From Methylomonas rivi (GTDB lineage: Bacteria > Pseudomonadota > Gammaproteobacteria > Methylococcales > Methylomonadaceae): a stretch of 51,659 nucleotides of DNA. The DNA is taken from positions 1 through 51,659 of the forward strand of contig NZ_JANIBK010000014.1 in assembly GCF_024505165.1 (NCBI RefSeq). The letters are read 5' to 3'. Numbering within the stretch: the stretch's first letter is position 1; each line of letters starts with the position of its first letter. The translations under genes and the position numbers were made by a program. A model generated the notes under the pieces. It saw only the letters and a list, made by a program, of their open reading frames with translations. It was not told the DNA's origin and did not search any database. Positions 1 through 51,659 of this stretch are shown one piece after another.

Positions 1-207
1 AGTCAAGGTCATCAAAAAATACCATGCACCGCAAACGCCTTACCAACGAGTTCTCGATCATCCTGATATTCCAGAAGCCACCAACAGGCTCTCCGCGAAC
101 ACCACGCCAAGCTCAATCCATTTGCTCTCAAAGCCGCTATTGAGCAACAATTGAAACCGATCTTTTCACGCATCCAGGTTACCTCTAATGCGAGGCAACG
201 ACGCTGA
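1..207 (+). pseudogene. Transposase (rve/DDE integrase-core type) C-terminal remnant, frameshifted
   Basis: Reading frame 2 from the left edge gives KVIKKYHAPQTPYQRVLDHP, then frame 1 continues with ALREHHAKLNPFALKAAIEQ and a TGA at 205-207. Together these read as the conserved C-terminal tail of integrase-core transposases (a K-x-Y-D/H-x-P-x-TPYQR motif followed by LNPFALK). The frames change between about 75 and 90, so the gene is either degenerate or frameshifted. The 5' part lies outside the window, so the element family and its other end cannot be determined. The family assignment is from recalled motif similarity. Confidence 0.6.
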
Positions 208-254
208 CGTTTCGGTTACCTTTCCTATGAGGCAATACGCATGTGGCGGTCGAT

Positions 255-3200
255 TCAGCCGTCTTGCAGCGGCTTGAGATGGATATAAAGCGGTCGGTAC
301 AGCGCGCTTGCCCAGTGTTCGAAATCCGCGGTTTCGCTGTGATACAAACTGGCGAAGCTGGGGAAAAACCGTTCCAGATAAGCGTCGAAATCGACTTCGC
401 CGGGGTTCCAGTCGTCGCCGTCGTATTGCGCTTGCGCGGTTTCCAGGGCTTTATCTTCCGGGGCATTCAGCCAGGCGAACGCCGTGCGGCAGGCTACCGG
501 CAGCGGGGCCCGCATGCCTTGCCGCCAGGCTTCCAGCAGGGTTTGCAGATGGTCCAACGCTTCGGCTTGCGGCAGCGGTTGAAGGGTGATGATGCCGTCG
601 GCGGCGGCGATAAAACTTTGCGCCGGCAGGCCGTCGGCACAGGCGGCCAGATGTTGCAGCCAGGGCAGGATCAGCTTGTGGTATTGAATCCGGTCTTTTT
701 TAAGCAGAGTTTGCGCCGTCAGGCTCAATACCGCGCAGCTGTCGCCGGCGCCGGAATGGCGACAATGCGTCAAGTCGGCGCTGAGTTGCAGGCTAACGCC
801 GTCGGCGCAGCCGAAGTTCAATTCGATATGCCGGGCTTGCATCTCCCGCGGCCATTGCTCGAGCAATATTTGATATTGGCGCCAGGCCTGGCCGGCCGGC
901 ACGGCGATGCCGGCGAAAGCGGTTTCGGCAAAGCCGCCCAAGGGCAGCGCGCCTTTGCCGCTTAAAGCGGTCATTTGCTGTTGAAAAAAACCGTCGAGAT
1001 CGGCCGGTTGCCGGCTTTGCAAAGCTTCCAGCAGTTCCTTGCCATGGATGTGGGCCTGCAAGCGGTCGAAACCGAAGGGTTCGTTATCTTCGCTGCTGAC
1101 GTCTTCGCCGTCGAAGCTGAATTTCAGGCTGTGCTGGCAATAGGTTTTCACCGGCGCCCCGAGGAAACGCGCTAGCGCTTCCAGATTCAGACTATAGGAT
1201 TTTTCCTCGCTGTCGCCGGCATTGGCGGCGCTCATCGCGTCGCCGGGCGATGGCTGGAACCATTCCCGGGCATAGGTGAACAGGCGCGGGTCGCGGCCGG
1301 TTTTAATATAGTCCGGGCTGAAGGGCTGCAACGGGTGCTCCAGCGTCAGCGTTTCCAGCAAATTTTGCCCGTGCGGCAAACAAAAACTCTGTTGCAGAAA
1401 ATCGCGTAATTGGGCGATCAACACCGACGGCGGCCGTTCGCTGTTGTCGCGGATGCTGCGGCCTATCCAGCCGAGGTAAAGCTGCTGTTTGGCGGATAGT
1501 AGCGCTTCCAGAAACAGGTATTGATCGTCCTGCCGCCGCGAGCGGTCGCCGGGCCGGTATTGGCCGCGCTGACTCATCAAGTCGAAGCCGTGCGGGTATT
1601 GGCCGCGCGGGTAGTCGCCGTCGTTCATGCCCAGCAAGCAAATCAAGCGAAACGGGATCGCCCGCATCGGCATCAGGGTGCAGAAATTCACCCGGCCGCC
1701 AAGGAAACGCTGCTGCAGGTTCGGTTCGTCCACCGCCGCCAGCCAGGCTTCCCGCACCACGTTTAACGGCAGCGGATCGTTCGCGCCGCAGCCGCCTTGC
1801 AAGCAGGCCTGGTGCCAATTGCTCAAGGCGAGATGCAGCGTATCCAGGGTTTTGCGGTCGCGCTCGTTGTCGGCGGCAAAAAAATCGGCCAGCAGTTCGG
1901 TCAGCGCTTGCAGCCAGGCATCGGCATTTTTTTCATGCTCGAGACTGCCGGCGTAACGTTCCAGCGTATCCGATATATGGCATAAATGGCCCAGCCATTG
2001 CGCGTCCAAGCCGCCGATTTCCGGATAGGGTTCGATGCCGTTGAAGGCTGCCCCGGCGCCCACCGCGTAACCCAGCAGCATGCGGCGCAAGCCGAATTGC
2101 CAGGTGTTGGCGGCCAAATCGGCCGGCATCTCCACCGCGCGGGCGCGTTGTTCGGCATTCAGGCCCCAGCGGATACCGGCTTGTTCCAGCCATTGGTGGA
2201 TTTTGGGGATGGCGGTTTCGTCCAGGCCGAAGCGCAGCCGCAAGGCAGGCACTTCCAGCAGACCCAGAAATTCGCTGACGGTGAAGCGCGATTCCGGCAG
2301 ATTCAGCAGCGTTTCCACGGCGACCAGCAGCGGATTTTCGCCGCGTTGCTGCTGATCGGCCAGACTGAACGGAATATGGCGCGGGTCGCCGGCTTGTACC
2401 TGGCCGAACACGGCGCGGATATGCGGCGCGTATAGATTGATGTCCGGCACCATGACGATGATGTCGCGCGGATAGAGTGTATCGCCGGCCTGCTCGGCCG
2501 CATTGAAACGGGCCAACAGTTGGTCGTGCAATATTTCCACTTCCCGCTGCGGACTATGGGCGATATGAAAGGCCAGTGACTCATCGGCTTGGTCCAGCAA
2601 TTCGGGTTGTTGCGGCACCGGTTCCAGGTCCAGGATGCTTTGCTGCAGCCGTTGCAGCAGGCTGCGGCGGCCGTCGCAGCCGTAATCCCGGAACAAATCG
2701 ATTTTGTGGTCCGGCCAGTGCCAATCGGCATAGGCCTGGGTTTCGTCGAAATGGTCCAGCAAGCGGATATAGTCGCGGCCCTGTTTGCCCCAGGCCGCCA
2801 ACAGCGGGTTGGCATGCAGATGCAATTCCTCCGGGTTCAAGCCGGCGGCCATGCCGGCTTTGTAGGTTTGCCGCTTGCGCTGGGCTTTTAACAGTTCCTT
2901 GTCTTCGATGATGTCCGCCCAGTAATGCCGGCAGGGGTTATGTACGAACAACACAATCTGGCAAAACTTGCCCAGTTTGGCCAGCGCTTCCAAGGATTGT
3001 TGCGGCAGCGACGACAAACCGAATAACACCACGCGGCGCGGAATGCCGGGCGGACGTTGATCCAGATCGCCGATGCCGGCCATGAATTGGGCATGCACCG
3101 AGGCTCGGCTGGCAAATAGGCTATGATTTGTCCCGAGATCGTCCAATACGGCCCGCCAAAGTTGCGCCTGCCAGCTTTGCCGGTCGGGCAGGGGGCGGGC

Positions 3201-3731
3201 TTCGCCGTGCGCATCGCGCAGTATGTCCCGGCCGCCGGCCCAATCGGCTATCCAGTCCGAACGGTACACCTGGTATTGATCGAACAGGTCGGCCAGTTGC
3301 TCGGCCAGTTGGAAGCGCTTGCGAGCGTTGAGGTCGTGCCGGAGGAAATGCGCCAGGCTTTCGAAGCCGGGTTGCCGGATCAATGCCGGCAACAAGCGGT
3401 ACAGGCGCCAGGTCAGCGGCGCTTTGGCCAGCGGTTGCTGCTGGGGAATTTGTGAACCCAACACTGCCCGGTAGACGCCCCAGATAAACAGCGACGGCAA
3501 TTGAATTTGCATCGCGGCGGCAATGCCCAAGGCGCTGTTTTGCGCCAGGCTTTGCTTCAACCACTGGCCCATGCCGTTGCTTTGCACCAGCAATATTTCG
3601 TTTTCCAGCGGCGCCAGCGGGTGTTGGCGCAGCCAGTATTCCAGCACGTCCCGCAAGGCTTCCAGTTGGTTGGAGTGGATAACGGCGATGCCGCTGTCCA
3701 GGCTATGGCTCATGGCGGCGGTTTCCGGCAT
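255..3731 (-). CDS. recC: RecBCD enzyme subunit RecC (exodeoxyribonuclease V gamma chain)
   Basis: RecC is the Chi-scanning subunit of the RecBCD helicase-nuclease that processes double-strand ends for recombination and degrades linear DNA. The product is 1158 residues, close to the usual 1100-1150. It opens with the typical beta strand plus HSN motif (AVIHSNQLEALRDVL) and carries the family segment around HIPFSLADQQQRGENPLL and the GMNDGDYPRG block in the second half. Two starts are possible: ATG at 3731, or ATG at 3713 with a better-spaced GGAAAC upstream. It lies 4 bp after the stop of the small lipoprotein gene, so the two are probably cotranscribed. recB and recD would be expected beyond the left edge, but the transposase remnant immediately downstream means recC may be separated from them. 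Confidence 0.95.
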   Translation of the reverse strand: MPETAAMSHSLDSGIAVIHSNQLEALRDVLEYWLRQHPLAPLENEILLVQSNGMGQWLKQSLAQNSALGIAAAMQIQLPSLFIWGVYRAVLGSQIPQQQPLAKAPLTWRLYRLLPALIRQPGFESLAHFLRHDLNARKRFQLAEQLADLFDQYQVYRSDWIADWAGGRDILRDAHGEARPLPDRQSWQAQLWRAVLDDLGTNHSLFASRASVHAQFMAGIGDLDQRPPGIPRRVVLFGLSSLPQQSLEALAKLGKFCQIVLFVHNPCRHYWADIIEDKELLKAQRKRQTYKAGMAAGLNPEELHLHANPLLAAWGKQGRDYIRLLDHFDETQAYADWHWPDHKIDLFRDYGCDGRRSLLQRLQQSILDLEPVPQQPELLDQADESLAFHIAHSPQREVEILHDQLLARFNAAEQAGDTLYPRDIIVMVPDINLYAPHIRAVFGQVQAGDPRHIPFSLADQQQRGENPLLVAVETLLNLPESRFTVSEFLGLLEVPALRLRFGLDETAIPKIHQWLEQAGIRWGLNAEQRARAVEMPADLAANTWQFGLRRMLLGYAVGAGAAFNGIEPYPEIGGLDAQWLGHLCHISDTLERYAGSLEHEKNADAWLQALTELLADFFAADNERDRKTLDTLHLALSNWHQACLQGGCGANDPLPLNVVREAWLAAVDEPNLQQRFLGGRVNFCTLMPMRAIPFRLICLLGMNDGDYPRGQYPHGFDLMSQRGQYRPGDRSRRQDDQYLFLEALLSAKQQLYLGWIGRSIRDNSERPPSVLIAQLRDFLQQSFCLPHGQNLLETLTLEHPLQPFSPDYIKTGRDPRLFTYAREWFQPSPGDAMSAANAGDSEEKSYSLNLEALARFLGAPVKTYCQHSLKFSFDGEDVSSEDNEPFGFDRLQAHIHGKELLEALQSRQPADLDGFFQQQMTALSGKGALPLGGFAETAFAGIAVPAGQAWRQYQILLEQWPREMQARHIELNFGCADGVSLQLSADLTHCRHSGAGDSCAVLSLTAQTLLKKDRIQYHKLILPWLQHLAACADGLPAQSFIAAADGIITLQPLPQAEALDHLQTLLEAWRQGMRAPLPVACRTAFAWLNAPEDKALETAQAQYDGDDWNPGEVDFDAYLERFFPSFASLYHSETADFEHWASALYRPLYIHLKPLQDG

Positions 3732-3735
3732 CGGT

Positions 3736-4113
3736 TTAAGGCAGGATTTCCGTTAGCAGGGTTTCCAGGTTTCGGATTTTATGATCGCAATCTTCGATGC
3801 TGGATTGCACTTCGCGTTTAAAAAACAAGCCCATGGACTCGCCGGACATTTCATGTTCGGCATATTCGTTTAACAGATGGCAGGCATCGTTCATGTCCTG
3901 CTCGGCGGTTTCCAGCTTCTCGTTGTCGTCCAGGGCGTCGCTGTCGTTGAGCATCATCAAACGGCTGATCAGCACATTCTGGTGCCGAAATACCGACTCC
4001 GCATAGTCGGAGAAGTTATCGTAGGCTTTTGCCGCGGGCGGTAGGGTGGTGCAGGCTGTCGATCCCAACAACGTTACTATCAGAAATTTTTTAAATCCGG
4101 ATAAAGCCATCAT
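3736..4113 (-). CDS. Small putative lipoprotein of unknown function
   Basis: A 125-residue product starts with a positively charged, hydrophobic signal sequence and a probable lipobox ending at Cys21 (LLGSTAC), so it is likely anchored to the outer membrane. The mature part is acidic, mostly helical and without an obvious enzyme motif. A GAGATG purine stretch sits just upstream of the tandem ATG codons. It ends 4 bp before recC, so they probably share a transcript, but nothing ties its role to recombination. The lipobox is not optimal because Ser rather than Leu stands at -3. I do not recognise the family. Confidence 0.7.
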   Translation of the reverse strand: MMALSGFKKFLIVTLLGSTACTTLPPAAKAYDNFSDYAESVFRHQNVLISRLMMLNDSDALDDNEKLETAEQDMNDACHLLNEYAEHEMSGESMGLFFKREVQSSIEDCDHKIRNLETLLTEILP

Positions 4114-4322
4114 TCATCTCTTTTATACCAGGAAGCCAAGCAGGGTTTCGGTTGTCCGCTTAATTTAAAGCGTGTTGGAAAATTAAGAATGGAGTTTATG
4201 TGTTAACAGCATTTCTAACATTAATTCGGCCCCTCGCGGGGAGGCATGCAAACAATACGGTTATTTTAACCGTTCGGCCGGTATTCGGCACATATAAGCG
4301 CGCCGAATTTCGGCCCATGGGC

Positions 4323-4895
4323 TCAGGAAGACGAGGGTATGCGCCAAGCGGTAAACCGGTTGGCTTTGATGGTCTTGGACCAATAGGTAAGCGGAAGTCC
4401 CGCCTTGCGTTTTAGATGCTGCAGAAACTGCATGGGGCTAGGCAGGTTTTGCCAATGGGACGGCAGGAAGGAGGCATGGTGGGAGCCGTCTTGCAACACC
4501 AATCCGTCGATATGCGGCCTTAATTGGCCGATGAGGTCAAGTTCCGAACTGAAACTCAGCGGTTCCAGCGCGGATAGCAGATCGATATGAATGTCCAGTT
4601 CGTCAAGTTCCGCGGCAGTGACGGCAGGAAAGTGCCGGTCGTAAAAGGCGGCGGCAAAGGCATTTTCCGAGACGTCTTCCGCCAACGGGCGAATCGGATC
4701 CAGATTGCCGACACAGCCGCGCGGTTGCCGACGATACTCCAATATCACAAAGGTTGCGCCGTTGCGCGCCAGATCAACCGGATATTTTGCGCAATCGATA
4801 CTCAGCGGCTTGCCGGTTTTCAGGCCATGGGCGATGGATTGCCAAGCCAGGCTCAATAATACGCTCTGTTGGGGTTGGGTCAATGGCTGAGACAC
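4323..4895 (-). CDS. AMMECR1-domain protein (AmmeMemoRadiSam system protein A type)
   Basis: The 190-residue protein is a single AMMECR1 domain. The signature is RGCVGNL near residues 59-65 (canonical LRGCIG), followed by the acidic/aromatic block AFAAAFYDRHFPAVT and the C-terminal DGLVLQDG segment. In many bacteria and archaea AMMECR1 proteins are encoded beside a MEMO1-like protein and a radical SAM enzyme (AmmeMemoRadiSam). Those partners are not adjacent here, and the biochemical role is unknown. The start is GTG at 4895 with CAGGAAAA upstream. It follows dbpA by 36 bp on the same strand and may be cotranscribed with it. Confidence 0.85.
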   Translation of the reverse strand: MSQPLTQPQQSVLLSLAWQSIAHGLKTGKPLSIDCAKYPVDLARNGATFVILEYRRQPRGCVGNLDPIRPLAEDVSENAFAAAFYDRHFPAVTAAELDELDIHIDLLSALEPLSFSSELDLIGQLRPHIDGLVLQDGSHHASFLPSHWQNLPSPMQFLQHLKRKAGLPLTYWSKTIKANRFTAWRIPSSS

Positions 4896-4931
4896 GGTAT
4901 TTTCCTGGTACGAAAGGGCGATTAATGGGTT

Positions 4932-6320
4932 TTATCCCCATTGGGATCTATGCACATTATAGCGGCGGCCCTTGATTTTCCCGTTTCTTAAACAGGCCAG
5001 GGCCTTGTCGGCATTCGGCCGCGTTATGGCGACATAGGCGTGTTTGTCGAACACATCGATTTTGCCGACTTCGCCGGCGGCGATGCCGGCCGTACCCGTC
5101 AACGCGCCTAGAATATCGCCGGGGCGCACTTTTTGTTTACGGCCGCCGTCTATCCACAGCGTCACCATGGGCGGTTGAAAGCGTTGTTCGTAACTCAGTT
5201 TAAACGGCGCTATCTCGTCCCAAGCAGCCGAAATGCTCAGATAATCTTCGATGGCCTTGACTCTGTCCAGCTCGGTATCGGCGCACAAACTCAACGCCAA
5301 GCCTTTGTTACCGGCCCGGCCGGAGCGGCCGATGCGGTGTAGATACACTTCCGGATCCCGGGGCAATTCATAATTGATTACGGCTTGCATGTCCTTGATA
5401 TCCAAACCCCTGGCGGCCACGTCGGTGGCCACCAATACCGAACAACTCTTGTTTGCGAATCTTACCAGTACCTGGTCGCGGTCCTTTTGTTCCAAATCGC
5501 CGTGCAGGGCCTGCACGGAAAAGCCGCAATCGGCCAGACTGCCGGCTACATCCTGGCATTCGCGTTTGGTGTTGCAAAATACCAGCGTGGATTCGGGCCG
5601 GTGGTAAGCCAACAAATAGCCCAGCGCATGCACTCTTTTGCCGGAATCGACCCGATGGAAATGTTGTTCCAGCTGGTTATGATGGTGGCTGGTGTCTATG
5701 CTGACCGAAACCGGTTTGAACTGAAAAGACTGGCTCAATTTACGGATCGGGTCGCTGTACGTGGCCGAAAACAGCAAGGTTTGCCGGTGGCTGGGGGCGT
5801 GGGAAACCACGTCGGTAATGACGTCCGCAAAGCCCATGTCCAGCATGCGGTCGGCCTCATCCAGCACCAAGACTTTTAAATGCTCCAGATGCAGGCTGTG
5901 TTTTTGCAGATGTTCCTGCAAGCGGCCCGGCGTACCCACCACTACATGCGCGCCGTGCAACAGCGAATCCCGCTGCGGTGCAACCGGCACGCCGCCGCAC
6001 AAAGCCAATACTTTGATATTTTGGGTGAAACGGGCCAGTTGGCGAATTTCCTTGCAGACTTGATCGGCCAATTCGCGGCTGGGGCATATCACCATGGCTT
6101 GTACTTTAAAGCTGCCGATGTCCAGCCGGGATAGCAGGCCGATGCCGAATGCGGCGGTTTTGCCGCTGCCGGTTTTGGCTTGGGCGATCACATCCTTACC
6201 TTCCAGGATATGCGGCAGGCTTTCGGCTTGTATCGGGGTTAGATGGGTATAACCCAGCGATGCAATGTTTTCAAGCAGGGCGGGTTTTAACGCTAGGGAG
6301 GAAAATTCAGGGCTGTTCAC
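4932..6320 (-). CDS. dbpA: ATP-dependent RNA helicase DbpA
   Basis: A DEAD-box helicase of 462 residues that, by family, is activated by hairpin 92 of 23S rRNA and acts in late assembly of the large ribosomal subunit. Motif I is AKTGSGKT (K54), motif II is DEAD (154-157), motif III is SAT, and motif VI is HRIGRSGRAG. After the two RecA-like domains comes the basic, RRM-like DbpA C-terminal domain containing the VRPGDILGALTG segment, which separates DbpA from RhlE or SrmB. The start codon is GTG at 6320. The AMMECR1 gene follows 36 bp downstream. Confidence 0.94.
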   Translation of the reverse strand: MNSPEFSSLALKPALLENIASLGYTHLTPIQAESLPHILEGKDVIAQAKTGSGKTAAFGIGLLSRLDIGSFKVQAMVICPSRELADQVCKEIRQLARFTQNIKVLALCGGVPVAPQRDSLLHGAHVVVGTPGRLQEHLQKHSLHLEHLKVLVLDEADRMLDMGFADVITDVVSHAPSHRQTLLFSATYSDPIRKLSQSFQFKPVSVSIDTSHHHNQLEQHFHRVDSGKRVHALGYLLAYHRPESTLVFCNTKRECQDVAGSLADCGFSVQALHGDLEQKDRDQVLVRFANKSCSVLVATDVAARGLDIKDMQAVINYELPRDPEVYLHRIGRSGRAGNKGLALSLCADTELDRVKAIEDYLSISAAWDEIAPFKLSYEQRFQPPMVTLWIDGGRKQKVRPGDILGALTGTAGIAAGEVGKIDVFDKHAYVAITRPNADKALACLRNGKIKGRRYNVHRSQWG

Positions 6321-6387
6321 AGAGACTCTGTTATTTAATGACGCGGCCGAGTGCCTGCATCCGGCCGAGCATGATAACAGGCTTGGC

Positions 6388-7458
6388 TTATAACGACGCC
6401 AGCGTGATCAATTTTTTCATCAGTTCGGCCTGGCTGTGCGCATTCATTTTTTGCATGGTGTGCTTGATATGGTTGCGCACCGTTTCTTGCGAGCGGTAGG
6501 TATGGTTTGCGATGTCGGCTATGGACGGGTTCCTCATGAAGTGCAGGGCGCAAATGGCTTCGCAGCGGGACAGACTGTGAAGGCGCATCAAACGCTCCAG
6601 GGCCGGATTTTTATCTTTTTCATGGGTAAACGACAGAATGAAGCCATCCATATAGCATTCCCATTGGTACAGATTTTTTAAAGCGGCGATGGGAATCAGG
6701 GAAATTTGGCAGGACTGGCATTGGTTATGGATGGAACTGCTTTCCTGGTTGTGCCGCATCAGGGACAGCAGTTTTTGTTCGATGGCCTGGTTTTTCATGC
6801 CGAAGCGGTTTTCCGAAATTTGCACGCAATCCAGCTGGCTGATGATGGCCGTATAGATCGGGTCGGAAAACAGAATATTCAGCTCATGATCGACGATGAT
6901 ATAGCCGTCGAAATGATCGCCCAGATGGTGAAGCAACTGGGTATTGATTTTATGGCGTTGCTCCTTATGGATGGCGTCTTGCAGCTTCGGCAGCGTATTT
7001 TCCAATAGCCGGCCGATATGCTGTTGCTCCGTGTCCGTGAATTCGGTTTTGCGATTGAGCAGCAGGCTGAGGGCATGGTTTTGCGCGCAGGCCAAGGCGA
7101 CGCCGAAGCGAAAATGTTGTTGGCCGGGCGGGTAAAAAACGCTTTTATGCTCGCCGGGGAGTTCGTTGCGCAGATTTTGGTTGCAGACTACCCGCCGCGG
7201 ATTTTGGCAGATGTAGCGGTTGAAGTGGTCTTGCCGGTTGAGTTTGTCTTCGTACTGTTCTTGGTACTGTTTCGGGATATGGGCGCTGAACAGAAAACGG
7301 GTCTTGCCGTAATCGTTCAGGTCGGTCACCAGTAAGGCGCTGGAGTCGCAGGACAGTTGCCGGGCCAGTTCGAGCAGAAAGCGGTTCCAGATTAAAGGAT
7401 AGCCGGGGGCGTTGGCCAGTATGGTATGCAGATATAGGTCGTCGGATAATTGCCTCAT
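6388..7458 (-). CDS. LuxR-family transcriptional regulator, divergent from the haem-protein operon
   Basis: A 356-residue protein whose last 60 residues form a LuxR/GerE-type helix-turn-helix (LSRCEAICALHFMRNPSIAD, with recognition helix around SQETVRNHIKHTMQKM). The N-terminal 280 residues have no recognisable acyl-homoserine-lactone domain. They contain a PAS-like stretch around YIIVDHELNILFSDP and many Cys and His residues, including a C-x2-C pair (CQSC). Its ATG at 7458 has AAGGGTGG upstream. It is transcribed away from the six-gene haem peroxidase operon across a 379-bp shared upstream region with a 16-bp dyad, so it is the obvious candidate regulator of that operon. That link is inference from position. 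Confidence 0.85.
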   Translation of the reverse strand: MRQLSDDLYLHTILANAPGYPLIWNRFLLELARQLSCDSSALLVTDLNDYGKTRFLFSAHIPKQYQEQYEDKLNRQDHFNRYICQNPRRVVCNQNLRNELPGEHKSVFYPPGQQHFRFGVALACAQNHALSLLLNRKTEFTDTEQQHIGRLLENTLPKLQDAIHKEQRHKINTQLLHHLGDHFDGYIIVDHELNILFSDPIYTAIISQLDCVQISENRFGMKNQAIEQKLLSLMRHNQESSSIHNQCQSCQISLIPIAALKNLYQWECYMDGFILSFTHEKDKNPALERLMRLHSLSRCEAICALHFMRNPSIADIANHTYRSQETVRNHIKHTMQKMNAHSQAELMKKLITLASL

Positions 7459-7586
7459 TGAGTGCCACCCTTGTTTTTATTATTAGTGTTTTCATCAATC
7501 AATAAGCGTTAATTCTGAAAGCGGGGTGCAACCGTATTTTCGGCGCATTACCCCGCCTAAAATTTTGCCTCCTGCCGCCCGTTGTT

Positions 7587-7623
7587 CCGAATGGCGACCC
7601 GCCGCTATCGGCGCGCCATTCGG
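7587..7623. promoter_or_regulatory. Nested GC-rich hairpin in the divergent regulatory region
   Basis: The arms CCGAATGGCG (7587-7596) and CGCCATTCGG (7614-7623) are a perfect 10-bp inverted repeat. Inside it a second stem, CGCCG/CGGCG, closes on a CTAT loop. No T-run follows on either strand, so a standard intrinsic terminator is unlikely. It may be a leader-RNA structure or a protein-binding dyad. Confidence 0.5.
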
Positions 7624-7736
7624 GGTGTGCAAAAAACTTCCGTATCGACGTTTTAAATCGAATTAAAAACGTAGCGGTTCCGCGACGAAACAGCTGCGCT
7701 TAGCATAACCCTTAAATGCTTGATTTGCCATTAAAT

Positions 7737-7752
7737 TGACCCATTTGGGTCA
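7737..7752. promoter_or_regulatory. Candidate operator dyad TGACCCA-TT-TGGGTCA
   Basis: A perfect 7-bp inverted repeat with a 2-bp spacer lies about 86 bp upstream of the alpha-dioxygenase-like gene. Its size and symmetry fit a dimeric helix-turn-helix regulator, possibly the divergent LuxR-type protein. Binding is inference. Confidence 0.45.
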
Positions 7753-7837
7753 TGGCGGCGGCTGAACACTTAAGTTAAGCTGGCCTTGGGTCGCATAGCG
7801 GGCTGCCGCTATTCACGGGATATGGGAGGGCAAGACG

Positions 7838-10777
7838 ATGAAAACAACTATAAGGGTGCCGGTTCTGTTTGTAACGTCATGGTTTATGGCGACCGTTTGT
7901 AACGGGGAAGCCATTTCAACCTTGGAAAGAATCAAGGCCGACAAGGCTTGCGCGGCAATGGCCGCCAAGGGTTTCCGGCCGCTTGCCCAGCAGCAAACCG
8001 AACGTTTTCTAGGCAAGGTCAGCGAGGACACCGCGGAATGCCGAGGCGGCAAAAAAGCCTTGGCGGGCCGCAGCGTGGTGTGGGTGGATTGGCCCAATTA
8101 TTGGGGTACCGGAGACGCCAGCAGCAAGGCTGAAGGTTGGGAGTCCATCACCAAGCTGGGCAAGCATCTCAATCCCAACGGCAGGGGCGTGGACGGCGCG
8201 TTGATGGATCTGGAATATCAGCGCATGGAATTACTGCGCTTCAATCTCTACGACAACAAGACCTACGAAACCTATATCAAAGGCGTCGGCAGCACGCCCG
8301 GACCGGTGGTGAAAGTATGGGCGGAAATGCGTTTGCCGCACACTCACCCACTATATGAGCAAGTGACCGGCAAGGACGGCACCCAGCTCTGTAACGGCGA
8401 TTTGATCCGCCATCGCACCATCGACGGGATCTGCAACGACATTTTCAATCCGGCCATGGGCTCGACCAACCAGTTGTTCGCCCGCAATGTCAGCTTCGAT
8501 TCGACCTTTCCGGATTTGGGAGCCAACGAACTGGTCCGCAACCGCCACGGCGACCGCCTGAGTTTGTTAAAGCCCGACCCGCAAGTCATCTCCAGAAAAT
8601 TGTTTACCCGCAATCAGTCGAAACCCGATGTCTGTAACCAGGGCCATGGCTTGCCCGGCGATGCCAAAACCGCCGAATGCGACTATAAAAAAGCCCCGTT
8701 TTTTAACGTATTGGCGGCCTATTGGATACAGTTCATGACCCACGATTGGTTCTACCATTTGCGGGAAGGCCAGAATACCGAAGCCAGAATGCCGGTCGGT
8801 TGTACCACGCAATTGGTCAATAACCAGGAACAGCCGTTGACCGCCGAACAGGCCGCCAAACTGGGTTGCCGGCCCAACGACAAGGTGGATGTGGCCTTGA
8901 TCGCGCAAAAGGAACCTGCGCCGACTTTCGAATACGAGGGAAAAACCTATTTGTCCCGCGCCCACCGCACCACCGAAAACACCGTCACCGCCTGGTGGGA
9001 TGCCTCGCAAATCTACGGCTTCGACGAACTTTCGCAAAAACGGGTGAAACGCGACCCCAAAGACCCGGCTAAATTATTGATGGTGCAGCGCGGCAATCAT
9101 AGCGCGGCCGGCGAAAAGCAAGGTTATCTGCCGGTATTCAACAGTTGCGAAAACGCCGGCCCCGACTGTACCCCCGATCCCATCAATCCGGCCTGGAAAG
9201 GCCAGGAAGCCGCCGGTTTCGCGGATAACTGGACGGTGGGCATGAGTTTTTACCATAACCTGTTCGTGCGCGAACACAACGCCTTTGTCGATAAATTCCG
9301 CGCCAACGCCGAGGTCAACCCGGATTTAGACTCCGGTTTGCGCAATCCGGAACATCCCGAGCAGGTGATTACCTATAAAAAAGTCAGCGACGAAGAGTTG
9401 TACCAAGCGGCCCGTCTGGTGGTGGCCGCCGAGATCGCCAAAATTCACACCATCGAATGGACCACCCAGCTGTTATACGACGAACCGCTTTATTTAGGCA
9501 TGAACGCCAACTGGAACGGGCTGTTGATGAAGGACGATCCTGTTTCCAAGGCCTTGAAAAAAGTATTGGATAAATTGGTGGTGAACAAACTCGCTAAATC
9601 CGAGCGGGAAACCAAAGCCAACCAGTTTTATTCGGTGTTCGCCTCTGGCGCCGGCATTTTCGGCTTAGGCAGCCACCGTTATAAAGACCACCCCACCTTT
9701 TTGGGCCGCTTGATCGACAAAAAGGATATTTGGGATATTCGTAATCCGGAACACGTAAACGGCGGTATCAACCATTTCGGCTCGCCGTTTAATTTTCCGG
9801 AAGAGTTTCCCACCGTTTACCGCCTGCATCCTTTATTGCCCGATTTGCTGGAATACCGGGATTTACAGGCGCCGAATACGATCGCCAAAAAAGTGCCGGT
9901 AGTCGGCACCTTTAGAGGCAAGGCTACCCAGGCCATGGCCGACGGCGGCTTGAGCAACTGGGCGTTGAGCATGGGCCGGCAACGTCTCGGCTTGTTGACC
10001 TTGCAGAACCACGCCCAATTTTTGCAAAATCTGGATTTGCCGCGCCTGAACACCGAAACCAACAAAATCGATATCGCGGCATTGGATTTGATCCGGGACC
10101 GGGAACGCGGCTTACCGCGCTTTAACGAATTCCGCCGCCAATACGGTTTGAAACAGCTGACCAGCTTCGACGATTTTATCGACTGGCGCTTGCCGACCAA
10201 CAGCGCGGAATATCTGGAGCAGAAACGCCTGACCGGGTTGTTGCGCGAAGTCTACGGCCAGCATAAATGCGATGCCGGCAAGATCATCACGGCAGCGCAG
10301 TTGAATGAGGACGGTTCGCGCATCAACGATTGCCTGGGGCATCCGGACGGCAGCATGGTCGACAATATCGAGGATCTGGATACCGTGGTCGGTTGGCTGT
10401 CGGAGTTTACCCGTCCGCACGGTTACGCCATTTCCGAAACCCAGTTTCATGTGTTTATCCTGAATGCCTCGCGGCGTTTGTTTAGCGACCGTTTCTTTAC
10501 TTCCAGCTTCCGTCCGGAATTTTATTCCTCGCTGGGCGTGGAGTGGGTCATGAACAACGGCCCCGACGGCAAGCAAATGGAACCCAAACCTTCCAACGGC
10601 CACGAGGTCGAAGTGTCGCCGTTGAAAAGGATCATGCTGCGCACCATGCCCGAGCTGAAAGATCAGTTGGCCGGCGTCGTCAATGTGTTCGACCCGTGGG
10701 CCAGGGACAGGGGCACGGACTACACCTTGCAGTGGAAACCGCAAAGCAGCGCGGCGGGCGATGAAAGCTTTAAGTAA
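7838..10777 (+). CDS. Alpha-dioxygenase/cyclooxygenase-like haem protein (animal haem peroxidase superfamily), exported
   Basis: A 979-residue protein with a likely signal peptide (about residues 1-24). The body resembles fatty-acid alpha-dioxygenases of the cyclooxygenase/animal peroxidase superfamily. Residues 298-302 read Q-F-M-T-H, matching the distal Q-x3-H of cyclooxygenases. Conserved blocks follow: WWDASQIYG (386-394), FVREHN (476-481) and IAKIHTIEWT (533-542). YRLH (661-664) places a tyrosine three residues before the proximal His, the spacing of the radical-forming Tyr and haem-ligand His in cyclooxygenase and plant alpha-DOX. The last third keeps the alpha-DOX RDRERGLPRFNEFRR and ASRRLFSDRFFTS blocks. 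Plant enzymes are about 640 residues, so this one has a long extra N-terminal part. Such enzymes add O2 to fatty acids. The substrate here is unknown. It is the first gene of a six-gene operon. Confidence 0.85.
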   Translation: MKTTIRVPVLFVTSWFMATVCNGEAISTLERIKADKACAAMAAKGFRPLAQQQTERFLGKVSEDTAECRGGKKALAGRSVVWVDWPNYWGTGDASSKAEGWESITKLGKHLNPNGRGVDGALMDLEYQRMELLRFNLYDNKTYETYIKGVGSTPGPVVKVWAEMRLPHTHPLYEQVTGKDGTQLCNGDLIRHRTIDGICNDIFNPAMGSTNQLFARNVSFDSTFPDLGANELVRNRHGDRLSLLKPDPQVISRKLFTRNQSKPDVCNQGHGLPGDAKTAECDYKKAPFFNVLAAYWIQFMTHDWFYHLREGQNTEARMPVGCTTQLVNNQEQPLTAEQAAKLGCRPNDKVDVALIAQKEPAPTFEYEGKTYLSRAHRTTENTVTAWWDASQIYGFDELSQKRVKRDPKDPAKLLMVQRGNHSAAGEKQGYLPVFNSCENAGPDCTPDPINPAWKGQEAAGFADNWTVGMSFYHNLFVREHNAFVDKFRANAEVNPDLDSGLRNPEHPEQVITYKKVSDEELYQAARLVVAAEIAKIHTIEWTTQLLYDEPLYLGMNANWNGLLMKDDPVSKALKKVLDKLVVNKLAKSERETKANQFYSVFASGAGIFGLGSHRYKDHPTFLGRLIDKKDIWDIRNPEHVNGGINHFGSPFNFPEEFPTVYRLHPLLPDLLEYRDLQAPNTIAKKVPVVGTFRGKATQAMADGGLSNWALSMGRQRLGLLTLQNHAQFLQNLDLPRLNTETNKIDIAALDLIRDRERGLPRFNEFRRQYGLKQLTSFDDFIDWRLPTNSAEYLEQKRLTGLLREVYGQHKCDAGKIITAAQLNEDGSRINDCLGHPDGSMVDNIEDLDTVVGWLSEFTRPHGYAISETQFHVFILNASRRLFSDRFFTSSFRPEFYSSLGVEWVMNNGPDGKQMEPKPSNGHEVEVSPLKRIMLRTMPELKDQLAGVVNVFDPWARDRGTDYTLQWKPQSSAAGDESFK

Positions 10778-10811
10778 GCAAAGGACATAACAGCAGCGGG
10801 GGGCGGCGATT

Positions 10812-11765
10812 ATGAATCAAGAAATGCCGATTGACGATTTAGTTGCCGAAATGGACCGGGGGATTACGGCCGTCATCACCAACGAAGCCGAAGACGGCAT
10901 CGTACCCCGCTTCAATCAGGCCAAAACCATAGGCTGTTTGCGGGGCGAGTTTCGCGTGCATGAGGATATTCCCGCCGAATTGAAGCACGGGGTTTTTTCC
11001 GAAGCGAAAACCTATCCAGCCATGCTGAGGTTTGCCAACGCCACCAGCCGGGACGATGCCGAAAAGGATGTGCGCGGCTTGTCGATACGGCTCTCCGGTG
11101 TGGAGGGGCCGGTACTTTGGGGAGAGCCTGATTGCCAGGATTTTATTCTAAATAGCTATCCTGCTCTATTCGTGGCCACGCCGGAAGATTTTCTGGGCTT
11201 TATCCAGGCCCGGCAGGCCAATCGGAAACTGTGGTTTTTTTTGAACCCGTTCGATCCGCATCTGAAAGCGTTGTGGATAGCCTTTAAATCCCGGCAAAAG
11301 CATTTGTGTCCGTTCGATGTGAGGTTCTGGAGTACCACGCCTTACAAGTTAGGTGAAGACAGCGGCCAAGCGGTGAAATATTCCGTGATCCCCTGTTCGG
11401 ATTATCAAACTTTGCAAGCCGAAAAACCGGGCCGTAACCAGTTGCGCGCGGCGATGAAAGCGCATTTACAGCGTTTTCCGGCCAAGTTTCATTTCGCCGT
11501 GCAACTGCAAACCGATCCATTAATCATGCCGATCGAGGATGCCTCGGTGATTTGGGATGAAACGGTTTCGCCTTTTCAAATTGTCGCCACCATCACGATA
11601 GAAGACCAGGATTTCGACGACCCGGAGGCGTTGGCCGAGTGCGAACGCAGCAGTTTTAATCCTTGGCAATGTCTGGCGGCGCACGAACCCTTGGGGCGCA
11701 TGAATCAGGTTCGCCGCCTGGTGTATGCCCATGCCGCCGCCGTTCGCAACCGCAATCAGGAGTAA
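10812..11765 (+). CDS. Catalase-fold haem protein 1 (catalase-like, atypical distal site)
   Basis: A 317-residue protein related to the short catalase-like proteins rather than true catalases, which exceed 480 residues. Shared features are RGEFRVHEDIP, TYPAMLRFANA, the QLQTDPLIMPIEDASVIW block and a C-terminal PLG-N-R tail with an R-x3-Y motif (R301/Y305) that matches the proximal haem tyrosine. By my alignment the distal catalytic His falls at Gln36 (NQAKTIG) and the distal Asn region reads NSYP (114-117). Classical catalase activity is therefore doubtful. It follows the dioxygenase gene by 34 bp. Catalase-fold proteins in other organisms can convert fatty-acid hydroperoxides (coral allene oxide synthase), which makes a role with the upstream gene plausible. 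Confidence 0.8.
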   Translation: MNQEMPIDDLVAEMDRGITAVITNEAEDGIVPRFNQAKTIGCLRGEFRVHEDIPAELKHGVFSEAKTYPAMLRFANATSRDDAEKDVRGLSIRLSGVEGPVLWGEPDCQDFILNSYPALFVATPEDFLGFIQARQANRKLWFFLNPFDPHLKALWIAFKSRQKHLCPFDVRFWSTTPYKLGEDSGQAVKYSVIPCSDYQTLQAEKPGRNQLRAAMKAHLQRFPAKFHFAVQLQTDPLIMPIEDASVIWDETVSPFQIVATITIEDQDFDDPEALAECERSSFNPWQCLAAHEPLGRMNQVRRLVYAHAAAVRNRNQE

Positions 11766-11770
11766 GCAAC

Positions 11771-12235
11771 ATGAACGATACCGTCAACAGTTGGCTGAGC
11801 AAATCGCGCGAAGAGCTGGACGAAATTTATTGTAACGCCACGCCGGGTAGCATTCCCAACGGCGACACCCAAGGCACCGCTATTCTGGCCGGATCGGTGT
11901 TCGCCAAATTGGCGGCATTTTTGGCCGGCGTATATGCCTGGCAAGGCAAGCGTTTCGATTTGTTTTGCCCCGGCGGCCGGGCCGGGGTGCTGGTGAATAA
12001 AATCACCTATTTCAGTCTGACCTTTATCGTCGCCAAGGTGTACATGGACAAAAGCTGGCTGGACCAAAAAGACACCATCGTCATCGATTATTCGAAAACA
12101 TCGTTTTTCGCCAAAGCGATACGGGATGAAATTCGCGAGATCGAGCCGGGCGTTTACCTGGGCAAGGTCTGGTGGGGTAAAAAGCGGATTCTGGACTTTG
12201 CCTTGACCCGCAAAGAGCCTGAAAAAACCACATAG
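11771..12235 (+). CDS. Conserved hypothetical protein in the haem-protein operon
   Basis: A 154-residue protein with start ATG at 11771, chosen because AGGAG (11758-11762) precedes it at good spacing; it begins only 5 bp after the previous stop. It has no signal peptide and no cofactor motif. The pattern of short alternating hydrophobic strands, a DGDT-like opening (NGDTQGTAI) and a closing PGVYLGKVWWGKKRILDFAL suggests a small beta-barrel or calycin-like fold that could bind a hydrophobic ligand. That is a guess from pattern only. I do not recognise a named family. Confidence 0.75.
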   Translation: MNDTVNSWLSKSREELDEIYCNATPGSIPNGDTQGTAILAGSVFAKLAAFLAGVYAWQGKRFDLFCPGGRAGVLVNKITYFSLTFIVAKVYMDKSWLDQKDTIVIDYSKTSFFAKAIRDEIREIEPGVYLGKVWWGKKRILDFALTRKEPEKTT

Positions 12236-12249
12236 CCGAGCCCGTCGCC

Positions 12250-13551
12250 ATGATCCCGCAATCCACCTTCATGATAGTGGCTCCGGTTCGCGACGGCGAG
12301 CTGGAAAACCTGCGCGGTTTGCTGGCGGGTATGAATAAATCCGTGGGATTGGCCGATCCGGCCAACCCGCTGGTGCCTTTCGGCGCATTCGAACGCCTAC
12401 ACATGGCGCGCTTTGTCATCATAGAAGCGATTACCGGAGACGATATAAAGGCTTTCGGCAGAGAGCCGCGGCCGTGGCAGCCGGCCTTGGCGTTTCTGGG
12501 CGACTTCGACGGCGACAGACTGGATTTTTTAACCGAATTGGCGGAACGGGCCGAGGAGGGGTTGCAGCAAATATTCGCTCATTGCGAAGGTTTCTCCAAG
12601 GCATTCGATCTGCTCAGCTGGATGGTGACGCATAACATCGAGCCGGCGGCCAATTACGTCAATTGGCTTGGGCGCACGGTCAGGCAGGTGCATGAAGAAG
12701 CAGCGTTGCATCAATGTCTGTCGGAATATTTACCGCAAATCGTCGCTGAGATGGGGCGTGACAACCCCCGTGTTTTGCGGCAAAAACTGTTATCTCATGT
12801 CGAGATGCAAAAGCACGCTGGCCTCCTCAAACTGAGTCCGGAAGACCCCACGCCGCTGGCTTGGATGATCCGGAACGGGCTGCACAAGATCGGGGTACCG
12901 TTGGTTTTATTGTTGTTATCGCCGGTATTCCTGATCTTGGCGCCTTTTTTTGCATTGCGCTTGCGTATGTTGGAACGATCCGATCCGGAGCTGTTCATCC
13001 GCCCGAGCCGCGAACACATCGAAGCCTTGGCCTATTTGGAAGACCGGGATGTCAGCAATCAATTCAATGTGTTCGGCGATATCAAACCGGGGCTGTTCCG
13101 CTTGTTGCTGTTCAAATTTTTAATGCTGCTGACTGATTACGTGGCCAGACACGTTTATAACCGCGGCTTTCTGACCCGGATCAGGAGCATACATTTTGCC
13201 CGCTGGGTATTCATGGATAACAATCGCCGGGCATTTTTCGCCAGCAATTACGACGGCAGCCATGAAAGCTATATGGACGATTTCATCAACAAGGCCGGTT
13301 GGGGCTTGAACGCGGCCTTCAGTAACGCGATCGGCTATCCCACGACCCGTTGGATATTCAAACAGGGCGCGGAACGCGAGCAGCAATTCAAGTACACGCA
13401 AAGGCGGCACCAGTTGCCGTCCGAAGTCTGGTACAAGGCCTATCCGGATTTGACGGCCATCGATTTGGCGCGCAACAGCCGCATTCGTAAAGGCGTGGAA
13501 ATACGCCAAGCGAACGATCAGGCCATACGCGACTGGCTCGGCGAAATTTAG
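12250..13551 (+). CDS. Membrane protein with duplicated ferredoxin-like domains, haem-protein operon
   Basis: The 433-residue protein has no family I can name. An internal duplication is visible. Residues 50-115 contain LHMARFVII, FLGDFDGD and a final AHCEGF. Residues 314-363 contain IHFARWVFM, FASNYDGS and a final SNAIGY. The two copies share the layout H-x-A-R-[FW]-V, [FY]-DG and a long helix. Between them lies a strongly hydrophobic segment (about 214-236), probably one membrane hairpin or span. The repeated strand-DG-helix layout resembles the ferredoxin-like halves of Dyp peroxidases, but neither copy has a haem motif. It sits 14 bp after the previous gene and 10 bp before the Dyp-type peroxidase, so it is part of the operon. 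Confidence 0.75.
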   Translation: MIPQSTFMIVAPVRDGELENLRGLLAGMNKSVGLADPANPLVPFGAFERLHMARFVIIEAITGDDIKAFGREPRPWQPALAFLGDFDGDRLDFLTELAERAEEGLQQIFAHCEGFSKAFDLLSWMVTHNIEPAANYVNWLGRTVRQVHEEAALHQCLSEYLPQIVAEMGRDNPRVLRQKLLSHVEMQKHAGLLKLSPEDPTPLAWMIRNGLHKIGVPLVLLLLSPVFLILAPFFALRLRMLERSDPELFIRPSREHIEALAYLEDRDVSNQFNVFGDIKPGLFRLLLFKFLMLLTDYVARHVYNRGFLTRIRSIHFARWVFMDNNRRAFFASNYDGSHESYMDDFINKAGWGLNAAFSNAIGYPTTRWIFKQGAEREQQFKYTQRRHQLPSEVWYKAYPDLTAIDLARNSRIRKGVEIRQANDQAIRDWLGEI

Positions 13552-13561
13552 GCAGGCAATC

Positions 13562-15091
13562 ATGGCGACGACACCTACGAGCGATTTTCCATTCGACGAC
13601 CTGCAAGGGCTGTTGCGTTTTGGTCATGGGCATTTAAAGGACAGCTGCTTCTTATTATTGCAGGTGGCCGACGTCAAAGCCGCCAAGCAGTGGCTGGCGG
13701 ATGCCCCTGTTTCGCCGGCGACGCAGCACGGTTCTCGCCCGAAGACAGCCTTGCAGATTGCCTTCTCCGTGGCCGGGTTGCGCGCTTTAGGCTTGAAAGA
13801 GTCAGTCGTCCGGGATTTTTCCGATGAATTTATCGGCGGTATGGCCGGCCACGAAAGCCGCTCCCGCCGCCTCGGCGATGTGGGCGCCAATGCGCCGGCA
13901 TACTGGGCGTGGGGCGGCGACAGCGAAAACGTGCCGCATGTGCTGCTGCTGTTATATGCCGAAGCCGGCAAAATCGGTGCCTGGCGTAAAAAAGTGGAAA
14001 CCAAGTTGTTTGCCAAGGCCTTCAGCTTAGCGGCCGAATTACCGACCCTGGATATAGGCAATGTCGAACCCTTCGGCTTTGTCGATGGCATTAGCCAACC
14101 CGATATCGATTGGGCGGGCCGGCAGTCAGTCGACAGTCATAGCCGCGACGGTTTTTCCAATCGGTTGGCGGTCGGCGAAGTGGTGTTGGGCTACCGCAAC
14201 GAATACGGCCAATACACGGTCAGACCGTTGATCGATCCCGCCGGCGATCCCCATGCGGCGGCATTGCCGCCGGCGGAAGACCGGCCCGAATTCAAGGATT
14301 TTGCCCGTAACGGCAGCTATTTGGTGTTGCGGCAGCTGGGGCAGGATGTGCCGGGCTTCTGGCAATTCCTCGATAAAGCCAGCGGCGGCGATGCCGCACA
14401 GCGCGAACAACTCGCCGCCAGCATGGTGGGCCGGCGGCGGGACGGTTCGCCATTAATGCCGCTCGCAAGCGAGGCCATACCCGGTATTCCCGCCGGCGAC
14501 ACGCTCAATCACTTCAATTATCTGCCTGATCCCAGCGGCACGCGTTGTCCTGTCGGCGCGCATGTGCGTCGGGCCAATCCGCGCAGCGGCGACATGCCTT
14601 CGGTTTCCGGGTGCTTTTTTAGCCGGTTGCTGAAAATTCTGGGTTTCGGGCTTAAACGCTACGACGAGGATTTAATCGCTTCGACGCGCTTTCACCGACT
14701 GCTGCGTCGGGGGCGAACCTATGGTCCGTTGCTGACGCCGGAGCAGGCCGTCAAAGCCGACGCGCCGGTTGTCGAGCGCGGCTTGCAGTTCATCTGCCTA
14801 GTGGCCAATATCTCCCGGCAGTTCGAATTCGTGCAGAACGCCTGGGTGGTGAACAGTAAATTCGCCGGTTTGCAACAGGAACGCGATCCGCTGCTGGCGC
14901 ATCGGCAACCGTTGCATGACGGTACCCCTACCGATCAATTCCACCGCCCCGATCCGGCGGGGCCGGTGCAAACTCTTGCGCATTTGCCGCAATTTATCAG
15001 CGTGCGCGGCGGCGCCTATTTTTTCATGCCGGGACTCAGCGCCATTCGCTATCTCGCCGCCTTACCCACTCAGGGAGACCAGTCGCCATGA
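13562..15091 (+). CDS. Dyp-type haem peroxidase
   Basis: A 509-residue dye-decolorising-type peroxidase. The family signature GFVDG is at 172-176 (catalytic Asp175), the proximal haem His is in GAHVRRANPR (His334), and the distal Arg region is LLRRGRTYG (381-388). There is no Tat signal at the N-terminus, so the protein is probably cytoplasmic unless carried by a partner. These enzymes use H2O2 to oxidise bulky organic substrates, so one could consume peroxides made by the dioxygenase encoded upstream. The natural substrate is unknown. Its TGA overlaps the ATG of the next gene (ATGA at 15088-15091), showing translational coupling. Confidence 0.92.
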   Translation: MATTPTSDFPFDDLQGLLRFGHGHLKDSCFLLLQVADVKAAKQWLADAPVSPATQHGSRPKTALQIAFSVAGLRALGLKESVVRDFSDEFIGGMAGHESRSRRLGDVGANAPAYWAWGGDSENVPHVLLLLYAEAGKIGAWRKKVETKLFAKAFSLAAELPTLDIGNVEPFGFVDGISQPDIDWAGRQSVDSHSRDGFSNRLAVGEVVLGYRNEYGQYTVRPLIDPAGDPHAAALPPAEDRPEFKDFARNGSYLVLRQLGQDVPGFWQFLDKASGGDAAQREQLAASMVGRRRDGSPLMPLASEAIPGIPAGDTLNHFNYLPDPSGTRCPVGAHVRRANPRSGDMPSVSGCFFSRLLKILGFGLKRYDEDLIASTRFHRLLRRGRTYGPLLTPEQAVKADAPVVERGLQFICLVANISRQFEFVQNAWVVNSKFAGLQQERDPLLAHRQPLHDGTPTDQFHRPDPAGPVQTLAHLPQFISVRGGAYFFMPGLSAIRYLAALPTQGDQSP

Positions 15092-16287
15092 CCGTCAAAA
15101 ACTGCATATTAATGGCCATCCACCGGTTTTTGCTGCAACTGTTGTATCTTGAACGCCGGCTGGAACCTCCGTTTCGTCCGGCATGGAACGCGATGTTCCG
15201 GGAGCCGGGCGTCAGGCTGGTGCAGTTTCTGATCAATCTACGCCGCAAGAACGAAGGCTTGAAAATCGCCGAAGAACGCATAGACCCGGACGAAGAGCAA
15301 AGCCTGAGCGACATTATCGACCTGATGGCCGATCAAATGCGCGGCCGCTTCAAACCGGGCGGCTACGAACGCGGCGGCAATACCAAAACTCACGGGGTAT
15401 TGAAGGCCACGGTCACCATTCGCGACGATATACCCGCACATTGTCGGATCGGTATTTTTGCCGAGCCGAAAACCTATAAGGCCTATGTGCGTTACGCCGG
15501 CCCCGGCCCGAACGTACCGTCCGACATTCAGGACGTCGGTTTTTTGAGCATGGCGGTCAAATTGCTGGGGGTGCCCGGCGAAAAGCTGATGGACGAGGAA
15601 AAATTTACCCAGGACATCATCACCACCAGCGGCGGGCCGACTTTTGTGACGCCGAATACCCGCGAAAACGCCAAGCTGCAGTATTGGAGTCTGCGGGATA
15701 TGACCTTGTATTACTTTCTGAACCCGTTGGATACGCATTTGCTGGACATGTTTATGCAAAGCCTGTGGAACGAGACCCAAACCAACCCGCTGGGTAAACG
15801 TTACTGGAGTTGCACGCCGTATCTGCTGGGAGAAGGCCAAGCGGTGATGTATTCCTTCGTGCCGAAAGCCAACATCGTTTCCCCGATACCTGGCTTGCCG
15901 TTCGGCAAGGTACCATTTAATTATCTGCGCGACAACCTGACCAAAACCATCGCCGAAACCGATGTGGAATTCGACTTGATGATACAACTGCAAACCGACC
16001 CGCACTTGATGCCGATAGAAGACAGCTCGGTGCGTTGGCCGGAAAAGCTATCGCCGTTTATCCCGGTCGCCACGGTGCATATTCCAAAACAGGTACACAA
16101 CTTTGACGCCATGGCCGACTTTACCAAACGCCTGAAAATGAACCCCTGGCATTGCCTGCCGGAACACCGGCCACTGGGCAACCTAAACCGGGCCCGCTTC
16201 AGACTATATCGGGAATTGTCAAACTTCCGGCAGGAAATGAATCAGGTCAGCCATCTGGAACCCGCCGGGGATGAGGTGTTTGAATAA
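15088..16287 (+). CDS. Catalase-fold haem protein 2 (catalase-like, atypical distal site)
   Basis: A 399-residue paralogue of the catalase-like protein encoded at 10812, with an extra N-terminal amphipathic or hydrophobic stretch (residues 1-50). It shares TYKAYVRYAGP, QLQTDPHLMPIEDSSVRW and the C-terminal HRPLGNLNRAR block. The proximal R-x3-Y motif is R370/Y374. In my alignment the distal His position is Asn98 (NTKTHG, although a His is nearby at 102), and the distal Asn position falls in SGGP (181-184), so both catalase distal residues appear changed. It is coupled to the Dyp gene by a 4-bp overlap and is the last gene of the operon. Hydroperoxide rearrangement, haem carriage or peroxide sensing are all possible. 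Confidence 0.8.
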   Translation: MTVKNCILMAIHRFLLQLLYLERRLEPPFRPAWNAMFREPGVRLVQFLINLRRKNEGLKIAEERIDPDEEQSLSDIIDLMADQMRGRFKPGGYERGGNTKTHGVLKATVTIRDDIPAHCRIGIFAEPKTYKAYVRYAGPGPNVPSDIQDVGFLSMAVKLLGVPGEKLMDEEKFTQDIITTSGGPTFVTPNTRENAKLQYWSLRDMTLYYFLNPLDTHLLDMFMQSLWNETQTNPLGKRYWSCTPYLLGEGQAVMYSFVPKANIVSPIPGLPFGKVPFNYLRDNLTKTIAETDVEFDLMIQLQTDPHLMPIEDSSVRWPEKLSPFIPVATVHIPKQVHNFDAMADFTKRLKMNPWHCLPEHRPLGNLNRARFRLYRELSNFRQEMNQVSHLEPAGDEVFE

Positions 16288-16519
16288 GCTTGGCGGAATG
16301 TGCTTACCCTGGGTTTCGGCGGAAAAAGGAGAGCTGGCGGAGCATAATTAATTTAAAAATCTCATAATTAGTGATGTGATTGGCAAATAGCGTCCTACTG
16401 GCGACTTTCAACGCAAATCTGCAAACGGGGGACTGTTCAATTTTTCGGCGCCAGCTCTAATTATCTCCAGTAAGCCGCCGGTGATTTTTAGCGATGCGCA
16501 ATGGCGAAAGTGTTATCGA

Positions 16520-16924
16520 TCATAAAACAATGACCTTTATTTCCTGAATAGCTGCCAGCTTTTTATCGCCCGTCAGAAACTGATCCGAGCCGGATGTTAT
16601 AGCGCAAGCTAATTGAATGGCGTCAGGTGTTCGTAAGGAACCGGGATGATTGGCGCGAAGTTCCGTAGCAATATCGATGACGGCAGTATCGAGTTCGACG
16701 ATTTCCAGACCGGGCAACCTGAAAAACCGGTCATAGCAATCCAACAATTCCGCATTCTTGGTTTTCAGTGGTAAAACACGGCATTCCAGAAACGACAGTC
16801 GGGATATGCTCAGTTGCGCGTTCGATTTGCTAGCCTTATCGACCAGCAAGCGGGTTTTTCGGCCTTGATCCTGTTGCGACTCGATCAGATAAATGACGGC
16901 GCAAGCGTCCAGGAACAGTTTCAC
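16520..16924 (-). CDS. PIN-domain toxin, VapC type
   Basis: A small PIN-domain ribonuclease of about 134 residues. The acidic metal-binding residues are all visible: Asp6 in LFLDACAVIY, Glu in SFLECRV, Asp in TPDAIQLA and Asp in FLTGDKKL. VapC toxins cleave tRNA or rRNA when freed from their antitoxin. I chose the GTG at 16924, which overlaps the antitoxin stop as GTGA. A second in-frame GTG at 16936 would add four residues and overlap the antitoxin by 16 bp. The order antitoxin-toxin and the overlap are typical of type II pairs. Confidence 0.88.
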   Translation of the reverse strand: MKLFLDACAVIYLIESQQDQGRKTRLLVDKASKSNAQLSISRLSFLECRVLPLKTKNAELLDCYDRFFRLPGLEIVELDTAVIDIATELRANHPGSLRTPDAIQLACAITSGSDQFLTGDKKLAAIQEIKVIVL

Positions 16925-17151
16925 GGTTGATCCCACTCGTCGCGCATTGCCTGAAATTCGGTGTTGATGTCCGCGTCGTTACGTTGGCCAACCGGCAGAC
17001 TGTGCAGAAAAGCAGCCAACGCCTTGTTAGCTTCGGGCTCCGTCGTTGAGTCGGGTTTGGTTTCCAGAAATTCGACGAAATGTAAAACCTCCAAGGCTTT
17101 GGCGGGCGGCAGGGCTTTGACGTGTTGGTAGATGGTGTCGGCAATGGTCAT
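16921..17151 (-). CDS. VapB-type antitoxin (DUF2281-like)
   Basis: A 76-residue protein beginning MTIADTIYQHVKALPPAKAL, the pattern of DUF2281-like antitoxins that precede PIN toxins. The N-terminal helices are followed by an acidic, probably disordered tail that would wrap the toxin. GGAGAA lies upstream of the ATG. It is on the same strand as the large STAND NTPase gene, 63 bp after it, so the toxin-antitoxin pair may be an addiction module of that island. That functional link is inference. Confidence 0.85.
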   Translation of the reverse strand: MTIADTIYQHVKALPPAKALEVLHFVEFLETKPDSTTEPEANKALAAFLHSLPVGQRNDADINTEFQAMRDEWDQP

Positions 17152-17214
17152 TTAAGTTGTTCTCCAGAAAACGTAGTTTGAAAACCGGTCTGTCGATTTT
17201 CGAGTTTAGATGTT

Positions 17215-20200
17215 TCAACGTTCTTCAATATCAATTTTTTGTTTAACGCAAACGATTTCATTTAGCTCATTTAATGAATAAACAAAAGAATGAACTCTGC
17301 GCCCAACGAAATCATCATGATGCTCACCATATGCGCCTTTTTCTCCTGCAATAATCCAGACCGGCGCCAAGTTTTCTTTATCCAGTAAATCTAAAAATGC
17401 CGTTCTGTCGATAAGCGCCGCACTCGGTCCTTCTTCGTGTACCGAAGGATCGTTGAACAAAATTTGGCCTTTAGCGTCTGCAAAGAACAATGTGCGTCCG
17501 TCAATTAGCCTTAAACCAAGTTTTTGTATTAGCCACGGTGCAGGCAAATAAGTATTTATCGTCCCTTCAATCGAGTAATCGTAACCACCACGTTCTGCGG
17601 TGTATTCGGCAAATGTGGGTAACACTTTATAAGGAAAGCCATAATCTCGGTCGACTGTTGTCCAGTCATCGTCCAACTTATATGACGGATGCCAAGGGTA
17701 TTCGCCTATAAATGAATCATAAAATTCGCCGATTTTTGGAAATGCATCCGGATCGATCAAGTTATGTTTAGAAATCGCATTTATGAATCGGTTTTTATGC
17801 CGTTTTTTGACGACTACACACCAGCATCTACACCATGAATCGATACGCGAGTCCAAATCATAGGAGGTGCCGTATTGCTTAAAACTCTTCAAGACCAGCC
17901 AGCGCTCGCCTGTTTCCGGATCGGTTACATCTAGCAACGACGCACTATTCAATTGATCTGATTCGTTTTGTAACCAGAGTTTCTGCTCCTGTCTCTTCAA
18001 CAAGCGCAATTTTAGCGTTTGCGGCGACCACCAGGCATGGGGATGATTTTCCCATTCATCGTCTTTGGTTTTGCAAATCAATAACGACGGATCGATATTT
18101 CGTTTGTGTATTTGCCAAGGCCCTTCATATCCGTCTGCATCATCGCTGTAACCGGAATCGTAAATTAGATTATCTGCCATTCGGGCCAACAACTCATATA
18201 AAGCCAGCCATTGGTATTTTTTTCCAATTCGTTCCATTTGTTTATGGCGTCTGCCTCGGCCGGAACCGATTTTGTCATCGAACTCGCCAAATAAATCATG
18301 GCTCCATCCGTAATCGTGAGCCCATTTGGTTACCCAGCGCTGGGCTAAAATAGCGTCAAAATGTTCCGGTCGATTGTTTGAATATCGGTTAAGAACTTGT
18401 CGCACTCCTTGCCGACATCCTGACCAGTATTCGTATTTATATTTTTCGTCGAGTAAATCGATAAATTTTTTCTCAAGTTCTTCGAATTTAGTTTCGTTCT
18501 GTTTATTTTGCTCCCACTTTTTATCGTCGTAAGCAACGATTTCGACTTTGATTTCTTTGTCAGAGGCGTGTTTTTGTGATTTTCGACTTTCTGTACTTGG
18601 TTCCGAACTATTGCAGTCGATACAGAATTCCAGCATTTCATTAAAAGCCAAAAATTGATCGGAATTCGCATGATCGGCCAGCATTGAACAGAAGACTTCA
18701 AAGTTTTTGTGCGGCGTTAATGCTTTATCTACGCCCAACGGTGTTACTGTCCAATGATGAACGGAGGGCTTAATAATATATTTGGCAAAATCGCCAAGCC
18801 ACTCACTGCTTGCCGATCTAACGATATCATCCTTGTATTTGTCGCCATATTTCGCCAAGTCCTCCTCGGCCACAAACTCAATCGGCCAATCACTTTGGTA
18901 CGGTGGCCGTACTTTTTCAATTTTAATTTCTTCAGGCAATAAGTCACAATGTAATGCGTATTCGATGATACCTCGGGCATAGTCGCGTAACAGCAAATGG
19001 GGTGACGGCTTACCATCGGCAAAAATCCATTGATAAACAAAAAGAGCAAGTTCGGGTAGATTTTTTTGGGTTTGAGCTTGTAATGCGGCACCATAGCAGG
19101 CCGCTAATAGCCGCTCCAAAATGTAAAGGTCATCGACCTGCTTGAAACGCTCCAGCAGAGTAACCGCTAACGGCAAACGTGGTGCCAGTAAAGCGGATAA
19201 TCCCTTGGTAGCCCGATCTCGAAGGGTGCGATACGACGTCGAAAATAGCCATGTCAACATCGTTGCCGCCAATTCGGCGCGTATTGGATCTATTTCCTCA
19301 AAACCCGATTCCAGTGTCCAGGAAAGCAAGGTATCAAGTGGCGAACCATCCTCTAGGCTCAGATTGGCGATAGCAATAGACCATTTAGTATCGCGCTCAG
19401 GCATCGTCAAAGGAGCCAATTTTTCATGCAGGTAATTGGCATTGAAGCGATTATTTGGTTCCGTACTAACGGCAATAAGCGTTTCCAACCAGTAGTCTCG
19501 ATAGTCTTGAGAAAAATCAATCACCAATTCTCGGGTTCTATCGGTAAAACGATCCTGACGGCGTAATAATAAACTTTTCAAAAATGCTTCATTGACTGTC
19601 CATTGGTATGATCCCTTATCGGATGGAAATATATCGAGCAATTCGTAATCTGTAGTTTCCGGTAGCAAAACCGCTAATGCTTCTATAATGCCGGCAACCC
19701 TATTTATATCTTTACGGGAAAGAAAAGTGTGTAGCGAAGTCCCTGCTTCCAATGGTTGAACGCTATTTTCCGAAGAAAGATGCTCATTTAACAATTGCCC
19801 AGCAATTTGAAAATCACTGAAACGTTCGAACGTAAATCGCACTTGTTCTTCCGAATGGTTACTTTCGATATAAACAGGTTCAATTGTTAATATTCCCTCA
19901 TGTTCAAATTGGCTTAACAAGCTGCGGTCTTGTCGGCCTGTGGAAGAATAAATCGAATCAAAACAAGCAATAGTCGTTTCAATTGGTAGATATGAAGATT
20001 GGTTAAATAGCAATTTTTCGGTGAATGCCTTCAACGCACGCGCAATAATGTTCTGCCTTTTATCTAGCCCCATCCGCAATTCAATTTGGTTAGCTAAAGA
20101 TTTTAGATAGAAATCAAAATATTCCGTTAAACCTTGAATTCCTCGTGGAAAACAGTTAAGCCCTTGCCGTTCCAAGCTGTCGCACAAGGTTTTAAGGAAA

Positions 20201-21747
20201 AGCGGGTTGTTAAATTCTGGCAATAAATGCGGAACACTAGGCCTGATAATTTTGCGCATGGTCAGATAAGCTCTGGCGGCGTACCCGCCTCCATCGGCAA
20301 AACCGTGGTGTTCGATTTGTTCCAAGCTATCTCGCAGTAGTGAATCGGCGGGCAATACAAATGGTAGGTACGTTGTGCGGCATGAAACAATAAGGGCAAG
20401 ATGAGGGTAGTGTTTAACCTCCTCGATTAACGGTGCCAGATATTGAGGCCAAATTTCGACACCGAAACGTTCGTTTAATGCGTCGATTATCAGCAATGCT
20501 CTCACGCCTGCGGCTTGGCCCGCTGCATCCAAAGCTCCAAGAAAAGTTGAAAATAAAATATGCCTTAAATCCAACTGCTCAAGAATTTGCGTACGAGGGT
20601 CTTGTAAGAAAAACTGACTGTTGATCAAAAAAATAGCTGGGTAGCTTTTTTTGATTGAATCATTGGCAATATCAGCCAACAGGTGCGATTTGCCGGTTCC
20701 CGCTTCGCCGTAAAGAAGCACAGCCTGTTCATTTGCCAGTTTCCAAGTATCAGAATCTAGTTTTTCGTCTATTTCCTCAAGCGTTTGTCCGAACCTATAA
20801 AGTTCGTTTAATACGGCCCGAATATTATCTTTTTTCGATTTATCTTTTTCTTCTGAATCGAGGTGCCAGAAATGGGCCTGCCATTGATTCGCAACAGTTT
20901 GAACTTGTTGAATTTGGCTGCGCCATTCCGCGACAGGGTAAGACTTTGTTATCGAAAAACTTTGCTTGAGTGCGTCGATTAGTTTATCGATGTCGTTTAA
21001 TAAAGCCTGTAAATCTGTTTCCGGGATATTGGCCTGTTGAAAGTCATATTTTAAGCTATTGAGTTGTTTTCTTAGCGGCGTAATGAAACTCTCGCGTTGT
21101 TCCTCAAGCCAAGGTGCTCGACTAATCCCTAAGAATGCCTGCCGTATTGGTAACGAGATATGAAATTGAGGCGTATATCGGGAACCTAACGAAATACAGG
21201 CAGCGTTGACGTGTCGAGCAAACCAAACTGGTGTAAAGCAAAGTTCATCGAAGAAGAAACTCATCCTCCCGGCGTAATACGGATCATTGCGATGCAAGCG
21301 TTCTCGAACATCGGTGGCTTGCCAAAGTATAATTTCTATATTGTGGTTTTCGCCTAATTCGGCGAGTCGAGTCGTTTTCCAATCTATCCAGCGTTGCCCT
21401 TCAGTTTTACGTTTTCCGGTTCGCCCATCTTTAAGATCAATTGGTAGACAGACGATATAACGATTCAGTTTGGGATGCTTTTCGATGGCTTGTTTCAAGG
21501 ATTCCGTAAGCTGCGCCATCTGACCGGCATCAAACTTATCGAAAAATTTTGCTTGCCAACCTGTTTCTGTTCCGTCAGCGTGACTTACGTAGCATTCAAC
21601 TCCGGCATCTGATCCAATACCTTTGCGGAGAAACTCATCCTCTATTACTCTTGGTTCAAGAGATGCAAGCTGACAACATAGTTCTTCGAAAGCAAAGTGT
21701 TGGCTACCGTTTAATGAGCATATTTTTAGCAGATCGGTTTTATTCAT
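17215..21747 (-). CDS. Avs-like anti-phage STAND NTPase with N-terminal PD-(D/E)xK nuclease domain
   Basis: A protein of 1510 residues from the ATG at 21747; the frame is open further upstream, but conserved residues begin here. The N-terminus reads NGSQHFAFEELCCQLA, then GSDAGVECYV (Asp47) and GWQAKFF (Gln65-x-Lys67), a Cap4/Mrr-like PD-(D/E)xK nuclease pattern. A STAND-type P-loop follows, with Walker A GEAGTGKS (Lys353) and Walker B LLIIDALNE (Asp422). The last roughly 900 residues are helical, repeat-like and of unknown ligand. This architecture and length match Avs proteins, which detect phage terminase or portal and then cut DNA. GC is visibly lower than in the flanking genes, which suits horizontal transfer. 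No phage target can be assigned from sequence alone. Confidence 0.8.
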   Translation of the reverse strand: MNKTDLLKICSLNGSQHFAFEELCCQLASLEPRVIEDEFLRKGIGSDAGVECYVSHADGTETGWQAKFFDKFDAGQMAQLTESLKQAIEKHPKLNRYIVCLPIDLKDGRTGKRKTEGQRWIDWKTTRLAELGENHNIEIILWQATDVRERLHRNDPYYAGRMSFFFDELCFTPVWFARHVNAACISLGSRYTPQFHISLPIRQAFLGISRAPWLEEQRESFITPLRKQLNSLKYDFQQANIPETDLQALLNDIDKLIDALKQSFSITKSYPVAEWRSQIQQVQTVANQWQAHFWHLDSEEKDKSKKDNIRAVLNELYRFGQTLEEIDEKLDSDTWKLANEQAVLLYGEAGTGKSHLLADIANDSIKKSYPAIFLINSQFFLQDPRTQILEQLDLRHILFSTFLGALDAAGQAAGVRALLIIDALNERFGVEIWPQYLAPLIEEVKHYPHLALIVSCRTTYLPFVLPADSLLRDSLEQIEHHGFADGGGYAARAYLTMRKIIRPSVPHLLPEFNNPLFLKTLCDSLERQGLNCFPRGIQGLTEYFDFYLKSLANQIELRMGLDKRQNIIARALKAFTEKLLFNQSSYLPIETTIACFDSIYSSTGRQDRSLLSQFEHEGILTIEPVYIESNHSEEQVRFTFERFSDFQIAGQLLNEHLSSENSVQPLEAGTSLHTFLSRKDINRVAGIIEALAVLLPETTDYELLDIFPSDKGSYQWTVNEAFLKSLLLRRQDRFTDRTRELVIDFSQDYRDYWLETLIAVSTEPNNRFNANYLHEKLAPLTMPERDTKWSIAIANLSLEDGSPLDTLLSWTLESGFEEIDPIRAELAATMLTWLFSTSYRTLRDRATKGLSALLAPRLPLAVTLLERFKQVDDLYILERLLAACYGAALQAQTQKNLPELALFVYQWIFADGKPSPHLLLRDYARGIIEYALHCDLLPEEIKIEKVRPPYQSDWPIEFVAEEDLAKYGDKYKDDIVRSASSEWLGDFAKYIIKPSVHHWTVTPLGVDKALTPHKNFEVFCSMLADHANSDQFLAFNEMLEFCIDCNSSEPSTESRKSQKHASDKEIKVEIVAYDDKKWEQNKQNETKFEELEKKFIDLLDEKYKYEYWSGCRQGVRQVLNRYSNNRPEHFDAILAQRWVTKWAHDYGWSHDLFGEFDDKIGSGRGRRHKQMERIGKKYQWLALYELLARMADNLIYDSGYSDDADGYEGPWQIHKRNIDPSLLICKTKDDEWENHPHAWWSPQTLKLRLLKRQEQKLWLQNESDQLNSASLLDVTDPETGERWLVLKSFKQYGTSYDLDSRIDSWCRCWCVVVKKRHKNRFINAISKHNLIDPDAFPKIGEFYDSFIGEYPWHPSYKLDDDWTTVDRDYGFPYKVLPTFAEYTAERGGYDYSIEGTINTYLPAPWLIQKLGLRLIDGRTLFFADAKGQILFNDPSVHEEGPSAALIDRTAFLDLLDKENLAPVWIIAGEKGAYGEHHDDFVGRRVHSFVYSLNELNEIVCVKQKIDIEER

Positions 21748-21931
21748 TTCTGAGCAAGGCGGCCAAATCCTGGCGTTCCAAGGCTTGCGGTGGTAGTGAG
21801 GCGGCAAAGCTATTTTGCTGGTAGGTTAATTTGCTCAGTAACAGCAAATTCCACCAGTGGAAAACCAGCGCCGGAAATGTGGCGGTTAATAGTTTGACCA
21901 GTTGTTGATTGAGCAGGCCGAGGATTTCCAT
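21740..21931 (-). CDS. Possible small hydrophobic protein coupled to the Avs-like gene
   Basis: A 63-codon ORF whose TAA overlaps the ATG of the Avs-like gene by 8 bp (ATGAATAA), as in translationally coupled pairs. Its middle is hydrophobic (TATFPALVFHWWNLLLLS), which could be one membrane span. No family is recognised and the ribosome binding site is weak. It could equally be a leader ORF or chance. Confidence 0.35.
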   Translation of the reverse strand: MEILGLLNQQLVKLLTATFPALVFHWWNLLLLSKLTYQQNSFAASLPPQALERQDLAALLRNE

Positions 21932-22223
21932 ATTTGATTGCCCAATTCCGGCTGAATGATAGTTGATCAGTTGGATGTTTTAGCTAATTTTCCAAGCAAA
22001 GTCACGTCGTAATCGGTTAATGAGCGGTCAAAGCTTGAATTTACTGAGCTATGCGACGTTACCGCTTCTGTTGTGTCGTATCATTTTTTCCACTTGAATG
22101 TCGGGTATGCATTTGATTTCAGTGCATTGGACTCGAAGGTTGCTAGTGGCCGACATGACCAGTTCGATAGCTTCTCCAAAATCCACCGGCAGATTTGCTT
22201 GCATCCGCGTTGCGAAATGCCTG

Positions 22224-23735
22224 TTATTGCCCAACGTGCGCCATTTTCTGACGCTTGTTGGCAATCGCGCGTTTATCGGCATCGGGCGGGCTAGCGGCGT
22301 TTAAAAAATCCGGCCGGCCTTTTTGCCCTCTGCGGGCAAAATCCTGTTCTAACAGTTGTTTGGCCGTTTCCGGCGGTATCTGCAAGGTTTCCGTCATGGC
22401 GGTGTAAGCCAGTTCGAACAGCCGTCTCAAGGCGATTTGCCAGGTGCTGTCGGTCATGGCGAACAGGGCGTCGCTGAATTGTAGAAACCGCGCGAAGGGT
22501 TGGTCGGCCAGAATCGCCGGCAGGGTTGCATTAAAGCGCCCGGAATTGCCGATCAAATCCCAAAAGCGGGCGAAGCGGTTCAAGCGTTGCAGGTCGGCGA
22601 AACTAATGTCGCGGCTGCTGAGAATCGCATACGGCGGGTTGGGGTCGTAGCGTAATTGATACTCGTCGTTGTGCCGGTTCAGCGGCGCGCCGCGCAGGCG
22701 TTTCAAGATGCCGACCTGGATTTCCTGCGGCTTTAACGCTACCAAATCATCGAAGCCGCGGCCGAATCCTTCAAGCGTGTCGCCGGGCAGGCCGGCAATC
22801 AAATCGGCATGGATATGGGCGTGAGAATGTTGCCGCAGCCAAGCCAGGTTGGCGCGGGTTTTGTCGTTGTCTTGCTTGCGGCTGATACGCTGTTGCACCA
22901 CCGGGTCGAAGCTTTGCACGCCCACCTCGAATTGCAGGCTGCCGGGCGGAAATTTTTGAATGGCCTGTTTCAAGCGCTCGGGCAGATTGTCCGGAATCAC
23001 TTCGAAATGCAGATACAGATCATGCGTGGGTTTGCCCAGAAAAAACTCCAGTATCGCCACACTGCTGTCGACCTTTAAGTTAAAGGTGCGGTCGATGAAT
23101 TTGAAATGCCGGGCGCCGCGTAGATACAGCAATTCCATATCCTGCAAAAACGCCCCTAACTCAAACGGTTTGGCGGTAAGGTCCAGCGAGGACAGGCAAA
23201 ACTCGCATTTGAACGGGCAGCCGCGCGAGGCTTCCACGTAAACGATGCGTTGTTTCAGGTCGGTATCGGTGTAATAGGGGTAGGGCGATGACAAGGCTGA
23301 CAAAGGCGCCGTTTCTCCCGGGATGATTTTTTGTTGCGGCGCCTGGCCGTTCAAAAGCTTGTGGCACAAAGCCGGGAAACTGATTTCGCCCACGCCGGTA
23401 ATGACGAAGTCCGCCAATTCGGTAACCGCCGGCAAATCCGGCGGATGGCTGACTTCCGGCCCGCCCAGCACAATCCGGATTTGCGGGGCCACCTGTTTCA
23501 ATATCCCCACCACGGCGTTAATCTCGGCCACATTCCAGATATATACGCCCAGGCCGATAATCTCCGGCTGCTGTTTCAGCAATTGTTCGGCAATTTCGAT
23601 GGGACGCTGGTTGATGGTGAATTCCAAAAGCCCGGTGTCGTTTTGCAGTTCGCCCAGGTTGGCATAAAGGTATCGTAAACCGAAAGCCGTGTGACTGTAG
23701 CGGGCGTTGAGGGTGGCGATAACGATGCGGGGCAT
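22224..23735 (-). CDS. B12-binding domain radical SAM protein
   Basis: A 503-residue product from the ATG at 23735 (MPRIVIATLNARYSH); the frame is open for another 28 codons upstream, but these do not look conserved. The N-terminal 140 residues form a cobalamin-binding-like Rossmann domain (LGVYIWNVAEIN, VLGGPEVSHPP). The radical SAM CxxxCxxC motif is CPFKCEFC (Cys173, 177, 180). A C-terminal DUF4080-like region follows. Members probably perform methyl transfer or other radical chemistry on unknown substrates. There is no neighbour that hints at a substrate. Confidence 0.88.
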   Translation of the reverse strand: MPRIVIATLNARYSHTAFGLRYLYANLGELQNDTGLLEFTINQRPIEIAEQLLKQQPEIIGLGVYIWNVAEINAVVGILKQVAPQIRIVLGGPEVSHPPDLPAVTELADFVITGVGEISFPALCHKLLNGQAPQQKIIPGETAPLSALSSPYPYYTDTDLKQRIVYVEASRGCPFKCEFCLSSLDLTAKPFELGAFLQDMELLYLRGARHFKFIDRTFNLKVDSSVAILEFFLGKPTHDLYLHFEVIPDNLPERLKQAIQKFPPGSLQFEVGVQSFDPVVQQRISRKQDNDKTRANLAWLRQHSHAHIHADLIAGLPGDTLEGFGRGFDDLVALKPQEIQVGILKRLRGAPLNRHNDEYQLRYDPNPPYAILSSRDISFADLQRLNRFARFWDLIGNSGRFNATLPAILADQPFARFLQFSDALFAMTDSTWQIALRRLFELAYTAMTETLQIPPETAKQLLEQDFARRGQKGRPDFLNAASPPDADKRAIANKRQKMAHVGQ

Positions 23736-23898
23736 GAGCGAAGGTTTGGAAGAAAAATAACCCGCGCAGAATAGCATTGTTTGACTGCCCAAGCTTGAAA
23801 CGCTAAGCCTCCTCGGCAATTTGGGTTAGCCAAGGCCGGTCGTGCCGCGCATGGCTTATTTGCACGCGCTTTGCCGACGCCAGGTCGAGACGGCGTTG

Positions 23899-25443
23899 CT
23901 ACGGCCGCAATGCCGTGCAATCAATCATCATCAGCGACACATCGTCTTGCGCCCTGTTTGGGTCTACGAAATCGATAAAAGTTTTATAGCGTTCTTCGGT
24001 TGGGTTCCGGTTTTCCAGTTGAGCGGTAAATAAGGCCAGCGCCCGTTGCATGCCGAAAGATTCTCCCCGACTGTTTTGTGCATCGGTCAGGCCATCCGAA
24101 TACAAAAACAAATACCGCGATTGTTGATCATCCCACCGCCAATGAATTGCTCGGGCATCGAATTCGTTCGGCGCAATGACGCCTAAAGCAGGATGTTCGG
24201 CATGGATTTGCGTGACCAGTGCGCCCCCTTCGTTTAATGCGACGATAGGCGGCATCGCGCCGCACCAACATTCAATAATTCTGTGGTCCGGATTGATACG
24301 CAAAATAGATGCGGACACGAAGCAGCCGCGCGGGATTCGCTCGAACAACAAGCGGTTCAGACTGGCGGCGATGGCTTCGATCGTGTGGCCGGACCGGGCC
24401 AACGCGTAAAATGTGTCGCCTAAGGGCAATAGCGGCAGTGCGGCAACCAATCCATGCCCCATCGAATCGGCGTGCAATATGTAGGTTTGGCCGTGGCATG
24501 AAGCCTGCAGCAGCAAATCTCCGGAAAAATAGCGTTTACCGGGCAAGCCTTCTCCGCGCCAGAGGGTCAGGCCGGGTTGAACGATTTTTTCCGTTTCCCA
24601 AAGAATCTGCAGCAGCTCGCTGGCGAGCTGCTGCTCAAAATCGTGTTCGGCTTCACAACGCTTACGCAAAGTAATGTCGCGGATAACCCCGGCAAACATG
24701 CGTTCGCCATCGACATTCATTTCGCTGATGGTCAGCTCGACAGGAAAAATCGAGCCGTCCTTGCGTTTACAAACCGCTTCACGGCCAATCCCAATTAATT
24801 TTTTAACCCCGGTTTTCAGGTAATTGTTTAAATATGTATCGTGTTCATTGGTATGTGGTTCCGGTATCAGGATGCTGACATTTTGTCCTTGCACTTCTAT
24901 CGGCTGATAGCCTAGCAGAGTGAACGCGGCGGGATTTAAAGCCTGGATAGTGCCTTTTGTGTTAATGATTACGACAGCGTCGACTATGGTTTCGAATAGC
25001 ACCCGGAATCGGTTGTCTTTGCTCAGCAACTCCTCCACTTTGCGCTCAGTGACGTCACGAATGATTTTGGCGGCGCCGACAATCTTGCCCGCATTGTTTC
25101 TGATTGGGGAAAGGCTGATACAGGCAGGAAAATAAGCGCCATTTTTACGAATGCGAATCGTCTCGTAATGCTGGATATGGTCGCCTTGCAAAATTCTGCC
25201 AAGAATTATTTTTTCTTCGCCATGCCGCTCCTCAGGGATCAGCTTTGTGATCGGTTGACCGAGCATTTCAGCTTCCCGGTAGCCGAATATCCGTTCCGCC
25301 GCGGGATTCCAACTGGCCACCAAGCCGTCTAATCCCTTGCCGATAACGGCGTCATTCGACGATTCGATAATCGCTTGATACCACGCTTCGGGTTTTTGCA
25401 CGGCGATATGCTTATGCCTGCTTTTGGGCGTGTTCTTTTCCAT
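23899..25443 (-). CDS. PAS-PAS-SpoIIE (PP2C-type) serine phosphatase
   Basis: A 514-residue cytoplasmic sensor. PAS domain 1 covers about residues 20-135 (SSNDAVIGKGLDGLVASWNP and IIRDVTERK), and PAS domain 2 about 145-265 (ETIVDAVVIINTKG, GVIRDITLRK). A SpoIIE/RsbU phosphatase domain makes up the C-terminal half, with metal-binding motifs YFSGD, ADSMGHG, LYSDGLTDA and QDDVSLMMID all present. Such proteins dephosphorylate anti-sigma-factor antagonists in partner-switching systems. No antagonist or anti-sigma gene is adjacent, so the target is unknown. It is divergent from the large hybrid kinase gene, with a 673-bp gap between them. Confidence 0.9.
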   Translation of the reverse strand: MEKNTPKSRHKHIAVQKPEAWYQAIIESSNDAVIGKGLDGLVASWNPAAERIFGYREAEMLGQPITKLIPEERHGEEKIILGRILQGDHIQHYETIRIRKNGAYFPACISLSPIRNNAGKIVGAAKIIRDVTERKVEELLSKDNRFRVLFETIVDAVVIINTKGTIQALNPAAFTLLGYQPIEVQGQNVSILIPEPHTNEHDTYLNNYLKTGVKKLIGIGREAVCKRKDGSIFPVELTISEMNVDGERMFAGVIRDITLRKRCEAEHDFEQQLASELLQILWETEKIVQPGLTLWRGEGLPGKRYFSGDLLLQASCHGQTYILHADSMGHGLVAALPLLPLGDTFYALARSGHTIEAIAASLNRLLFERIPRGCFVSASILRINPDHRIIECWCGAMPPIVALNEGGALVTQIHAEHPALGVIAPNEFDARAIHWRWDDQQSRYLFLYSDGLTDAQNSRGESFGMQRALALFTAQLENRNPTEERYKTFIDFVDPNRAQDDVSLMMIDCTALRP

Positions 25444-26116
25444 AAAATACCAATCCTATTACTCCATAATTAGAACGTTTTCCGCGATGAGAAATCCGGC
25501 GTGTCCCCGCATGGGTTTTTCATGCGTATTGTGGGTGGCCGGTGGATGGCATTTTAACACATGCGCCTCAATCTGGCCGCTATGCCGGTTGTTGGCTTAT
25601 GGCAAGGCGTATTGAATTTAGGCGAACGGCGAACATCGCCACATCGAATTTTGCTGGTCTATTGCCACTATAATCAACGATTTAGCAGCCGGACAATCCT
25701 GTTAAAGCTAGCAGGTTTCTTAAACACTGAATTCCCCATCTTATAGCCGGGATACCGTTCGCCGAGTTTAGCCGGCCGACGCGCCGAATCATGTAAATTT
25801 CATCTCGTTGCTCGGGCTTAATGTGGAAAAATTTAACCTGGCATACAGGGCGCGTTCAATTTGCAAGGAAGCCAAGCCGGTTTCGCCGTCATGGCTACGA
25901 ATAAGATCCGCTTCGGCCCGGCTGGTATTAGCAAGCTAAAACGCTTATCGCTTGGCATTTGACTGGAGAATCAAGCAAGACGTCTATAATTGTGCGAGAT
26001 CGAATATCGCCGAGGTGAGTATGTGACATAAGGCTAGTACCGTATGTAGGCGCAATGGTTTGAGGATTCCGGCGTAAGCGGAATCTCTTGTTGGGCGGAT
26101 AAAGGGGCTTAAAAGA
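25444..26116. other. Gene-free region between the PAS-SpoIIE and hybrid kinase genes
   Basis: A 673-bp region without a convincing gene; the small open frames have no recognisable product. It contains a possible promoter for the hybrid kinase (25959-25990) and, in the presumed leader, a 7-bp hairpin GATTCCG/CGGAATC (26065-26085). Nothing else was recognised. Confidence 0.6.
25959..25990 (+). promoter_or_regulatory. Possible promoter of the hybrid histidine kinase gene
   Basis: TTGACT (25959-25964) and a perfect TATAAT (25985-25990) precede the kinase gene by about 127 bp. The 20-bp spacer is longer than the optimal 17, so either the promoter is weak or activated, or only the -10 is real. Confidence 0.4.
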
Positions 26117-29100
26117 ATGATGGACGGCAGACCAGACAGTCATCCGCTGCTCAGAACCACGGTGTTTTTCGGCCTGTGCTGTCTGGCGTTTCTATTATTT
26201 GGCGGGCAGCTCGCGCAACTGCAGGCCGCCAGGGCCTCGCAGCGCTTTGAGGCGTTGACAACGCGGGTCATTCAGCATTTGCAAAGCCGCATGGAGATTT
26301 ACGAATACGGATTGCACGGCGCGCGCGGCCCGTTTATCGTCACCGATATCGATGGCATGACGCGAACGCGGTTTCAAGCCTATATTGCTTCCCGCGACAC
26401 CGAACGCGAATTTCCCGGCGCCCATGGGTTCGGCTTTATTAGAAAGGTAAGCTCCGGGCAGGAGGCGGCATTTATCGCCGCCGAGAAAGCGCGCGGGCGG
26501 GACGATTTTCAGATCAAACAGTTGGCGCCGCATAACGGCGATAAATTGGTGATTCAATATATCGAACCGGAGGCCGTGAATAGCCGGGCAATCGGTTTGG
26601 ATATTGCATCGGAACGCCGCCGCCGCGAAGCCGCGCAGAGGGCGATCGGCGAAGGCGTGGCGACGTTGACCCGCCCCATCACGCTGGTGCAGGCCCAGGG
26701 AAAAGTCAAGCAGGGTTTTTTGTTTCTTCTCCCGGTCTATCGCGGGCACGGTTCGGTACCTCCGGCTGATCTTCGCCAACAGGCCGCGGCCGGTCTGGTG
26801 TATACACCGTTGGTCATCGATGAAGTCCTGGCTGATTTTGATTTTGGCGGCGGTGAATTTTCGCTGGCCTTGGCGGACGCTGAACGCGAAGAATTGCCTG
26901 AGCGCTTTTACGCCTCGCCGGGCGCGGACGGCGCGGAGGTAAGTAGTCTGGTCAACCACATTCGGCTGCCGATGTTCGGCCGCGTTTGGCTGGTCGAGGT
27001 GAAAGCGCGGCCGCTGTTTATCAATAATCTCAATCAAACCGATCCTTGGCGGATTGTCGGCGGCATGCTGGCGGTGGCCGCGCTATTGAGCGCGTTGTTG
27101 TACATGTCGCAAGTAAGCAAGATGCGAAGCCGGCAATTCCGCCTGGAGCAGGCGCGTCTGGCGGCCATCGTGGCCAATTCCAGCGATGCCATTATCGGTA
27201 CTACTCTGGATGGCGCCGTAACCAGTTGGAATAAAGCCGCCGAATGGATATTCGGTTATCCCGCCGAACAGGCGATGGGGCGTCGGCTGGCGGATTTGAT
27301 TGTGCCGGAAGCGCTGCGCGAGCATGAAGCCGGTTTGCTCGCCCGCATCATTCAAGGCGAGACCATTCCGCACTTCAATACCCAGAGATGCCGGCGCGGC
27401 GGTGAACCGATCGATGCCTCGGTGACCATCTCGCCGATCTACGACGCGTCCGGGCGGGTAATGGGCACGGCGGAAACCATCCGCGATATCTCTCAACAGC
27501 AGGCCGCGGAAGCACGCATTCGCGAACTGAACAATGCGCTGGAGAGGCAGGTGGTTCAGCGTACCGCCGAATTGGAAGCGGCCCGGCGCGATTTGCAGAC
27601 GCTATTGGATGCGGTGCCTTCCATGATCGGTTATTGGGACAGCAATTTGATCAATCAGTTTGCCAATCGGGCTTATCTGGATTGGTTCGGCATCGAACCT
27701 CGGCGGGTCAAGGGGATGTTTATCGGCGATTTGATGGGCGCCGAATTGTACGGTTTGAACCGGCCCCACATCGAAGCGGCGTTAAACGGGGAAAAACAAA
27801 TTTTCGAACGGGCTATTCCCCGGCCGGACGGTTCCGGATTGCGCTACTCCCAGACGCAGTACCTGCCGGATTGGGTGGACGGCTGCGTGAGAGGTTTTTA
27901 TGTGATCGCATACGACGTGTCCGAGATTGTCGAAAGCCGCCGGAAACTTGCGGATGCATTACGCGAAAACGAATTGCTCTCGCGCACCATCAATGAACAG
28001 TTGCTGATTTCGATCACCGACCGGGCGGGCCGCATCCGCGAGGTGAACGATAATTTTTGCCGCTTGAGCGGCTACAGCCGCGAGGAGTTGCTGGGCCAAA
28101 ATCACCGCATGGTGAATTCCGGGCTGCATCCACGGACGTTTTGGAAAAGCATGTGGCGTACCGTCAGCGCGGGTAAAGCCTGGCGGGCGGAAGTATGCAA
28201 CCGGGCCAAGGACGGCAGTTTATATTGGGTCGACAACATGATTGCGCCGATAAGGGAAGCGGACGGCGGTATCGACCGTTATATTTCGGTGCGTACCGAC
28301 ATTACCGAGAAAAAACGCGCCGATGCGGAATTGGCCAGAGTCAATGCCTTGCTGGCCAGTGTCATGAGCGCTTCCACCCGGGTCTCGATTATTTCGACCG
28401 ACAGGGACGGCGTGATTCGGCTGTTCAATTCCGGTGCCGAACATATGTTGGGTTATTGCGCCGACGAGGTGGTGGGCAAAATGACGCCGGCGCTGTTTCA
28501 TTCCGCGGCGGAAGTTGAACGGCGCGGTGATGAATTGACCGGGGAGTACGGCGAACCCATTGCGGGTTTTCGGGTTTTTGTGCATAAAGCGGAACTCGAA
28601 GGCTTTGAAGCGAGAGAGTGGACGTATATTCACAAGGACGGTTCGCAGGTACCCGTGTCCTTGACGGTGACCGCCATGCGCGACCAGGCCGGGAGTATTC
28701 AAGGTTATCTGGGTATAGCCAAAGATATTTCGCTATTGAAGAAGCAACAGGCCACAATCCGCCGCATGCTGGAAACATCGCCGATCGCGGTGCGGGTGGC
28801 GTTGCGACGCGATAAACGCGTGGTGTTCGTCAACCAGCGCTTTGCCGAACTGGTGCAATGCGAACGGAATCGGGCGGTCGAACTGGATATCCGGCCTTAC
28901 TACGCCGATGCCCGTGAATTGGAAGCCATAGATAAGCGTCTCGAGCAAGGCGAAACCGTAGTCGACCAGTTGGTGCAATTGCAAATACCGGGCTGGCCGG
29001 CCGACGGCATCATTTGGGTATTGGCGTCCTATATGCCGGTCGATTATGAAGGCCAGGATGCGGTTTTGGCATGGCTTTACGATGTGTCGGAACTGCGAAA

Positions 29101-30925
29101 CGCCAAAACCGCCGCGGAGGCGGCGAATCTGGCCAAAAGTAATTTTTTGGCGGTGATGAGTCACGAGATTCGCACGCCGATGAATGCGATACTGGCGCTA
29201 AGCGGGCTTTTGGAAGAAGACGCCTTGGCGAAGGAACAGCTTGATTTGGTGAGGGGCATCGGTTCCGCCGGCCGTTCGCTGCTTACCATCATTAACGATA
29301 TTCTGGATTTTTCGAAAATCGAGGCCGGCCAATTACGTATAGATCTCGCGCCTTTCAGTCTCAAGGCCAGATTGGAGCATCTCGACAAGCTGATGGGCGG
29401 GCTGGCCGCGCAAAAACGGCTTGGTTGGCGCATCGTGTTGCTCGCCGATATTCCCGACCGGCTTTGCGGCGATAGCTTGCGACTGGAACAGGTGTTGATC
29501 AATTTGATAGGGAATGCCATCAAATTCACCGCGCGGGGTGAAGTATGCTTGACGGTATCGAGTGTGGAACGCGGCGCCGAGCGGGCGCGGCTGCGTTTTG
29601 ACATCAGCGACACCGGTATCGGGATTGGGCCGGACGTATTCGAGCAGTTGTTTACCCCGTTTACCCAGGCCGAAGCCTCCACCACGCGCCGATTCGGCGG
29701 TACCGGACTGGGATTGTCGATTTGCAAGCGTTTGGTCGAGTTAATGGGTGGGGTGATCGGCGTGGACAGCCAGCCGGGACAGGGCAGCGTGTTTTGGTTC
29801 GAGTTGCCGTTCGAGTATGCCGATCCGCTTGATCCCGCGGCGGTACCCACGTTCCGATCGACGCAGCGCGGCCGGCGTCTAACAGGCTTGCGCATTCTGG
29901 CCGTGGACGATAGCGACATTAATTTGGAAGTGGTCAAGCACTTGCTGCTCCGGGAAGCCGCTCAGCCGGTGCTGGTCGGCGATGGCGGCCGGGCGTTGTC
30001 GATTTTGCGCGACGAACCGCAAGGCTTCGACGCGGTACTGATGGATATGCATATGCCGGTGATGGACGGTTTTAGCGTCACGCGAGCGATTCGTAACGAA
30101 TTGAACCTGCGCGATTTGCCCGTGATCGCCTTTAGCGCCGGCGTGTTGGATGAGGAACGTAAAGCCATGTATGATGCAGGCGTCAACGATTTTCTATCCA
30201 AGCCGGTGGAAAGAGATCAATTAGTCGATTGTTTGCAGCGCTGGACAGCAAATAAGCGTCCGGAAACGCCGCCGGAATCCGGACCGGAACTATCCGAGCC
30301 GGGCGCTTTTCCGACTATTGCGGGTATAGACCGTCACCAGGCCGAAGTGCAGCTGGACGGCGACAGGCAATTTTTTCTGGAATTGCTGGAACGCTTCGTG
30401 AACGGCAATGCAACGATGGTTGACCAACTGGTTGATAAATTGGCTCGCGGCGAGCGTCCCGCTGTCATAGCGGAGCTGCATAAATTAAAAAGCCAGGCCG
30501 GCTACATCGGCGCCGCCGCCGCGGGCGAGGCGATCGTAAACCTGGAAGCCGCGCTCATGGCGGGCCAGGCGAATGTCGATACATTGCTGAAGCGTTTTAA
30601 AGAGGTGTTCGAGGCATTGATCGGCGCGGCGCGCTGCTATCTGGAGGAAAAACCGCCGGGGGCGGGGCGGCCGACGCTTGATGGCGCCGGAGATGTGGAT
30701 ACGGCGCAACTCCGAATCTTGCTGGAGCGGTTGGCGCCGCTGTTGGCCGACAATATGTTCTCGGCCCGATCCGCAAGCCGGGAAATCGAAGAGATGCTGG
30801 CCGGTAGCGCATTGGCGGCGCCTTATCGGCCGGTGGCCGACAGTATTTCTCTGCTAAAATTTCAAGACGCCCAAACGGCTTTGGCAAGTTTTCGGGACGG
30901 TTTGTGCCCACACTCTTCAATTTAG
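26117..30925 (+). CDS. CHASE/multi-PAS hybrid histidine kinase with receiver and Hpt domains
   Basis: A 1602-residue membrane sensor kinase. Transmembrane helix 1 (about 12-30) and helix 2 (about 312-330) enclose an extracytoplasmic CHASE domain ([24 protein letters not shown]). About five PAS domains follow (about 345-1010), then HisKA with SHEIRTPMN (His1016), HATPase with NAIKFT and GGTGLGLSI, a receiver with [11 protein letters not shown] (Asp1310), and an Hpt domain with [10 protein letters not shown] (His1455). A complete intramolecular phosphorelay is therefore encoded. The output protein is not fused. The REC-GGDEF gene starting 5 bp downstream is the natural phosphate acceptor. The ligand is unknown. 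Confidence 0.93.
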
Positions 30926-30930
30926 CGCCC

Positions 30931-31833
30931 ATGACTCAACCAGCCCGTATTTTAATTGTCGACGATGCGACGGATAACATCGAGTTTCTGGCCAGGATTC
31001 TGGACGACGCGTACGAAGTGCAAATCGCCACCAGCGGGCCTATGGCCTTGGAGTTGGCCGGTCGGGAGCCGCCGGCGTTAATTCTGCTGGATGTGGCGAT
31101 GCCGGGCATGGATGGTTATCAGGTGCTCAACGCATTGCGGGAATTGAGCCAGTGTCGCGATATTCCGGTGATATTCATTACCGGCCATGGCGATACGGAA
31201 AACGAGACGCGCGGGCTGGAAGCGGGCGCGGTGGATTTTATTTCCAAACCGGTCAATCCGGCGGTGGTGAGGGCTCGCGTCAATACCCATTTGACGCTGA
31301 AGGCAAAATCCGACCAGTTGCGTTCGCTGGTCTCCATCGACAGTCTGACAGGCCTGACCAACCGCCGCCGGTTTGACGAATTTTTAGCGTTGGAATGGTT
31401 GCATTGCCAACGTTATGGTTGGCCGTTGACCCTGTTGTTCATCGATATCGATTACTTCAAACTGTATAACGACCATTACGGCCATCTCGCGGGAGATGCT
31501 TGTCTGGCAAGGGTGGCGGCGGCTATTGGCGGCCAGTTCGGCCGTTCCCACGACTTGGTGGCGCGGTATGGCGGCGAGGAATTCGTTTGCCTGCTGCCCC
31601 AATGCGACATGGCCAAGGTACGCAACAAGGGGTATGAATTGTGCGATGCCGTGGCCGGATTGCGGATACCGCACGAGACGTCCCCGACGGCGCCGGTGGT
31701 GACTATCAGTATTGGTATCGCCGCCATGATACCGGGTCAGGATGCCAACGATCCGGAAGCGTTGGTGGACTTGGCGGACCGGAACCTCTATATCGCCAAA
31801 TCGCAAGGGCGGAACCGGCTATGCGACGGTTGA
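30931..31833 (+). CDS. Response-regulator diguanylate cyclase (REC-GGDEF)
   Basis: A 300-residue product from the ATG at 30931, 5 bp after the kinase stop; an upstream ATG at 30904 would overlap the kinase gene. The receiver domain has ILLDVAMPGMDG (Asp54) and the conserved Lys in FISKPVNP. The GGDEF domain carries an active GGEEF signature (214-218), with an RSHD inhibitory I-site five residues before it. It should make c-di-GMP when phosphorylated by the adjacent hybrid kinase through the Hpt domain. The pair looks like one operon and one pathway. Confidence 0.93.
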   Translation: MTQPARILIVDDATDNIEFLARILDDAYEVQIATSGPMALELAGREPPALILLDVAMPGMDGYQVLNALRELSQCRDIPVIFITGHGDTENETRGLEAGAVDFISKPVNPAVVRARVNTHLTLKAKSDQLRSLVSIDSLTGLTNRRRFDEFLALEWLHCQRYGWPLTLLFIDIDYFKLYNDHYGHLAGDACLARVAAAIGGQFGRSHDLVARYGGEEFVCLLPQCDMAKVRNKGYELCDAVAGLRIPHETSPTAPVVTISIGIAAMIPGQDANDPEALVDLADRNLYIAKSQGRNRLCDG

Positions 31834-31944
31834 AATTGCCGGCCCTTAGCGCATGGAAGCCGCTACGAACAACATAAAGGATGCGGTTTTACACGCTGAC
31901 TAAATCCGGCCGTCATGTGTTTCGTAGCGCTTTGGTCGGTTAAA

Positions 31945-32301
31945 TCAACCCTTGCCCGGCAGCATGCCTACCGTGCCGGGTTTTATGCGTTTGCAGGTAA
32001 CCACCACTTCTTCCTGAAAGCATTTTTGCTGGCCGCCATTATCGCCGCAAGGGCTGCAGACGGTATTGCCGGCGGTTTTGATTTCGTCCAAATGCCAGCC
32101 GTAACCTTGAGTTTGACAGAAGCGTTTGCTGAATCTATCTACCGTGTAGGGTTTTGAGGCGGCCTGTTTAGCCTTGCTTTCCACATCGCAATGCGCTGGC
32201 AAGGTGTTGGCCATCAAATCCCGGTAAATGTATTCGGTGGCGCCAGCCGAACCGCTTAACAACAAGGTGAATAATAATCCGCCGATAAACTGTTTTTTCA
32301 T
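31945..32301 (-). CDS. Secreted six-cysteine protein of unknown function
   Basis: A 118-residue protein with a clear signal peptide (about 1-21, ending SAGA). The mature part has six cysteines (38, 62, 82, 85, 94, 103), including a CSPC pair, so it is probably a disulphide-stabilised periplasmic protein or a redox partner. It is the last gene of a three-gene minus-strand operon with a small membrane protein and a thioredoxin-like protein. No family is recognised. Confidence 0.75.
   Translation of the reverse strand: MKKQFIGGLLFTLLLSGSAGATEYIYRDLMANTLPAHCDVESKAKQAASKPYTVDRFSKRFCQTQGYGWHLDEIKTAGNTVCSPCGDNGGQQKCFQEEVVVTCKRIKPGTVGMLPGKG
31955..31984 (+). terminator. Possible intrinsic terminator after the REC-GGDEF gene
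   Basis: CCCGGCA (31955-31961) pairs with TGCCGGG (31974-31980), followed by TTTT. It lies inside the 3' end of the convergent secreted-protein gene, 120 bp after the diguanylate cyclase stop. The 12-nt loop is large. Confidence 0.35.
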
Positions 32302-32311
32302 GGCTTAACCC

Positions 32312-32500
32312 CTAGTATTCTTTGATGATACGGATGTTCATCTGTTGGTTTTCTTGGTTGAGCTGTTGTTTGATGGGCTCGAACTTATCGTTCTCGTTGA
32401 GCTTGACCGCCAAAATGGCCCCCACCAACGCCACGGTCGCCAATACCATGTATAAAACAAAATGATCTTTTTCAGCTACTTCTACTTGTTCGTTCATCAT
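32312..32500 (-). CDS. Small single-pass membrane protein
   Basis: A 62-residue protein with an acidic N-terminus, one transmembrane helix (about 14-31, FVLYMVLATVALVGAILAV) and a polar C-terminal tail. It is flanked at 9-10 bp by the thioredoxin-like and secreted six-cysteine genes on the same strand. No family is recognised. The topology would suit a tether or small subunit for the neighbouring redox proteins, but that is inference. Confidence 0.65.
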   Translation of the reverse strand: MMNEQVEVAEKDHFVLYMVLATVALVGAILAVKLNENDKFEPIKQQLNQENQQMNIRIIKEY

Positions 32501-32509
32501 CGTTACCTC

Positions 32510-32746
32510 TCAGGATTTTAAATCGGCCAGGGCCGCGCCAAAATTGATGTGAAATACTTGATTGTCCAGCACCAGGGCGGGGACGGAAACCACGCCGGCC
32601 GCTTCGGCCGCGCCGATACGGTCAGGCTGTGTACCTAGGTGGACGCTTTCCAGGGAATATTTGCCCTGATCCAGCGCGTTGATCAGCATCTGTTCGGCGC
32701 CCAGGCAAACCGGGCAACCGGCATGATAAAAAACCGCATTTGACAT
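32510..32746 (-). CDS. Small thioredoxin/glutaredoxin-fold protein
   Basis: A 78-residue protein from the ATG at 32746, chosen because AGGAGT lies 8 nt upstream; the open frame extends 13 codons further without a site. It has a C-P-V-C redox motif in FYHAGCPVC and the cis-proline loop VSVPALVLDN, so it is a minimal thioredoxin-like fold. It lacks a signal peptide and so should be cytoplasmic. It is the first gene of a three-gene operon under a strong-looking promoter and an adjacent palindrome. Confidence 0.85.
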   Translation of the reverse strand: MSNAVFYHAGCPVCLGAEQMLINALDQGKYSLESVHLGTQPDRIGAAEAAGVVSVPALVLDNQVFHINFGAALADLKS

Positions 32747-32781
32747 AGTCGACTCCTCGTTGTTATTGGTATCGAATCGAA

Positions 32782-32810
32782 ACAATAAACCAGTGTCATG
32801 TATTTGTCAA
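32782..32810 (-). promoter_or_regulatory. Sigma-70 promoter of the thioredoxin-like operon
   Basis: On the minus strand a perfect TTGACA (32805-32810) and TATTGT (32782-32787) are separated by exactly 17 bp, about 36 bp before the start codon. This is the best promoter match I found in the window. Confidence 0.75.
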
Positions 32811-32812
32811 AC

Positions 32813-32831
32813 AAATATCGTTTCGATATTT
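32813..32831. promoter_or_regulatory. Perfect palindrome next to the -35 box, candidate operator
   Basis: AAATATCGTTTCGATATTT consists of 8-bp perfect arms around TTT and ends 2 bp upstream of the -35 box. This is a typical position and size for a dimeric regulator site. The cognate regulator is not identified. Confidence 0.55.
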
Positions 32832-33216
32832 TTTAGGCTTATGGGGCTCCGTCTGAAATGCCGGGGCCGGCCGTTTTAGACAGCGGAAATAAAACATCCC
32901 TTTAACCGTCCTGGTGCGCGGGATGGGCTGGACTTGGAAGGTGGTAAGCGGCCACCGCGCGGGCCGGCGTCTGTGGCCGGAATAATTCTCGACGAGTGAA
33001 ACGGGTAAGTTAACCGCTTCCCGGGAAAAGTAGGCGGAAGGTTTTGGATTTACATCCTTCGTTGTGTAGATGGCAGCTACCATGCTGGGCATGCCGACAA
33101 CCTTGGACAACGGATGGGGCAATGCCGGATCGGCAAATCAAAGGCTGGAATGGTAATTAAGATAGAAGCTATGATGCCGGGCGGCAGTATGCTGGCTTTT
33201 GGTTTCTTTTCAACCG

Positions 33217-33606
33217 TCACTCATCAAGAACATCAACCTTTATCCGGCTGCGTTGAATACACAAAGAATAAGCATCATCCTGATTACTCGCGCCGCGCGC
33301 TTCCTGCAAACAGGCTTTGGAAACGTTGATATATTCGGTAGGGTCGGCGCAGGCCACCGGTCGGCCGGCATGCGCCATGCAGGCAATAAAGGCATTTGCA
33401 TCGCAACCGAGAGGAACCTCGACAACACTGAATGAACCGGCGGTCGGTACCTTAACGGATTGGTGCAACATAGAGGATTGGCTGCATTGCAAGGCATCAA
33501 AAAAATAGCCGTCATTGGTTTTTGTGCCAACAAATTTTACCGATTCGCGGTCGGAGCAACCGAGTAGCGTGATTATGCATAACAATATCGCCGATAATCT
33601 GATCAT
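33217..33606 (-). CDS. Putative lipoprotein with conserved-looking cysteines
   Basis: A 129-residue product from the ATG at 33606, where GAGAAGA precedes at good spacing; the frame is open 15 codons further. The signal peptide ends in a clear lipobox, TLLGC. The mature part has six further cysteines and no enzyme motif. No family is recognised. It is divergent from the plus-strand lipoprotein gene at 33762. Confidence 0.75.
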   Translation of the reverse strand: MIRLSAILLCIITLLGCSDRESVKFVGTKTNDGYFFDALQCSQSSMLHQSVKVPTAGSFSVVEVPLGCDANAFIACMAHAGRPVACADPTEYINVSKACLQEARGASNQDDAYSLCIQRSRIKVDVLDE

Positions 33607-33761
33607 TGGTCTTCTCGGGAAATTGGAATAGCGGATATATTCGAAAGACATTTAACCCGTTTGAAAAAGTCTTGTCCATTCAATTCCAATCCTGGTCAAC
33701 AAACATCCCCAATTTGCTTTTCTAAGCATAATTAACGAGAATCGATGACAAAGGAGCAAAT

Positions 33762-34121
33762 ATGAAACTAAGAACACTGTGCTTACTGGTTCTGACGGCT
33801 GCGTTAACCGCTTGCGGCCACGGCTTCGAAGGCGAATACAGCGAACAAGTCGGCTCGTCGGTCGAGTTCCTGGACGCCTTTGCCAAAGCGGCCGGGACTG
33901 ACGGAAAAACCATCGTCATCGGCCCGGATTACATCGATACCGACGGTATCCGTACTCAATACAAGGATATATTCGTCCGCGAATCGGGCAGCGAGCGGTA
34001 TTTGGTGCTTGAAAAGGACAACGGCGCCGAAGAGGCTTGGAAGATTGCCGATGACGATACCTTGGTTCAGGGCGGCGGTTTGGTTTCCATCACTTTGAAA
34101 CGGATCAAGAAACAAGATTAG
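33762..34121 (+). CDS. Small lipoprotein of unknown function
   Basis: A 119-residue protein with the signal peptide MKLRTLCLLVLTAALTAC, where Cys18 is the lipidation site. The mature domain, of predicted beta character, starts GFEGEYSEQVG and ends VSITLKRIKKQD. A strong AAGGAG lies before the ATG. A hairpin with a T-run follows the stop, so it is probably monocistronic. The function is unknown. Confidence 0.8.
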   Translation: MKLRTLCLLVLTAALTACGHGFEGEYSEQVGSSVEFLDAFAKAAGTDGKTIVIGPDYIDTDGIRTQYKDIFVRESGSERYLVLEKDNGAEEAWKIADDDTLVQGGGLVSITLKRIKKQD

Positions 34122-34176
34122 CTTTTGCATGTTATGTAACTGCGACGGCTGCAATATGGCCTACCTCAAATCTTGG

Positions 34177-34201
34177 CGGCGAAGTTATTTTTCGCCGTTT
34201 T
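34177..34201 (+). terminator. Intrinsic terminator of the lipoprotein gene
   Basis: CGGCGAA (34177-34183) pairs with TTCGCCG (34191-34197) over a 7-nt loop and is followed by TTTT. It overlaps the last codons and stop of the convergent Lon-related protease gene. Confidence 0.7.
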
Positions 34202-36584
34202 CTTTGCTAATAAATTCCTTCATCAAACCGGTGAATTTGCGCAATTGGGCGTCGATTTTGCCGTTGAACGATTCGGCTGGGTATTGGCCGTCCGCATCCG
34301 CTGTTCCAGCATCGATACCGCTTAGCAGCGCCAGAGCGTCGTCGACGGTCTCGATCGCGTAAATATGGAATTGTCCGGATTGGGCGGCGTGTACCACGTC
34401 CCAGCGCAGCATCAAATGCGCGATGTTGCTGGCGGGGATGATGACGCCCTGGCTGCCGGACAGGCCGCGGGCATGGCAAATATCGAAAAAGCCTTCGATC
34501 TTTTCGTTGACGCCGCCGATGGGTTGCACCTGACCGAGTTGATTGACCGAGCCGGTCAGGGCCAGATCCTGGCGTAGCGGTATTTGCGCCAGCGAGGAGA
34601 GGATGGCGCACAGTTCCGCCAACGAGGCGCTGTCGCCTTCGACATGGCCGTAAGACTGTTCGAATACCAGACTGGCGATCATCGAGAACGGCGTGCTGCG
34701 GGCGTAGCGGGCGGCGATGAAGTGGGACAGGATCATCACGCCCTTGGAGTGAATGGCGCCGCCCAGTTCGGTTTCGCGTTCGATGTCCACTACTTTGCCG
34801 TTACCCATGCGGGTGGTGGCGGTAATTCGGGAGGCCTGGCCGAAGGCGAATTCGCCCAGTTGCAATACCGACAGGCCGTTGATTTGGCCGACTACGGCGC
34901 CGTCGGTGGCGATCATGATGATGCCGCGCTGGATGTTTTCGTACAGCCGGTCGCGCAGCCTGTCCAGACGGCGGGTTTTCCGGTCTATGGCTTGCTGAAT
35001 ATCGCTGTTGGCGATTTGGGTGTGGCCGTTTTCGCCGGCCCAATGGTCGGCTTCGGTGAGCAGGTCCTTGATGCTGCGCAGGTGGGTCAGCAGTTTTTCC
35101 GCATCGTCGGCCAGCCTGGCGCTGTGTTCGATGATGCGGGCAATGGCCGCTTTGCTGAGCGGGCGCAACTTTTCCCGTTTGGCGATGGTGGCCAGCAGGC
35201 GGGCGTATTCCAGGCTGTTGTGCTCGCGATTGACGCTGTTGGCGAAGTCGGCGGCGACTTTGAAAAAATCCTGAAACTCCGGATCGTAGTAGCTCAACAG
35301 GTAATACAGCAGCGGGTCGCCGAGCAGAATGATTTTGACATTCAACGGGATGGGTTCCGGTTCCAGCGAGGTGGTGCTGATCAGGCTCAAGGCTCTTTCC
35401 AGCGATTCGATGCGGATTTCGCCGGCTTTCAGGCTGCGTTTCAGGGTTTCCCAGGCATAGGGTTGCAGCAGCAGTTTGCGGGCGTCGATGATTAAATAGC
35501 CGCCGTTGGCTTTGTGCAGCGCGCCGGGTTTGATCATGGTGAAGTCGGTGATCAGCGAACCCATTTGCGCCTGATGGTCGATACGGCCGATCAGGTTGCC
35601 GTGGTTGGGCAGGTCCTCGCAAATCACCGGCGCCGAGCGTTTATGGTTCAAGTCCACCATTAAATTGACCTGGTAGCGCTTGAAGGGTTGCGGTTCTTGC
35701 GGCAGTTCCATAAACGACAAGACTTTTTCGCCGTGCGGAATAAAGTCGCGCACGTGTTCGATGATGTCCTTTTGCACGGCCACCAGATAATCCAGTATCG
35801 GCTGCCATTTGGCGTAGCGTTGTTTCAGTTCGTCGATGGGGTGGCTGACGGCCAGTTCGGCCACTTCCCGGTTCAAGGCCTGTAGTTTGCGTTTGGTTTC
35901 CTTACGCCACTGCGGAAATTTTTTGATCGCATCCCGCAACCGGTCCTGCAGGTCCAGCACCGTGTCGTGAAACTGGCGTTGGCGGTCTTTGTCCAGCTTA
36001 TTGAATTGTTCCGGGGTAAGGGGTTCGCTATTGTCGTCGGCCGGTAAAAAGGCGTAGCCGGTGGCGGTTTCGGTGAAAATGATATGGGCTTTTTCGGCTT
36101 CGTCGCGCAGCTGGGTAATTTCATTGATTTCGCGCTGGCGAGAGTCGTTTTCCAATTCGCCGGCGCGGGAGCGGTATTCGTCGCCGTCAAACGCGGCCGG
36201 GATGGCCACGCTGAGTTCGTCGATCAACTCGGCCATGTCCGATTGAAAGCCGCGGCCCTGGCCCGGTTCCAGGTGGATGGCCTTGGGTTTGGCCGGCTGG
36301 GTAAAATTATGCACATAACACCAGTCGAACGGCACCGGCTGGCGGTGGGCTTCCTGCTCGGCCAGCTGCATCGCGGTGGTCAGCTTGCCGGTGCCGTCCG
36401 GGGCCATGGCGAAGATGTTGTAACCGGGTTTCGCCACCCGCAGGCCAAATTTGATCGCCTCCATGGCGCGTTCCTGGCCCAGGATGACGTCGACGTTGTC
36501 CAGTTCTTCGGTCGATTCAAAGTCGAGCTGGTCGAGATCGCAGGATTTGTAAAGTTGCTCGGGAGTCAGTGCCTTGATGGTCAT
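34185..36584 (-). CDS. Lon-related ATP-dependent serine protease (AAA_32/LonB-like)
   Basis: A 799-residue product from the ATG at 36584 (MTIKALTPEQLYKSCDLDQ); the frame is open 32 codons further but without conservation. The P-loop region AMAPDGTGKLT near residue 65 belongs to the AAA_32 family. A coiled-coil-rich insertion with many charged residues follows. The C-terminal Lon protease domain has the catalytic dyad Ser652 (GDSAS) and Lys695 (GGVNEKIEG). The 43-residue spacing is the same as in classic Lon. It lacks the Lon substrate-binding N-domain. Its cellular substrates are unknown. Confidence 0.92.
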   Translation of the reverse strand: MTIKALTPEQLYKSCDLDQLDFESTEELDNVDVILGQERAMEAIKFGLRVAKPGYNIFAMAPDGTGKLTTAMQLAEQEAHRQPVPFDWCYVHNFTQPAKPKAIHLEPGQGRGFQSDMAELIDELSVAIPAAFDGDEYRSRAGELENDSRQREINEITQLRDEAEKAHIIFTETATGYAFLPADDNSEPLTPEQFNKLDKDRQRQFHDTVLDLQDRLRDAIKKFPQWRKETKRKLQALNREVAELAVSHPIDELKQRYAKWQPILDYLVAVQKDIIEHVRDFIPHGEKVLSFMELPQEPQPFKRYQVNLMVDLNHKRSAPVICEDLPNHGNLIGRIDHQAQMGSLITDFTMIKPGALHKANGGYLIIDARKLLLQPYAWETLKRSLKAGEIRIESLERALSLISTTSLEPEPIPLNVKIILLGDPLLYYLLSYYDPEFQDFFKVAADFANSVNREHNSLEYARLLATIAKREKLRPLSKAAIARIIEHSARLADDAEKLLTHLRSIKDLLTEADHWAGENGHTQIANSDIQQAIDRKTRRLDRLRDRLYENIQRGIIMIATDGAVVGQINGLSVLQLGEFAFGQASRITATTRMGNGKVVDIERETELGGAIHSKGVMILSHFIAARYARSTPFSMIASLVFEQSYGHVEGDSASLAELCAILSSLAQIPLRQDLALTGSVNQLGQVQPIGGVNEKIEGFFDICHARGLSGSQGVIIPASNIAHLMLRWDVVHAAQSGQFHIYAIETVDDALALLSGIDAGTADADGQYPAESFNGKIDAQLRKFTGLMKEFISKENGEK

Positions 36585-36936
36585 AGATTCAGATATCCTG
36601 ATTGGGAATGTTCCGTGTTTAAGCGGCGTATCGATAAGACTTCTGTTGCTATTGTGAAGGCTAGCGGGGATGCGAATCAAATTTTTAGGTCGATGGGGCT
36701 AAATTTAGGATAATCCGCCTGGCGGTTCCCATTTATTCAAGGCAAAGCGCACAATCCCTCTCTTGCGGTTGTAAAAGGTTGGGCCGGCGACTGCGGGGAT
36801 GCGGGAGCTAGAACAATTGTCGGATATAATGAAGGCCAACGTTTTGATTTTGTTGGGTTAAGCTACCCTAACCTCAAGCTGCGTTTGGGATCGCCGAACC
36901 AATACGTTTTTTCTTCCCTTAACCACTTTTCTTATC
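36585..36936. other. Divergent intergenic region, Lon-related protease / DUF2721 gene
   Basis: A 352-bp stretch with no gene. A TATAAT at 36825-36830 faces the DUF2721 gene, but no good -35 stands 16-18 bp upstream. No strong structure was seen. Confidence 0.5.
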
Positions 36937-37353
36937 ATGCCCAGTCTAACCGATATTCCCACCGTATCTCTGGCGATTCAACAGGCGGTTGCGCCGGTCT
37001 TTTTGCTGACGGGTATCGGTTCGATACTCGGCGTGCTGACTAACCGCTTGGGGCGGGCGGTAGACCGGAGCCGGCGCTTGAGCGAGATAACCGCGGAACG
37101 CATGCGCAACAGCAGCCAATCCGAAATGTTGAATCTGGCCAAGCGCACGCGCTGGATTAGGCGGGCGATTACCTTGTGTACTTTATCCGCGTTATGTGTG
37201 TGTTTATCGATTGCGGCCTTGTTCGTGGCGGTGCAATTGAGGTTCGATCTTTCCGGGGCGGTTTCCTTGTTGTTCATCGCCGCCATGCTGGCCTTGATAG
37301 CTGGATTGTTGTGTTTTTTGCGGGAGATTGTTTTGGCGACGCGGGCGGCCTGA
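36937..37353 (+). CDS. DUF2721 family membrane protein
   Basis: A 138-residue integral membrane protein with three hydrophobic segments (about 15-35, 75-100 and 107-130). The stretch FLLTGIGSILGVLTNRLGRA, followed by a basic loop with DRSRRL, is the DUF2721 signature. The function of the family is unknown. It stands alone between the Lon-related protease and the PEP-CTERM surface protein. Confidence 0.85.
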   Translation: MPSLTDIPTVSLAIQQAVAPVFLLTGIGSILGVLTNRLGRAVDRSRRLSEITAERMRNSSQSEMLNLAKRTRWIRRAITLCTLSALCVCLSIAALFVAVQLRFDLSGAVSLLFIAAMLALIAGLLCFLREIVLATRAA

Positions 37354-37577
37354 TTTGCCGGGAATACAACTGTCGGAGCGGTAATTCGTAGGTCAGGGTG
37401 CGCGAAGCGTTCCCTGACAAATTTTGAAGGTCAAGGCTTCGAAATGTCGCGTAACCGCTCGGCAATTGCTCCTGCATTGTTCTACCTCCTGCAGCCATGC
37501 GGTCATAGCGCGGCAACGTGACCTACAGAGCTTAAAAATGGGGGATTACCCCGCCAGTGCGGCCTGGAAACAGGCAT

Positions 37578-37613
37578 AAAAAAACCGTCTTTCCTGTTTT
37601 GGGAAAGACGGTT
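37578..37613 (-). terminator. Strong intrinsic terminator of the PEP-CTERM gene
   Basis: The 12-bp perfect arms AACCGTCTTTCC (37583-37594) and GGAAAGACGGTT (37602-37613) enclose a 7-nt loop. On the minus strand a run of seven T follows. It begins 22 bp after the stop of the PEP-CTERM gene. Confidence 0.92.
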
Positions 37614-37635
37614 GGTATGCGACAGGCCGGTTAAT

Positions 37636-38544
37636 TTAAGCGGCCAAGCAGTCTTCGGCTTTCAGCTCGGTTTTAGCGTAACGGTTTAAGCGCCAACCCA
37701 GGAAGCCGCCGGCGAGCAATAATACGCTGGAGGGTTCGGGAACGCCGTTGTTGCCGCCGCCGTTTCCGCCGCCGTTACATTTGCTGGTGGTATCGTCGAC
37801 ACAAGCGCCCAAGCCGGATATTTTGAAATAATCGTTGCCGTAATAAGAGTCGGAAGCATTGCAAGTACCGCTTGCGCAACTGGTATAGGCGCTGACCAGC
37901 CAGTAGCTGGAGGATACGTTGCCGGCGTTGATAGCAACCGTTGGGTTCGATGGCGAGTCCAGATTCAGGTAGTTACCTATAAATACCCAGCCGCTATTTA
38001 GCAGGTCCAGAAACGACTTGTTGGTAACGTCGCCTGGGGTAGCCATTGAGCCGTTAGCACCCGTGTATGCCATTACCGAAATATCGGCGGCGCCGTTATC
38101 CCAGCCGATAGAGATTGAATTTAATGTAGTGCTTTGGTTAAAGGCGAAAAGAGCGGCATCGACATCGCCGCCGGGGGCTTCGTAGGAATCGGAATATCCC
38201 CCGTTGTTATCGAAGGCGTGGTAGGGCGAAGATGTCGAATCTTCCTGGCCTGTTGCGCCCAAACCGCCCGAATAAAGTTTTAAGTTTGCGGTTTGGAATT
38301 GTTCTTTCGTTTCGGAGCTGTCTATGTCGCCGGTGGTGGAAAAAGCCTTGACGGTGACCTCTGAGATGTCGGTATTTGCATTGGAATCGAAGGTTTGCGC
38401 GTTTCCGTAGCTGTTGCTGCCGACGCCCGAGCAACTGCCGTTGTCGCAGGAAGACGATGTAAAGCTCCAGCTATAATTAACCGTTGCATGGGCGGGTAAG
38501 GGGGCTAGTGCAGCCGCTAGTAATAGCAAGTTGAACTTATTCAT
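37636..38544 (-). CDS. PEP-CTERM exosortase-sorted surface protein (XDP1-like)
   Basis: A 302-residue exported protein with a signal peptide (about 1-21, PAHA) and a low-charge, Ser/Gly/Asn-rich body. It contains SPYHAFDNNGG and TTLNSISIGWDNGAADISVM, which resemble the exosortase-dependent surface protein XDP1 group. The C-terminus has VPEPSSVLLLAGGF, the PEP-CTERM sorting signal, with a hydrophobic stretch and basic RLNRY. By family, exosortase (XrtA) recognises this and the protein is processed and exported, often with exopolysaccharide. The tail continues 13 residues beyond the RLNRY cluster and ends DCLAA, longer than usual. It is followed by a strong terminator. The PrsT gene is the next one upstream, 230 bp away on the same strand. 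Confidence 0.88.
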   Translation of the reverse strand: MNKFNLLLLAAALAPLPAHATVNYSWSFTSSSCDNGSCSGVGSNSYGNAQTFDSNANTDISEVTVKAFSTTGDIDSSETKEQFQTANLKLYSGGLGATGQEDSTSSPYHAFDNNGGYSDSYEAPGGDVDAALFAFNQSTTLNSISIGWDNGAADISVMAYTGANGSMATPGDVTNKSFLDLLNSGWVFIGNYLNLDSPSNPTVAINAGNVSSSYWLVSAYTSCASGTCNASDSYYGNDYFKISGLGACVDDTTSKCNGGGNGGGNNGVPEPSSVLLLAGGFLGWRLNRYAKTELKAEDCLAA

Positions 38545-38747
38545 GATAATTCCTTAGTCTGATTTACTAATTTTTAAAATTTGTTCCATCTTCCGCTTTC
38601 CGGCGACTGCCTGCTATTGTCCGGAAGTGCAAGGATTAAGATTGTTTTTAATTAAGCATTTTATATGCCTAATTATATTTTTAGCCGTAATCCTTCATCT
38701 TGTTCTAAGAATGTCACGAAATTTAGGTGTCAAAACGGGCGGGTTGT

Positions 38748-38770
38748 AAAAAAATCCGACAGGTTGCCGG
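38748..38770 (-). terminator. Intrinsic terminator of prsT
   Basis: On the minus strand CCGGCA-ACC-TGTCGG (one G-T pair) is followed by ATTTTTTT. It lies 5 bp after the prsT stop codon. Confidence 0.75.
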
Positions 38771-38774
38771 TCGC

Positions 38775-41597
38775 TTAATGACTCAATTTTTCCAATAACG
38801 CCTTGGCTTGCTCAAGGCCGTTAAAGGACGGATGGGTTTTCAGCGCCTCCTCAAGTTCCTGCTTCGCTTCATCCTTGCGCCCCAATTTATCCAGCGCTAC
38901 CGCGATGTGATAGCGGATTTCCGGATTTTGCGACATGCGGGAATGCGCGCTACGTAAATAATGCAGGCCTTGTTCCGGTTTGCCGGTGTTGACCAGTATC
39001 CAGCCCAGGGTATCGTTGCCGGCGGCTTGTTCAGGGGCTAATTGTTGAGCTTTTTCGGCGTAGGACAGAGCCTTATTGTTGCCGGTGCTGAAATAAATGT
39101 AGGCCAGATTGTTCAAGAATTGCGGCTCGTTGGGATATAGGGATAGTAAAAATTCATAGTGCTTTTGCGCCTCCTTGAGCTTGCCTTGCTGTAATTGTTC
39201 CTCGGCCAGTGCCGCTATCGGCACCAGATCCTTGGGGTGCTTTTTTGTCCACTGCGACAACAAGCCGAAGGCTTTTTCGTTTTGTCCGGTTTGTTTATGG
39301 CTTTGATACAACTTCATCAATAAGGCGGTATCGGGTTCCAGGTCGAAGGCGGTTTGGTAACGCTCGGCCGCCAGACTGAAGTTTTTGTCCTGCATGGCGA
39401 TGTCGCCCAGTAATCTGTGCGGAAAGCCGCGTTGCGGATATTCCTTGAGCAAATTATTGGCGCGGCTGATGGCAAAAACCGGTTTGCCGTGATAGAGCTC
39501 CATTTCCGTCAGCGCAATTTGAGAGGGAATGTGTTTTTCGTCCGCTACCAAGGCTTTTTTCAGGGTTTTGATGGCGTCAGGATAATCGCCGGCCTGTATT
39601 TGGTAACGGGCGACCGTGTAAAGTTTTTTGACATTCAAACGGGCTTGATCGGCCATGCGCCGATAGACGCTCAGGGCTTTTTCGCGGTTATCGGAGGCCA
39701 GATAGCTGCGCGCCAGGGCTTGCAAGAGTTGCGGGTTTTCCCGGTCTATCAATTCCGCCGCTTCGCCGATGGCGAGGGCTTCCAGGGCTCGCCCGGTTTT
39801 GAGTTTTAAGTCCATCTGCGCCAGCAACACCGGCATGGATTTCGGGTCGAGTATGCGGGCTTTGTCCAGCCATTGATTGGCGGAGTCGTTATTACCGGCG
39901 GCTTGATCGACCGTCGATAACTCAATCAACACCGCAATATTGTCCGGAAACTGTTGGTTAAGTTTTAGCAAGCGTTGCTTGGCCGGATCGATTTTTTTCT
40001 CGGCGACATCCAGTTTGCTTAGGTTGATGTGGGCGGTGATAAAGGCCGGATCGAGCTCGACCGCCTTTTCAAAACTGCGTCGGGCTTGTTTCAAATTTTG
40101 CGTGGCCGCTTGGGCGGTGCCCAGTAAATTCAAAAGTGTAAGATTTTTCGACATTTTGTCGTGCAGGCCTTGAGCTACCCGCAAGGCTTTTTGGCCTTCG
40201 CCATTCCTAATATAGATGGCAACCAACGGAATGCCGGCCTGGGTGTTGCCTGGATTTTTTTGGATGGCGGTCTCCAACTCCTGGATGGCGAGGGTTTCCT
40301 GGCCCATGGACAAGCGGTTGAGGCCGACTTCCGCGTGTATGCTTTCGCTGCCGCCTTCGCCGGCCGAGGCTTTTTCCAGCAAGTCATTGGCTTGGTCGTG
40401 TTTGCCGACGTTCATGTACGCGGTGCCGAGCAGAAACAGCAGGCGGTGGTCGTTGGGGTGGCTGGCGACGACGGGCCGGAGCAGGTCGATGACCGTTTCG
40501 GGTTCGTTTTTATTCAGCAGTATCGACGCCAACAATTTGTAGGGTCCGGGTTGTCCCGGATAATTCTTGACATATTGGCGCAGGTATTCGGCCGCCAAAT
40601 CGAAGCGTTGCAGGCTGTAGTTGACCAAGCCGGACAGCATCAGAGTCTGGCTGTGTTGAGTCAGGTATTCCGGTTTGACCGCGACGATAATGTCGGCGGC
40701 CGCTTCCAGTTCCTTGATGGAGGCTTCTTTTTGGCCGTTGCGGGCCAGTAACACGGCATGCAGATAAGCGGCCTTGGGGTCGAAAGGGTAGTGTTCCCTT
40801 AAATAGGCCAAATCCTCGGTGGCGCGCTGGTCCTGGTGCAAGTCCATCAGGACGCCGGCCCTGGCGATACGGGCGTCCTGGTAATCCGGCATCAGTTCTA
40901 TGGCTTTGTCATAGTCTTTAACCGCATTTTCCAGGTCGGCCTGCACATGTTTGATGGTGCCGTTGACATACCAGTTACCCGCATTGCCGGGCTGCATGGC
41001 CATGGCTTTATCGACGGCCTGCGTGGCGCCGGCCAGATCGTTGCGGCGAAGCAGTGCATTGGCCCGGCCGATGACGGCATCGACTCTACCGGGGTCGATT
41101 TGCGCCGCCATGTCGTATTCGTTCAAGGCTTCGCTAATCTGATTGAGCTGTAAATAGGCATGGCCGCGAAACACGTGCAAATCCGGTTGTAATTGGCGGT
41201 TGAATTGGCTGGGTTGGATTTCCTTCAATAAGGGATTGTATTTGAGCTGATACAAATACAATTGGGCCAAGGCTTTGACGGTTAACGATCTGTCCGCGCC
41301 CAATTGGTTGGCCAGATTGAGGTGGACTTCCGCTTCGGAAAGCGATTTTTTTTGTAAAAAAAGTTCGCCCAGCAGGATGTGTGCCGCCACATATTTCGGG
41401 TTTTGCTGCAGCGCGTTTCTCAATTCGATGATGGCGGCATCGATATCCGGTTTTCTGGCGGCAACCAAGGCATCTTCATAATATTTGCCGGCCAGATTTT
41501 CGTCGGCCATCCCGGTAACGGGGAGGTTGAGGGCGGAAGCCAGGAATAGGCCGGCTAATAAGGTTGAAGCGGTTTTGGATTTCGGTAGAGTGGGCAT
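38775..41597 (-). CDS. prsT: XrtA/PEP-CTERM system TPR-repeat protein PrsT
   Basis: A 940-residue protein with an N-terminal signal peptide or anchor (about 1-31) and about 20 consecutive tetratricopeptide repeats, seen as repeating W/Y-x-LG-x-A-x-P blocks. The length and layout (AGKYYEDALVAARKPDIDAA at the start) match the PrsT lipoprotein-like TPR protein of exosortase A/PEP-CTERM systems, which belongs to exopolysaccharide assembly loci. No other exosortase or EPS genes are in the window, so the locus is split or extends elsewhere. It diverges from parC across a 181-bp gap. Confidence 0.88.
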   Translation of the reverse strand: MPTLPKSKTASTLLAGLFLASALNLPVTGMADENLAGKYYEDALVAARKPDIDAAIIELRNALQQNPKYVAAHILLGELFLQKKSLSEAEVHLNLANQLGADRSLTVKALAQLYLYQLKYNPLLKEIQPSQFNRQLQPDLHVFRGHAYLQLNQISEALNEYDMAAQIDPGRVDAVIGRANALLRRNDLAGATQAVDKAMAMQPGNAGNWYVNGTIKHVQADLENAVKDYDKAIELMPDYQDARIARAGVLMDLHQDQRATEDLAYLREHYPFDPKAAYLHAVLLARNGQKEASIKELEAAADIIVAVKPEYLTQHSQTLMLSGLVNYSLQRFDLAAEYLRQYVKNYPGQPGPYKLLASILLNKNEPETVIDLLRPVVASHPNDHRLLFLLGTAYMNVGKHDQANDLLEKASAGEGGSESIHAEVGLNRLSMGQETLAIQELETAIQKNPGNTQAGIPLVAIYIRNGEGQKALRVAQGLHDKMSKNLTLLNLLGTAQAATQNLKQARRSFEKAVELDPAFITAHINLSKLDVAEKKIDPAKQRLLKLNQQFPDNIAVLIELSTVDQAAGNNDSANQWLDKARILDPKSMPVLLAQMDLKLKTGRALEALAIGEAAELIDRENPQLLQALARSYLASDNREKALSVYRRMADQARLNVKKLYTVARYQIQAGDYPDAIKTLKKALVADEKHIPSQIALTEMELYHGKPVFAISRANNLLKEYPQRGFPHRLLGDIAMQDKNFSLAAERYQTAFDLEPDTALLMKLYQSHKQTGQNEKAFGLLSQWTKKHPKDLVPIAALAEEQLQQGKLKEAQKHYEFLLSLYPNEPQFLNNLAYIYFSTGNNKALSYAEKAQQLAPEQAAGNDTLGWILVNTGKPEQGLHYLRSAHSRMSQNPEIRYHIAVALDKLGRKDEAKQELEEALKTHPSFNGLEQAKALLEKLSH

Positions 41598-41778
41598 GTC
41601 GGCAACGGGCTGAAGTGACTATCGCTATAGCATAACGTCAAAGCGGATTGAAAAATAGCTTATGGATATAAACCGGTAATTGATCGGGGTTGCCAAGCTT
41701 TCCGCTCAAGCGCTTCCATCATGCGGTATCATTCCCGTCATTATCGACTATCTCTTAAGATTGGATTTTTGACACAGC

Positions 41779-44025
41779 ATGGGCGCACAGGAAAACTTCG
41801 AACAACTGCCGTTAAAGGAATTCACCGAAAAAGCCTACCTGGATTATTCCATGTACGTGATTTTGGACCGGGCTTTGCCGCATATCGGCGACGGACTTAA
41901 ACCGGTGCAACGGCGCATCGTGTACGCCATGTCGGAATTGGGCCTGACCGCGCTGGCCAAGTATAAAAAGTCGGCTCGCACCGTCGGCGACGTGCTGGGT
42001 AAATACCACCCGCACGGCGACTCGGCCTGCTACGAGGCCATGGTGTTGATGGCGCAGGACTTTTCCTACCGCTATCCCTTGATAGACGGCCAGGGCAACT
42101 GGGGTTCGCCCGACGATCCCAAGTCCTTCGCGGCGATGCGGTACACCGAATCGCGGTTGACCGCCTACGCGCAAACCTTGCTCAGCGAGTTGGGGCAGGG
42201 CACGGTGGACTGGACCGACAATTTCGACGGCACGCTGAAAGAACCCAGCCTGCTGCCGGCCCGGCTGCCGAATGTATTGCTTAACGGCACCATGGGCATC
42301 GCGGTGGGCATGGCCACCGACATTCCGCCGCATAATTTGCGGGAAGTGGCCAACGCCTGTCTGCAATTGTTGGACGATCCGCAAACGCCGCTGGAGGGTT
42401 TGCTTGAACACGTCAAAGGTCCGGATTATCCGACCGACGCCGAAATCGTCACCTCCAGCGCCGACATTCAAAAACTGTATCTTACCGGTAACGGTTCGGT
42501 GAAGATGCGCGCCAAATACGAGCTGGAAGAGGGCAATATCGTCATCACCGCGCTGCCGCATCAAGTGTCCGGCGCCAAGTTGCTGGAACAGATCGCCGCG
42601 CAGATGCTGGCGAAAAAGCTGCCGATGATCGAAGATTTGCGCGACGAATCCGATCACGAAAATCCCACCCGCTTGCTGATCATCCCCAAAACCAAGCGCA
42701 TCGACGTCGACGCGGTGATGTCGCATTTGTTCGCCACTACCGATCTGGAGAAAAATTACCGGGTCAATATGAACATGATCGGCCTGAACGGTAAGCCGCA
42801 GGTGAAAAATCTGCGGATGATTCTGACCGAATGGATCAGTTTCCGTACCGAAACCGTGCGCCGCCGCTTGCAGCACCGCTTGGACAAAGTGCTGGCGCGC
42901 CTGCATATTCTGGAAGGTTTATTGATCGCCTATCTGAATATCGACGAAGTGATCGCCATCATCCGCACTGAAGACCATCCCAAGCCGGTACTGATGGCGC
43001 GTTTCGGTTTGACCGATATTCAGGCCGAAGCGATTCTGGAATTGAAATTGCGCCACTTGGCCAAGCTGGAGGAGATGAAAATCCGCGGCGAGCAGGACGA
43101 ACTGGAACAGGAACGGCAGGCCTTGGAGAAAACCCTGGGCTCCGAGCGCTTGCTGAATCGGCTGATTCGTAAGGAAATCGAACGGGACGCGGAAAAATAC
43201 GGCGACGCCCGCCGCTCGCCCATCGTCGCCCGCGAAGCCGCGCAAGCGCTGGACACCACCGAGCTGGTCGCCAACGAACCGGTCACCATTATCCTGTCGC
43301 AAAAAGGCTGGATCCGCGCTGCCAAGGGCTACGACATAGAAGTCGAAACCCTCAATTACCGGGCCGGCGACGGTTATTTATCCGCCGCCAAGGGCCGTAC
43401 CACCCAGCCGGCTTATGTGCTGGATTCCACCGGCCGGGTGTACGCCATCGCCACCCACGATTTGCCGTCGGCGCGCAGCCAGGGCGAACCGTTGACCGGG
43501 CGCTTGAATCCGCCGCCCGGCAGTTTGTTTACCGATGTGTTCAGCGGCCAACCGGACGATTGGGTGTTGATGGCCAGCAATGCCGGTTACGGTTTTCGGG
43601 TACAACTGAAAGAGCTGTACAGCAAAAACAAGGCCGGCAAGGCGGTTTTGAGTTTGCCGGCCGGGGCAAAAGTCATGACCCCGACCGCCATACCGCATGC
43701 CGGCGATTTGCTGGCCGTGGCTACCCTGCAAGGCCGCTTGCTGATTTTTGCCGCCCAGGATTTACCGGAGCTGGCGAAGGGCAAGGGCAATAAATTGATT
43801 CAAATCCCGCCCGCCGACCTTGCCGCCGGCAAGGATGCGGTGGTTGCAGCCGCGGCATTGCCGGTGGGCGGCGAGTTGAAAATCGTCTCCGGCAAGCGGC
43901 ATGTGACTTTAAAGGGCGTGGACATCGCACAATACAGCGGCAACCGCGCCAATCGCGGTGCCGCCTTGCCGCGCGGCTTTCAAAAGGTGGACGGTTTGGA
44001 GGCGGTGCAAGCCAAGGCTGAGTAG
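41779..44025 (+). CDS. parC: DNA topoisomerase IV subunit A
   Basis: A 748-residue type IIA topoisomerase subunit that decatenates daughter chromosomes together with ParE. The active-site tyrosine is Tyr122 in RYTESRL. The quinolone-resistance region reads [14 protein letters not shown], with the susceptible-type Ser82 and Glu86 (E. coli Ser80/Glu84). The C-terminal beta-pinwheel is shorter than in GyrA and lacks a GyrA box, which supports ParC rather than GyrA. parE is not adjacent. A GC hairpin (44070-44098) follows. Confidence 0.96.
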
Positions 44026-44069
44026 CCGCCCGGTACAAAACGAACGCTAAACGGCTGCCGGCAAGTACG

Positions 44070-44098
44070 CGTCCGGCCGATGAGCATCCGGCCGGACG
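44070..44098. terminator. GC-rich hairpin after parC
   Basis: CGTCCGGCCG and CGGCCGGACG form a perfect 10-bp stem with a 9-nt loop, 45 bp after the parC stop. No T-run follows, so it may be a Rho-assisted or transcript-stabilising hairpin rather than a classic terminator. Confidence 0.4.
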
Positions 44099-44196
44099 AA
44101 GCCCATGAAAACGGTCATCGAATGAGCAAGGTCCATGATTAGGGTTCGACAAGTCGTTTCTCGGTTATTAAACTTCCCTATAAACATGGGGGAATA

Positions 44197-47016
44197 ATGG
44201 CTGGCTGGTTAAATGCATTAATTGAAGTTTCAAGCAGTTTCATGCCTCACGGCGCCTGCTACTTATGGCAGCCGGCGGTTTTATGGCTGCATGTGGTCAG
44301 CGATACCCTCATCGTGCTGGCCTATTACTCCATTCCGTTTGCGTTGATGTATTTTGTCTATAAACGCGCGGATTTAATGTATCGCTGGATATTCGTGTTG
44401 TTCGGGGCGTTTATCCTGCTGTGCGGCACCACGCATTTATTAAGCATCTGGACAATTTGGCATCCCGATTATTGGTTGGAAGGCTTGGTTAAACTGGCGA
44501 CGGCGCTGGTTTCCATTGTTACCGCCGGCTTGATATGGCCGTTGATTCCGCGGTTATTGCGGCTGCCGAGCCCGGCGGCCTTGAAAGCCAGCGACACCTA
44601 TATGCGGGCTATTTTCGATGCCACCCCGGATGCCATGCTGATCAGCAACGAGCGGGGCATTATCACCATGGTCAATCATCAATGCGAAAGCTTGTTGGGC
44701 TATCGGGCCGACGAGTTGGTCGGCCAATCCATCGAAATGCTGGTGCCTGAATCCCTGCGGGCCAAACATGTTCTATTGCGGGAACAGTTTAAAACGATGC
44801 CGAGCGTTAAAGCCATGGGAGCGGGCCGGGTGGTTAAGGCGCTAAAAAAAGATAATTCGGAATTCGACGTCGAAATCAGTCTCAGCCCCATACGGACCGA
44901 ACAAGGTTTGTTTTTTGCCAGCGCCTTGCGGGACATTACCCAGCGCAAGCTGATGGAAGACGGGCTACGGGCCAGCGAAGAACGCTTCAGGCTGATGGCC
45001 AATGCCTCGCCGGCCATGATCTGGATTACCGATGTCAACGGCAAACCGAGTTTCGTCAATCAAACCTGGCTGGACTTTGTCGGGATAGACTTCGAACAAG
45101 CCGTCAGTTACGAAAGTTGGATTCAATTTATTCATCCGGACGATAGAGATACCGTATTTGCCGAATACTACAAAAACGTATTCGATCAAAAACCCATCGT
45201 CACCGAGTACCGCATGCGCCGGGCCCGGGGCGATTGGCGCTGGATACTCGACCATGGCGTACCGATCCACGATGAAAAAGGCGCGTTTGCCGGCTACATC
45301 GGCTCGGCGTTCGATATTACCGAGCGGAAACAGGCGGAAGCCGACTTCCGTATCGCCGCCACCGCCTTCGAATCCCAAGAAGCGATGGTGATTACCGACC
45401 CTAGGGCAGTGATATTGCGGGTGAACAAAACCTTTACCGAGTCCACCGGATATTCCGCCGAGGAGGCGGTGGGGCAAAATATCAGCATCTTGAAATCGGG
45501 GAGGCATGATCGGGAATTTTATGCCGATATGTGGCGCAGCCTGATGAATAACGGCACCTGGCAAGGCGAAATTTGGGACAAGCGTAAAAATAACCAAGTT
45601 TATCCGAAATGGCTGACCATTACGGCCGTTAAGGACGAAACGGGCAAGGTTACGCATTACGTGGGCACGCATATCGATATCAGCGACCGTAAGGCCGCGG
45701 AAGACGAAATCAAGAATTTGGCCTTTTACGATCCGCTGACGCAATTGCCGAACCGGCGTTTGTTGCTGGACCGGTTACAACAAGCCTTGGCCACGCATGC
45801 CCGGAAACAAGTATTCGGGGCCTTGTTTTTTCTGGATCTGGACCATTTTAAAAATCTGAACGATACCCTGGGGCACGAAAAAGGCGATCAAATGCTGCGG
45901 CAGGTAGCGGACCGCCTATCATCCTGCATTCGCGAATGCGACACCGTGGCTCGCCTGGGAGGGGACGAATTTGTGGTGATGCTGAAGGAATTGGGTGCAA
46001 AAAGCGCGGAAGCGGCCGTGCAGGCGGAAATCATCGGGGAAAAAATTCTGCAGGCATTGAATAAGACTTACCGGATCGACGGTTACGAGCACCACAACAC
46101 CTCCAGTATCGGGGCGACGCTGTTTAGCGACCAGTCCATCGGTACCGACGAGTTGCTTAAGCAGGCCGACATAGCCATGTACCAGGCCAAGGCGGCCGGG
46201 CGCAACAATCTGCGTTTTTTCGATCCGGCGATGCAGGCCTCCATTATTGCCCGCACCGCCATGGAACAAGCCTTGCACGAAGCCCTGGACGCCAAGCAGT
46301 TCAGGATTTTTTACCAGCCGCAAGTGGATGCCGAAGGCAGTATCGATGGGGCCGAGGCGCTTTTGCGCTGGGAGCATCCCAAGCAAGGCATGGTGCCTCC
46401 GGCGAATTTCATCCCGCTGGCCGAGGAAACCGGACTAATCTTGCCGCTGGGCCATTGCGTATTGGAACACACCTGCGAGCAGTTGGTGAAATGGTCCCGC
46501 CAGCCCAAGCTGGCCGAGTTGACTGTTGCCGTCAACGTCAGCATACGGCAGTTTCGGCAAGAGGATTTCGCCGACCAGGTGTTGGCGGTTTTGGCTAAAA
46601 CCGGAGCCAACCCGGCCAGGCTCAAATTGGAGCTGACCGAAAGCATTCTGGCGTTGGATTTGCCGGACATCAAATCGAAAATGGGCCGCTTAAAAACCCA
46701 AGGGGTGACGTTTTCGCTGGACGATTTCGGTACCGGCTACTCTTCGCTGGCTTATTTGAAGCAATTGCCGCTGGACCAATTAAAAATCGACCGGAGTTTT
46801 GTCAGAGACATTTTGGACGATGCCAATGACGCGGCGATTGCCAAAATGATTATCGCGCTGGCCGCCAGCATGGGATTGCAAGTCATCGCCGAAGGGGTGG
46901 AAACCGCGCCGCAAAAAGATAAGCTGTTCGCTCTCGGTTGCTTCAATTACCAAGGCTATCTGTTCGGTAAGCCGCTGCCTATCGAGCAATTCGAAGCGTT
47001 GCTCACTGGCCGCTAA
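44197..47016 (+). CDS. Ethylene-binding-domain PAS-GGDEF-EAL protein (c-di-GMP turnover)
   Basis: A 939-residue membrane sensor. Residues 25-115 form three hydrophobic helices matching the ethylene-binding domain of plant ETR1 and cyanobacterial Etr1. Asp36, Tyr43, Ile46, Pro47, Ile73, Cys76 and His80 correspond to ETR1 Asp25, Tyr32, Ile35, Pro36, Ile62, Cys65 and His69 with a constant offset of 11. Cys and His are the copper ligands there. About three PAS domains follow (about 130-510). The GGDEF domain has an intact GGDEF (588-592) and an RECD I-site five residues before it. The EAL domain has EALLRW (720-725) and DDFGTGYSSL. Both cyclase and phosphodiesterase sites look intact, so the net activity is unknown. 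Confidence 0.9.
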   Translation: MAGWLNALIEVSSSFMPHGACYLWQPAVLWLHVVSDTLIVLAYYSIPFALMYFVYKRADLMYRWIFVLFGAFILLCGTTHLLSIWTIWHPDYWLEGLVKLATALVSIVTAGLIWPLIPRLLRLPSPAALKASDTYMRAIFDATPDAMLISNERGIITMVNHQCESLLGYRADELVGQSIEMLVPESLRAKHVLLREQFKTMPSVKAMGAGRVVKALKKDNSEFDVEISLSPIRTEQGLFFASALRDITQRKLMEDGLRASEERFRLMANASPAMIWITDVNGKPSFVNQTWLDFVGIDFEQAVSYESWIQFIHPDDRDTVFAEYYKNVFDQKPIVTEYRMRRARGDWRWILDHGVPIHDEKGAFAGYIGSAFDITERKQAEADFRIAATAFESQEAMVITDPRAVILRVNKTFTESTGYSAEEAVGQNISILKSGRHDREFYADMWRSLMNNGTWQGEIWDKRKNNQVYPKWLTITAVKDETGKVTHYVGTHIDISDRKAAEDEIKNLAFYDPLTQLPNRRLLLDRLQQALATHARKQVFGALFFLDLDHFKNLNDTLGHEKGDQMLRQVADRLSSCIRECDTVARLGGDEFVVMLKELGAKSAEAAVQAEIIGEKILQALNKTYRIDGYEHHNTSSIGATLFSDQSIGTDELLKQADIAMYQAKAAGRNNLRFFDPAMQASIIARTAMEQALHEALDAKQFRIFYQPQVDAEGSIDGAEALLRWEHPKQGMVPPANFIPLAEETGLILPLGHCVLEHTCEQLVKWSRQPKLAELTVAVNVSIRQFRQEDFADQVLAVLAKTGANPARLKLELTESILALDLPDIKSKMGRLKTQGVTFSLDDFGTGYSSLAYLKQLPLDQLKIDRSFVRDILDDANDAAIAKMIIALAASMGLQVIAEGVETAPQKDKLFALGCFNYQGYLFGKPLPIEQFEALLTGR

Positions 47017-47063
47017 ACCGCGGGTTTTCTTCGGGCCGCTGTATTAAAGGCGGGATAAACGGC

Positions 47064-48023
47064 TCAAGGTTGCAGCAATATCTTCCTGACCCCGGGTTGG
47101 GCCGCATGCCGCAAAGCGGCCAGACCGTCTTTCAGACTGTAGCGTCCGTCCACCATGCTCGCTAGCGGAATGCTTCCTTGCCGCAATAAGGCCAAAGCCT
47201 CGTCGAATGGGCCGCACCGCGAACCCAGGATATTCAACTCGCCGACCACCACTTTGCTTAAATCGACCGGCTCGCTGGCCGAAAAGGTGCTTTTCAAAAC
47301 CACTGTACCGCGCGGCTTGGCAATTCGTAACGCTTGGCTAAAGCCATCGGCCCGGCCGCTGGCGTCCACCACGTAATCGTAACGATTTGCCGGCACATCC
47401 TGGACTAACGCCGTTTTGAGTTGCCACTGTTGCGGCAATGCCAAAGACGTTGCCGATCTGCCCAGCACCTCGACGTCGTAACCGGCCATTGCCAGGACTT
47501 TGGCGATCAACAATCCCAGCCGTCCGGGGCCGATTACAGCCGCCGGTTTAACCGGCAAAGGCGCCAACTGTTTGAGCACTCGAATTGCCGCCGCCAAGGG
47601 CTCGGTAAACACCGCCGCTTCGTCCGGCACCTCGTCGGGGACCGGGAAGAGATTAGCGACCGGCAAGCGCAAATAATCGGCAAACGCGCCGTCATGCCCG
47701 CGTATGCCCAGTACCCGGCGATTAAGGCAATGCTCGGGGCCAGCCCGCCGGCAAACATCGCAAACTCCGCAACCGATATTGATCGAACCTACCACCCGTT
47801 TATTCAGCCAGTGATGGTGTTTCTCCTGGCCGACGGCTTCGACCGTGCCGACGAATTCATGGCCGATAATGCCGCTAAAGCCCGCGTAACCCTTCACTAA
47901 TTCCAGATCGGTCGCGCAAATCCCGGCCAGTTTCAGGCGGATCAACGCCTCGTCGCCGGCAATGGCCGGGATGGGTTTATCCTGGCGATAAGTCAGGCGG
48001 TTGTTTAATTCTAAGGCTTGCAT
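47064..48023 (-). CDS. Zinc-dependent medium-chain alcohol dehydrogenase family protein
   Basis: A 319-residue product from the ATG at 48023 (MQALELNNRLTYRQ); the open frame upstream enters the repeat flank and is not conserved. The catalytic zinc site is GICATD and GHEFVGTV, with the structural-zinc Cys cluster CGVCDVCRRAGPEHC. The nucleotide-binding fold shows VIGPGRLGLLIAKVLA. The substrate could be a polyol, an alcohol or another carbonyl compound. It stands alone, convergent with the GGDEF-EAL gene. Confidence 0.88.
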   Translation of the reverse strand: MQALELNNRLTYRQDKPIPAIAGDEALIRLKLAGICATDLELVKGYAGFSGIIGHEFVGTVEAVGQEKHHHWLNKRVVGSINIGCGVCDVCRRAGPEHCLNRRVLGIRGHDGAFADYLRLPVANLFPVPDEVPDEAAVFTEPLAAAIRVLKQLAPLPVKPAAVIGPGRLGLLIAKVLAMAGYDVEVLGRSATSLALPQQWQLKTALVQDVPANRYDYVVDASGRADGFSQALRIAKPRGTVVLKSTFSASEPVDLSKVVVGELNILGSRCGPFDEALALLRQGSIPLASMVDGRYSLKDGLAALRHAAQPGVRKILLQP

Positions 48024-48076
48024 GAAATTTAAAATGTCAATCAAAATACAAACCGAGCTTCCCTTGTGTTTCAACT

Positions 48077-48157
48077 CGTAGCTCAGATTAGCGTAGCGTA
48101 ATCAGACGAATGGAAATCTAACATTCGAACGATTACGCTACGCTAATCGTACCTACG
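48077..48157. repeat. Palindromic repeat element, copy 1
   Basis: Perfect 18-bp arms GATTAGCGTAGCGTAATC (48086-48103) and its reverse complement (48131-48148) are bracketed by CGTAG and CTACG ends (48077-48081 and 48153-48157), with an inner CGAA/TTCG pair. The structure could form a long cruciform or RNA hairpin, like a REP/MITE-type element. The right end supplies the stop codon of truncated hicA. Confidence 0.85.
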
Positions 48158-48254
48158 CGGGCTTATGCGAACCGCGTTGCCGAATTTCCGTAAACCCCAG
48201 CATTTCCAGTAAAGCCACAACTTCCCGAGGCTTAAGAACGGGAATGTTTCCCAT
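48153..48254 (-). pseudogene. hicA: Truncated HicA-type toxin
   Basis: Two nt after the hicB stop, ATG at 48254 opens a 33-codon frame reading GNIPVLKPREVVALLEMLGF then TEIRQRGSHK. This is the start of a HicA mRNA interferase, with the catalytic His in RGSHK. The frame ends at a TAG in the terminal CTACG of repeat copy 1. Normal HicA has about 60 residues, so the beta strands after the His are missing. No continuation is seen beyond the repeat. The toxin is probably inactive. Confidence 0.75.
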
Positions 48255-48256
48255 AC

Positions 48257-48466
48257 TTAAGCGACGACCACATTTTGCGTTCCGACAAACTCGGCTTGCA
48301 ATACCGGCTCCCCATCCTCAAGCAGCATTTCAATGACTTCCCGAAGATTTTTATTCAGTTCATCCAATGACTCCGCCTGACTGTGCGCACCGGTAAATCC
48401 CGGAATGAAACCCACATACAAACCGGTGTCGTGACATCTTTCGATAATTGCCGTGTAAGTTTTCAT
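48257..48466 (-). CDS. hicB: HicB-family antitoxin
   Basis: A 69-residue product from the ATG at 48466, with AGAGG upstream; the frame is open 14 codons further. It has the HicB fold pattern TAIIERCHDTGLYVGFIPGF and HSQAESLDELNKNLREVI. HicB normally neutralises HicA. Here its partner, directly downstream, is cut short by a repeat, so hicB appears to be an orphan. The order hicB-hicA is the less common arrangement. A second copy of the repeat lies upstream, so the remnant pair sits between two copies. Confidence 0.85.
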   Translation of the reverse strand: MKTYTAIIERCHDTGLYVGFIPGFTGAHSQAESLDELNKNLREVIEMLLEDGEPVLQAEFVGTQNVVVA

Positions 48467-48542
48467 ATCGATCTGACCTCTATGAATATCGATTGGAATC
48501 CAAGCCAAATTTCCCTTGCTTTGATTTTATGAACAGCACGTC

Positions 48543-48608
48543 CGATTAGCAAAGCGTAATCGGAGGAATACAAATCTTAACATTCGTACGATTACGCAAA
48601 GCTAATCG
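48543..48608. repeat. Palindromic repeat element, copy 2 (diverged centre)
   Basis: GATTAGCAAAGCGTAATC (48544-48561) and GATTACGCAAAGCTAATC (48590-48607) are the arms. They pair except for the central three bases, which read AAA on both sides and so cannot pair. The spacer shares AAATCT and AACATTCG with copy 1, showing that the two are one family. The distal flank GTACCTACGC is also shared. Confidence 0.8.
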
Positions 48609-48632
48609 TACCTACGCCGGCTAAATATACAT

Positions 48633-49445
48633 CTACTTGGATGTCCAATCGATCAGTGCAGGTAACTTTACGATACCAGCCTGCACAACCGTTAGGGCGA
48701 CAATTGCTGATGTTAGCCAAAACGTTCGCCACTGCATTTTTACATTCTCAGTGTGTTTTCGTTCTTGCTCTTCATAATCTTCGATTGCGCGGAGGGCAAA
48801 TCCAGTGAGCACGTATGTGCAATTGATTTTTCGTAGTTCCCCAGTATCAACAAGTGCTTCGAGGTAGAACTCCAGTTTTCGTTGTTCCTCTGCCCCATGC
48901 GGGTGCAGAACCCACTTTATTGAATGAAGATCCGTCATTAAGTCCAGTGGCTCATGCTCGTTCTTGCCGTCCAAGGCTCTCTCTATTAGGTACTTTAAAA
49001 GATCAGTACGCTGTTTCGTGACCAACTTTTTCTTGTTGAAAAGGTACTGATCCAAGCTGTTGAGTCGCCGAATCACATGGATTTTTAAGTATGGGCAAGG
49101 CATTAGACGATTTCGGACAAAATCAAGTAGGCCGAAAAACTGGATCTCTGAATGACCATAGTAGTGAGTGATACGAAAATCAGAAAGTCTAAGGGAGTTT
49201 ATAGAAATGGTACGCTCGATACTGTAACGAGTTCCGTCCCATTCGATGCAGTTGAGATCATCATCAATTAGGCCAAGGACAATCAGGTATGGTTCACCTG
49301 CCCGATCTATCGAAGTGACAAAACAATTAACCTTCGCGCCTTTCTCACCAGATCGCGGAATTATTGCTTCACACGCTCGACCGAGAACCTTTGGCAGAGT
49401 GAGTTTACAGAGTAATTGTGCTAATCGCTGCATAAGGCCTAACAA
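48633..49445 (-). CDS. Membrane-anchored protein of unknown function
   Basis: A 270-residue protein with a predicted cytoplasmic body and one C-terminal transmembrane helix (about 243-262, FWLTSAIVALTVVQAGIV), preceded by a charged helix rich in Glu and Lys. Residues 165-230 look like a winged-helix or other small helical domain (LVDTGELRKINCTYVLTGFA). The GC content is lower than in the flanking genes and it lies next to the repeat/hicBA remnant, so it may be acquired. No family is recognised. Confidence 0.65.
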   Translation of the reverse strand: MLGLMQRLAQLLCKLTLPKVLGRACEAIIPRSGEKGAKVNCFVTSIDRAGEPYLIVLGLIDDDLNCIEWDGTRYSIERTISINSLRLSDFRITHYYGHSEIQFFGLLDFVRNRLMPCPYLKIHVIRRLNSLDQYLFNKKKLVTKQRTDLLKYLIERALDGKNEHEPLDLMTDLHSIKWVLHPHGAEEQRKLEFYLEALVDTGELRKINCTYVLTGFALRAIEDYEEQERKHTENVKMQWRTFWLTSAIVALTVVQAGIVKLPALIDWTSK

Positions 49446-49592
49446 GTGATAAAGTAGTTCCCGTACATCATCCAGTATTACCCTAATCTAAGCAACAGAC
49501 GCCGAACCCCGCAGCCCACCAGCCAACGTATCAAGCCAATCCAGCGATCGGTTACAATGCCACCTTTCAAATCCAAAACGGAATGACCCGAT

Positions 49593-51167
49593 ATGCAGAC
49601 GATATTGCCGGCTAAACATTCGCAGTGGCTGTTGCCGGTGCTGTCCGGCTTGTTGATCGGTACCAGTTATATTCCGTTTCCGCCCTGGGCGTCGTTGTTC
49701 TGTTTCGTGCCGCTGTGGCTGTTCTGGCGGCAACAGGATAAATTGAAAAACGTGCTGGCCGGCGGCGTTTTGACCAGCTTTATTTACACGCTGATCGGCT
49801 TCAACTGGGTGACCTACACCTTGCATGAATTCGCCAAGGTCAACTGGTTTTTCGCCGGGGTTGGCATGGCTTTGTTTGCCTTGTTCGGACATTTATTCGT
49901 GCCGGTGGCCGGGGCTGCGTGGTTTTGGACGCGCAAGCGCTTGGCCTGCAACGCCGGTTTGTCGTTTGCCTTGATGGCGGTTCTGACGGCCTTGGCCGAG
50001 CTTTACGTGCCGATGCTGTTTAAATGGAATTTCGGCTATAGCTGGTACGGCGCGGGTTTGCCCGTGTATCAGTGGGCGGAAATCGTCGGTTTCACCGGCC
50101 TGAGCATGCTGACCATATTGACCAATCTACTGGTATTGCTGGCCTGGCGGAAACGGGCGACTATCCAAGGCAAACTCGGTTTTGCGGCCGTGCTGCTGGT
50201 ATTTGCCGGGCTAAATGGCGGCGGCGTCTGGTTGAAAAACCGTTTGCCGACACCCGACGCGGCAACGGACGTTTTGCTGGTGCAAGCCAACATCGGCAAC
50301 CTGGAGAAGCAATCGATGGAGCGCGGCAAGGGTTTCCAGGCGGAGATTTTGACCCGTTATTTCCAGGCTACAGATGCCGGCTTGGCGGAAAATCCGCAAG
50401 TGGATTTCGTGATGTGGTCGGAAACCGCCTTTCCGTCGTTGCTGGGCGGCGAATACAACCAATCGTTTTATGCCGAACTGCTGCAGGAGTTTCTGCGCAA
50501 TCGGCAAGTGTCTCTGATCACCGGCGCTTACGCGAAACACCCGACATCCGGCTTGATCACCAATTCCCTGTTTGCCGTCGACCAGCACGGCACTATCGTC
50601 GAACCGCATTACAGCAAAACCATTTTATTGGCCTTGGGCGAATATATTCCCGGCGAAGAAATCTTTCCCTGGCTCAGAACCCTGCTGCCGATGGTGGGGC
50701 ATTTCGGACGCGGCCCGGGGCCGACCATGCTGCTGAAGCTCAACGGTTATGCCATGGGCCCGCAAATCTGTTACGAAAGTTTGTTTCCGGAATTTTCGCA
50801 GGGGCTTGCCGACTTGGGCGCGCAATTTATCGTGAATGCCACCAACGACTCCTGGTACGGCAGCTGGCAGGAACCTTACCAGCATTTGTACATGACCCTG
50901 GCCCGTGGCGTGGAGTTCCGCCGGCCGGTGATGCGGGTCACCAATACCGGCATCTCGACCGTATCGCTGGCCAACGGCGACGTACTGGAACTGTCGCCGC
51001 AGGATACCGGCTGGGCAGGTGCTTACCATGTACCGTATTTAACGCAGCCGCCGGCTACCTTTTACCAGCGCCATCTCAATCTGCTGCCGGGGCTGTTGTG
51101 GGCCGGCCTGTTTGCGCTGCTCGGCGCGGGATTCATGCAAAAAAGCCGCCGCCAACCTGCCGGCTGA
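49593..51167 (+). CDS. lnt: Apolipoprotein N-acyltransferase
   Basis: A 524-residue inner-membrane enzyme that adds the third acyl chain to lipoproteins in the periplasm. N-terminal hydrophobic helices (about 12-215) precede a nitrilase-type domain. The catalytic triad is visible: Glu277 (MWSETAFP), Lys342 (YSKTILL) and Cys393 (QICYESLFPE), at about the same spacing as E. coli Glu267/Lys335/Cys387. A last hydrophobic segment (about 497-515) completes the topology. The corC gene often found upstream is absent here. Confidence 0.95.
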   Translation: MQTILPAKHSQWLLPVLSGLLIGTSYIPFPPWASLFCFVPLWLFWRQQDKLKNVLAGGVLTSFIYTLIGFNWVTYTLHEFAKVNWFFAGVGMALFALFGHLFVPVAGAAWFWTRKRLACNAGLSFALMAVLTALAELYVPMLFKWNFGYSWYGAGLPVYQWAEIVGFTGLSMLTILTNLLVLLAWRKRATIQGKLGFAAVLLVFAGLNGGGVWLKNRLPTPDAATDVLLVQANIGNLEKQSMERGKGFQAEILTRYFQATDAGLAENPQVDFVMWSETAFPSLLGGEYNQSFYAELLQEFLRNRQVSLITGAYAKHPTSGLITNSLFAVDQHGTIVEPHYSKTILLALGEYIPGEEIFPWLRTLLPMVGHFGRGPGPTMLLKLNGYAMGPQICYESLFPEFSQGLADLGAQFIVNATNDSWYGSWQEPYQHLYMTLARGVEFRRPVMRVTNTGISTVSLANGDVLELSPQDTGWAGAYHVPYLTQPPATFYQRHLNLLPGLLWAGLFALLGAGFMQKSRRQPAG

Positions 51168-51254
51168 CGGGCTTGCCGGCGATGAATGCCTGAGTTTGAC
51201 TAGCGCATGGCGGCATAACGCATAGTCCGCTTTGTGCGATGGCCGCCGTCCGCT

Positions 51255-51659
51255 TCAATTGACCGATTCGCCGATATATTCGACGGACACTTCCGCCATG
51301 CCGCGCATGCCGATCCGTTCCGCCGCGCCTTGCGACAAATCGATCAGCCGGTTGCTTTTGAACGGGCCCCTATCGTTGACCAGTACGTTTACCGAGCGGC
51401 CGGTTTTAAGATGGGTTACCCGTACTATCGAGGGAATAGGCAGGGTTTTGTGGGCCGCGGTGAGCTCCCTCGGACGAAAGCGGGCGCCGCTGGCCGTGCG
51501 GTTGCCGGATTCGCCGCCGTACCAGGAGGCTATGCCGGTGGCTTTATAGCCGATTGCGCTGGCCAAGGGCGTATACGTTTTGCCCTTGACCTTGTAAGGC
51601 TTGTTGTAGGGTGCCAGGCGGCTAAATTCCGGCAGCCGCGGTTCGGGAACAAAGCCGGC
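51255..51659 (-). CDS. rlpA: Septal-ring lytic transglycosylase RlpA family protein (5' end outside window)
   Basis: The frame is open to the right edge, so the N-terminus and signal peptide are missing. Visible residues read YKVKGKTYTPLASAIGYKAT and then GIASWYGGESGNRTASG, continuing with PSIVRVTHLKTGRSVNVLVN and RGPF. This is the RlpA double-psi beta-barrel, which cleaves denuded peptidoglycan glycans at septa. The product ends soon after the barrel (VEYIGESVN), so there is no SPOR domain. The gene is convergent with lnt. Confidence 0.9.
   Translation of the reverse strand, partial: AGFVPEPRLPEFSRLAPYNKPYKVKGKTYTPLASAIGYKATGIASWYGGESGNRTASGARFRPRELTAAHKTLPIPSIVRVTHLKTGRSVNVLVNDRGPFKSNRLIDLSQGAAERIGMRGMAEVSVEYIGESVN

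Follow-up and report, generated by a model that had tools for sequence, protein, structure and literature searches.

What a bacterium does with a single operon of several haem proteins is the question raised by a locus of the methanotroph Methylomonas rivi, in a stretch of 51,659 nucleotides analyzed here as a whole (the window). A preliminary description, made from the letters alone, had proposed an oxylipin or lipid-peroxide pathway, encoded by a six-gene operon with gaps of 5 to 34 bp and one 4-bp overlap. The coordinates confirm this layout, with six open reading frames (ORFs) on one strand at 7838-16287, intergenic gaps of 34, 5, 14 and 10 bp, and a 4-bp overlap between g5 and g6 (Table 1). 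The g3 start is the ATG chosen here, as the ORF list places it further upstream. The divergent neighboring gene encodes a LuxR-type protein (GerE, PF00196; E = 3e-6). A regulator of this type adjoins the operon in L007-L010, was looked for in L011 and not found there, and was counted in 4 of the 80 loci compared below (L019, L021, L022 and L045, all of methanotrophs).

Table 1. Genes of the operon and the divergent flanking gene, in window coordinates.
Feature	Coordinates	Strand	Length	Assignment
g1	7838-10777	+	979 aa	Alpha-dioxygenase-like haem oxygenase; N-terminal hydrophobic (export-like) segment
g2	10812-11765	+	317 aa	Catalase-fold protein, constant partner of g1; Gln36 at distal His position
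g3	11771-12235	+	154 aa	Small core protein; possible lipocalin/FABP-like beta-barrel
g4	12250-13551	+	433 aa	Core protein; predicted ABM-like dimeric alpha+beta barrel domains and hydrophobic membrane hairpin
g5	13562-15091	+	509 aa	DyP-type peroxidase
g6	15088-16287	+	399 aa	Second catalase-fold protein, core member; Asn98 at distal His position, haem Tyr374 retained
LuxR-type regulator	6388-7458	-		Candidate for operon control; divergent; C-terminal GerE HTH

The g1 product matches the animal haem peroxidase family (PF03098; E = 1.1e-67), and its best PDB match by profile is the rice alpha-oxidase 4kvj (E = 2.2e-75). H302, H537, Y661, H664, R879 and R880 are invariant in all 27 aligned members, and T542, the counterpart of rice Thr316, is also among the invariant positions. 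Y661 and H664 align with the rice catalytic Y379 and proximal H382, and H537, R880 and H302 are the counterparts of the carboxylate-binding His311 and Arg559 and of the distal His157, respectively (each 27/27). The portion of PMC8720084 consulted gives Y379, H382, His311 and Arg559 these same roles, lists Thr316 beside them, and describes His157 as conserved across only part of the alpha-dioxygenase family. By a crude hydropathy test, 20 of the 27 members carry an export-like segment. With these residues in place, g1 probably works as a fatty-acid alpha-dioxygenase, which supports the earlier assignment of an alpha-dioxygenase/cyclooxygenase-like first gene. The family PF03098 spans peroxidases as well as oxygenases, and lactoperoxidase and peroxinectin A are weak matches to g1, so one could picture a mere peroxidase of the kind named peroxicin or peroxinectin in bacteria, with the operon generating extracellular oxidants. 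Such a role is highly improbable, as alpha-dioxygenases match g1 at E = 1.5e-54 versus 2.7e-5 for the best lactoperoxidase, and both the Tyr three residues ahead of the proximal His and the alpha-dioxygenase His/Arg pair are invariant.

The g2 product scores above the cut-off for Catalase (PF00199; E = 5.5e-8; 32.7 bits versus 25), and its best PDB match is the coral allene oxide synthase 1u5u (E = 3.7e-8), followed by 3e4w (E = 1.8e-6). For g6, the best PDB match is the same coral enzyme, weakly (E = 0.001), and profile-profile comparison joins g2 and g6 at E = 2.3e-57. By sequence comparison, the two are catalase-fold paralogues, g6 through its homology to g2 and its weak coral match, which bears out the two catalase-fold proteins of the preliminary description. 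Gln36 of g2 aligns with the catalase distal His (alignment probability 93%) and is conserved in 22/22 members, as are R301 and Y305 of the proximal Arg-x-x-x-Tyr. This proximal motif is also retained in g6, where N98, R370 and Y374 occur in 32/32 members; Asn98 was placed opposite the distal His by way of g2, the direct alignment of g6 with catalase being weak and in a different register. A monofunctional catalase was considered for both proteins and rejected, since the distal His is replaced by Gln or Asn throughout even though the haem Tyr is kept, so that neither is an ordinary catalase. An export-like segment was detected in 10/22 g2 members (the window's g2 lacks one) and 1/32 g6 members by the same crude test. 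Among 26 loci with g2, 24 hold g1, and in the other two (L020 and L047) the contig starts at g2.

This absence of the distal His also weighs against a second reading, in which g2-g6 would destroy lipid hydroperoxides born of stress and so protect the membrane, the oxygenase being part of the stress response. It has several points in its favor: three further proteins of haem-enzyme type stand beside g1; methanotrophs and ammonia oxidizers have an O2-dependent membrane metabolism; and a six-frame search of the window's genome gave no PF00199 match, whereas three genomes of its genus (G008, G010 and G012) encode strong catalases, although, with g2 too missed by the search, absence can be claimed for strong catalases alone. 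The g5 product, in the core of the operon, would suit such a defense as well, having kept its DyP residues: D175, H334, R376, R379, R382 and R383, which we take to be the distal Asp (GxxDG), proximal His and distal Arg of DyP enzymes, are present in 79/79 aligned proteins. The Dyp-type peroxidase named earlier is thus upheld by its residues, with scores below every curated cut-off (TIGR01413, E = 1.6e-20, 73.7 bits versus 100.5; Pfam DyP_N and Dyp_perox_C likewise). On the other side, a dedicated fatty-acid oxygenase would be producing the very compound that the adjoining set removes, and a lipoxygenase, a cyclooxygenase (COX) homologue and patatins adjoin the core in some loci. Overall, we regard peroxide defense, the simplest alternative in the preliminary description, as the less likely reading, though a serious one.

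The remaining two proteins, g3 and g4, had been described as of unknown function and, like g6, match no Pfam family at E 0.1. The g3 structure model is weak (pLDDT 68.2); its best Foldseek match is 4mve (E = 2.5e-5), and the other 49 matches listed are mostly CRABP, FABP or lipocalin-type barrels with E above 0.01, so that g3 may be a beta-barrel of lipid-binding (lipocalin/FABP-like) type. The g4 model (pLDDT 88.3) has three structural matches with E < 0.001, all of them WhiE-ORFI/AbxO polyketide ABM/SchA-like proteins (WhiE-ORFI 9lmn, E = 2.9e-5; AbxO 9ltx, E = 1.1e-4), with poor superposition. With a hydrophobic hairpin at about residues 210-241 by hydropathy, g4 is predicted to be a membrane-anchored protein of ABM-like fold. 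Export-like segments were scored in 12/47 g3 and 0/50 g4 members by the crude hydropathy test. The g4 matches raise the prospect of natural-product tailoring, where g4 would be an ABM-type monooxygenase, cyclase or decarboxylase acting on a phenolic or polyketide-like substrate. Tyrosinases adjoin 4/80 loci, and GMC oxidoreductases and P450s, both met among the relatives described below, are common tailoring enzymes. Polyketide, peptide and terpene synthases are nevertheless absent among the ten neighbor clusters named by Pfam, a partial view confined to those ten, and the alpha-dioxygenase carboxylate-binding residues are conserved in g1; tailoring is therefore rather improbable.

Comparison with other genomes separates the operon into parts. 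The set comprised 80 loci from six phyla, many of them close relatives; carriers include methanotrophs, ammonia oxidizers, Variovorax, Roseovarius, Acidobacteriota and Verrucomicrobiota, among others, and the synteny extends far beyond close relatives. All six genes occur in identical order in 22/80 loci, an association beyond chance. Five of eight re-fetched genomes (G013, G014, G015, G045 and G412) hold all six, G016 runs from g1 through part of g4 to the contig end, G191 has g4-g6 only, and G202 has only g4- and g5-like parts within a fusion; as G014, G015, G045, G191 and G412 are contigs already among the 80 loci, they add no further evidence. All six genes also occur in two members of sulfate-reducing genera, an isolate of Desulfopila (L046) and a MAG of Desulfocapsa (L048), which was counted against the making of oxygenated fatty acids.

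The most conserved unit is g3-g6, with g3 in 77/80 and g6 in 76/80 loci; in the 65 loci with 3.5 kb on either side of g4, g3 was found in 64, g5 in 65 and g6 in 64. The g1-g2 pair is one exchangeable front end of this core; other front ends combine a GMC oxidoreductase and a di-haem c-type protein, or consist of a lipoxygenase with or without a COX homologue (best PDB match COX-2, E = 1.7e-65). At least one of g1, COX, lipoxygenase or di-haem protein is present in 56/56 loci having 8 kb on both sides, a count made post hoc, once the families had been found in the same loci, and including as g1 two paralogues of 28% identity (L023 and L030, both of which also hold a lipoxygenase). Overall, the figure is 73/80, and L033 has a core without an oxygenase in the 8 kb upstream, with only 0.6 kb visible past g6. 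The base rates in the window's class are 4/274 genomes for lipoxygenase and 21/274 for An_peroxidase. Ten recurrent clusters, chosen for Pfam naming from 757 clustered non-operon ORFs, include GMC, lipoxygenase, An_peroxidase, three patatin families and a Tle1-like lipase.

The di-haem protein shows a remote relationship to di-haem peroxidases, scoring 39 bits where the cut-off is 150. Two CXXCH motifs occur in 35/35 of the di-haem ORFs listed (> 600 aa), and the NN[TS]V part of the MauG-type PYxHNGSV motif occurs in 16/35, the preceding His being absent in each; an oxygenase activity for this protein is a guess. No P450 was found among the 80 loci (0/80). In relatives outside them, four records join a P450, the C-terminal part of g4 and a DyP in one ORF. 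The I-helix reads G-F-x-P-T-T in three of five P450s examined and GGPPQP in one more, the fifth being unreadable.

Taken together, we consider it somewhat better than an even chance that oxygenated fatty acids are both produced and further processed by this operon, with interchangeable oxygenases feeding a shared peroxide-processing core. To judge from its residues, g1, probably exported, would convert a free fatty acid and O2 to a 2-hydroperoxy fatty acid. Both g2 and g6, haem proteins whose distal residue is an amide (Gln or Asn), would have organic hydroperoxides, not H2O2, as their substrates. The DyP g5, which would sit at the membrane together with g4 and be assisted by a possibly lipid-binding g3, would then reduce or rearrange peroxides, conceivably to a 2-hydroxy fatty acid or, via decarboxylation, a shortened aldehyde. 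Depending on the genome, the g3-g6 core would be coupled to g1 and g2, to the di-haem c-type protein and GMC oxidoreductase, or to the lipoxygenase with or without the COX homologue, and a related form would carry a P450 joined to DyP and a portion of g4. While the co-conservation and the residues are plain in the sequences, these reactions are proposals. Export-like segments are frequent in g1, less so in g3, and absent or nearly so in g4 and g6, and the substrate might therefore need to cross the membrane. The pathway first proposed is thus favored by the g1 residues and by lipid-related neighbors (lipoxygenase, COX homologue and patatins), but the coral enzyme cited with it is not a close guide to the chemistry. 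If g1 is an alpha-dioxygenase, it would yield a 2-hydroperoxide, and allene oxide synthases use an allylic hydroperoxide; we know of no role for a 2-hydroperoxide as substrate in allene-oxide or hydroperoxide-lyase chemistry.

A bolder idea, which we hold only tentatively and with rather more doubt than belief, is that g3-g6 is an undescribed, phylum-crossing machine that turns fatty-acid hydroperoxides from any plugged-in oxygenase (alpha-dioxygenase, lipoxygenase, COX homologue or di-haem protein) into defined oxylipins via distal-amide catalase-fold enzymes, the P450-g4-DyP fusions being the same machine with a P450 standing in for the catalase fold. To our knowledge, few bacterial oxylipin systems have been characterized, and a coherent oxidized-lipid pathway, if real, would lie in groups important for methane and nitrogen cycling. 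Culturable carriers would then provide an experimental handle, for example Nitrosomonas europaea ATCC 25978 (L034), with g1, a lipoxygenase and the di-haem protein, or Nitrosospira multiformis Nl7 (L036), with the COX homologue, a lipoxygenase and the di-haem protein. The locus may also be a natural experiment in which the catalase fold shifts from H2O2 removal to organic-peroxide chemistry through exchange of a distal residue. A distal amide is otherwise known from P450-type hydroperoxide isomerases.

Among known systems, the alpha-dioxygenases of rice, Arabidopsis and cyanobacteria (CalDOX, LepDOX and CsDOX) share with g1 the distal His, the carboxylate His and Arg, the Trp-Thr after that His, the catalytic Tyr, the proximal His and two Phe. 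They differ in that g1 has an export-like N-terminus and long insertions (979 aa versus 621 aa for the rice construct) and stands alongside g2 and the core genes g3-g6, and the portions consulted of PMC8720084 and PMC9305512 describe no operon of this type. The coral catalase-related allene oxide synthase/hydroperoxide lyase (1u5u, 3dy5) is the closest solved relative of g2 and, weakly, of g6, all keeping the proximal Arg and Tyr, as catalase does. The available part of PMC5617202 assigns the coral enzyme T66, H67 and N137, and alignment through catalase would put Gln (g2) or Asn (g6) at the position of His67. The coral parallel drawn in the preliminary description accordingly stands as a best structural match, but since the distal His shared by catalase and the coral enzyme is absent, the latter is a relative rather than a like-for-like model.

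Two other systems resemble the variants of the core. The oleate 10S-DOX and 7,10-diol synthase of Pseudomonas aeruginosa (PA2077 and PA2078) form a bacterial oxylipin pathway that also uses di-haem proteins, with 245 and 235 residues between their haem motifs in the part of PMC4496055 consulted, versus 220-256 in the 35 core-adjacent di-haem ORFs, a likeness of motif spacing. They differ in that the window has no di-haem protein, and that part of PMC4496055 notes no catalase-fold or DyP partner. Fungal dioxygenase-P450 fusions, the linoleate diol synthases, likewise combine an oxygenase with a self-sufficient haem enzyme that uses its hydroperoxide, several having a distal Asn, according to the portion of PMC13049297 consulted. 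In relatives of the operon, however, the P450 is joined to the g4 part and DyP and not to a dioxygenase, and the window has no such P450 fusion.

In Nostoc punctiforme, a dioxygenase gene and a catalase-related gene are reportedly adjacent. The pair comprises a linoleate 10S-dioxygenase and a catalase-related hydroperoxide lyase (Brash 2014, via PMC13049297 and PMC9579011); it differs from the present one in that g1 is of alpha-dioxygenase type and g2 and g6 lack the distal His, and the consulted parts of these two sources note no g3-g6 core, which a literature search likewise did not find. Compared by description, a COX-superfamily fatty-acid oxygenase stands in tandem with a catalase relative in Nostoc much as g1 adjoins g2, and on these partial sources the pairing of a dioxygenase with a catalase relative is already known.

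The small possible barrel protein g3, the predicted membrane-anchored g4, the DyP-type peroxidase g5 and the catalase-fold protein g6 are encoded by a conserved core of four genes that is found with several different candidate oxygenases. Scanning genome contigs with a g4 alignment yielded 148 relatives, and the best 80 of these 148 loci were used for all counts, with the operon genes located in each by tblastn. In this set, g3 was present in 77 loci, g5 in 80, g6 in 76, the alpha-dioxygenase-like g1 in 35 and the second catalase-fold gene, g2, in 26; g4 was the search bait, and its own 80 of 80 is uninformative. Where g4 is flanked on both sides by 3.5 kb or more (65 loci), g3 occurred in 64, g5 in 65 and g6 in 64, and it is on these counts that g3-g6 is recognized as the core. 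All six genes were found in the window's order in 22 of the 80 loci, and the 80 loci span six phyla (some records being MAGs), bearing out the conserved co-occurrence that the preliminary description had proposed to look for. The contig scan and the locus counts led us to reject the idea of a gene set private to close relatives.

The arrangement and distribution of these genes are nevertheless uneven. In the Acidobacteriota and Verrucomicrobiota loci where g6 was found, it lies upstream of g4 in gene order. In a g4 tree, the window's copy clusters with Methylomonas and the Verrucomicrobiota form one clade; the Thermodesulfobacteriota and Acidobacteriota are not single clades, a pattern that is no proof of transfer. 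Distribution within the genus is patchy: of 37 genomes, 5 carry g1, the window's among them (6 of 61 overall), and in the class as a whole g4 was found in 4 of 369, again counting the window's.

In the window itself (contig G000:C14 of a 4.5-Mb genome), the ORF coordinates agree with the packed operon originally proposed, with six plus-strand genes separated by gaps of 34, 5, 14 and 10 bp and one 4-bp overlap. A divergent LuxR-type regulator gene sits upstream, the GC content of the operon is 0.556 versus 0.537 for the window, and promoter and terminator scans gave signals not above the level of shuffled sequence. Pfam searches matched g1 to Animal haem peroxidase, g2 to Catalase and, below threshold, g5 to DyP, with no family found for g3, g4 or g6; an NCBIfam search of g1-g4 and g6 gave no credible match. 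Immediately 3′ of the operon, a PIN-domain gene and a 1530-aa ORF occupy a GC-poor stretch (0.44 at 16500-21900 versus 0.54 window-wide) that is perhaps an inserted element. Elsewhere in the window, a 1602-aa hybrid histidine kinase with CHASE and multiple PAS domains overlaps a GGDEF response regulator, and another protein combines an ethylene-receptor-like N-terminal domain (ETR1_N, E 1.5e-41) with PAS, GGDEF and EAL domains, by which ethylene sensing could possibly be linked to cyclic-di-GMP.

Coordinates of the operon and of associated features
Feature	Record	Position
Six-gene operon, g1-g6	Window	7838-16287
PIN-domain gene and 1530-aa ORF	Window	16520-21807
Hybrid histidine kinase	Window	26117-31833
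ETR1_N-PAS-GGDEF-EAL protein	Window	44197-47016
COX homologue, 535 aa	L026	16044-17663
COX homologue, 535 aa	L035	16009-17616
Second g3-like stretch	L026	1077-1670
Second g3-like stretch	L035	1132-1725
P450-g4-like-DyP single protein, 1423-1620 aa	L018	6880-11151
P450-g4-like-DyP single protein, 1423-1620 aa	L102	3835-8106
P450-g4-like-DyP single protein, 1423-1620 aa	L103	3829-8160
P450-g4-like-DyP single protein, 1423-1620 aa	L104	3787-8649

The neighbors of the core were called with a simple longest-ORF script, which may miss small or overlapped genes. From 757 clustered non-operon ORFs, ten clusters were picked by eye and one member of each was named via Pfam, giving a two-CXXCH protein (Cytochrom_C only), a GMC oxidoreductase, a lipoxygenase (E 1.7e-56), another An_peroxidase, three patatin families, a Tle1-like lipase, a tyrosinase and DUF5995. 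By tblastn with representatives, the di-haem (two-CXXCH) protein was found in 45 of the 80 loci, the GMC oxidoreductase in 42, lipoxygenase in 11, the second An_peroxidase, a cyclooxygenase (COX) homologue, in 7 and P450 in none. Where at least 8 kb was available on both sides (56 loci), g1, COX or lipoxygenase occurred in 34, the di-haem protein in 35 and one or other of these in all 56; over all 80 loci, at least one was present in 73. Of the seven loci without a candidate oxygenase, six end less than 3 kb from g4 on one or both sides, and L033 has none over 8 kb upstream; An_peroxidase does occur on a separate contig in its genome, G191, and likewise in genome G202. As background, lipoxygenase was found in 4 and An_peroxidase in 21 of 274 genomes of the window's class, a comparison that covers these two families.

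These front ends differ in their distribution. In 24 of 26 loci g2 is accompanied by g1, the remaining two being contigs that begin at g2, and the di-haem protein was found beside g2 in none of the 26. The 11 lipoxygenase loci are all from Nitrosomonadaceae and therefore represent few independent events. In Nitrosospira and Nitrosovibrio, a homologue of mammalian cyclooxygenase adjoins lipoxygenase and the g3-g6 core (L026, L035, L036, L037, L038, L040 and L041); this 535-aa An_peroxidase matches COX-2 at E 1.7e-65 (residues 9-518, L035 copy) versus 2.9e-18 for alpha-dioxygenase. Against a di-haem peroxidase model, the di-haem family reaches only 39 bits. The spacing of its haem motifs, 220-256 residues in 35 ORFs, is near the 245 and 235 reported for PA2077 and PA2078, respectively, with 199 in RoxA (PMC4496055). 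Two further plasmids carry An_peroxidase genes in similar company: one of Calothrix (L099), with a GMC oxidoreductase and a patatin that echo the core's neighbors, and one of Rhizobium phaseoli (L101), with a di-haem peroxidase-like cytochrome c that passes the NCBIfam cut-off.

Among solved structures, those nearest to g1 are plant alpha-dioxygenases (phmmer E 1.5e-54; profile E 2.2e-75), and a plain lactoperoxidase type was rejected, the top lactoperoxidase reaching only E 2.7e-5. The functional residues reported for the rice enzyme, namely the distal H157, the carboxylate-binding H311 and R559, and T316, Y379, H382, F375 and F552 (PMC8720084, whose numbering is chain position minus 3), correspond by profile alignment to H302, H537, R880, T542, Y661, H664, F657 and F873 of g1. 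H302, H537, Y661, H664 and R880 are kept in 27 of 27 aligned rows, and T542, F657 and F873 are likewise invariant. The rows comprise the window and 26 of the 35 g1-bearing loci, omitting 28%-identity paralogues (L023, L030), end-cut copies (L025, L042, L044, L054, L065), one in several frames (L028) and, for no particular reason, L059. The likely reaction of g1, judging from these residues, is 2-hydroperoxidation of free fatty acids, and it is likely exported, since a crude test found a hydrophobic N-terminal segment in 20 of 27 rows. Bacteria of five phyla, Proteobacteria and Acidobacteria among them, have been noted to carry sequences of this enzyme type (PMC8720084).

The catalase-fold proteins g2 and g6 are paralogous (profile comparison E 2.3e-57). 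In a profile alignment with four catalases from related genomes, g2 Arg301 and Tyr305 align with the Arg and the haem Tyr of catalase, Asn114 with the first Asn of the Gly-Asn-Asn motif, and Gln36 with the distal His (probability 93%, shallow profiles). Direct alignment of g6 with catalases was weak and in a different register (probability 35%), and its Asn98 was located through the g2-g6 alignment; phmmer with g6 alone gave weak, unrelated matches only. Gln36 is kept in 22 of 22 g2 rows (21 of 26 loci), Asn98 in 32 of 32 g6 rows (31 of 76 loci), and the Arg/Tyr pairs are invariant in both. Ordinary catalase activity was rejected as their chief job because the distal His is absent. Among solved chains, g2 is nearest to coral allene oxide synthase (AOS), followed by 3e4w, a putative uncharacterized protein. 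The coral enzyme has T66, H67 and N137, with O-O cleavage assigned to H67 (PMC5617202), and since it retains this distal His, g2 (Gln36) and g6 (Asn98) are unlike both it and catalase. An Asn near the haem iron is reported for plant AOS, prostacyclin synthase and fungal diol synthases and can be dispensable (PMC13049297); the distal amide of g2 and g6 would, we infer, serve organic-peroxide chemistry. In a six-frame search of 21 genomes, strong PF00199 catalases were absent from the window's genome and present in the same-genus G008, G010 and G012; this search also missed g2 and covers strong catalases only.

Among the remaining core proteins, g5 retains D175, H334, R376, R379, R382 and R383 in 79 of 79 rows (78 of 80 loci, two lacking a clean full-length translation from match coordinates). 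The predicted g4 model (pLDDT 88.3; 50 rows, 49 of 80 loci) has three structural matches at E < 0.001, all polyketide ABM/SchA-like proteins on which it superposes poorly (TM 0.33-0.39 by query length, rmsd 6.6-7.7), and a hydrophobic stretch at about residues 210-241. The g3 model (47 rows, 46 of 77 loci, L046 excluded for a stop codon in the stretch used) is weak, with a pLDDT of 68.2; its top match is Tcur_1030 (4mve, E 2.5e-5), the other 49 matches listed are mostly CRABP, FABP or lipocalin-type barrels at E > 0.01, and a lipid-binding role is a lead only. A second g3-like stretch, of 28% identity, precedes the core g3 by about 7.6 kb in both Nitrosovibrio loci, L026 and L035.

Fused and minimal forms also occur. 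In G202, one 1423-aa ORF joins a P450 to a stretch resembling residues 213-422 of g4 and to a DyP, and the same fusion is found on plasmids of Pararhizobium (L102), Novosphingobium (L103) and Sulfitobacter (L104); such natural fusions suggest that g4 and g5 may form a complex tethered to the membrane. On a Skermanella plasmid (L106) the parts are split among adjacent genes, one coding for a g4-like protein, one for a DyP and one for an annotated P450, and a trio on a Microvirga plasmid (L107) comprises a catalase-like protein (PF00199 E 0.0015, below cut-off), a short g4-like protein and an annotated peroxidase without a Pfam match. The P450 Cys loop is present by pattern in four of five P450s. 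Three have the I-helix sequence G-F-x-P-T-T and another GGPPQP, all four lacking the usual acid of the canonical motif; the I-helix of L103, whose P450 scores below the Pfam cut-off, is unreadable. Replacement of a catalase fold by a P450 would recall the plant and coral AOS, in which one reaction is carried out by two unrelated folds (PMC5617202).

At the level of sequence, then, co-conservation of the genes, conservation of their residues and variety of the front ends are demonstrated. We infer that g1 would make a 2-hydroperoxy fatty acid outside the cytoplasmic membrane, and that g2, together with the core g6 and g5 on g4, would convert this peroxide to a 2-hydroxy acid, an aldehyde or another oxylipin. 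Alpha-oxidation does not need a polyunsaturated substrate and so would suit a methanotroph with saturated and monounsaturated lipids. Counting against such a pathway, two sulfate reducers (L046, L048) carry all six genes, and g1 may lie on the opposite side of the membrane from the mostly signal-less g3, g4 and g6. Detoxification of peroxides, the simplest alternative in the preliminary description, is a less probable but tenable role for the operon. With respect to known systems, neither the g3-g6 core nor the whole operon was found described in the open-licence PMC papers searched, whereas the pairing of a dioxygenase with a catalase relative is already known; in Nostoc punctiforme, a COX-superfamily dioxygenase is reported to be paired with a catalase relative (PMC13049297, PMC9579011), an arrangement that, compared by description, g1 and g2 share.
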